Source: Pseudomonadota bacterium
GTDB lineage: Bacteria; Pseudomonadota; Gammaproteobacteria; Burkholderiales; Burkholderiaceae_D
Assembly: GCA_021821365.1 (NCBI GenBank)
Contig: JAKACN010000019.1
Location: forward strand, 1-36,818
Reading direction: 5' to 3'
Length of the DNA: 36,818 nucleotides
A model generated the notes under the pieces. The model did no database searches and was not told the DNA's origin. It saw nothing but the letters and a program-made list of their open reading frames with translations. Made by a program: the position numbers and the translations under genes. Below, piece after piece: positions 1-36,818 of the stretch (position 1 is its first letter; the number at the start of each line of letters is the position of its first letter).

Positions 1-1
1 T

Positions 2-1282
2 GCCTTCACCGACCAGACCTACCAGGTCTACCTGAAGCAGCGCGCGTCGGGCGGCGCCAATCCGCCCTTGTCGATTTATCTTCACCTGCCGTTCTGCGAG
101 TCGCTTTGCTATTTTTGCGCTTGCAACAAGATCATCACCCAGGACCACGAGCGCGTGGCCGAGTACCTGCGCTACCTCGACAAGGAGATGGCGCTGGTGG
201 CGTCGCAGATCGGGCCGGACCGCAAGACGGTGCAGCTGCATCTGGGCGGCGGCACGCCGACCTTCTTCAATGCCGGCGAATTGCGCCAGCTGATGGACAT
301 GGTGCGCAAGCACTTCGAATTCACGCCGGATGCGGAGCTCGGGATCGAGATCGATCCGCGCACGGTGCGCGACGGCACGCTCGACATGCTGGCAGGCCTC
401 GGCTTCAACCGCACCAGCTTCGGCGTGCAGGACTTCGATCCGGAAGTGCAGAAGGCGGTCAACCGCATCCAGCCGCTGGAGATGGTCGAGAAGTGCGTTC
501 AGGATGGGCGCCGCGCGGGTTTCCAATCGATCAATGCCGACCTGATCTACGGCCTGCCGAAGCAAACGCTGGAGAGCTTTTCGCGCACGCTGGACAGCCT
601 GATCCGCGTCTCGCCGGATCGCATCGCGCTGTACAACTACGCGCATCTGCCGAACCGTTTCAAGGCGCAGCGCCTGATCGCGGCGGATCTGCCGTCGGCC
701 GAGGATCGCCTGCAGATCTTCCTGATGTCCACGCGCCGCCTGCTGGACGCGGGCTATGTATACATCGGCCTGGACCATTTCTCCAAGCCCGACGAAGAGC
801 TGAACAAGGCGCGCCTGGACAAGACGCTGCATCGCAATTTCCAGGGTTACACCACGCGCGCGGAATGCGACCTGATCGGTTTCGGCGTGTCCGCGATCGG
901 CAAGGTCGGCAGCTCCTACAGCCAGTCGGTGCGTACGGTGAAGGCGTATTACGAGCACCTCGACGCCGGGCGTCTACCGGTCGAGAAGGGCTTCGAGCTG
1001 AACCAGGACGACCTGCTGCGCCGCCAGATCATCATGACATTGATGTGCAGCGCGCCGCTGGAATTCGAGGACATCAATCGCAAGTACGGCATCGATTTCG
1101 AGAGCTACTTCGCGAACGAGATGGCCACGCTCAAGCAGTATGAGGAAGCCGGCCTGATCGCGATCGACCGCACCTCGGTGCGCATTACGCCGAAGGGGCG
1201 CATGTTTGTGCGCGCGGTCGGCATGGTCTTCGACAAGTACCTGACCCAGCCGACCACGTCGACGTATTCGAAGCTGATCTGA
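2..1282 (+). CDS. hemN: Oxygen-independent coproporphyrinogen III oxidase HemN (5' partial)
   Basis: Radical SAM enzyme that decarboxylates coproporphyrinogen III to protoporphyrinogen IX without oxygen, in the cytoplasm. The reading frame is open to the left edge of the window, so the N-terminus is missing; the TTG at 68 is only an internal codon. The segment PLSIYLHLPFCESLCYFCAC carries the CxxxCxxC cluster motif plus the following HemN-type Cys, then NKI. The glycine-rich LGGGTPTF and the FGVQDFD segment are typical of HemN, and the C-terminal HemN domain ends near YSKLI. It faces the minus-strand oxidase operon tail to tail. Its presence beside haem-rich respiratory operons fits anaerobic haem demand. 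HemN is well separated from HemW-like paralogs by the CxxxCxxCxC pattern and the length of the C-terminal domain. Family call is confident. Confidence 0.95.
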   Translation, partial: AFTDQTYQVYLKQRASGGANPPLSIYLHLPFCESLCYFCACNKIITQDHERVAEYLRYLDKEMALVASQIGPDRKTVQLHLGGGTPTFFNAGELRQLMDMVRKHFEFTPDAELGIEIDPRTVRDGTLDMLAGLGFNRTSFGVQDFDPEVQKAVNRIQPLEMVEKCVQDGRRAGFQSINADLIYGLPKQTLESFSRTLDSLIRVSPDRIALYNYAHLPNRFKAQRLIAADLPSAEDRLQIFLMSTRRLLDAGYVYIGLDHFSKPDEELNKARLDKTLHRNFQGYTTRAECDLIGFGVSAIGKVGSSYSQSVRTVKAYYEHLDAGRLPVEKGFELNQDDLLRRQIIMTLMCSAPLEFEDINRKYGIDFESYFANEMATLKQYEEAGLIAIDRTSVRITPKGRMFVRAVGMVFDKYLTQPTTSTYSKLI

Positions 1283-1293
1283 TTGAATGGTGG

Positions 1294-1331
1294 GCGCTGC
1301 GCTGCGCTGTGCGTGGTCGTGCGCGCAGCGC
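1294..1331. terminator. GC-rich stem-loop between convergent genes
   Basis: GCGCTGCGC at 1294-1302 is the exact reverse complement of GCGCAGCGC at 1323-1331, giving a 9-bp stem. It lies between the hemN stop (1282) and the stop of the convergent membrane-protein gene (1345). There is no clear U-tract on either strand, so this is a possible bidirectional terminator only. A 10-bp tandem duplication (CTACCGGGCG twice, 1335-1354) sits next to it and covers the stop codon of the minus-strand gene. Confidence 0.35.
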
Positions 1332-1344
1332 ACGCTACCGGGCG

Positions 1345-2010
1345 CTACCGGGCGCTTGTTTCGGCGGGACGGGTAGGGATGGACTTGTGATCGTCCGGCT
1401 GCCCGTCGCTGAAAAACTCCCTCACCTGTTTCTGACTCGCGCACCATAGCGCGGGAATCGCGATCGCGAGCGTCACCAGCCCCACGCCAGCCACCACCTG
1501 GTCATCGATCAGGTAGAAGTTGCACAGGCGCGTCGAGGTATCCTGGTAGAGCATGCCGACGATGGCCATCATCGAGGCGAAATTGCCCAAGAAGAAAAGC
1601 TGGAGGATGGTGTTGGCGCGTGAAAGCGACGCGGGCAGCAGCATGCCCGCAGCGAAGAGCGTTGCGAATTTGCCGAGCTCAACCGTACCCGATGCGACCG
1701 CGCTGTCGAGCGCACGGGGGATCATCCAGTAGGCCGTCGTCAGCACGAACACCGCCAGGCCAACCAGGCCGTATTCATCCCACGAAGCCGCGTAACGCCG
1801 CACGGCGTTCATGCGCGGCATATGCGCGACACTGCGATGGCATGCCATACCGGAGAACAGCAGCATCGGGATCTGCACGAGCATGTGGCGTGCCATGGTC
1901 AGTTCGAGGTGTTGCCGGAACAGCAGGGCAGCGAGGAGCAGCAGAGCGGAGAGGATGCCCCACGCGCCGGCTCTGGCGGTCGCTGAAAGAGAATGCGTCG
2001 GCATGTTCAT
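1345..2010 (-). CDS. Multi-pass membrane protein of unknown function in the cbb3-like oxidase operon
   Basis: Not recognised with certainty. The 221-residue product is hydrophobic, with about six predicted membrane segments (roughly residues 14-31, 44-60, 80-98, 113-130, 134-153 and 168-190) and a polar C-terminal tail. The segment MARHMLVQIPMLLFSG after helix 1, with an Arg-His pair at a helix start, resembles the histidine-bearing helices of CtaG-type copper or oxidase assembly proteins, but this is weak. Its ATG overlaps the stop of the upstream SCO gene by 4 bases (ATGA), so the two are almost certainly co-translated. Position as last gene of an operon encoding a CcoN-like oxidase and an SCO copper chaperone suggests an assembly or copper-delivery role, which is inference. 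Confidence 0.6.
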   Translation of the reverse strand: MNMPTHSLSATARAGAWGILSALLLLAALLFRQHLELTMARHMLVQIPMLLFSGMACHRSVAHMPRMNAVRRYAASWDEYGLVGLAVFVLTTAYWMIPRALDSAVASGTVELGKFATLFAAGMLLPASLSRANTILQLFFLGNFASMMAIVGMLYQDTSTRLCNFYLIDDQVVAGVGLVTLAIAIPALWCASQKQVREFFSDGQPDDHKSIPTRPAETSAR

Positions 2011-2684
2011 GACACCGGTTTGCGGCCGGCGGAAGACGCGTGCGCGATGGCGAGGGCGTGTGCCAGCGCCACGTCGGACTGGTCGTAATCGATGATGCGC
2101 GCCAGCTGCCCGTCCGGCGTCACGATGTGGAAGGCGGCATTGTGCTGGAATTCGCCGAGCGGTGCCGGCACCACCGTGATGCCGAAGGCATCGAGCAGAT
2201 CGCTGCGCTGGTGCGCACTGGTGACGCGCGCGAAGCGCCAGGCACTGGATGATGCATGCATGTGTTTGGCATAGTCCGCCAGCGCGGCGCGTCCGTCGGC
2301 GGGGTCGAAGCTGATGCTCAGCAGGCGAACCTGCGATTGCAGGCCGCGCGACCGGATCGTGTCCTGCAGCTGCTGGAATTCCGAGCCGACCGCGGAGCAG
2401 ACGGTATTGCAGCGGGTGTAGAAGAAGACGGCGATGGTGGCGCGCCCGTCTTCGCGCAGCGCCTGCGCCAGCGGCAGTGTGGTGCCGTCTTCATACTGGA
2501 TCATGGCGGACGGCAGGCGCCGGGGATGTTCGCGAATTGCGAGGCGCCGCGCGTCTTCGGTGGTGACGACGCGAAAGCCGTCCGTCACCTGCCATGCCGC
2601 GAAGAGCGCGAGCGCGGCGACCAGCAGCAATGCCAGCAAGGTTTTTGCCGGCATGCCGGCCTTACTTGAGCTTGGCGAGCTCAT
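2007..2684 (-). CDS. SCO1/SenC family copper chaperone (oxidase operon)
   Basis: Thioredoxin-fold, membrane-anchored periplasmic protein of the SCO family, which delivers copper or manages thiol state for haem-copper oxidases. One N-terminal membrane segment (about residues 13-31) is followed by the domain. The copper-binding CxxxC is C92-N-T-V-C96 and the distal His ligand is H186 in NAAFHIV; both are intact. The gene overlaps the upstream cytochrome c gene by 23 bases if started at 2684 (GGGAG just upstream). An ATG at 2654 (MPAKTLL, preceded by TAAGG) would remove the overlap and place the start just before the membrane helix, so it is a credible alternative. Its neighbours make the cbb3-like oxidase its likely client. 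Confidence 0.88.
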   Translation of the reverse strand: MSSPSSSKAGMPAKTLLALLLVAALALFAAWQVTDGFRVVTTEDARRLAIREHPRRLPSAMIQYEDGTTLPLAQALREDGRATIAVFFYTRCNTVCSAVGSEFQQLQDTIRSRGLQSQVRLLSISFDPADGRAALADYAKHMHASSSAWRFARVTSAHQRSDLLDAFGITVVPAPLGEFQHNAAFHIVTPDGQLARIIDYDQSDVALAHALAIAHASSAGRKPVS

Positions 2685-3258
2685 CGTCTCCCGTCCATGG
2701 CGCGGTGCGATCCCTGGTCGCCTCGCGCGCGGTCTTGACCGCGGCGTCGTCGACCTTGCCGGCGCTGTTGCCGAAGTGGGTGCGGACGTGGGTCAGCACG
2801 GCGGCGATCTGCGCGTCGCTGAGCTTATCGCCAAAGGCCGGCATCGCGCCGTTATAGGCTTCGCCCTTGACCGTCAGCTTGCCCGAGATGCCGTGCAGCA
2901 GGATGTTCGCGGCCAGCGAGTCCTTGCCGTTCACCCATTCCGAACCCGCCAGCGGCGGGAATACGCCCGGCACGCCGCTGCCGCTGGCCTGGTGGCAGGC
3001 AGCGCATTGCGCCCCGAAGATCTGCGCGCCGTCGGCAGCGCCGGCGCTGCCCCCGGCCTGCGCCATCAGTTCGTTATGGGTGCGATTGTCGCCCAGCGCC
3101 GGATCGGCATTGGGCCGCGCCATGAAAATGTAGCCGACCGCCCACAGCAGCGCGAGGGTGACCATGACGATCACCTTGCGCGGCACCGGCGTGCCGCTTT
3201 CATGCGGATCGGGATGCTCGCGCAACTGCGCGTCGGCTTGCTTGATGTCCTGGATCAT
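2662..3258 (-). CDS. Membrane-anchored monohaem cytochrome c (third subunit of the cbb3-like oxidase)
   Basis: The 198-residue protein has a polar N-terminus (about 28 residues), one membrane segment (VIVMVTLALLWAVGYIFMA) and a periplasmic cytochrome c domain with a single CAACH haem site. The likely Met ligand is in GAMPAFGDKLSD. The topology resembles CcoP, but CcoP normally carries two haems c, so this is a shortened, single-haem counterpart. It lies 15 bases after the CcoO-like gene and overlaps the SCO gene. It presumably carries electrons to the CcoO-like and CcoN-like subunits. The charged C-terminal tail after the haem domain (DRTAPWTGDDELAKLK) is not part of the usual fold. Confidence 0.85.
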   Translation of the reverse strand: MIQDIKQADAQLREHPDPHESGTPVPRKVIVMVTLALLWAVGYIFMARPNADPALGDNRTHNELMAQAGGSAGAADGAQIFGAQCAACHQASGSGVPGVFPPLAGSEWVNGKDSLAANILLHGISGKLTVKGEAYNGAMPAFGDKLSDAQIAAVLTHVRTHFGNSAGKVDDAAVKTAREATRDRTAPWTGDDELAKLK

Positions 3259-3273
3259 GTGAGAACTCCGTGA

Positions 3274-3867
3274 TTATTTCTTGACGTCGTCGGCGGTGAT
3301 CGCCGGGTAGGTGTGGTCGAGCCCGAGCAGGTACTGAGTCAGGTCCAGCGCCTCCGGCTTGGCCACGACGACCTTGCCGGGCGGGGCGACGCCCGGCGGC
3401 AGGTTCACCACGCGGTCGCCGCTGTCCGCCTTGTCCTTCACTTCGAACAGGAAGGGATAGGACGGCATGATGCTGCCCGGCGTATAGGCGCGCGGCTGGT
3501 AGAGGTGGCCGAGCTGCCAGTCGGCGCTCGGCTGCCGCGCGCCGATGTTGAACAGGTCGGGACCGGTGCGCATGGTGCCCAGCAGGTGCGGGCTGTCATA
3601 GTAGTAGTCCGCCGCTACCGAGGCGCGACCCCAGCCGCGCTGCGTGTCGGGAGCCTGCGTGGAGGCGCGCGGCTGCTGCGAATGGCAGTAGAGGCAGCCG
3701 TTTTTGATGTATTGCTCGCGGCCGCGCAGCTGCACGGAGGTGTAGGGCTTCAGGGCCGCCGGCGGCTTGAGGTCGGACAGTTGCAGATAGGGCATGATGA
3801 CCAGGGTCGACGTGGCAAGCGCCAGCGTCACCATGGCGCCGGTCAGTAATTTCAGTTCGTTTTCCAT
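3274..3867 (-). CDS. CcoO-like membrane-bound monohaem cytochrome c, oxidase subunit II
   Basis: The 197-residue protein has one N-terminal membrane anchor (about residues 8-28) and a periplasmic cytochrome c domain. The haem motif C58-L-Y-C61-H62 sits in GREQYIKNGCLYCHSQQ, the pattern of CcoO. The axial Met is probably in PGSIMPSYPFLF, again CcoO-like, and DLTQYLLGLDHTY near the end matches the CcoO C-terminal helix. It overlaps the end of the CcoN-like gene by 16 bases, so expression is coupled. It should accept electrons from the monohaem partner (2662-3258) and pass them to haem b of the CcoN-like subunit. Confidence 0.9.
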   Translation of the reverse strand: MENELKLLTGAMVTLALATSTLVIMPYLQLSDLKPPAALKPYTSVQLRGREQYIKNGCLYCHSQQPRASTQAPDTQRGWGRASVAADYYYDSPHLLGTMRTGPDLFNIGARQPSADWQLGHLYQPRAYTPGSIMPSYPFLFEVKDKADSGDRVVNLPPGVAPPGKVVVAKPEALDLTQYLLGLDHTYPAITADDVKK

Positions 3868-5531
3868 GAGAATTCTCGCGGCAGGGAGACAACGGGAGCA
3901 GGGGTGTGCAGCAGGGCGGCGCCGATGCGGCGCGGGCCGTAGCGCAGGGCCATCGCGACGAAGTGGAAGGCGAAGACCAGATGGCCGAGCGTCATGATGG
4001 CGCCGCCGATGGAACGGCCTTCCAGGTAGGGGATGGTCACATTCACCGAATCCATGAAGGGCTTGGCTGCATCAAGCATGGCCAGGCCTTGCAGCCAGCC
4101 GCCGATGGTCAGGCTGACCACATAGATCGAGAAGCCGGCCACGACCAGCCAGAAGTGCGTGGCGATCAGCTTCGGATACGGCCATTCCCAGGCCATCACG
4201 CGCGGCATCACGAAATACACGGCGCCGAACATGACCATCGAGAAGAAGCCGTACAGGCCGAGGTGCGCATGCGCCACGGTGTAGTGCGTGAAGTGGGTGA
4301 CGGTGTTCACGCTGCGCAGCGCTTCCATCGAACCCTGGATGGAGCTGACGGTGTACATCATGCCGCCCAGCACGATGAAGCGCAGCGTCGGCGAGTAGAT
4401 CAGCGTCTTGAAGCTGCCGCGCATCGTGAGATGCTGGTTCACGGAGAAGGAAATCACCGGGATGATCATCATCACGCTTTGCACGATGGACAAGGTGATG
4501 AGCCAGCCGGGCACCGGGCCGCCGATCAAGTGATGGCCGCCGACCTGGCCGTAGAAGAAGGCCAGCGTCCAGAAGCCGAGCAGCGACAGGTTGTAGGATT
4601 GCACAGGGCGGCCGATGATTTTCGGCAGGAAGTAATACACCGAAGCCAGCGCCATCGGCGTGTAGAACAGGCCGAGCACGTTATGGCCGAACCACCAGTT
4701 CATCGTGGCTTGTTCCACGCCGAAATGCAGGCCGGGGATATTTCCGATCAGGAACAGCGTCGGGAACCAGAACAGCGCGGCGCCCATGTACCAGATCGAC
4801 ACGTACAGGTGGTCGACGCGGCGGTTCTGCAGGGTAAACACCAGCGGCAGCGCCACCAGCAGGCCGCCGATGACCAGCAGGATGTCGACCTGCCAGGGAA
4901 TTTCCAGCCATTCCATGCCGTCGTTCAGACCATAAGCGATGCAGCCCAGGCCGGCGATCAGGCCGGCATTCCAGACCATGGCGCCGAGCACCGCGAAGCG
5001 GCCGCCGATCAGCGGCGTTTTCAGCAGGCGCGGCAGCATCCAGATGGCAATGCCGAGCGCGGCCATCGGCGCCCAGCCGTACGCCACCGCGTTGAGGTGG
5101 ATGGTGCGGATGCGGCCGAAGGTCAGCCAGGCCTGGTTGACCAGCCAGTCGGGCTCATGCAGCTTGATCGAGCTGATCAGGCCGGCACTGGAGGCGACGA
5201 TCAGCCATACGACCGCGCATGCCAGGAACACGAAGGCCACGAACGCTGTCGACTTGTCAGCTTCGATGCGCTCGGCCAGGTCCTGGGAAAGGGTGGCCTG
5301 CTGCGCGGCGTCAAGCGTCAGCGGACGCTCCGTGGTGGCATCCTGCAGACCGGCGCGCTGGGCGGCGTCGGCAGCCGGTTCCTCGATGCGCCCGATCTCG
5401 CCCGGGGAAAAAATCACCTTGGCGGCTGCCGGATTGGCATCGAACAGCCGCTTGCGCAGTGACCAGATGAAAAAGAAGAGTCCTGTGATGGACAAAACGA
5501 AGGATGACAGCAGTATGGTTGCGGTGTCCAT
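3852..5531 (-). CDS. cbb3-like haem-copper oxidase subunit I with CcoS-like N-terminal extension
   Basis: Catalytic subunit of a C-family (cbb3-like) terminal oxidase. Residues 1-50 form one helix followed by LRKRLFDANPAAAKVIF, which resembles the separate assembly protein CcoS (helix, then GQFDDLEGPAxRILF). A charged linker (about 50-90) precedes the 12-helix CcoN-like core. Visible ligands: H135 (low-spin haem, FGRIRTIH), H283 (CuB, WWFGHN), H333-H334 (CuB, GGHH), and H431 and H433 (AHAH). Y327 lies six residues before H333 and 44 after H283, the same spacing as the cross-linked Tyr251, His257 and His207 of the Pseudomonas cbb3 oxidase as I recall it. This argues for oxygen reduction rather than NO reduction. 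First gene of the operon, with an FNR-type promoter upstream. The 559 residues exceed usual CcoN because of the extension. Confidence 0.88.
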   Translation of the reverse strand: MDTATILLSSFVLSITGLFFFIWSLRKRLFDANPAAAKVIFSPGEIGRIEEPAADAAQRAGLQDATTERPLTLDAAQQATLSQDLAERIEADKSTAFVAFVFLACAVVWLIVASSAGLISSIKLHEPDWLVNQAWLTFGRIRTIHLNAVAYGWAPMAALGIAIWMLPRLLKTPLIGGRFAVLGAMVWNAGLIAGLGCIAYGLNDGMEWLEIPWQVDILLVIGGLLVALPLVFTLQNRRVDHLYVSIWYMGAALFWFPTLFLIGNIPGLHFGVEQATMNWWFGHNVLGLFYTPMALASVYYFLPKIIGRPVQSYNLSLLGFWTLAFFYGQVGGHHLIGGPVPGWLITLSIVQSVMMIIPVISFSVNQHLTMRGSFKTLIYSPTLRFIVLGGMMYTVSSIQGSMEALRSVNTVTHFTHYTVAHAHLGLYGFFSMVMFGAVYFVMPRVMAWEWPYPKLIATHFWLVVAGFSIYVVSLTIGGWLQGLAMLDAAKPFMDSVNVTIPYLEGRSIGGAIMTLGHLVFAFHFVAMALRYGPRRIGAALLHTPAPVVSLPREFSWKTN

Positions 5532-5590
5532 GGTTTGACGTTGGATGTTGGGGAAACGGATACCGAGGCTGCCCGATTTATCTCAAAGAC

Positions 5591-5604
5591 TTGACTTGCG
5601 TCAT
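5591..5604. promoter_or_regulatory. Possible second FNR/DNR-like palindrome before the oxidase operon
   Basis: TTGACTTGCGTCAT is an imperfect match to TTGAT-N4-ATCAA. It is nested in a wider dyad, TCTCAAA at 5581-5587 and TTTGAGA at 5604-5610. It is centred about 66 bases before the oxidase start codon and would lie within the 5' leader if the promoter at 5634-5681 is used, so it may be an alternative promoter site or a leader hairpin. Confidence 0.35.
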
Positions 5605-5633
5605 TTGAGACAAGGGGTGCCGTGTGGTAAAAG

Positions 5634-5681
5634 CGAAGCCATTATAAGATACATCGACGATATTTGTTTGATGTACGCCAA
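5634..5681 (-). promoter_or_regulatory. FNR/DNR-type class II promoter for the cbb3-like oxidase operon
   Basis: TTGATGTACGCCAA at 5668-5681 matches the FNR/DNR box TTGAT-N4-ATCAA with one perfect half. On the minus strand an exact TATAAT lies at 5646-5641, which predicts a start site near 5634. The box centre (5674.5) is then at about -40.5, the position expected for FNR-family activation. The leader to the start codon at 5531 would be about 100 bases. The same box could also serve the divergent DUF302 gene, where TATATG at 5701-5706 is a weak -10 candidate. Confidence 0.55.
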
Positions 5682-5793
5682 ATATATATTAATGTTTAGG
5701 TATATGCGCAACAATAGATGCGATGATTGGCACCGCCGGGAATCGTGATGGAATAAGTGTGTTGCGTAATTGATATTGCCTTGGAGCGAGACT

Positions 5794-6186
5794 ATGAAGA
5801 ACGGATATGGATTCGGGAAAACGGTAAACGTTTCCTTCAATGATGCGATCGACCGCGTGACTGCAGCCCTGCAGGCCGAAGGTTTCGGAATACTGAGCGA
5901 CATCGATGTCGCGGCGGCGTTGAAAAAGAAGCTCAACAAGGACATGCCGCCGTATCGCATCCTCGGCGCCTGCAATCCACCGCTGGCGGACCGTGCCATC
6001 GGCATGGAGCCATCGATCGGACTGCTGCTGCCCTGCAACGTCCTGGTCCGCCAGGATGCGGGCGGCGCCGTGCATGTCGAATTCATGGACCCCGATGCGG
6101 TGCTGAAACTGGTCGAGGGGTCCGGCATCGACACGCTTGCCCATGATGTGCGCCAGCGCCTCGAACGGGTGATGGCGGCGCTGTAA
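5794..6186 (+). CDS. DUF302 family protein
   Basis: Small cytoplasmic protein (130 residues) of the DUF302 family, whose biochemical role is not established. Family marks include GYGFGKTVNVSFNDAIDRV at the start, EGFGILSDIDVAAALKKKL and YRILGACNPPLADRAI, the last with the usual Cys-Asn-Pro. No signal peptide or membrane helix is seen. The start at 5794 is preferred over an upstream TTG at 5770 because GGAGCGAG sits at the right distance. It is transcribed divergently from the cbb3-like oxidase operon and shares its control region. DUF302 genes often lie near respiratory or metal-handling genes; a link to the oxidase here is inference. Confidence 0.85.
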   Translation: MKNGYGFGKTVNVSFNDAIDRVTAALQAEGFGILSDIDVAAALKKKLNKDMPPYRILGACNPPLADRAIGMEPSIGLLLPCNVLVRQDAGGAVHVEFMDPDAVLKLVEGSGIDTLAHDVRQRLERVMAAL

Positions 6187-6407
6187 CGCAGATTGCCGTC
6201 CGGCTGTTGTCGGAAAAGATAGAACTTTTGACATTGCGGCCCGGTCATACTTTCACGCGGCATAGATTGTTTCCAATGAAAACACTCTCCGCGCGGAAGC
6301 TCTTTTGGGGTTGAACCGGTGCGGCGCGGGTGGGCGTCCGTTAATCGGGTGCCTGCCGATGCGCTCGCGGCTCGCAGAATGAACCAGTCTCGCAGGGAGA
6401 ACACATC

Positions 6408-7232
6408 ATGTCGTACCGCTCGCTCGCAGCGCTTGTCCTGACCGGCGCGATGTCCAGCATGGCGCTTGCGCAAAACGCCGCGCCGCCCGCCGCCGATTTC
6501 AAGGTGCCCGATGAATCCACGATCCCGTCCGGCCCGAAAGGCGACGCAATCCGCAACGGCAAGTTGCTGCTGACCGAAACGCACCAGCGCCTGCCGAAGA
6601 ACGTGGGCAACAAATTGAACTGCTCGAATTGCCATCTCAACGCCGGCACCACGCCCGGCGCCTCGCCGTGGGTTGGCATCTGGGGTGTTTTCCCCGAGTA
6701 CCGTTCGCGCAGCGCGAAGGTGAATTCCCTGCAGGAGCGGGTCAACGACTGTTTCCAGCGCTCGATGAACGGCAAGGCCCTGCCCTATGATTCGAAGGAA
6801 ATGAACGACATCCTGTCGTACATGCAATGGCTGTCGGCCGGCGTTCCGACCGGCGTGAACGTCAAGGGACGCGGATTCGGGCAGATCAATCGCGAGCTCG
6901 TGCCGAACGCGGCGAACGGCAAAGAGGTGTACGCGGCGAAATGCTCTTCGTGCCACGGGCCGGACGGCCAGGGCGTGAAAAATCCGAACGGCGGTTATGC
7001 CTTCCCGCCGCTATGGGGCAAGTATTCCTTCAATGTCGGCGCCGGCATGGCGCGCACCTATACGGCCGCGGCATTCGTCAAGCACAACATGCCGCTCGGG
7101 CAGCCGAACACGCTCACGGACCAGGAAGCGGTGGATGTCGCCGAGTTTTTCACGCACCAGCCGCGCCCCGACTATGCGGGCAAAGCGAAGGACTGGCCGA
7201 AGGGCGACAAGCCGAAGGATGCACGCATGTAG
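6408..7232 (+). CDS. tsdA: TsdA-like dihaem cytochrome c (thiosulfate dehydrogenase family)
   Basis: Exported protein (274 residues) with a signal peptide ending near MALAQ (about residue 21) and two class I cytochrome c domains. Haem sites are C72-S-N-C75-H76 in LNCSNCHLNAGT and C179-S-S-C182-H183. C115 lies in ERVNDCFQRSMNG, the place where TsdA enzymes have the unusual Cys axial ligand of the catalytic haem. M228 in KHNMPLG is the likely Met ligand of haem 2. TsdA couples two thiosulfates to tetrathionate, or works in reverse as a tetrathionate reductase; which applies cannot be read here. It stands alone between DUF302 and a palindromic repeat. Other members of this dihaem group are possible, so the substrate is tentative. 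Confidence 0.72.
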   Translation: MSYRSLAALVLTGAMSSMALAQNAAPPAADFKVPDESTIPSGPKGDAIRNGKLLLTETHQRLPKNVGNKLNCSNCHLNAGTTPGASPWVGIWGVFPEYRSRSAKVNSLQERVNDCFQRSMNGKALPYDSKEMNDILSYMQWLSAGVPTGVNVKGRGFGQINRELVPNAANGKEVYAAKCSSCHGPDGQGVKNPNGGYAFPPLWGKYSFNVGAGMARTYTAAAFVKHNMPLGQPNTLTDQEAVDVAEFFTHQPRPDYAGKAKDWPKGDKPKDARM

Positions 7233-7268
7233 CGTGGATGTTCGCAGATTGGTTGATGCGTGTTGCTG

Positions 7269-7362
7269 GTCCACGGAAAACACGGAAAAATGCCTTCCGG
7301 ATCGCATAAGGCACAACGGAATTCATCGATCTCTTTCCGTGCCTTCCGTGTTTTCCGTGGAC
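7269..7362. repeat. Dispersed palindromic repeat, copy 1
   Basis: GTCCACGGAAAACACGGAA at 7269-7287 is the perfect 19-base inverse of TTCCGTGTTTTCCGTGGAC at 7344-7362. It lies exactly between the convergent ends of the TsdA-like gene (7232) and ctaA (7367), where it could also act as a two-way terminator. It belongs to the family with copies at 19671, 26108, 28071 and 28238. Confidence 0.85.
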
Positions 7363-7366
7363 AGCG

Positions 7367-8278
7367 TCAACGCCTGCGCAATCGAAAGTGAATGTCGACC
7401 AGCTTGACGAGCAGCAGCGCGGCCACGATGTTGTGCAGCACGCCCGCCAGCAGAATGCGTCCGCCGACCATCATCACGAGGCCAAGCATGACCTGCATCG
7501 CAAGCAGCGCAAGCAATGCCGGGCAGTGCCGCTGCAGATGGCCGGCGGCGTGGCGCAGGCGACGGCAGAGCAGAACGACGGTCGCTACGACGAGGATGGC
7601 GCTCGCTGCATGCAGCGCCGTCAGCCAGTGCATGGCCTGCAGAGCGGCCTGACTTGCGCCGCGCGCAGGTGCAAATGGATTGAGCGCCCTCCATGCCGCG
7701 CCGCCCGGCCACAGCACCAGATCGCCGACGGCGGAGAGCGACCGGCACTCGATCGTGGCGGCCAGGCCGGCGGACCAGCTGCCGAGCCAGATCTGAAAGG
7801 CGGCCAGTGAACGGGAAGCGCCGGCGAGCGCATGCAGGGAGCGCTCGGGCCGCTGCCACAACGCGGGCGCCACGAAGGACAGGCGCAGGCGCCAGAACAA
7901 CGCGGCGAGCGCCATGCCCGCCACGACATTCCCGATCACGATTGCCGGCAACGTGCCGCCGGCCGTGTAGCGGCCGAGCAGGGCGAGGAAGATCGTCAGC
8001 ACCCACAGCATCAACAGCAGGGCGCGGCGGCTGCGCAGCACCGGGCGGCTGTTCAGCACGAAATAGCTCACCATGATCAGCAACATGCCGACCGCCGAGG
8101 CGGCGACGCGGTGCATCACGCGGAACATCATGCTCAGCGTCGCGGGAAAGGCGATGTTGGCGCAACCGTTGTGCTCGATGCGGATGAACGCGCTTGCCGC
8201 CAGCACAAGCAGCATCAGGCCCGCTGCAAGCCCGCAGAGGTTCGCCGCCAGGCGCGTGTAACGCGTGTCACCGTTCAT
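7367..8278 (-). CDS. ctaA: Haem A synthase, CtaA/COX15 family
   Basis: Polytopic membrane enzyme that oxidises the haem O methyl group to formyl, giving haem A. The product from the ATG at 8278 is 303 residues with about eight helices. Conserved histidines appear in FRVMHRVAAS (H56), in AMHWLTALHAAS and in GVLHNIVAALLLV, spaced as in the two four-helix halves of CtaA. The cysteines of the first periplasmic loop are reduced to one visible NGCANI. The start at 8278 overlaps the preceding haem-copper gene by 11 bases; a longer frame to 8314 adds only a non-conserved leader. As last gene of the eNOR-like operon it implies that this complex uses haem A, or that haem A is needed by its partner subunit. 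Confidence 0.85.
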   Translation of the reverse strand: MNGDTRYTRLAANLCGLAAGLMLLVLAASAFIRIEHNGCANIAFPATLSMMFRVMHRVAASAVGMLLIMVSYFVLNSRPVLRSRRALLLMLWVLTIFLALLGRYTAGGTLPAIVIGNVVAGMALAALFWRLRLSFVAPALWQRPERSLHALAGASRSLAAFQIWLGSWSAGLAATIECRSLSAVGDLVLWPGGAAWRALNPFAPARGASQAALQAMHWLTALHAASAILVVATVVLLCRRLRHAAGHLQRHCPALLALLAMQVMLGLVMMVGGRILLAGVLHNIVAALLLVKLVDIHFRLRRR

Positions 8279-9692
8279 TCGATGCCGCAACGGAAGCCAT
8301 GGCGCGCAGGACAATCACGAGGAAGATGACGCCGCCGACGATGGCGATCAGGCCGCCCAGCCCCATCAGTCCCATGCCGGCGATTTCCTGCGTGCTGCGC
8401 AGCACCTGCTCGCTGCCCGCGACCTTGCGCTGCACGCCGTAGCCGCCGGACCAGACCAGGCCAACGATATGCAGCAGCTGCCCGAAGCCGTAGATGTACG
8501 GCTGTCGCGCGGCCAGGCGGGAAGAAGGCTGCGCATAGCCGAGGCGCGGCAGGAGATGATAGGCCAGCCCCATCAGCGCCAGCGTCACGCCGACGATGCA
8601 GCCGTGGTAATGCGCGGGAATCCTGACGTTGCTACCATGGATCAGGAAGCCGATCAGGCCGCCCATCGCGAACAGCGCCAGCGAGGATATCAGCGCCGCG
8701 CGCAGCGGCTTCTGCGCTGCGGTCAGCGCCTGTCCGCGCGCGCCCATGAGGCCGATGACGACGGCCAGCGCGACGGGCAGAATCGGCAGGCCGCCGCTGA
8801 AGCGCATCAGCCAGGTGAGCAGGTTGCGGTGTTCGACTGCCGTGGGATCGTAGGCGAGATAGATCGGCGGCACCGCGAACACCGAGGCCAGCCCGATCGC
8901 GAACAGCAGCAGGGCGATGCGCGGTGTGAGCGGGATGCGCGCGCCGCAGGCGTTCGCCAGCCACAGCCACGCGACCAGCATCATCAGCGTGTAGGTGAAC
9001 TGGATCACATGACCGCTGCCCCAGAACAAGAGCTCGTAATAGCCCTTCGCGTCGATCGCGCCAGGCACCTTCACCAGTGACCATGCCAGCGCGAACAGGG
9101 CCACGGCGGTGGCGACCGCCGCGGTATTCAGGCCGAACGACAAGGCCGCCTGTCCGTCGGGGCGCGTGCCGACCCTGGGCGCGGCCAGCAGCGCGCGCAA
9201 AGTCAGTAGCGCGATGCCGATGCCGAACACGGATAGCCCGCCGAGAAACAGCGGATCGTCCAGCACGGGCACATAGTTGCTCATGATCGCGCCGCCGCGC
9301 CCGAAGAACGGCGCCAGGCCGATGATCGCGGTGCCGAGCGCCGCACCGGCCCAGCCGCTCCAGCCCAGCATCCTGCCGCGGGTGCCGCCGTTGATGCTCC
9401 ACAGCAGGCCGGCGAAGGAGAGAAACCATACCAGTACCGACAGGTCCACGTGCACCACCAGCGCGACATGGAAGAAGTCCGCCACCGGGAACAGCTTCTG
9501 CAAGTAGGGTGTGCGCGACAGCACGAGCAGCACCGACAGGATGCCCGAGACGATGAGCGAGGCCAGCGCCAGCCAGAGCCAGGCGCGCGCCAGCGGCAGG
9601 CGCTCGTCGCGCGGAACCGCGAGCGAGAAATCGGTGGCGGAGGGTGCTGCGGCCATGTCCGCCGCATGGACGCGATGCGTGGTGACGTTCAT
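8268..9692 (-). CDS. Haem-copper oxidase subunit I-like protein lacking the CuB His-His pair
   Basis: A 474-residue membrane protein with about 12 helices, homologous to the subunit I encoded at 13558-15261: both contain a YVP...P.F.LG segment between helices III and IV. Haem ligands are retained: H81 (helix II, VVHVDLS), and H361 and H363 (helix X, IPAHYHG). H228 (helix VI, GSGHVIQF) is also retained. The helix VII position that reads SAHHIL in the other subunit reads AVPPIYL here (P275-P276), so two of three CuB histidines are missing. The Tyr position of helix VI is also lost (HVIQF). It probably binds haems but cannot form a normal binuclear centre. The start overlaps the upstream gene (ATGA). 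A role as electron-transfer, NO-binding or sensor subunit is inference. Confidence 0.75.
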   Translation of the reverse strand: MNVTTHRVHAADMAAAPSATDFSLAVPRDERLPLARAWLWLALASLIVSGILSVLLVLSRTPYLQKLFPVADFFHVALVVHVDLSVLVWFLSFAGLLWSINGGTRGRMLGWSGWAGAALGTAIIGLAPFFGRGGAIMSNYVPVLDDPLFLGGLSVFGIGIALLTLRALLAAPRVGTRPDGQAALSFGLNTAAVATAVALFALAWSLVKVPGAIDAKGYYELLFWGSGHVIQFTYTLMMLVAWLWLANACGARIPLTPRIALLLFAIGLASVFAVPPIYLAYDPTAVEHRNLLTWLMRFSGGLPILPVALAVVIGLMGARGQALTAAQKPLRAALISSLALFAMGGLIGFLIHGSNVRIPAHYHGCIVGVTLALMGLAYHLLPRLGYAQPSSRLAARQPYIYGFGQLLHIVGLVWSGGYGVQRKVAGSEQVLRSTQEIAGMGLMGLGGLIAIVGGVIFLVIVLRAMASVAASNER

Positions 9693-10183
9693 CGGATGAT
9701 TACTCCGCCTTGTTCATGATTGAAATCGATCACCAGCACTTGCGACGGATGCAGTTGCACGACTTCGTCGCGCTGGTAGTTGTAGCCCTGCACGCGAACG
9801 GAATCGTTGATGCGCACCGCAATGCGATGCGCGCCGGCCGGTGTCGTGAAGCGGCGATATACGTTAGACGCGCCGTCATGCGACAGGCCGGAAGCCGGAA
9901 TCACTTCGTGGTACAGGGGCTTGCCGTCGAATGCGATGTCGATCGTGACCGGCGAGCGCTCGCGCGGGCAATCCTGCAGCGCGCGCATGTTGCGCGAGAG
10001 CTTGTTCAGCTCGGCCTCGGTGCGATTCCGGCATTCGCCGACCCGTTGACCGGAATGGCTGATGCTCAGGCGGATCAGCGCTTCGTTGGCGCCGATATGC
10101 TGGTAGGCCGGCGCGCTGGAGAGATAACCGATGCCAAGGAAGAACGCGGCGAAGCAGGCGGCTTGCGCAAGCCATCTAAACAT
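9689..10183 (-). CDS. Membrane-anchored periplasmic protein of unknown function
   Basis: Not recognised. The 164-residue product has one N-terminal hydrophobic segment (about residues 8-24) that could be an anchor or signal peptide, then a mostly beta-rich soluble domain. Two cysteines, C51 and C72, could form a disulfide. The second half (RFTTPAGAHRIAVRINDSVR) looks like a beta-sandwich. The ATG at 10183 is chosen over longer frames because AGGAGGT precedes it by six bases; a longer upstream reading is low-complexity antisense-like sequence. It overlaps the cytochrome b fusion gene by 8 bases and the following haem-copper gene by 4, so it is translationally coupled to both and is probably a structural or accessory part of the same complex. 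Confidence 0.65.
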   Translation of the reverse strand: MFRWLAQAACFAAFFLGIGYLSSAPAYQHIGANEALIRLSISHSGQRVGECRNRTEAELNKLSRNMRALQDCPRERSPVTIDIAFDGKPLYHEVIPASGLSHDGASNVYRRFTTPAGAHRIAVRINDSVRVQGYNYQRDEVVQLHPSQVLVIDFNHEQGGVIIR

Positions 10184-11798
10184 GGCGCACCTCCTCGTCC
10201 TGTGGCTTGCGACCGTTCTGTTGCGCAAGGCGCTGCAGATCGGCGCGGAAGGCGTCGATTTCCTCGGCGAGCCGGCGCGATTCGGCCAGGCTGGCGGAAG
10301 ACAGGCGCACGCGCGCCAGCTCGACGTTGTTGCCGCGCAGGTGCGGCTCGCGCTCACCCGCGATGCGCTGGCGCGCCCAGACATGGCCGAGGCGGAACTC
10401 GCATTCGCCTTCGTGGCAGCCGGTGAGGAAGACACCGTCCGCGCCGTTGCGCAGCGCGAATTCGATGAAGGAGGGTGGCAGCTGTCCGGTGCAGATCAGG
10501 CTGATGGACGCCACGTCGCCACTTGCCAGCGACTCTACGGTGACGCCGCAATCACAGCCAAACACCACGATCTTCGTTTCCTTGCCGGCCAGCCGCTGCA
10601 GCGCCGTCTCCAGTTCGCTACGCAAGCCCTGCACCGGGCGCTGCGGCATGTCGATGCCGGTGACTAGCTCGCCGATGCTGCGGAAGGGCGTGGAGGACGG
10701 ACAGGCGCCGGCGCAGATGCCGCAGGAAGCGCACAGCTCGGGATTGACGACGGCTTCCGTCGCGTGCCGCGCGCCATCCGAGCGCGGCTGCATGGTGACT
10801 GCGGAATACGGGCAGTCGTTGAAGCAGCGCCCACAGCCGTTGCAGTTGGCCAGGTCGACCACGGCAACTGCCGCGCGCTGGCGTCGCAGCAGCAGCGGAA
10901 CCAGCAATAGCAACAGCGTCGATGCGCCGAGCAGCGCCCAGACGCGGCCCGGCGACCAGGCATAGAGCAGCGGATAGACCGTGAGGTAATACCAGTCGAG
11001 CGGCAGGTTGGATGGCGCTACCATCATGTTGGCTGGCGGCGTGCTGAGCGCGGGCTTGATGAGCGAGAGCAGGAGCAGCGCGATGATGGTGCCCCAGCCG
11101 AGCGCGCGCGGCGGCTGGATCTTTGCGCGGCTGATGCGCTGGATGTGGATCCACATGCCGGCCAGCAGCAGCAGCGGCAGGCCGATATGAAGAAACACCA
11201 GCAGGGAGAAGAAACGGTCGCTGATGGTTTCCGGCGTCAGGAAGTTGCGCACCATGGCGCCGCCGAATACGGGCAGCCAGTCGAAGAGTTCGGCGGTGCC
11301 GACCGCCACGAACTGCGACAACTGGTCCCACACCAGCCAGTAGCCGTTGATGCCGGAGGCGAACGCGAGCCAGATGAGCGGAATGCCGCTGACCCAGGAG
11401 AACCAGCGGAAACCGGCGTAGCGGCCGTTCAGGAATTCGCGTACCAGGTGCAGCGTCATGGTCACCGCAAACGCATCGGAGGCGTAGCGATGAAAGCTGC
11501 GGAGGATGCCGCCGAAATACCATTGCGCCGTGATTGCGTCGATCGAGCGGTAGGCGTCCAGCACACCGGTGTCGAATACGATATAGAGATAAATGCCTGT
11601 CGCCGCAATGATCCAGAAGAAGAAATAGGACAGCGCGCCGAGATTGTGCCAGGGATTGTGCACCGTGCCGAATGCGCGGTCGAATGCCCGCTCGACGGAT
11701 TGCAGCGCGCGCAGTGCGACGGGGAATGGTGAGCGAACCGGTACGCCGGCGGGCTTCGATGCAGGCTTCGCAGCCGGCTGGATGGAAAATACCTTCAC
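10176..11798 (-). CDS. Cytochrome b / 2x[4Fe-4S] ferredoxin / MvhD-like fusion protein
   Basis: A 540-residue redox protein in three parts. Residues 45-225 are a cytochrome b (b6-like) domain with two His pairs spaced by 14: H103/H117 (HRY...LHLVR) and H204/H218 (FLHIG...WIHIQ), enough for two haems b; further helices follow to about 305. Residues 315-370 hold two [4Fe-4S] motifs, C319/C322/C325/C329-P and C356/C359/C362/C366-P. Residues 408-480 resemble the MvhD/FlpD iron-sulfur domain, with C415, C417, C436, C461 and C466 (TGCHEGECEFRLG). It starts with GTG after TAGGAG, which overlaps the SCO stop. The order suggests an electron-input module between quinol and cytoplasmic iron-sulfur carriers, serving the adjacent NO-reductase-like complex. 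Direction of flow is unknown. Confidence 0.82.
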   Translation of the reverse strand: MKVFSIQPAAKPASKPAGVPVRSPFPVALRALQSVERAFDRAFGTVHNPWHNLGALSYFFFWIIAATGIYLYIVFDTGVLDAYRSIDAITAQWYFGGILRSFHRYASDAFAVTMTLHLVREFLNGRYAGFRWFSWVSGIPLIWLAFASGINGYWLVWDQLSQFVAVGTAELFDWLPVFGGAMVRNFLTPETISDRFFSLLVFLHIGLPLLLLAGMWIHIQRISRAKIQPPRALGWGTIIALLLLSLIKPALSTPPANMMVAPSNLPLDWYYLTVYPLLYAWSPGRVWALLGASTLLLLLVPLLLRRQRAAVAVVDLANCNGCGRCFNDCPYSAVTMQPRSDGARHATEAVVNPELCASCGICAGACPSSTPFRSIGELVTGIDMPQRPVQGLRSELETALQRLAGKETKIVVFGCDCGVTVESLASGDVASISLICTGQLPPSFIEFALRNGADGVFLTGCHEGECEFRLGHVWARQRIAGEREPHLRGNNVELARVRLSSASLAESRRLAEEIDAFRADLQRLAQQNGRKPQDEEVRHV

Positions 11799-11810
11799 GC
11801 TGAACTGCTC

Positions 11811-12620
11811 CTATGCCTGCTTGCGCTGGCGCCTCCATTCGCTTGCCAGCATCCACGCGACGCTGCCGAGAATGCTGGCGCCGGCCAGCAGGCCGACGAT
11901 CAGCGAGTAATTGGCGCGATACGTCCCGGTGCCGTCGTCGTACACGGTGCACAGCAGGCGCACGCGCGTGACCAGGCCGGACCAGCCGGACGGTACCGGA
12001 ACCACACCGTTATCCATGTCGCGCAGCGCGGCGACAAGGGCTTGCGCGTTCAGGCTGTCGCCATACAGTTGGCGATAAATGCGGCCGCTGCGGTCGAGGA
12101 CGGTCAGCTGCGTGACATGATCGAACCCCTTTGGCGTGGCGAGGTAGCTGAAGCCGAAATCGCGTGTCAGCGGCAAAACCGTTTTCAAATCGGAGCTGAG
12201 GAATTCCCAGTTGCGCGTAGTGATACCCTGCTGACGGGCGAATGCGGCCATGGCATCGGGCGAGTCGAACGGGGCGTTGAAGCCGATCGTGACGACACGA
12301 AATGCATCGGTCCCAAGCAGGTCCTGCGTCGCCATGACCGCGCGGGAAATCAGCAACGTATCGCTCGGGCAGACCTGGAAACAGCCGGTGTAGACGAAGC
12401 TCACCAGCAGCGGCTTGCCGCGATGGGACGACAGGCGTACCGCTTTCCCGCTGCGGTCGCGCAGAACGTAGTCGGCGGGTGCCGTGCCGATTGCCGCCTG
12501 GCTCGTCTTGTAGGCTGCCTGCGGATCGATCTGCTCTTGTGCCATGGCGCAGGCCTGCAGGCCCAGCGTCAGCAGCGCGGCGCCGCACAGTGCGCGAAGG
12601 CGGACTCCTATCGCATCCAT
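11811..12620 (-). CDS. SCO1/SenC family copper chaperone with C-terminal membrane helix
   Basis: A 269-residue SCO protein. An N-terminal signal or anchor (about residues 8-27, with a lipobox-like LQAC24) leads to the thioredoxin-fold domain with C80-F-Q-V-C84 and H168 in GFDHVTQ, the full copper-binding set. A second membrane segment near residues 238-258 (LIVGLLAGASILGSVAWML) is unlike the single-anchor SCO at 2007-2684 and places the domain between two anchors. It overlaps the end of ctaB by 13 bases. It is likely to load CuA of subunit II (15277-15822) and perhaps CuB of subunit I. Confidence 0.88.
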   Translation of the reverse strand: MDAIGVRLRALCGAALLTLGLQACAMAQEQIDPQAAYKTSQAAIGTAPADYVLRDRSGKAVRLSSHRGKPLLVSFVYTGCFQVCPSDTLLISRAVMATQDLLGTDAFRVVTIGFNAPFDSPDAMAAFARQQGITTRNWEFLSSDLKTVLPLTRDFGFSYLATPKGFDHVTQLTVLDRSGRIYRQLYGDSLNAQALVAALRDMDNGVVPVPSGWSGLVTRVRLLCTVYDDGTGTYRANYSLIVGLLAGASILGSVAWMLASEWRRQRKQA

Positions 12621-13474
12621 GCCGCATCAGCCATGGCCGCCACGATCAGAACGGTGAGTTGCAGCAGCGACGCATGGAAATTCGCCATCGCCGTGGCGCG
12701 TTCGGGCCGCCGCGCCAGCCGGATGCTCTTGTCGATGAAATACCCGCCGCCGAGAACGGCGCCGGCGAGGTACACCGGCCCCGCGCCGAACCACATCGGC
12801 ACGAGCGATGCCGCTACCAGCGCGACGGTATTTGCCAGCACCACACGCGCCGCCGCCGGCACGCCGATCACCACCGGCAGCATCGGCACGCCTGCGGCGG
12901 TGTAGTCATCCGCCTGCGCGATGGCGAGGCTCCAGAAATGCGGCGGCGTCCACAGGAAAAGGACGAAGGCCAGCGACAGCGACAGCGGTTCAGGCTGCGG
13001 ATTGACTGCGGACGCGCCCGCCATCACGGCGAAGCTGCCGGCCAGCCCGCCGACGACGATGTTGAGCCAGGTGCGGCGCTTGAGCAGCACCGTATAGACG
13101 ACCGCATAGAAAAACGCGCCGAGGAAGACATACAGCGCCGATATCCAGTTCAGCGCAAAGCCGGTGAGCAGCGTCGAACCGAGCACCATGCAGGCGATCA
13201 GCCACAGCCAGTGCGGCCCGTGACGCAGCGTGCCGGTGACGAAGGGGCGATTGCGCGTGCGCGTCATCCGGACGTCGATGTCGCGCTCCACATACTGGTT
13301 GAAGGCGCCGGCGGCTGCCGCCGACAGCAGCACGGTGATGCCGATCAGCGCGGCCTTCCACGCCGGCGTGTGCGATCCCGGCGTGATGGCGAATCCGGTG
13401 AGCGCGGTCAGTGCGATCACCACGCCGATGCGCAGCTTGAAGACGTTGAGTAGTTGCCTGGTGAGCTTGCTCAT
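12608..13474 (-). CDS. ctaB: Protohaem IX farnesyltransferase (haem O synthase)
   Basis: Membrane prenyltransferase of the UbiA superfamily that adds farnesyl to haem B to give haem O. The 288-residue protein has about nine helices. The first aspartate-rich site is NQYVERDIDVRMTRTRNRP, and the CtaB loop YTVLLKRRTWLNIVVGG is intact. PPHFWSLAI and DDYTAAGVPMLPVV form the second site. Together with ctaA in the same operon it gives a dedicated haem O/A supply for the eNOR-like complex. It follows subunit I after an 83-base gap that contains a strong stem-loop. Confidence 0.95.
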   Translation of the reverse strand: MSKLTRQLLNVFKLRIGVVIALTALTGFAITPGSHTPAWKAALIGITVLLSAAAAGAFNQYVERDIDVRMTRTRNRPFVTGTLRHGPHWLWLIACMVLGSTLLTGFALNWISALYVFLGAFFYAVVYTVLLKRRTWLNIVVGGLAGSFAVMAGASAVNPQPEPLSLSLAFVLFLWTPPHFWSLAIAQADDYTAAGVPMLPVVIGVPAAARVVLANTVALVAASLVPMWFGAGPVYLAGAVLGGGYFIDKSIRLARRPERATAMANFHASLLQLTVLIVAAMADAAWMR

Positions 13475-13513
13475 GTCGGCTGTTCTCCGGGGAAGTGGAC
13501 ATGGGTGCCGTCG

Positions 13514-13543
13514 CGCTGCTCCCTTCGACGAAAGGGAGCAGCG
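13514..13543 (-). other. Perfect 12-bp stem-loop between subunit I and ctaB
   Basis: CGCTGCTCCCTT at 13514-13525 pairs with AAGGGAGCAGCG at 13532-13543 around a 6-base loop. No U-tract follows on the minus strand, so it is more likely an mRNA processing, stability or partial-termination element than a full terminator. It separates the three structural genes of the eNOR-like complex from its maturation genes. Confidence 0.7.
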
Positions 13544-13557
13544 TGGACTGCAGCCTG

Positions 13558-15261
13558 CTAACTCATGCCCCAGAGCTGGGACAGGTACTTCCAGTTGATG
13601 AAGTAGTACAGCACGAAGGCAACCAGGAACACCATCGCGAAGACGAAGGTGCCCGGCGCGGCGAAGCCGGCCACGCCGACATTGCCGTGCCCTGAGGAGG
13701 TGCTCACCGGCGTCACGACCGGTGTCGGCTTGTTGCTGACCGCGCCGGCTTCCAGCTTCTTGCCGAACAGGATCGAGCAGACCGTGATCAGGATGTACGC
13801 ACCGCCGCCGATGACGGCCGCCACGGCGCTGATGCCGACCAGCGACATGAGCAGATAGGCACTGCCCGGGAACTCATACGGCAATGCGGTGCCGGCAAAG
13901 GAAATATCCCAGTGACGTCGCGGCACGCCCAGCGTACCCGCGCCCATCATCACCAGCGCGAACACGCTCATGCCGATGCCGAACAGGTAGGGCTGCCACT
14001 TCGCCAGGCCCGGGAACATCACTTCGCGCCGGAACAGCGCCGGGATCAGGAAGTAGGTGAGCGACATGAATGCCAGCGTGGTGCCGATCACGACGGTGGC
14101 GTGGAAATGGCCAGGCACATAGATGGTGTTGTGGATGATCAGGTTGAGCTGTTCGGTACCCATCATCACGCCGGAGATGCCGCCGAGGAATCCGAAGCCG
14201 ACCAGCGAAATGAACATGCCGGAGAACACCGGGTTGCCCCACGGCGCCTTGCGGATCCACTCGAACAGACCCTTGTTGAAGCCTTTCTCGCGCTGCGCCA
14301 CTTCGATCGCGCCCGGAATGGTCAGGCCGTGCACCATGCTGGCGAGTACCGCGAGGTACATCGCATAGCTGGTGTTGAAGATCTTCCATTCGGAGGAAAC
14401 GCCCGGATCGACCAGGATGTGGTGCGCGCTGGCCAGTTGCAGGAAGAAGATGTACAGCAGGAAAGCGGTGCGCGACACGCGCTCCGACATCGGCTTGGCG
14501 CCGAACACGATGGCCGCGATGGCATACCAGACGGAGATGTGCGCCGCCACGTTGATCTGCTGCGAGGAGTGGCCGAAAGCCCACCAGATCACGCGGTACA
14601 TCAGCGGATCGATGGCCTTGATGTAGCCGATCACCCAGAGGAAGGTCGGGATCAGGATGATGGCGCCGGAGGCGATCGTGAAGACCGCGATGATGGCGGC
14701 CGTCATCGCGCCGAAGGTCACCAGCGGAATCGATCCGGTGTAGGTCTTGTCCGCCTTGGCGACGACCAGCGTGCCGAAGAAGATGAAGCAGCCGATCAGC
14801 GCGCCGACGGCGAACAGGATCAGACCGAGATAGAAAGCCGGGCTGCCCTGCATCGGCACATACGAGGTCATCATCACGCTCGAGTTGCCCTGGAAGATCG
14901 CCACGTTGGTGGTGATCCCGCCGATCAGCATCAGCGCGAAGGCCAGCCACGCCATGTTGGGCGTCGCCAGCCGGCAGCGCAGCAGCGTGGAGGAGCAGAA
15001 GTACAGCACGGCGATCTCGAAGAAGATGATCCAGAACACCAGCATGTCGAGGCCATGCGCGGTGAGCACGAGATAGAAGGTATCGGCCGGCAGCAGGTGC
15101 ACCGCCGGCCATCTCGTCAGCGCGATCAGCAGTGCAAGGATGCCGCCGATCAGCAGGAACACGACGGCAGCCACGGCGTTTGCCTTCATCAGGTTTTCGG
15201 CCGAGGTGTGGAACTGCAGACCTGTCCGCGGACAGGTGCGGAACGTTTCTTGGTAGGCCAT
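13558..15261 (-). CDS. Haem-copper oxidoreductase subunit I, eNOR-like (putative CuA nitric oxide reductase)
   Basis: A 567-residue, roughly 13-helix subunit I. Ligands visible: H69 (helix II, TAHGLDM, low-spin haem), H231 (helix VI CuB), H280-H281 (helix VII CuB, SAHHILVDPG), and H385 and H387 (helix X, VPGHFHATVV). After H231 the sequence is HSSQQINV, so the cross-linked Tyr of A/B-type oxygen reductases (H-P-E-V-Y) is replaced by Gln (Q235). Loss of that Tyr with retained CuB histidines is a mark of NO-reducing haem-copper enzymes such as the described eNOR family; the assignment to eNOR is from motif memory, not a tree. A strong AGGGAGGAGACG precedes the ATG. Linked to a CuA subunit II, ctaA/ctaB, SCO and the nir cluster, which supports NO reduction. 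An oxygen reductase cannot be fully excluded. Confidence 0.8.
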   Translation of the reverse strand: MAYQETFRTCPRTGLQFHTSAENLMKANAVAAVVFLLIGGILALLIALTRWPAVHLLPADTFYLVLTAHGLDMLVFWIIFFEIAVLYFCSSTLLRCRLATPNMAWLAFALMLIGGITTNVAIFQGNSSVMMTSYVPMQGSPAFYLGLILFAVGALIGCFIFFGTLVVAKADKTYTGSIPLVTFGAMTAAIIAVFTIASGAIILIPTFLWVIGYIKAIDPLMYRVIWWAFGHSSQQINVAAHISVWYAIAAIVFGAKPMSERVSRTAFLLYIFFLQLASAHHILVDPGVSSEWKIFNTSYAMYLAVLASMVHGLTIPGAIEVAQREKGFNKGLFEWIRKAPWGNPVFSGMFISLVGFGFLGGISGVMMGTEQLNLIIHNTIYVPGHFHATVVIGTTLAFMSLTYFLIPALFRREVMFPGLAKWQPYLFGIGMSVFALVMMGAGTLGVPRRHWDISFAGTALPYEFPGSAYLLMSLVGISAVAAVIGGGAYILITVCSILFGKKLEAGAVSNKPTPVVTPVSTSSGHGNVGVAGFAAPGTFVFAMVFLVAFVLYYFINWKYLSQLWGMS

Positions 15262-15276
15262 GGGCGTCTCCTCCCT

Positions 15277-15822
15277 TTATTTGTTCACGACGTAGAGGCG
15301 GCTGACCATGGTGTGGTGTCCGATGCCGCAATACTCGTTACAGACGATAGAAAACGCGCCGTCCTGGTTGGGCGTTACGTTGACCACCATTTCATAGCCG
15401 GGAATGACCTGCAGGTTGATGTTGGCCGGCTGCAGCGAGAAGCCGTGCATGTAATCCATCGCCGACAGGTGCAGGCGATAGCTCTTTCCCTTCTCCAGTT
15501 CCAGGATCGGCCACCAGGACCACAGGCGCGCCACCAGGTAGACGTCGCTGCCCGCCGGCGGATGCACCACCGGGATCTTCTGGTCGCTCTCCGTGCGCAC
15601 GGTGTACTTGTCGACCATCGCCTGCGCCTTTTTGCTGTAGGCTTCCGGCGCGGTACGATAGGCTTCGTTGGACAGGTTCTGCTTACCGAAGACATGCCAG
15701 TACGGCATCATGAAGAACATGAACAGGCACCAGACGAAGGCGATCGCGATCCATGTGCCTTCGACGCGGTCCAGCGGCTGCTTCCACCAGAGCCGTCTGG
15801 CGGGCGGATGTATCGCGCTCAT
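15277..15822 (-). CDS. Haem-copper oxidase subunit II with complete CuA site
   Basis: A 181-residue protein with one N-terminal membrane helix (about residues 22-41) and a periplasmic cupredoxin domain. All CuA ligands are present: H126 (DYMHGFSL) and C161, E163, C165, H169 and M172 in CNEYCGIGHHTM. It should take electrons from a small c-type cytochrome and pass them to subunit I, encoded 15 bases downstream. Only one membrane helix is present, as in ba3- and CuA-NOR-type subunits, where A-type oxidases have two. The Trp-rich ARLWSWWPILEL before the CuA loop is the usual electron-entry region. Confidence 0.9.
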   Translation of the reverse strand: MSAIHPPARRLWWKQPLDRVEGTWIAIAFVWCLFMFFMMPYWHVFGKQNLSNEAYRTAPEAYSKKAQAMVDKYTVRTESDQKIPVVHPPAGSDVYLVARLWSWWPILELEKGKSYRLHLSAMDYMHGFSLQPANINLQVIPGYEMVVNVTPNQDGAFSIVCNEYCGIGHHTMVSRLYVVNK

Positions 15823-15832
15823 GGCCGTCTCC

Positions 15833-16006
15833 TTATTTCCCGATCGGGATCGTCACGATTTCCATGATTCCCCACATGGTGTAGAAGACCGTGGGGACCG
15901 CGACGCCGATGAAAAGCAGCAGGAACGGATTGTCCAGGATCTGCTGCATGATGGGAACGCGCTCTTCAGCGTCGTCGTCGGTGTGTACTTCCGGATTGGC
16001 AGACAT
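15833..16006 (-). CDS. Small single-helix membrane protein, first gene of the eNOR-like operon
   Basis: A 57-residue protein starting at the ATG at 16006, chosen because AGGGAGGAAACG precedes it; a longer frame to 16036 lacks such a site. An acidic N-terminus (HTDDDAEERV) is followed by one membrane helix (NPFLLLFIGVAVPTVFYTMW). It lies 10 bases before the subunit II gene. The size, single helix and position match small accessory subunits of haem-copper enzymes. The family is not recognised. Confidence 0.7.
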   Translation of the reverse strand: MSANPEVHTDDDAEERVPIMQQILDNPFLLLFIGVAVPTVFYTMWGIMEIVTIPIGK

Positions 16007-16146
16007 CGTTTCCTCCCTGAGCCGGTGACCCGGCATGCGTTGATTGATTCTTCTTATCGCCCGGCATGCGCGTGCCGGGATGTTCTGGATCAGGAATACG
16101 GACTTCTGGTAACCCGGACGTTACGTCAGGTGGCTTTCAAAAAAAC

Positions 16147-16160
16147 ATGATACGTATCAA
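16147..16160 (-). promoter_or_regulatory. FNR/DNR box upstream of the eNOR-like operon
   Basis: ATGATACGTATCAA differs from TTGAT-N4-ATCAA by one base and contains the perfect palindrome TGATACGTATCA. Its centre is about 147 bases before the first start codon (16006). A class II start site near 16112 would leave a leader of about 105 bases. No good -10 hexamer is visible there. The site predicts activation by FNR, or by the NO sensor DNR/NNR. Confidence 0.65.
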
Positions 16161-16358
16161 GAAAAAAGAAAGAGCCGGCGGAAAAACACGCCACGAAAAA
16201 CCATGGATGATGTAAGGGGATACACGCTCTTGTGCATTGCCAGATCGAGGCGGATACGAGCGCTGAAGCCCCGCGGCGATCGACGCGCGAACGACGCAGC
16301 ATCGGCGATTGCTGCGCTGCGCTGACGCGGCGTATGCGTGTATGAAGATATAGGCGAA

Positions 16359-16382
16359 GGCCGGGAAGCGGTGCTCCCGGCC
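16359..16382 (-). terminator. Stem-loop after nirN, probable nir operon terminator
   Basis: GGCCGGGA at 16359-16366 and TCCCGGCC at 16375-16382 form a perfect 8-bp stem with an 8-base loop. It starts 8 bases after the nirN stop codon on the minus strand. The following sequence is only moderately T-rich, so efficiency is uncertain. Confidence 0.55.
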
Positions 16383-16389
16383 GGCGAAT

Positions 16390-17940
16390 TCAGTGGCTCG
16401 TGCCTTCCGAACGCGTGATCTTGTTGTAGACGTTGTATTTGCCCGATGGCTTCTTCATCGGCAGGCGCTTCACTTCCTGCAGCGTCTTCGCATCGTAGAC
16501 CACCAGTGCACCGTCGTCGTCCCACACGCTGACCAGCGCATACCGGCCGTCGCGCGTGAACTCGGTGTGCGCGGCGATCTTGCCCGGACTGGGCTGCACC
16601 TGCGCGACGACTTCCAGCTTCTGCTTGTCGATGATCTGGATGACGTCGTGATGCTCCTTGCTATTGAAGGCATCGACCCACGCGTACGGCGTGTTCTCAT
16701 GGCTGCGCATGAAGAAGCCGGGGCCGAGCGTCTTGATGTGCTTCACGGTCTGCCAGGTCTTCATGTCGACCACGGTCACCACGCCTTCCTTCAGGTTCGG
16801 GCTTGCCAGAACGGTACGGCCCTGATAATTCCAGCTGATGCCCGAGCCGAGGTGCGGCATGCCCGGCAGGTCGATGCTGGCGATCTTGCGCCGCACGTTC
16901 AGGTTGACCACCTGCCCGCGTCCCTCGCGCGAAGCGCCGATCATGTCGTCGTAATGCGCATCGAAGAAGAAGTCGTCGAGATAGTCGTCGAGTTCGATGC
17001 GGCGCGGCGCGAACGGTCCCGGCGTGGCCAGCCCCTCGGCCATCTTGTAGTCATGCACGAAGCCGTCGAACACCGGCTCGGCCTTGTCGTCGTAGCTCAG
17101 CTCCCAGACCTCCGGAATGTCCTTCATCGCCGCCACGAAGCTCTTGCGCGGCGCGGCGTCATAGACTGCCGACACGCGCGAACTCTTGCCATCGCGGCTT
17201 TTCACATCGAACACGCGGATCGGCGACAGGTCCTTCGTGTCCAGCACCACCAGCGTGTGCGGCAGGTAGTTCGCGACGATCGCGTAGCGGCCATCGCTCG
17301 ACACGGCCATGTTGCGCGCGTTGATGCCGGCGCGCACTTCCGCCACCAGCGTAAGGTTCCAGATGTCGTACTTTGCGATCCAGCCGTCGCGCGAGCAGAA
17401 GTAGACATAGCGTCCGTCCGGCGAAAACTTCGGCCCGCCATGCAGCGCAAAGCGCGTCGGAAACCGCGTGATCGGCTCGAACCGGTCGCCGTCGAGGATG
17501 GTCGCGTGATGGTCGCCGAGTTCCACCACCACGAACAGGTTGAGCGGATCGGCCTTGAATACCGGCTTGTCGGGCAGGCTGCCCGGCGCATGGTACTGGA
17601 TGCGCGATGCGCGGATGGCATCGATGCCCCAGGCCGGCGCGGCCGGCGGCGGCGTGTAGATGTAATCGACGAGCTGCCTGATGTCGTCCGCGCTCAGCTT
17701 GTCGGCAAAGGGCGGCATCTGCGTCGCGAGGCGGCCATTGGTGACCGTCTTCACCGCGTCCGGCTTGCGCAGCCGGTCGAGATTGCCGGGCAGGAGCGCA
17801 GGCGCGATCAGGCCAAGTCGGTCCGGCCCGTGGCAGCTTGCGCAATGCGCCTGGAACAGCGCCGGCGCGTCCGTTGCGCAGGCGAGCTGCGCGATGCCGC
17901 ACAGCGCGACTGCGACGGCGGTCTTCAGCAATCGTTTCAT
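16390..17940 (-). CDS. nirN: NirN, c-type cytochrome / d1-type dehydrogenase of haem d1 synthesis
   Basis: Periplasmic NirS paralog that introduces the acrylate double bond in the last step of haem d1 formation (dihydro-haem d1 dehydrogenase). The 516-residue protein has a signal peptide (about residues 1-22), a cytochrome c domain with C33-A-S-C36-H37, and an eight-bladed propeller from about residue 120 that resembles the NirS d1 domain. It is told from NirS (23272-24987) by the shorter N-terminus and the ending GKYNVYNKITRSEGTSH, and from NirF by the cytochrome c domain. It is the last gene of the nir operon, overlapping nirJ by 4 bases, and a stem-loop follows. Confidence 0.93.
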   Translation of the reverse strand: MKRLLKTAVAVALCGIAQLACATDAPALFQAHCASCHGPDRLGLIAPALLPGNLDRLRKPDAVKTVTNGRLATQMPPFADKLSADDIRQLVDYIYTPPPAAPAWGIDAIRASRIQYHAPGSLPDKPVFKADPLNLFVVVELGDHHATILDGDRFEPITRFPTRFALHGGPKFSPDGRYVYFCSRDGWIAKYDIWNLTLVAEVRAGINARNMAVSSDGRYAIVANYLPHTLVVLDTKDLSPIRVFDVKSRDGKSSRVSAVYDAAPRKSFVAAMKDIPEVWELSYDDKAEPVFDGFVHDYKMAEGLATPGPFAPRRIELDDYLDDFFFDAHYDDMIGASREGRGQVVNLNVRRKIASIDLPGMPHLGSGISWNYQGRTVLASPNLKEGVVTVVDMKTWQTVKHIKTLGPGFFMRSHENTPYAWVDAFNSKEHHDVIQIIDKQKLEVVAQVQPSPGKIAAHTEFTRDGRYALVSVWDDDGALVVYDAKTLQEVKRLPMKKPSGKYNVYNKITRSEGTSH

Positions 17941-19139
17941 GCCGCCCCCGCCGTGCGAATCTTGACATACGGCTTCAGCGGCACGCGCTCGCGCGGCGCG
18001 GCCAGGCCAATCTCGTCGTCAGCCAGGTAGCAGGCCGGGTCTTCTTCCCACGGATCGCCGGTCAGCTGCAACGCGCGGATGCGGGTATTGCCGCCGCAGA
18101 TGTCGAGGTAACCGCATTCGGCGCAGCGGCCCTTGACCGGACGAGGGCTGGATTTCAGGCCCGCCATCAGCGGATCGGAGGTGTCGCGCCAGATGTCCGA
18201 GAACTTGCGCTCGCGCACGTTACCGAGATTGTGCTGCCACCACATCGTGTCCGGATGCACGTTGCCGAGATTGTCGATGTTCGCCACGTTCACGCCCGAC
18301 GCATTGCCGCCCCATTGCGCCAGCTTGGTGCGGAGATGCTCTTCCCGTTCAGGCATATTCCGCCGCACCCAGTGCAGCAGGTAGACGCCGTCCGCATCGT
18401 TGTTGCCGGTAACGAATTCCTTCTCGATGCCGTTCCGCACGTTCTCCCAGCAGGTATCGAACAGCAGGTCCATCGCATTGCGCGTGGTCTGCAGGAATGC
18501 GTCATGCCCGCGGTTCTTGTTGCCGCGTCCCGCGTAGTTGAGATGCGACAGGTAGAACTTGTCGATGCCCTCGTCGTCCACCAGTTGCAGCAGGGCCGGC
18601 AGGTCATGCGCATTGTCCTGCGTCAGCGTGAAGCGCACGCCGGCGCGGATGCCGACCCCGCGGCACAGGCGCACGCCATGCAGCGATGCATCGAACGCAC
18701 CCTCCTTGCGGCGAAAGATGTCGTGCGTCTCGTGCATGCCGTCCAGGCTGATGCCGACATAATCGAAGCCGGCAGCGGCAATCTGCGCGATGTTGCCGGT
18801 GTCGATCAGTGTGCCGTTGGTCGACAGGCCCACATAGAATCCCATCTTCTTCGCATGCCGCGCCACGTCGAAGACATCCTTGCGCAGCAGCGGCTCGCCG
18901 CCGGAGAGAATCAGCACCGGCACGCCGAAGGCGCGCAGGTCTTCCATCACCGCATAGACTTCATCCGTGCTCAGCTCGCCGGCAAAATCCTTGTCGGCGG
19001 AAATCGAATAGCAGTGCTTGCAGGTCAGGTTGCAGCGCCGGATCAGGTTCCATATCACGACAGGTCCCGGCGGATTGCGCTTCGGCCCGACCGGCGTCGG
19101 GTGCGCGAGTTCATGCATGTACTGGCTGATGCGAAACAT
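17937..19139 (-). CDS. nirJ: Radical SAM haem d1 biosynthesis protein NirJ
   Basis: Cytoplasmic radical SAM enzyme that removes propionate side chains from didecarboxysiroheme during haem d1 synthesis. The product is 400 residues from the ATG at 19139 (AAGGAAA upstream); a longer frame to 19418 runs antisense over nirH. The radical SAM cluster motif is C36-N-L-T-C40-K-H-C43, followed by ILSGGEPLLRKD. The C-terminal SPASM-type region contains CAECGYLDICGGNTRIRA and a final Cys in DPACYL, for an auxiliary cluster. It sits between nirH and nirN, the usual order. Confidence 0.95.
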   Translation of the reverse strand: MFRISQYMHELAHPTPVGPKRNPPGPVVIWNLIRRCNLTCKHCYSISADKDFAGELSTDEVYAVMEDLRAFGVPVLILSGGEPLLRKDVFDVARHAKKMGFYVGLSTNGTLIDTGNIAQIAAAGFDYVGISLDGMHETHDIFRRKEGAFDASLHGVRLCRGVGIRAGVRFTLTQDNAHDLPALLQLVDDEGIDKFYLSHLNYAGRGNKNRGHDAFLQTTRNAMDLLFDTCWENVRNGIEKEFVTGNNDADGVYLLHWVRRNMPEREEHLRTKLAQWGGNASGVNVANIDNLGNVHPDTMWWQHNLGNVRERKFSDIWRDTSDPLMAGLKSSPRPVKGRCAECGYLDICGGNTRIRALQLTGDPWEEDPACYLADDEIGLAAPRERVPLKPYVKIRTAGAA

Positions 19140-19161
19140 GATGTTTTCCTTGACGTTGTCT

Positions 19162-19647
19162 TTAGCCGGCCAGCCTGAGGCCGGTTTTCTTGAGAATCCG
19201 TGTGCTGAACAGCACATCATGGCTGCGCACATGCGCACCGAGCACATCCTTGATTTGCGCGATCTGCGCCGTGACATCGTCGCGGCCATGCCCATGCACC
19301 ATCGCGAACAGGTTGTACGGCCACTCTGGCAGATGGCGCGGGCGGCGATAGCAATGCGTGACGAATTCCAGCCGGCCCACGCGCTCGCCGAGTTCATCGA
19401 CCACCTCGTCCGGCACATCCCACACCGTCATCCCGTTCGAGCGATAGCCGATCGCGTAATGGTTCGGCACCACGCCGATGCGGCGAATCACGCCCGTTTC
19501 CTGCATGCGCCGCATGCGCGCCATCACTTCTTCCGCCTCCAGGTTCAGCTTTTCCGCGATCGCATGATAGGGCCGCTCCACCAAAGACAGACCCTGTTGG
19601 GTGGCGATGACGATGGCGCGGTCCGTTGCGTCCATGGCTGTGTTCAT
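19162..19647 (-). CDS. nirH: Siroheme decarboxylase subunit NirH (Lrp/AsnC-like fold)
   Basis: A 161-residue member of the NirD/L/G/H family, which decarboxylates siroheme at C12 and C18 to 12,18-didecarboxysiroheme. The N-terminal winged helix (about residues 6-60) and the Lrp-like RAM domain are present. NirH/NirL-type signature segments are RRIGVVPNHYAIGYRSNGM, VWDVPDEVV and CYRRPRHLPEWPYNLFAMVHG. The C-terminal SHDVLFSTRILKKTG also matches. A weak ribosome site precedes the ATG, and the dispersed repeat ends only 24 bases upstream, so translation may be affected by that hairpin. The G/H/D/L labels rest on similarity patterns and gene order. Confidence 0.88.
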   Translation of the reverse strand: MNTAMDATDRAIVIATQQGLSLVERPYHAIAEKLNLEAEEVMARMRRMQETGVIRRIGVVPNHYAIGYRSNGMTVWDVPDEVVDELGERVGRLEFVTHCYRRPRHLPEWPYNLFAMVHGHGRDDVTAQIAQIKDVLGAHVRSHDVLFSTRILKKTGLRLAG

Positions 19648-19670
19648 TTGCTTGCGTCGTTATGGGTTGC

Positions 19671-19803
19671 CCACGAAAAACACGAAAAGCACGAAAAGCA
19701 CGAAAAGGAATTTCTCATTTCAAGCACCTGTTCGATCAACATCGGCTTCAGGCAACCATTCATAGGACAAGAACTTTTCGTGTCTTTCGTGTTTTTCGTG
19801 GAC
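19671..19803. repeat. Dispersed palindromic repeat, copy 2 (inside the nir operon)
   Basis: The left arm from 19671 has four iterated CACGAAAA-type units (CCACGAAAAACACGAAAAGC and onward to 19707). The right arm at 19774-19803 ends TTTCGTGTTTTTCGTGGAC. About 28 of 30 arm positions pair. An extra TTTCGTGGAC follows at 19810-19819. It lies between nirG and nirH, both on the minus strand, so it would be transcribed as a long hairpin within the nir message. Confidence 0.85.
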
Positions 19804-19822
19804 ATATGCTTTCGTGGACTTA

Positions 19823-20266
19823 TCACACCTTCAACTTCATCTCGACGAAGTACTCGCGCGACTTCGGAAAGTTGAATACCTTGCAGCCGGTGTCGTGCTC
19901 GATCCGCGTGATCACCTCATCGATTTCACTCGGTGTTTCCGTCGCAATCACGAACCACATGTTCAGCGCGTGCGTGCGTGCGTAGTTGTGCGCGACTTGC
20001 GGCAGGGCATTCACGCGTTGCGCGACCTGCTCGTAGCAGTCGTCGGGCGCGTGCAGCGCCGCGAGCGTGAAGGCACCGCCCATGCGTTCGACCTGGAACA
20101 GCGGACCGACGCGGGTCAATATGCCGCGTTCGAGCAATTGCGACAGGCGCGCGATCAGCGCTTCTTCGCCGATGCCGATCGATCGGGCCGCTTCGAGGTA
20201 CGGCCGCTCGCACACCGGCAGGCCGCCCTGCAGCCGGTTGATGATGGCGCGGTCGATGTCATCCAT
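19823..20266 (-). CDS. nirG: Siroheme decarboxylase subunit NirG
   Basis: A 147-residue Lrp/AsnC-like protein of the siroheme decarboxylase family. MDDIDRAIINRLQGGLPVCE starts the winged helix. ILTRVGPLFQVERMGGAFTL and NYARTHALNMWFVIATE match the NirD/NirG branch, as opposed to the VWDVPD branch of NirH/NirL. The ATG at 20266 overlaps the nirDL stop by 8 bases (ATGGATGA), with GAGG upstream; longer frames run antisense to nirDL. It probably pairs with NirH to form an active decarboxylase, as D pairs with L. Confidence 0.9.
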   Translation of the reverse strand: MDDIDRAIINRLQGGLPVCERPYLEAARSIGIGEEALIARLSQLLERGILTRVGPLFQVERMGGAFTLAALHAPDDCYEQVAQRVNALPQVAHNYARTHALNMWFVIATETPSEIDEVITRIEHDTGCKVFNFPKSREYFVEMKLKV

Positions 20267-21266
20267 GGGCTGCCTCGCATGCGGGAGCGTAGCGCGCGCC
20301 GTGTTGCTTGAAGCGGCGACGGCTGAACAGGAGATCATGCGGATAGACGGCAAGGCCGCAGCGTTCATCCAGCGCGGCGACGCGTTCGGCGACCTCCTCG
20401 CGGTCCTTGCCGTGCACCATGCAGAACAGGTTGTAGCGCCATTCCGGCAACTGTCGTTTGCGCCGATAACACAGCGTAACGTTTCCGGTCGCTGCGATGC
20501 GTTTGCCGAAATCGCCCGCGATGTCGTCCGGCACGTCCCATACCGCCATCGCATTCGCGGTGTAGCCCAATTCATGATGGCGCACGACGACGCCGAAGCG
20601 CTTGATCACCGCCGCGTCCACCCAGCGTGAAATCGTCGCGATCGCATCGTCCTCCGGCACGCCGAGCCGCGCGTAGGGGCGCTCGACCAGCGGCAGGCCG
20701 TCCTGCAAGGCGGCGACCAGCGCGCGTTCTGCATCGCTCAACTGAACCGAGCGTTGGCGCAGGTCAGGGCTGGACGCATCGTAGTGATTCTCCTGCGTGG
20801 CCAGGTCGAACCCGAGGTCGATGTGGAAATCCTCCAGCATCGGTAGCACCAGCAGGCTGCCGCACGCGGACCGGTCTTCGATGTCCTGCAGCACCGCCTG
20901 CAATTCCCGGGCGGAAGGCGCGGTCGCGACAAACCACAGGTTGTAGCGATGCTCGCGTTCGTAATTATGATTCACTTCGGGATGGCCGTTGATGATCGTC
21001 GCGACTTCGACCACCCGTGCGGCGGGAACCGCGAGCGCCGCCAGCGTGCTGGCCCCGATGGCATTCGGACGGAATACCGCGCCGACGCGACTGATCATGC
21101 CGCGTTGCTGCAATCGTCGCAATGCGGCAATGACCGCCTGTTCATCCGTGCGCAACTGCGCAGCCAGTGCAGCGAATGGCCGCGGCAGCAGAGGGAAATC
21201 GCGCTGGAAGGCATTCAGCAGCGTGAATTCCAGTTCGCTCAGCAAGATGGATGCCGTTGCACTCAT
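20259..21266 (-). CDS. nirDL: Fused siroheme decarboxylase NirDL
   Basis: A 335-residue protein joining two Lrp/AsnC-like siroheme decarboxylase units that are separate NirD and NirL genes in Pseudomonas. Residues 1-165 are NirD-like (MISRVGAVFRPNAIGASTLA, NYEREHRYNLWFVATA). Residues 172-335 are NirL-like (KRFGVVVRHHELGYTANAM, VWDVPDDI, CYRRKRQLPEWRYNLFCMVHG). The fusion is known from other denitrifiers. It removes two acetate carboxyls from siroheme, which is supplied from the NirE branch. It follows nirF directly (stop at 21267) and overlaps nirG by 8 bases. Confidence 0.94.
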   Translation of the reverse strand: MSATASILLSELEFTLLNAFQRDFPLLPRPFAALAAQLRTDEQAVIAALRRLQQRGMISRVGAVFRPNAIGASTLAALAVPAARVVEVATIINGHPEVNHNYEREHRYNLWFVATAPSARELQAVLQDIEDRSACGSLLVLPMLEDFHIDLGFDLATQENHYDASSPDLRQRSVQLSDAERALVAALQDGLPLVERPYARLGVPEDDAIATISRWVDAAVIKRFGVVVRHHELGYTANAMAVWDVPDDIAGDFGKRIAATGNVTLCYRRKRQLPEWRYNLFCMVHGKDREEVAERVAALDERCGLAVYPHDLLFSRRRFKQHGARYAPACEAAHG

Positions 21267-22442
21267 CTAGAGTCCCGTGCGCGCGGCGCGCGAGGTAAAG
21301 AAGATCCCGCTCGGCGCAGTGGCCGGCAACACGGTGCGTTGCGCGAAGGTCGCCGTGTCGTACACCACCACGCGATTGTCATCGCGCGCCGAGATCCACA
21401 CGGCCTCGCCGCGTGGTGTGAACTCCATGTGGAGCACCGTCTTGCCCGGTTCCAGCCGCTTCACGACGCTGCGCGTTTCCACGTCGATGACTTCGACATG
21501 GCTGTTGGTCGGGAAGGCAAAGTTCACCCATACCTGCCTGCCGTCGGGACGCGCCATCACGAACACCGGCTGGCCGGAGACGGGAATGCGCGCCGCTTCG
21601 CGCCAGGTTTCCATGTCCAGCACCAGCACTTCATGTCGCCCGATGGCGGGCAGGTAGGCGAATTTCCCAGCCACCGCCCAGCCACGCAGGTGCGGCATCT
21701 TGTACACCGGCAGTTTTTCCTGACCCTTGCCGTAACCATCGAGCACGCGCCGCAATCCCTTTTCCAGATGCCACAGGTCGAGCAGGGCCATGCCGTCCTC
21801 GCCGAACAGCCCGGCGATGTAGTAGCGGCCGTCCGGCGTGATCATGCCGTCATAGGGCTCGCGGCCGGCGTTCCTGAACTTGTCGATGCGCGGGGCGCGC
21901 GGGTTGCTGAAATCGCCGACCCAGATTTCGCCGGCTTCAAACAGGCTCCAGACGAAACGATTGCCCGGCGCATCGGCCAGGCCGACGACCTTCGCGCGCT
22001 GCCCCTGCGTGCCGTAGCTGGCCGGCACATCGGCCAGCAATTCGAGCGTGTCGGCGTTGAACACCTTCACGCCGCCCGGCGTGTAATTCTGCGCGGCGAT
22101 CAGCGTGCCGTCCTGCGAGATCGCGCCGCCGATGCTGTTGCCGGCCTGGACGACGCGCCGCTCGATCTCGCCCTTGAGCAGGTCCACCTTCGACAGGCCG
22201 CCATCGCGGCCGAACACATACGCATAGCGCCCGTCGCGTGCATAGACCACCGACGCATGCGACAGGTCGCCCAGGCCCTTCACCGTGGCGATCGATATGC
22301 GCTTCGTGGTATCGACCACCTGCACGCTGCCGGTGGCGCGTTCGATCACCACCCCAAGGTCGCCGGTGCCGCGCAAGGCCGGGGCGGCGCAGCCGGCGAG
22401 GGCGAGGACAAATGTAGCGACGACTGCAACTCTAGCGTTCAC
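21267..22442 (-). CDS. nirF: Haem d1 biosynthesis protein NirF (lipoprotein)
   Basis: A periplasmic eight-bladed propeller protein (391 residues) related to the d1 domain of NirS, essential for late haem d1 synthesis and binding the precursor dihydro-haem d1. The N-terminus has a lipobox, VLALAGC, so C18 would be lipidated and the protein anchored. LGVVIERATGSVQVVD starts the propeller; HASVVYARDGRYAYVFGRDG and MPHLRGWAVAGKFAYLP are NirF-type segments. Translation starts with GTG (22440-22442), overlapping nirC by 11 bases. It has no cytochrome c domain, which separates it from NirN and NirS. Confidence 0.94.
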   Translation of the reverse strand: MNARVAVVATFVLALAGCAAPALRGTGDLGVVIERATGSVQVVDTTKRISIATVKGLGDLSHASVVYARDGRYAYVFGRDGGLSKVDLLKGEIERRVVQAGNSIGGAISQDGTLIAAQNYTPGGVKVFNADTLELLADVPASYGTQGQRAKVVGLADAPGNRFVWSLFEAGEIWVGDFSNPRAPRIDKFRNAGREPYDGMITPDGRYYIAGLFGEDGMALLDLWHLEKGLRRVLDGYGKGQEKLPVYKMPHLRGWAVAGKFAYLPAIGRHEVLVLDMETWREAARIPVSGQPVFVMARPDGRQVWVNFAFPTNSHVEVIDVETRSVVKRLEPGKTVLHMEFTPRGEAVWISARDDNRVVVYDTATFAQRTVLPATAPSGIFFTSRAARTGL

Positions 22443-22860
22443 TCGGAAAGCCTTTCAATAGCTGGTTCACGATCCATTGCGCTTCTGCTTCCGTCATGAA
22501 GGGCTTCCATGGCGGCATCGGCGTGCCCGGGCGGCCCTGCAGGATGGTGGCGGTGAGCGACTCCACGGGCTTGTCGCCGAGCGTTTCGGGAAGCAGGGCA
22601 GGGCCGAGGCCGCCTTTGAGCGTCAGGCCATGGCAGGAACCGCAGTCCTGGCGGACCAGGTTGATCAATTCGCTGCGCCGCGCGGGCGCAGGGTCGGCAG
22701 AATAGGGCGCAGCATCCGCTGCGAAGACGGGGTGGAAGAAGCTTGATGCCATGACGAACAGCAGGATTTTCAAGGCGATGCGCGCGCCGGGAGGATCGTG
22801 CATCAGCCTGTCGACCGGCCGACTTGCCGTGCGACCTGCCGTACCGTGCATCTGGTTCAT
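22432..22860 (-). CDS. nirC: NirC-type monohaem cytochrome c
   Basis: Periplasmic c-type cytochrome of the nir cluster, thought to serve as electron carrier in haem d1 maturation with NirN/NirF, or to feed NirS. The product is 142 residues from the ATG at 22860 (AAGGA upstream). A start at 22803 (MHDPPGAR) would give a more ordinary signal peptide, so the long n-region is doubtful. The hydrophobic core ALKILLFVMASSFF leads to cleavage near FAADA. The haem site is C73-G-S-C76-H77. GRPGTPMPPWKPFMTEAEAQWIV is the NirC-type Met ligand region. Confidence 0.85.
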   Translation of the reverse strand: MNQMHGTAGRTASRPVDRLMHDPPGARIALKILLFVMASSFFHPVFAADAAPYSADPAPARRSELINLVRQDCGSCHGLTLKGGLGPALLPETLGDKPVESLTATILQGRPGTPMPPWKPFMTEAEAQWIVNQLLKGFPSER

Positions 22861-22938
22861 CCTTGTTCCTTTTTTCGCTTCGGAGGTGCGGGATAGGCGC
22901 GTGCGCATCCCGCACTTCCGGTTCAGCCAGTCGTTCGC

Positions 22939-23259
22939 TTACTTGAGCGACAGCACCCACTGGACCAGCGTCTTGATGTCCGCGTCGCTGACCCTCGGAC
23001 CATTCGGCGGCATCGGGATCGGGCCCCAGGTGCCGCTGCCGCCGTCCTTCACCTTCTTCACCAGCATCGCTTCCGCATCCTTGTTGCCGGCGTACTTCTT
23101 GGCGACGTCCTTGAATGCGGGGCCGACCACCTTCTTGTCCACCGTGTGGCAAGCAAGGCAGCCGTCTTTCTGCGCGAGGGCGCTGGCGTCGGCCGCATAG
23201 GCGGTCCCGCCCAAGAGCAGGGCCGCGCCGGCGCCGATGACTGCAACGAAAGTTCTCAT
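22939..23259 (-). CDS. nirM: Cytochrome c551-type electron carrier (NirM)
   Basis: Small exported class I cytochrome c of 106 residues, about 84 when mature, which donates electrons to NirS and probably also to the CuA subunit of the neighbouring complex. The signal peptide is cleaved after TAYA. The haem site is C34-L-A-C37-H38 and the Met ligand is M83 in WGPIPMPPNGPRV, the c551/c8 pattern. AAGGAG precedes the ATG. It lies 12 bases after nirS, the position of NirM in several denitrifiers. Confidence 0.92.
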   Translation of the reverse strand: MRTFVAVIGAGAALLLGGTAYAADASALAQKDGCLACHTVDKKVVGPAFKDVAKKYAGNKDAEAMLVKKVKDGGSGTWGPIPMPPNGPRVSDADIKTLVQWVLSLK

Positions 23260-23271
23260 CCTCTTCTCCTT

Positions 23272-24996
<1,725 letters not shown>

Positions 24997-25125
24997 TCAA
25001 ACAGGATGATGAGAACTGCGATTGCTTCGACTAAACCCGGGTGCGGCGCGGCGACATCGAGAAAGTGAGATTAGCCGCAGCCTTGCAAGTTGGTCGTAGA
25101 GTGCCGCGATACATTTGGTATTTCC

Positions 25126-25167
25126 TTAACGCACATCAATTTTTTTCAGAGTGCCGCAAGATAGATT
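25126..25167 (+). promoter_or_regulatory. FNR/DNR box and promoter in the nirS-nirE divergent region
   Basis: TTAACGCACATCAA at 25126-25139 matches TTGAT-N4-ATCAA with a perfect right half. For nirE, TAGATT at 25162-25167 is a -10 candidate; the implied start near 25174 puts the box centre at -41.5. For nirS, on the other strand, the box is 139-152 bases from the start codon and no convincing -10 is seen, but it is the only box found in this 242-base region, so it may serve both genes. Confidence 0.6.
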
Positions 25168-25229
25168 GAACGCCACTGATTGCATAGCGACGCGCGCCGA
25201 ATCGAATTCGGGCAGCAAGGGACATCATC

Positions 25230-26060
25230 ATGAGCACACCGCCAAGCATCCTGCAGCGTCTCGACCCGACCGGCGAACGGCGGCGCGCGGGCAGGGTATT
25301 CCTCGTCGGCGCCGGGCCCGGCGATCCCGAACTCCTGACACTGCGCGCCGCTCGGCTGCTGGCGCAGGCAGACGCGGTGGTGTACGACCACCTCGTGGGC
25401 AGCGGCGTGCTGGAACTCGTGCGCAAAGGCGCGGAGCTGGTGTATGCGGGCAAGGAAAAAAGCAGGCACACGCTGCCGCAGGACGAGATCAATACGTTGA
25501 TCGTGCGGCTGGCGCGCCAAGGCAAGCGTGTGGTGCGCCTGAAGGGCGGCGACCCGTTCATCTTCGGCCGCGGCGGCGAAGAGGCTGAGGTGCTGGCGGA
25601 GCAGGGTATCGACTTCGAAATCGTCCCGGGTATCACCGCCGCCAGCGGCGTGTCATGCTACGCCGGCATTCCGCTCACGCACCGCGATTTCGCGCAGTCC
25701 TGCCTCTTCGCCACCGGCCATCTCAAGGACGACAGTCTGAATCTCGATTGGGACACGCTCGCGCGCCCGCGCCAGACCGTGGTGATCTACATGGGGCTCG
25801 GCGCGTTACCCGAGATCGCCCGCCAGCTCATCGCGCACGGCCGCGCGCCGGAAGTGCCGGCGGCAGTCATCGAGCAAGGAACCACTGCCCGGCAACGTGT
25901 CGTCACCGGTACGCTGGCGAACATTCCGCAGCGCGCCGCGGAACAGGACCTGAAATCGCCGTGCCTCATCATCGTCGGCGAAGTCGTCGCCTTGCAGCAG
26001 AAGCTGCAGTGGTTCGAGACACGGACGTCGGAGGTCGCGAGACTCGTCGTGAGTGCATAG
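25230..26060 (+). CDS. nirE: Uroporphyrinogen-III C-methyltransferase NirE (SUMT)
   Basis: SAM-dependent enzyme that methylates uroporphyrinogen III at C2 and C7 to precorrin-2, the entry to siroheme and hence haem d1. The 276-residue protein carries the SUMT segments [43 protein letters not shown] and VPGITAASG, and the late [14 protein letters not shown] single SUMT domain with no CysG oxidase/chelatase part suggests the dedicated NirE form. It is divergent from nirS across a shared control region, so it should be co-regulated. CobA of cobalamin synthesis is the alternative; context favours NirE. Confidence 0.93.
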
Positions 26061-26107
26061 CAGGGTTTGTCGAGCGCCCGTGGTTGATATTTGGCGGAAC
26101 AATTCTT

Positions 26108-26179
26108 GTCCACGAAAAACACAAAAAACACGAAAAATTTCCTTGTTTTTCTTTCGTGCTTTTTGTGTTTTTCGTGGAC
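26108..26179. repeat. Dispersed palindromic repeat, copy 3
   Basis: GTCCACGAAAAACACAAAAA from 26108 pairs with TTTTTGTGTTTTTCGTGGAC, which ends at 26179. Arms of about 29 bases have two mismatches around a short centre. It lies 48 bases after the nirE stop and would form a strong hairpin in either transcript. Confidence 0.85.
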
Positions 26180-26526
26180 ATCTATAACGGCCCGATCGCA
26201 TTTGCGCTGCGCCGAGACACACCCAGATGCCTCGCGCTTCGAGAGACAGGTGGACGAGATTCGTCGTGGTCATCCAATGAAATATTTTTCCGATTCATGG
26301 CGGCCGTCGACGCGACGTCGTATCACGGCTATGTCGGTTTTTGGTGGAAAGTTGCCAGTTATGCATCAAAAATCGGAGGAAAAGCCCAAATTTCGCTCGT
26401 TTTAGAGGAAATTACCCTGCAATTTTCCGGGGCGTTGCAGGTCTGAGCAGAACCTGCCCCTTGACGTGTTGCTTGCTGCACAGGTATGGCTGCCCCGGCA
26501 AAGCCGACGCGCCAAACATGCAGGCG

Positions 26527-26532
26527 TATAAT
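26527..26532 (+). promoter_or_regulatory. Candidate -10 element for rhlE
   Basis: An exact TATAAT lies 84 bases before the rhlE start codon. No good -35 is seen at 16-18 bases spacing. If used, it gives a leader of about 75 bases containing the GC-rich hairpin at 26550-26581. Confidence 0.4.
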
Positions 26533-26615
26533 GGAGGGTTGTTTTTCCCGGGCGGCATTTCTGGACGGGAGTCCTCCGCCCTTACTTCACGGCCTGTCAC
26601 GGGCCCAGCGAAAAG

Positions 26616-28055
<1,440 letters not shown>

Positions 28056-28070
28056 TCGGTTTTGATGGAT

Positions 28071-28146
28071 GTCCACGAAAGACACGAAAAAATCAAAACA
28101 GACTTTTCGTGTTTTTTGTGGGGCACGCCGAGTGTCTTTCGTGGAC
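28071..28146. repeat. Dispersed palindromic repeat, copy 4
   Basis: GTCCACGAAAGACAC at 28071-28085 is the perfect inverse of GTGTCTTTCGTGGAC at 28132-28146. Internal ACACGAAAA and TTTTCGTGT segments extend the pairing. It starts 15 bases after the rhlE stop, where it may also end transcription. Confidence 0.85.
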
Positions 28147-28237
28147 AAGCTTGCTGCGTTAAAGACGAGCCCTTCCGTCCTTGCTCCATCTCCTTTATCT
28201 GGACGATCTGCTGAAACCGATAAACATCGAAACGAAT

Positions 28238-28298
28238 GTCCACTAAAGACACAAAACACGCAAAAAAGTCTTTATTGCTTTCCGTGTTTTCCGTGGAC
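28238..28298. repeat. Dispersed palindromic repeat, copy 5
   Basis: GTCCACTAAAGACACAAAAC from 28238 faces TGTTTTCCGTGGAC ending at 28298, with several mismatches. It is the most degenerate copy and is tandem to copy 4, between the convergent rhlE and gluQ genes. Confidence 0.75.
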
Positions 28299-28336
28299 AA
28301 AAATTTCCGCTCCGCGAATGACCATATTCGATTGAT

Positions 28337-29212
28337 CTAAGGGTTCATCAGAAAGCGCGCCGCCCAGGCTGTTGTGGCCTGCTGCCAGAAATCTTCCGTC
28401 GAGGCCGCCCGGTCAACTGGCAATTGCAGGAAGCGCGCGGCGGCGATCAACTCCTGCAGCGGGTGTGCCAGGTCAAGTGCCAGCGCTCCGGTCTGCTTCG
28501 AGAGTTTTTCGCCCAGGTCATTCGTCACCACTGGTACGTGCAGGTAGGACGGCGTCGGCACGCCGAGCAGGTGTTGCAGGTAGATCTGGCGCGGTGTGGA
28601 ATCGAGCAGGTCCGCGCCGCGCACCACATGTGTCACGCTCTGGTCGGCATCGTCCACCACCACCGCCAGCTGGTAGGCCCAGAAGCCGTCCGCACGACGG
28701 AGCACAAAGTCGCCCACCTCGGTCGCAAGGTTCTGCGCGACCTTTCCCATCCAGCGGTCCTCGAAGCTGATATCGGCATCCGCGACATCCGGCACGCGCA
28801 ACCGAAAAGCGCGCGCCGTCTTTCCCGGAGCGAGCCCGCCGCGGCATGTTCCCGGATACACCGCCGCGCCGTCGCTGGCGATGCCGATGCGCGAATCCGC
28901 GATCTCGCGCCGCGTGCAGCCGCAGGGATACACATGGCCATTCAACCGCTCGAACGCGGCCTGGTACAAATCCTTGCGCCGGCTTTGCCAGACGACTTCG
29001 CCATCCCATGGCATGCCGAAGATGCGCAGGCATTGCAGGATGTCCTCCGCTGCGCCCGGCACGGTGCGCGCCTCGTCGATGTCCTCGATGCGCACCAGCC
29101 ATTGCCCGCCGTGCGCGCGCGCGTCCAGGAAGCTGGCAAGGGCGGCGACCAGCGAGCCTTTGTGCAGCGGGCCGGTGGGCGAGGGGGCGAAGCGTCCGAT
29201 GTAGGGCGTCAT
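28337..29212 (-). CDS. gluQ: Glutamyl-Q tRNA(Asp) synthetase
   Basis: Truncated glutamyl-tRNA synthetase paralog that attaches glutamate to queuosine in tRNA(Asp). The 291-residue product from the ATG at 29212 starts [20 protein letters not shown], with a HIGH-like site PTGPLHKG. The zinc site is CGCTRREI with a later YPGTC, and the KMSKS-like site is EKLSKQ. There is no anticodon-binding domain, as expected for GluQ-RS. A TTG at 29224 is a weaker start. It follows the Wzt gene by 36 bases on the same strand but is functionally unrelated. Confidence 0.93.
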
Positions 29213-29248
29213 CGTTGATCGCAAAGCGGTGTGCAGTCGGCAGGCGGG

Positions 29249-30511
29249 TCAGGCGCCCGCGGTCGCGGTCGGCTGCAGGGAGGCGCCTTGCCCGCGCTGG
29301 ATATCGATGGAAGGATCGAGCCAGGTGCAGCCGGCGAATTCCTCGTGGCTCAGGTTCATGACGGTGAATACCAGCGCGAGATCGCGCCATTCGTAATTGT
29401 TTACCAGGTGCGTCTCGCTGCTGGAGAGGTTGACCGCGATGGAATAGCTGCCCGGCCCGAGATTCATCGGGAACGCGAAGGAATAGACTACTTCCTCGCC
29501 CGGCTGGACATTCTCCAGCGGCATGTCCTTGAGCGCGGTGTTGGTACCGTACATCGGTTGTCCGAGGCGGTCCTTGATCATGTAACCCAGTACCAGCCGC
29601 GGAATCGGCGCCATCGCCTTGACCTTGATGCGCAAGGTGGTCGCGCTGCCGACATCCACTGCTTCCACCCGTTCGCCCTGTTCGTTGAACAGCGCGATGT
29701 CCGCGATGGTTGCTTCGCCGGAGCCGGACACGGTCTGGATCTTGCCATGCGCGGCTTCTTCCTGGCGCACCGTTTGGTTCTCCCGCTCGGCCAGCATCGC
29801 GTTGTAGAAGTCCATGATGGCTTCCGGATCGCCTTCCTTCGCCAGGCGGCCGGCGTCGAGCAGGATGGCGCGGTCGCACACCGACTGGATCGCGGTCTTG
29901 TCGTGCGACACGATCAGCAGCGTGGTGCCGGAATCGCGCAATTGCCGGATGCGGTCGAAGCTCTTGTGCTGGAAGTAGGCATCGCCGACAGACAATGCTT
30001 CGTCCACGATCAGGATGTCGGGCCGCCGCGCCGTCGCCACGCTGAACGCGAGGCGCATCTGCATCCCGCTCGAGTAGACGCGCACCGGCTGATCGATGTA
30101 TTCGCCGATTTCGGCAAAGGCCTCGATCTGCGGCATCAGCGCCGTGATTTCCTCGGTGCCCAGGCCGATCAGCTGGCCCGACATGTAGGCGTTCTGCCGC
30201 CCGGTGAAATCCGGATGAAAGCCCATGCCGAGCTCCAGCAGCGCGGCGACGCGTCCGCTGATGGCGACGTTGCCAGTGGTCGGCTGCGCGGTGCCGGTGA
30301 TCAGCTTGAGCAGCGTGCTTTTGCCCGCGCCATTGATGCCGATGATGCCGACCGCCTCGCCGGGCTGGACGTGGAAGTTGATGTCCTTCAGGACCCACTT
30401 GAGCTGGTGCCGCGGCTTCGCGCGCGGCAAGAGCCACTCGGCAAGGCGGGACCAGTGGTTCGGGTACTGCTTGTAGGCTTTCCCGAGGTTGCTGACGTGT
30501 ATGGTGCCCAT
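29249..30511 (-). CDS. wzt: ABC transporter ATP-binding protein of polysaccharide export, Wzt-like
   Basis: ATPase subunit of an O-antigen or capsule ABC-2 exporter. The 420-residue protein has Walker A GINGAGKS (about residues 58-65), the signature YSSGMQMRLAFS, Walker B ILIVDEAL and the switch His in VSHDK. From about residue 260 a C-terminal beta-sandwich domain follows (ATIADIALFNEQGERVEAVD to the end), like the Wzt domain that reads the modified chain terminus. The permease Wzm is not next to it in the window; the gene before it is GtrA-like. The long C-terminal domain suggests export of a terminally capped polymer. Confidence 0.88.
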   Translation of the reverse strand: MGTIHVSNLGKAYKQYPNHWSRLAEWLLPRAKPRHQLKWVLKDINFHVQPGEAVGIIGINGAGKSTLLKLITGTAQPTTGNVAISGRVAALLELGMGFHPDFTGRQNAYMSGQLIGLGTEEITALMPQIEAFAEIGEYIDQPVRVYSSGMQMRLAFSVATARRPDILIVDEALSVGDAYFQHKSFDRIRQLRDSGTTLLIVSHDKTAIQSVCDRAILLDAGRLAKEGDPEAIMDFYNAMLAERENQTVRQEEAAHGKIQTVSGSGEATIADIALFNEQGERVEAVDVGSATTLRIKVKAMAPIPRLVLGYMIKDRLGQPMYGTNTALKDMPLENVQPGEEVVYSFAFPMNLGPGSYSIAVNLSSSETHLVNNYEWRDLALVFTVMNLSHEEFAGCTWLDPSIDIQRGQGASLQPTATAGA

Positions 30512-30550
30512 CAGGTCTTGTCCATTATTTCGCGGGTCATGGCCGGAATC

Positions 30551-30931
30551 TCAGCCGGCGTTACGAATCTTGAACACATAATACTTGTTCATCAGAAAGG
30601 ATGTGCCGACATAAATTACGCCGGCAAAGATTTGGCTCAAGCCCTTGTGCATGCCGAGCCGGTGGATCAGGATGAGCAGTGTCGCGAAATTCAGTCCATA
30701 AGCGACAGCGAACACCGCGACAAAACGGATGACTTCCTTTCGCCGTTCCTGAGTGCTGTTGAATGTGTAGTTCCTGTTCAGCACATAGGAAACCACGAGG
30801 CCCACTGCATAACCCGTCATGTTGCTTGCTTCCGGGCTCATTCCCACCAGGTACATGCAGGAAAAAATGACGAGATAGCCCAGCAAGGTATTCAGCACGC
30901 CGACGATAATATAGCGAATGAACTGGCTCAT
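30551..30931 (-). CDS. GtrA family membrane protein
   Basis: A 126-residue, four-helix protein of the GtrA family, proposed to flip undecaprenyl-phosphate-linked sugars across the inner membrane. FIRYIIVGVLNTLLGYLVIF is the typical first helix; SYVLNRNYTFNS and the final SFLMNKYYVFK are family marks. The ATG at 30931 overlaps the methyltransferase stop by 4 bases. The nearby GT2 glycosyltransferase (31604-32551) is its natural partner, as in GtrA/GtrB pairs. Confidence 0.9.
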   Translation of the reverse strand: MSQFIRYIIVGVLNTLLGYLVIFSCMYLVGMSPEASNMTGYAVGLVVSYVLNRNYTFNSTQERRKEVIRFVAVFAVAYGLNFATLLILIHRLGMHKGLSQIFAGVIYVGTSFLMNKYYVFKIRNAG

Positions 30932-31611
30932 GGGGCGAGACTTGCTTGCACCCAGTATTGTCCGCCGAGCGGAAGCCAGCCGAGGTGAGGTTCCAGGGAC
31001 GTCAGCGCAGGCAGGCTGGGAGGAATGAACAGGCAATACGACCGGCGCTCCATCCTGAACCCGGCCGCGCGCAATATGCCCAGCATTTCCGACGGCTTCA
31101 GCAGAACCGCATCGTCATCATAAGGACAGGTGCTGACAATGCGCCGGGTGACAGGGTTGTAGGGATTGTGCTCGAACACAAACAGACTTCCGCCGGCGGC
31201 CAACCGTCCCGCGATCTTCCTGGCGACCGCAATCCGTTGGTCGACCGGGACATGATGAAATACGCCGGCAACGAAAATAACGTCGAATGGCTCCATCGAT
31301 TCGGTCCGGTCGTCTTCCAGCAGGAATTCGATGTCCGGGTTTTCCTGCCGGGCCGTCTCCAGGCTCGCACCGGAGATATCCGAGCCGACAATGACGGCCT
31401 GCGGAAATGCGTGTTGCAGAAAGGGAATGTTTCGCCCGATACCACAGCCATATTCGAGGAGCCGTTTGACGGGAGCACGCACCTGCTTGCGCACGATCTC
31501 GACCTTGTAGCGGGCGAAATATTCTTCGCTTGGCGAGAAGAACTGCGTCTTCTCCTTCAACAACTGATTGTAGTTGTCGGTGTAATCATCGAAGTTGACA
31601 CGATTACTCAT
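30928..31611 (-). CDS. Class I SAM-dependent methyltransferase
   Basis: A 227-residue soluble methyltransferase with a Rossmann fold. Motif I is LLEYGCGIGRNIPFL, the acidic end of strand 2 is VGSDISGASLETA, and the post-motif is DVIFVAGVFHHV. The substrate is not evident. Its place in a polysaccharide operon, between a GT2 transferase and GtrA, with a Wzt that has a terminal-recognition domain, suggests sugar or chain-end methylation, but this is inference. It overlaps both neighbours (8 and 4 bases). Confidence 0.85.
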   Translation of the reverse strand: MSNRVNFDDYTDNYNQLLKEKTQFFSPSEEYFARYKVEIVRKQVRAPVKRLLEYGCGIGRNIPFLQHAFPQAVIVGSDISGASLETARQENPDIEFLLEDDRTESMEPFDVIFVAGVFHHVPVDQRIAVARKIAGRLAAGGSLFVFEHNPYNPVTRRIVSTCPYDDDAVLLKPSEMLGILRAAGFRMERRSYCLFIPPSLPALTSLEPHLGWLPLGGQYWVQASLAP

Positions 31612-32551
31612 GATGCGAAATATCCTCCTCGACGATATATCGCGGCCGTCCTTTGACTTCTTCGTAGATGGCGCCGATATAGGCTCCCATGATACCGAGC
31701 ACGATCAGGGTCACGCCGTTGAACAGCAGGAACAGCGATACCAGCGTCGTCCAGCCGCTCGGAAGCGCCTTTGCGACGAAATAATTGACAACCGCCGCCA
31801 GCATGAACAGGAACGCGAGCGCGGCAAAGCCGACGCCGACGAAGATGCCCATTTGCAGCGGCTTGGTGCTGAAGGACAGGATGCCTGCCATGGCCAGCTG
31901 CATCATGCGCGACAATGAATATTTCGACTGCCCGGCAAAGCGTTTCTCCGCGACGTATTCGACACAGGATTGCGAATACCCGATCCATGAGAACAATCCC
32001 CGCAGGAACATGTTGCGTTCCTGGAAGCCGGTCGACAGAGTGCGCGCGACGCGTGCCGAAATCAGGCGGAAATCCGCGGCGTTGGCATTGATCGGCACTT
32101 TCGAGATCGCACCGAGCAGGCGATAGAACATGTTCCCGACCATCTTTCTGAAAAAGCCGACATCTTCCGTATCCTTGCGCACCGTGTAGACCACGTCGTG
32201 GCCGCGTCGGAAATTGGCAATCAGTTCGAGAATGGGTTCGGGCGGATGCTGCAGGTCGCTGTCCATCATCACGATCGCATCCGCATCGAGCGCATGCTCG
32301 ATCCCTGCGAGCAGCGACATCTGGTGGCCGAACCGGGATGACATCGCGAGCACGCGTGCTCTCGTGTCTTTCTTCACGAGCTCACGCAGTACGCCAAGCG
32401 TGTTGTCCGTGCACCGATCCACCACAAAGAGAATCTTGCCGTCGACATCCGTCAGCATGTCGAGCACTTTTCGGGTCCGCGCATGAAAATGCGCGATGAC
32501 CTGTTCTTCGTTAAATACCGGAACAACGACGGTCAGTTTAAGCGTTGACAC
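31604..32551 (-). CDS. GT2 polyprenyl-phosphate glycosyltransferase (GtrB/DPM1-like)
   Basis: A 315-residue enzyme that probably transfers a sugar from a nucleotide to undecaprenyl phosphate. The GT-A domain starts VVVPVFNEEQVIAHF; the metal site is MMDSDLQHPPE and the later DFRLISARVARTL and RNMFLRGLFSWIGY match the GtrB/DPM1 group. Two C-terminal membrane helices (about residues 232-255 and 265-290) anchor it, followed by IYEEVKGRPRYIVEE. It pairs with the GtrA-like protein two genes downstream. Confidence 0.9.
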   Translation of the reverse strand: MSTLKLTVVVPVFNEEQVIAHFHARTRKVLDMLTDVDGKILFVVDRCTDNTLGVLRELVKKDTRARVLAMSSRFGHQMSLLAGIEHALDADAIVMMDSDLQHPPEPILELIANFRRGHDVVYTVRKDTEDVGFFRKMVGNMFYRLLGAISKVPINANAADFRLISARVARTLSTGFQERNMFLRGLFSWIGYSQSCVEYVAEKRFAGQSKYSLSRMMQLAMAGILSFSTKPLQMGIFVGVGFAALAFLFMLAAVVNYFVAKALPSGWTTLVSLFLLFNGVTLIVLGIMGAYIGAIYEEVKGRPRYIVEEDISHHE

Positions 32552-33410
32552 TTGCCCTCCACAGTTTCATGATCCGCATCGTGCTTGTGACGTCGGCGTA
32601 GATCACCGGTACGTCATAACCGGTCCGGTTCGTGAGTTCGGGTGCTTCCTGCACAACGGATGGCGCAATTCCGTGCATCGCCAGGCGGCGCGTCATGAAC
32701 TCGCGCATCGTCACCGGAACGCCGCTGGCGACGTGGTGTATGGACCCGGTCGCGGCATGGGCCGAGATCGCCAGTATCTGCTCGGCCGCGTCGTCGGTGG
32801 AAATATAGTCGCGCATCGCGCCAAGCGGGCCGAGCTCAATCACGGCTTTGCGACCTGTCAGCACGTCGTCGATCTGCTTTTGCAGCCGCCCGGCGAACAG
32901 CCGTTCCGAGAGGCCCGGGCCGTCGAGGTTGAAGACACGCGCAACAACCACATCGACACCCCGGCTTGCGTAGAGCGAGCAAAGCTGGGTTTGCCAGGCC
33001 TTGGTAAGGCCATAGACGGAGACCGGGGCAAGCGCGCGATCTTCCCGGACCGGATTCTCCTCGGGATTTACCACGCCGTACTCGGCTGCGGAGCCGATCA
33101 GGACGACACGCGTCGATCGGCCCGATTGCTGCACGGTGTCGAGAAGATGCCTTGCGGCGTCCACATTGACCGCATAGGCTTCCTGAAAGTCGCTCCCGAA
33201 TGTCGCGGCGAGATGCAGCACCACATCGGGCTCCGTGCTGACGACCGCAGCCGCAAGCTGTGCCTGGTCGCGGACATCGAGCCGCAGCGCATCGACGCCG
33301 GTGCCGGTGCGGCTGGCCACAATGGCGCGATAGCGGTCGTCCTTTCGAAGCCGGTTGGCCAGCGCCTGTCCAAGCGCACCCGTCCCGCCGGTGATCAGCA
33401 CTTTTGTCAT
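32538..33410 (-). CDS. NAD(P)-dependent nucleotide-sugar epimerase/reductase (extended SDR)
   Basis: A 290-residue extended short-chain dehydrogenase. The dinucleotide site is G8-GT-G11-AL-G14, with DVVLHLAATFG following. The catalytic YxxxK is in SVYGLTKAW, and the Ser region is IGSAAEYG. The pattern resembles GDP-4-keto-6-deoxymannose reductases, which would make a 6-deoxyhexose such as rhamnose; substrate choice cannot be fixed from sequence alone. It overlaps the GT2 gene by 14 bases and the nucleotidyltransferase by one. Confidence 0.82.
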   Translation of the reverse strand: MTKVLITGGTGALGQALANRLRKDDRYRAIVASRTGTGVDALRLDVRDQAQLAAAVVSTEPDVVLHLAATFGSDFQEAYAVNVDAARHLLDTVQQSGRSTRVVLIGSAAEYGVVNPEENPVREDRALAPVSVYGLTKAWQTQLCSLYASRGVDVVVARVFNLDGPGLSERLFAGRLQKQIDDVLTGRKAVIELGPLGAMRDYISTDDAAEQILAISAHAATGSIHHVASGVPVTMREFMTRRLAMHGIAPSVVQEAPELTNRTGYDVPVIYADVTSTMRIMKLWRASVNA

Positions 33411-34120
33411 TATGGGATGCCCAGCTTGGATGCCAGCTCTGCGAAATGCACGTCCGCATATTCGTAATCATCCGGCCGGCCGATATCCAGCCAGTAGCCG
33501 GAGAAGGGGCGGATGTTGATGCGCCGCTTGTTCGCCAGGCCATCGATCATCAAGTTGTCGAAGCCGTATATCTTGCCGCGAGGCAGCGCTTCGACGATCG
33601 ACCGGTTGATGCAGTAGATGCCCATGCTCACATCGAAATCGTAGGTCGGCTTTTCCTGAAACGCGGTGAGCAGGCCATCCTGGTTGTAGCGCAGTACGCC
33701 GAAATCGATCTTGACGTTGCGCTGGTAGGCCGACACGGAAATCTGGCTGCGTGTCTCGACATGCGTTTCAAAGAAAGCGCGATAGTCGAGGTCGCACAGG
33801 ATGTCTCCGTTCATGACGAGAAAATTCTCCGGCAGATCGTCGATCAGCGTGAGCGGCCCGATCGTGCTCAATTCGCCTTCCTCGAGCGAATAGTCGAGCT
33901 TGAGTCCGAGCCGCGACCCATCCCCGAAGTAGGCCATGATCAGGTTGGACAAGTGGTTCACCGCAAGCGTGACGTGAGTGAATCCCGCCTGACGCAGTTG
34001 CATCAGGATGATTTCGAGGATCGAATATTTTCCTCCCAGCGGCACCAGCGGCTTCGGAATCAGCGTGGTATAAGGGCGCAATCTTGTTCCCTTCCCACCC
34101 GCAAGAATGATGGCTCTCAT
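33410..34120 (-). CDS. Sugar-phosphate nucleotidyltransferase
   Basis: A 236-residue enzyme of the NTP-transferase family that activates a sugar 1-phosphate to a nucleotide sugar. The nucleotide loop is LAGGKGTRLRPYT with IPKPLVPLGGK, and the metal Asp is in VMNGDILCDLD. GYWLDIGRPDDYEYA near the end is typical. It lacks the C-terminal left-handed helix of the bifunctional forms and is close in size to mannose-1-phosphate guanylyltransferase-like or glucose-1-phosphate types. The two SDR genes beside it would use its product. Confidence 0.88.
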   Translation of the reverse strand: MRAIILAGGKGTRLRPYTTLIPKPLVPLGGKYSILEIILMQLRQAGFTHVTLAVNHLSNLIMAYFGDGSRLGLKLDYSLEEGELSTIGPLTLIDDLPENFLVMNGDILCDLDYRAFFETHVETRSQISVSAYQRNVKIDFGVLRYNQDGLLTAFQEKPTYDFDVSMGIYCINRSIVEALPRGKIYGFDNLMIDGLANKRRINIRPFSGYWLDIGRPDDYEYADVHFAELASKLGIP

Positions 34121-34132
34121 AGGATTGTTCTT

Positions 34133-35137
34133 TTAAAGGTTGTACAGCCAGGCCTTGTAGCGGGCCAGATTCTCCGGTTGCCTGAACCAGGCGATGGTAT
34201 CAATCAGTCCGGCGCTCAAGTCATACTGCGGGCGCCAGGGCGTCAGCGACTTGATCAGCGTGTTGTCGCCGATGAGGCGGAAGACTTCGGACGCATCGGG
34301 GCGAAGCCTCTGCTCGTCGGTCACGATGCGCGCATTCGGATTCAATTCGGAAATCAGCGTTTGCGCGACATCGCCGATCGAGTATTCCTTGCCGCTGGCG
34401 ATGTTGATTTCCTTGCCGACAGCCGCATCGGCTTCCGCCAGCGCGATGAAGCCTGCGGCCGTGTCTTTCACATAGTTGAAATCGCGCGTGGGCGTCAGGC
34501 TGCCCAGGCGCAGTTCCGTCTCGCCCTCCAGCAGTTGGGTGATGACTGTCGGGATGACCGCGCGCGCCGATTGCCTCGGGCCATAGGTATTGAACGGGCG
34601 GACGATGACCACCGGCGTATTGAACGACCGGTAGAACGACTCGGCCAGACGGTCAGCGCCGATCTTTGTCGCGCTGTACGGCGATTGTCCCTGGAACGGA
34701 TGTTTCTCGTCGATGGGCGCGTATTGGGCGGTGCCGTACACCTCCGATGTCGACGTGACGAGAACGCGTTCGGTGCCGAGCTTTCTTGCCGCCTGCAGCA
34801 CGTTCAGCGTGCCCTTGATGTTGGTATCGACGTAGGAATCCGGCGAATGGTACGAAAACGGAATGGCGATCAGCGCGGCCAGATGAAACACGACATCGCA
34901 CCCCTTCATCGCCTCGAAGACGCCGTTCGGGTCGCGGATATCGCCGGCAAACACGTCCAGGCCGCGCGCCACGTCCGGCGGCAACGTATCCAGCCAACCC
35001 CAGCTGTTGAGAGAGTTGTAATACACAAAGGCGCGCACATCGCAACCATGGGCCAGCAGGGCTTCCACCAGATGGCTGCCGATGAAGCCGTCAGCGCCCG
35101 TGACTAATACTTTTTTTGATTTCAGGTCCATTTTCAT
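34133..35137 (-). CDS. NAD-dependent nucleotide-sugar 4,6-dehydratase, LegB/GlmB-like
   Basis: A 334-residue extended SDR. The NAD site is G14-AD-G17-FI-G20 with VVFHLAALIAIPFSYHSP following, then TSTSEVYGTAQ and SPYSATKIGAD with the catalytic Tyr and Lys. RPFNTYGPRQSARAVIPTVI and the early VYYNSLNSWGWLD resemble UDP-GlcNAc 4,6-dehydratases of the LegB group. A 4,6-dehydratase gives the keto-6-deoxy intermediate for deoxy- or amino-sugars. It lies 7 bases after the large membrane protein gene. Confidence 0.85.
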   Translation of the reverse strand: MKMDLKSKKVLVTGADGFIGSHLVEALLAHGCDVRAFVYYNSLNSWGWLDTLPPDVARGLDVFAGDIRDPNGVFEAMKGCDVVFHLAALIAIPFSYHSPDSYVDTNIKGTLNVLQAARKLGTERVLVTSTSEVYGTAQYAPIDEKHPFQGQSPYSATKIGADRLAESFYRSFNTPVVIVRPFNTYGPRQSARAVIPTVITQLLEGETELRLGSLTPTRDFNYVKDTAAGFIALAEADAAVGKEINIASGKEYSIGDVAQTLISELNPNARIVTDEQRLRPDASEVFRLIGDNTLIKSLTPWRPQYDLSAGLIDTIAWFRQPENLARYKAWLYNL

Positions 35138-35144
35138 TCCAGGA

Positions 35145-36803
35145 TTATTTGCTGCAAAAGGCTTCGCGATGCTCCGATTTCGGTTTCGACGATACGTCCA
35201 GGTCCATCACGTAGAACTGCAGGCTTCTCGGATCCCCGGGTGCATCAAGCCGGGGCAGCGAGGTCAGGAAGCGCAATGCGGTCTTCTTTCCGGCGTCCAC
35301 CTCGAGCGCGAGCCGCACAGGCTGGCGAACGCCGGACGTTTGTACGTTCAAGGGCTGCTTCGCTCCTTCAATCTGCACGGCCCCATCGTTCGGGGAAGCG
35401 ATGTCGAATGCCGCGCACACGTCCAGATCGACGTCGTCGGGGTTGCGCAGCTCCAGCGCCGCCGCATCCTTCGCCCAGCGGAAGCGCCGTCCCTCCGGAT
35501 TGCGTTCCTCTTCGTAGAATCCGTCTTTCCATGCGAGCAGCACGCCGCCGCCGAGCAGGCTCGACGACTGGCGCCTGAACTCGCTCTCGCCCAGTTCCGC
35601 GCGAAGATCTGCCGCGACTTTCCTGATGTCCAGGATCGCATAGCGCTTGCTGCCGATGTCAAGCTGTTGCGCTGCGCCGGATGCCAGGCTCGCCAGCATT
35701 TCGCGTCCCTGATCCTTGTACGCCGCACGGTCCAGCCATATGGCGTCAAAACCGGACAAGGCCGCAGCCCTGACCAGGTCGGCACCATGCAGGGCATTCA
35801 ACTTGTCTTGCCATGTCCGGTGCTGCCGCGTGAACGATGGCCAGCTCCATTTGACATGTTCGGACCAGAGATAGGGGCGGCCGTGGTCGTACGACATCAT
35901 TTCGTTGAAGGTGCTGATGGGCGGGTATCCGGTGAACGGCAATTCCAGCACACTGGCGCCCGCGGGGAAGGCGTGCTCGAGCCGAGCGACCGCAGCACGC
36001 TCGTCGTGAACGCGTAGCGTGTCTTCAGCAAGATGCGCGCGCAGGTTAGCGCCATCGAGCAGCTGGTCATACAGGCTGAAGGCCATGAAGCATCCGAGCA
36101 GCACGGCGCCAATCACCCGTCCGGCGGGATGGGCGTTGCGGAATTTCTCTTGCAGCCAGAGTCCGGCGGCGGTTATCGAGAAGAACGACAGATAGACCGA
36201 GAACCGGTTGTAGGCGCGGATGTCCGGCACCGACAGCACGTTGATGACGGCGCCGAATCCCCCGACCGTAATGACCAGCAGGGTTGCCAGTCCCAGGCTG
36301 GAAATGCTGCCTATCGGCTGTTTCAGCGGCGTGCCGCTGCCCAGGCGCAGGACGGACAGGATCATGATCAGCAAGCCGAGCGCACCATACAATCCAAGCC
36401 GCGCGGTCGTGTTCTCGTTCTCATTGGGGAAGTTGGCATGCGCAGCCTTGCGGGCGATCCGGCCGAAAGGCTCGATCGGATTGGCGGCATGCGGCGACAG
36501 CATCAATCGCAGTTTCGCGCCGTAGATTTCCGATTCGGCAATCGACTTGTATCCCATCTCCGGCGGCAAGCCATGCTTTTCCCATGCGAGGAAGGCGGGT
36601 GTCAGGTTGATTGCCGTCGAGGCGCTGACCAGCGCAATCGCCAACGCCGGCAACCGGAGGGCGCGCATGCTGCCTCGCTTGCATGAAATCAGGCCCGCCA
36701 TGCCGAACAGCAGGGCCGCGAAAAAGCTGTAATACACATAGTCGAATCCCTGCAGCACGCATGCAGCAAGGCCGGCCATGATCGCATTCCTGCTGTTTCG
36801 CAC
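35145..36803 (-). CDS. Large membrane protein of the polysaccharide locus, N-terminus possibly truncated
   Basis: A 552-residue product if read from the GTG at 36803. The first half has about six to seven membrane helices; the second half (from about residue 265) is a soluble, probably periplasmic domain rich in beta structure. It resembles the C-terminal two-thirds of large GT-C-like or YfhO-like membrane proteins, whose first helices and acidic catalytic loop are missing here. A stop codon (TAA at 36818-36816) lies in frame five codons before the GTG, and no ribosome site is visible, so a frameshift, a pseudogene or a split gene is possible. The window ends here, so this cannot be settled. 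It is the most upstream visible gene of the operon. Confidence 0.6.
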   Translation of the reverse strand: MRNSRNAIMAGLAACVLQGFDYVYYSFFAALLFGMAGLISCKRGSMRALRLPALAIALVSASTAINLTPAFLAWEKHGLPPEMGYKSIAESEIYGAKLRLMLSPHAANPIEPFGRIARKAAHANFPNENENTTARLGLYGALGLLIMILSVLRLGSGTPLKQPIGSISSLGLATLLVITVGGFGAVINVLSVPDIRAYNRFSVYLSFFSITAAGLWLQEKFRNAHPAGRVIGAVLLGCFMAFSLYDQLLDGANLRAHLAEDTLRVHDERAAVARLEHAFPAGASVLELPFTGYPPISTFNEMMSYDHGRPYLWSEHVKWSWPSFTRQHRTWQDKLNALHGADLVRAAALSGFDAIWLDRAAYKDQGREMLASLASGAAQQLDIGSKRYAILDIRKVAADLRAELGESEFRRQSSSLLGGGVLLAWKDGFYEEERNPEGRRFRWAKDAAALELRNPDDVDLDVCAAFDIASPNDGAVQIEGAKQPLNVQTSGVRQPVRLALEVDAGKKTALRFLTSLPRLDAPGDPRSLQFYVMDLDVSSKPKSEHREAFCSK

Positions 36804-36818
36804 GCCGTCCGGGTATTA

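Follow-up and report, generated by a model that had tools for sequence, protein, structure and literature searches.

The nine-gene operon and its surroundings

The window analysed here, meaning the whole stretch of 36,818 nt (assembly GCA_021821365.1, contig JAKACN010000019.1, positions 1 to 36,818, forward strand), comes from a Pseudomonadota bacterium classified by GTDB in the Gammaproteobacteria, Burkholderiales, Burkholderiaceae_D. Nine ORFs lie on its minus strand between 7367 and 16006. The first is sm67, a one-helix small membrane peptide attributed to the eNOR complex (15833-16006) and recognised as an ORF with homologues at the same place. It is followed by a B-family-like CuA cupredoxin subunit II with one transmembrane (TM) helix (15277-15822; PF00116, 26 bits), by the haem-copper subunit I in which Q235 replaces the active-site Tyr (13558-15261; PF00115, 236 bits), by the CtaB/CyoE haem O synthase (12608-13474; TIGR01473, 256 bits for a cut-off of 210) and by a SCO family copper-insertion protein (11811-12620; PF02630). 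The remaining genes code for a fusion of a b6-like cytochrome b with two 4Fe-4S sites and an FlpD/MvhD domain (10176-11798; PF00033 and PF02662), for orf165, with one TM helix and a periplasmic beta-sandwich according to alignment and model (9692-10183), for the haem-copper-fold paralogue HCO2 (8268-9692; COX1-like match, 53 bits) and for a divergent CtaA-like protein overlapping HCO2 (7367-8314; PF02628, 51 bits). All ORFs of the operon with ctaB, SCO and ctaA described in the initial annotation were confirmed, the ctaA being this divergent CtaA-like gene.

The sm67 ORF extends to 16036, its likely start being the ATG at 16006, which is preceded by a GGAGGA ribosome site. The peptide matched no family in profile searches. 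A homologue was found upstream of subunit II in 80/80 loci of the best relatives, and the Thermus and Defluviimonas plasmids have similar short ORFs, judged by eye, at this place. Upstream of the operon lies an FNR/DNR/NnrR-type dyad, TTGATACGTATCAT (16147-16160), the only one-mismatch site of the window. Such dyads, with at most one mismatch, were found upstream in 37/92 distinct loci versus a mean of 0.8 in shuffles.

A nir cluster occupies 16390-24987 on the same strand. It is composed of nirN-like (16390-17940; Cytochrom_D1, 382 bits), nirJ (17937-19184; TIGR04051, 644 bits, over the cut-off), three NirDL-like proteins of the nirDL/G/H type (19162-21266), nirF-like (21267-22442; Cytochrom_D1, 369 bits), cytochromes c (22432-23259) and nirS (23272-24987; cytochrome c and Cytochrom_D1, 522 bits), the N, F, G and H names being assigned by eye. 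A cbb3-like operon is found nearby at 2662-5531. The 36,818 nt contain neither norCB nor norQD, as had been stated from the outset.

The cassette arrangement was found again in most of the best 80 relatives, mainly Betaproteobacteria to judge by their record titles. Subunits II and I, SCO, cytochrome b and orf165 were retained in 13/13 neighbourhoods fetched from the order and in all 57 named loci for which 8 kb or more of downstream sequence was available; ctaB was present in 52 of these 57 loci. This conservation is far from chance. The cassette, first presented as little described, apparently is so, its enzyme belonging to a known family, but it is not rare.

Subunit I and the eNOR family

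Subunit I retains all six metal-ligand histidines (H69, H231, H280, H281, H385 and H387), and its TM6 reads GHSSQQ where A- and B-family references have GHPEVY or GHPIVY, as initially reported for the haem and CuB histidines and the HSSQQ motif. In the alignment (96 rows, 95 distinct sequences), Gln stands at the oxygen-reductase Tyr position in 96/96 rows, and so does the HH pair at its own. In a published table of active-site residues, this position holds Gln in eNOR, Asn in sNOR, Asp in gNOR, Glu in cNOR and qNOR, and Tyr in oxygen reductases (PMC8756737). The sNOR and gNOR families were rejected, the residue being Gln and not Asn or Asp in every row. The cNOR/qNOR assignment was rejected for the Gln in place of Glu and a position outside the NOR branch, and the A family of oxygen reductases for a position outside the A clade and the absence of the HPEVY motif.

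In two trees, subunit I grouped with the Gln-bearing homologues from the Defluviimonas and Thermus plasmids in a clade apart (support 100/98 and 100/100); the eNOR family, characterised biochemically in Rhodothermus marinus, was represented there by these homologues. The clade fell outside the A and B references and neighboured the B-family oxidases. Monophyly of the B family was weak in the second tree (65/94), so that eNOR could have arisen inside this family. Subunit II, directly upstream, has the complete CuA set announced earlier (H126, C161, E163, C165, H169 and M172).

The enzyme might alternatively be a divergent, ba3-like oxygen reductase of the B family with an unusual active site, still reducing O2, perhaps at very low oxygen. 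The closest solved structures to subunit I are ba3-type oxidases (about 150-190 bits), subunit II matches ba3 subunit II (58 bits), and oxidases are typically accompanied by SCO and CtaB. Moreover, subunit I Y246 and S308 and subunit II E21 are conserved in the alignments and presumably resemble ba3 proton-path residues; they are candidates for the one proton channel expected of an eNOR. This reading is nevertheless highly improbable given the lack of the TM6 Tyr in all 96 rows, where Q235 stands instead, the FNR-type sites upstream, the strong tie to nirS and the inverse relation with cNOR in genomes that carry nirS (see below). The first three features also separate the enzyme from the Thermus ba3 oxidase, with which it shares the fold, the CuA subunit II type, the metal ligands and the proton-path-like residues.

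The core made of sm67, subunit II and subunit I is very probably an eNOR-type NO reductase, its activity being predicted from these sequence features. The eNOR-like identity proposed at first is supported by the Gln mark, the separate clade, the CuA subunit and the anaerobic-type regulatory site. The eNOR family, reportedly treated by Hemp and Gennis in 2008 and by Murali et al. in PNAS in 2024, is a known yet little-studied group of NO reductases built like oxygen-using oxidases. With it the present core shares the Gln for Tyr, the six histidines, the CuA subunit II upstream of subunit I, the B-family relation and the association with Nir genes. The betaproteobacterial operon differs in adding ctaB, SCO, cytochrome b fusions, orf165, HCO2 and often a CtaA-like gene, whereas the Thermus plasmid shows the core only. 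Cytochrome c oxidase is the annotation given to many eNOR genes (PMC8756737). The Defluviimonas and Thermus copies bear oxidase names as well, and genome surveys can therefore miss such NO reductases.

Helper genes and cytochrome b fusions

HCO2, present in 56/57 cassettes, has the subunit I fold of the haem-copper superfamily and retains the haem-ligand His. Of the three CuB histidines, the one at H228 is found in 67/67 rows, but at the two positions corresponding to the HH pair His occurs in 0/67 and 2/67 rows, and HCO2 was rejected as a catalytic haem-copper enzyme for want of the full CuB set. Given an HH dipeptide elsewhere in 255-300 in 13/67 rows and His 288 in 58/67, it may hold a shifted metal site. 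Its homologues adjoin haem A synthase in 9/12 distant loci. In the CtaA-like protein, Asn (N129) replaces a usual haem-ligand His in 13/13 rows; the use of haem A or O is plausible from the ctaB and CtaA-like genes. The 164-residue product of orf165 matched no family in profile searches; it has two invariant Cys in 78/78 rows and a predicted-structure model with a pLDDT of 94.

Cytochrome b was found in 57/57 loci, with an FlpD part in 54 and a ferredoxin-FNR part in 52. The cytochrome b-FlpD fusion has four His in cytochrome b, eight Cys for 4Fe-4S and four Cys in FlpD/MvhD, all retained in 52/52 rows. Most rows have a (L/F/I)DW(F/Y) segment at the place of the b6f motif PEWY, with loss of the Pro. 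Among 150 genomes of the order, the full-length cytochrome b-ferredoxin-FNR fusion was present in 14/16 eNOR genomes versus 0/134 others. Its C-terminal half resembles stand-alone BenC-like 2Fe-2S ferredoxin-FAD/NAD reductases (about 43-55% identity to copies in order genomes), from which the fusion differs by its junction to a b6-like cytochrome b and, in this sample, by its restriction to eNOR genomes. It was not found in the genome of the window.

A tentative combined proposal is that HCO2, CuB-less and non-catalytic, would act with CtaA/CtaB in making or delivering a haem A-type cofactor, here for eNOR and elsewhere for aa3-type oxidases, and that the cytochrome b fusions would make up a dedicated electron module through which NO reduction communicates with the quinone pool and, in the cytoplasm, with NAD(P) or FlpD-type carriers. 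Alternatively, the fusions and HCO2 could turn the cassette into a quinol-oxidising complex that sends part of the electrons to eNOR and part to a carrier in the cytoplasm, either NAD(P) or an FlpD partner. The prevalence of the three fusion parts, the eNOR-specific distribution of the ferredoxin-FNR fusion and the invariant four haem His with the PEWY-like segment agree with electron splitting, which is yet improbable considering that the Pro is lost, that profile searches identified none of the nine ORFs as a Rieske-type gene and that the ferredoxin-FNR fusion was not found in this genome. On the Thermus plasmid, moreover, the core has no cytochrome b fusion in its vicinity, showing that eNOR can exist without them.

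Association with nirS and fate of NO

In the 150-genome sample (16 with eNOR, 134 without), nirS was found in 15/16 eNOR genomes versus 24/134 others (Fisher p 2e-9); among the 39 nirS genomes, cNOR was found in 3/15 with eNOR versus 23/24 without (p 1.4e-6), and cNOR or qNOR in 6/15 versus 23/24 (p 2e-4). Over all 150 genomes, eNOR and cNOR showed no relation (p 0.76). Shared ancestry is ignored in all four comparisons. In nirS genomes, eNOR mostly replaces cNOR. The nine nirS and eNOR genomes in which cNOR and qNOR were not found were searched by similarity to the NorB and qNor of the present genome, and some sampled genomes are incomplete (G126, 78%; G100, 87%). The sample thus includes nirS genomes where eNOR is the sole NO reductase found. 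In the fetched flanks, nirS/N/F/J were seen at just 27/80 loci (17/40 of those having both flanks); on the Thermus thermophilus TF27 plasmid, subunits II and I are about 3 kb from nirS.

The genome-wide search for norB and nosZ identified norC-norB-norQ-norD adjoining nirK (contig C387), a partial second norB (C176), qNor (C175) and nosZ (C87), so that eNOR is not the sole NO reductase of the host. A genome of the same genus (G153) has the same kind of NOR/NirK set, which counts against bin contamination. The partnership with NirS suggested initially is supported at the population level, but eNOR is not the only candidate partner here. It would share with NorCB and NorQD the predicted reaction and the pairing with NirS, cNOR being of another subfamily with an active-site Glu and a cytochrome c subunit in contrast with Gln and CuA.

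The explanation considered very likely as a whole is an eNOR-type core with haem O/A and copper helpers, an FNR/DNR-type switch, consumption of NirS-made NO and a cytochrome b electron module. It is based on the signature residues, the clade, operon conservation, co-occurrence and regulatory-site enrichment, from which the reduction of NO, the kind of haem, the electron donor and the role of every helper are predicted. Cytochrome c or a cupredoxin in the periplasm would pass electrons to CuA in subunit II, then to the low-spin haem and the high-spin haem/CuB pair of subunit I, where two NO would be joined and reduced to N2O; the Gln for Tyr is proposed to tune the enzyme to NO and not O2. Haem O/A would be made or inserted by CtaB and the CtaA-like protein, probably with HCO2 as well, and SCO would insert copper. 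The FNR/DNR-type site would turn the operon on without oxygen or with NO, eNOR would use up the NO from the neighbouring NirS, and the cytochrome b fusion(s) would serve as a dedicated electron module.

Owing to norCB, the partial second norB, qNor and nirK, host NO could also go elsewhere. The enzyme may then be an NO-detoxifying or bifunctional terminal reductase under fluctuating oxygen, with cNOR/qNOR carrying the respiratory NO flux, in line with these other NORs, the adjacent cbb3-like operon and the statement that eNOR reduces NO in microoxic conditions (PMC11388526). This is rather unlikely, since eNOR would need to carry the whole flux in the 9/15 nirS and eNOR genomes without detected cNOR/qNOR.

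The cassette offers testable points in the haem-copper-fold protein without CuB His pair next to haem A synthase and in the cytochrome b fusion specific, in the sample, to eNOR genomes. Cultured carriers make it accessible to such tests, e.g. Castellaniella defragrans DSM 12141, whose cassette has no ctaB and FlpD matches. Some cassettes also include UbiU/UbiV (anaerobic ubiquinone) genes, in line with the main explanation.

The eNOR-type operon and its subunit I

Contig C389, the entire window, belongs to an assembly of 5.27 Mb in 419 contigs (97.4% complete, 3.7% contaminated). The coordinates and gene list of the initial annotation are correct: nine minus-strand ORFs span 16006-7367, and a nir cluster lies upstream of them on the same strand. 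They encode subunit I (13558-15261; COX1, 236 bits), subunit II (COX2, 26 bits), CtaB (TIGR01473, 256 bits, above cut-off), an SCO protein (SCO1 family match), a fusion of Cytochrome_B, 4Fe-4S and FlpD parts, a second, weak COX1 match called HCO2 (53 bits), a CtaA-like protein (COX15-CtaA, 51 bits) and, with zero matches in family searches of the window ORFs, a small peptide and a 164-residue protein, orf165. The nir cluster comprises nirS (23272-24987, minus strand; cytochrome c and Cytochrom_D1, 522 bits), two more Cytochrom_D1 proteins, three NirDL-like proteins and nirJ (TIGR04051, above cut-off). At 2662-5531, a cbb3-like ccoN-ccoO-ccoP set is followed by SCO and hemN-like genes; its CcoN scores 259 bits (TIGR00780 cut-off 583), and the set appears to be a divergent cbb3 beside denitrification genes.

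Residues 34-467 of subunit I align with Thermus ba3, GHSSQQ lying opposite GHPIVY. A 22-protein haem-copper alignment shows H69, H231, H280-H281, H385 and H387 to be present, with Q235 standing where 9/9 A/B-type references have Tyr. Q234, Q235 and HH are invariant across 96 subunit I rows (the window, 80 named-genome loci, 13 order loci and two plasmids; 95 distinct sequences). HxH is found in 95 of them, the exception being the copy on the Thermus thermophilus TF27 plasmid (L129:7983-9668), where HFK replaces HFH, with Lys as the presumed low-spin haem ligand. According to PMC8756737, the mark of eNOR is Gln at the active-site Tyr position. By this definition the window enzyme is an eNOR, a member of a known family with predicted NO reductase activity, and the eNOR-like identity first proposed is upheld.

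Two odd subunit I proteins (L044:6544-8211 and L045:6304-8019) have FHNMHY in TM6, YH for HH and GYFH for GHFH; they are not eNOR and possibly form another degraded haem-copper family. A CuA-type subunit II match lies upstream of the former. The Natrialba and Halobaculum plasmid matches, Tyr-bearing and B-type, are not eNOR either.

The eNOR clade of our trees consists of the window protein, its relatives and plasmid homologues, characterised eNOR sequences not being among the rows. A 33-row tree places the window subunit I, together with the Defluviimonas and Thermus plasmid homologues, in a clade of 16 rows (100/98). This clade is distinct from the A references (100/100), the B references (87/99) and the cbb3/NOR branch, and its sister is the long branch of HCO2-type rows (95/92). 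In a 21-row tree without long branches, the eNOR clade and the grouping of eNOR with B against A both receive 100/100. B rows alone reach 65/94, and therefore eNOR may be either sister of B or derived from B.

A conserved helper cassette

Close subunit I homologues (69-81%; one partial) occur in 15 of the 149 other Burkholderiales genomes searched, and all 13 neighbourhoods fetched carry the small peptide, subunits II and I, SCO, cytochrome b, orf165 and HCO2. A scan of named-genome contigs confirmed at least 546 relatives, of which the best 80 were used; cassette genes were counted in the 57 of these 80 loci with at least 8 kb downstream. The small peptide, both subunits, SCO, orf165 and cytochrome b were each present in 57/57, HCO2 in 56, the FlpD part in 54, ctaB in 52, the ferredoxin-FNR part of a separate cytochrome b fusion also in 52, and the CtaA-like gene in 21. 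The five loci missing the ferredoxin-FNR part are L072, L114 and L048-L050, the last three being the window's nearest relatives among the best 80. This conserved betaproteobacterial helper cassette is a variant around the known eNOR enzyme; no description of it was found in the literature passages searched, which did not cover the main eNOR paper (Murali 2024).

On the Thermus thermophilus plasmid, a core made up of a 49-residue ORF resembling the small peptide and the genes of both subunits lies on the strand opposite to nirS, at a distance of about 3 kb. The Defluviimonas plasmid has in addition cyoE, SCO, cytochrome b, an orf165 homologue and hemerythrin. Two eNOR cassettes (L128:17526-17930 and L114) have a hemerythrin gene close to their end, whose product may be a helper that binds O2 or NO. 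Genes of ubiU-ubiV-ubiT type, for oxygen-independent ubiquinone synthesis, are within or adjoin some eNOR cassettes (L040:10476-12957; likewise L054, L093 and L107).

HCO2 and the cytochrome b fusions are the most interesting leads. The cassette cytochrome b proteins retain four His with b6-like spacing, and the FlpD fusion its 8 + 4 Cys in 52/52 rows. Among the matches listed, the full-length ferredoxin-FNR fusion, whose matches rank first, occurs in 14 of the 150 genomes, each of which has eNOR (14/16); from rank 15 onward matches span the reductase half or the cytochrome b half only. The beta-sandwich protein orf165 has two invariant Cys and unspecific fold matches. A second HCO2-like protein of the window's own genome (L029:2431-4440, contig C288), with a C-terminal TPR part, directly follows ResB- and CcsA-like ORFs, and a similar one lies behind a CcsA-like ORF in G145 (L047:6396-8315).

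The best FNR/DNR-type match of the window, scored against the FNR/DNR consensus, is the predicted dyad TTGATACGTATCAT (16147-16160, one mismatch), between nirN and the eNOR operon. The whole window holds 17 matches at up to two mismatches (8.1 expected). Across 92 distinct 550-base upstream stretches, compared with 40 rounds of dinucleotide shuffles, a dyad with at most one mismatch occurs in 37 (shuffle mean 0.8, maximum 2) and a perfect one in 13 (mean 0.03, maximum 1).

NirS and the company of NO reductases

Among 150 Burkholderiales genomes, the window's own included, eNOR was found in 16, nirS in 39, cNOR-type norB in 36 (excluding two long qNOR-type matches at 31-33%, in G008 and G057) and qNor in 14; of the NO reductases the search covered eNOR, cNOR and qNOR. 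NirS accompanies eNOR in 15/16 genomes, versus 24 of the 134 others (p 2e-9, treating related genomes as independent). Within the 39 nirS genomes, cNOR is present in 3/15 with eNOR versus 23/24 without (p 1.4e-6), and cNOR or qNOR in 6/15 versus 23/24 (p 2e-4), kinship being ignored in both tests. Neither cNOR nor qNOR was found in nine nirS- and eNOR-bearing genomes (G010, G011, G038, G039, G065, G083, G118, G126 and G132), G038 being a single 4.5-Mb contig (99%). Over all 150 genomes eNOR and cNOR show no relation (p 0.76). Physical linkage is looser than genome co-occurrence: nirS, N, F or J lies near eNOR in 27 of the best 80 loci from at least 546 relatives, and in 17 of the 40 with both flanks.

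The proposal that eNOR consumes the NO made by NirS is supported by this pattern at the level of the lineage, but not as an exclusive role in the window's own genome. The initial annotation had seen no norCB in the window; beyond it lie norC-norB-norQ-norD on contig C387, a partial second norB at the contig end of C176, qNor on C175 and nosZ on C87 (976 bits, above the cut-off of 625). With these norB and qNor genes present, eNOR is therefore not the sole NO reductase here. The same-genus genome G153 has eNOR (97%), two norB genes (91% and 47%) and a qNor-type match. On C387 (L027:1394-8928), a gene of nirK type (TIGR02376, 192 bits, below the cut-off of 296), carrying a cytochrome c domain at its C terminus, adjoins norC; the latter has two matches to cytochrome c and is followed by norB, norQ and norD.
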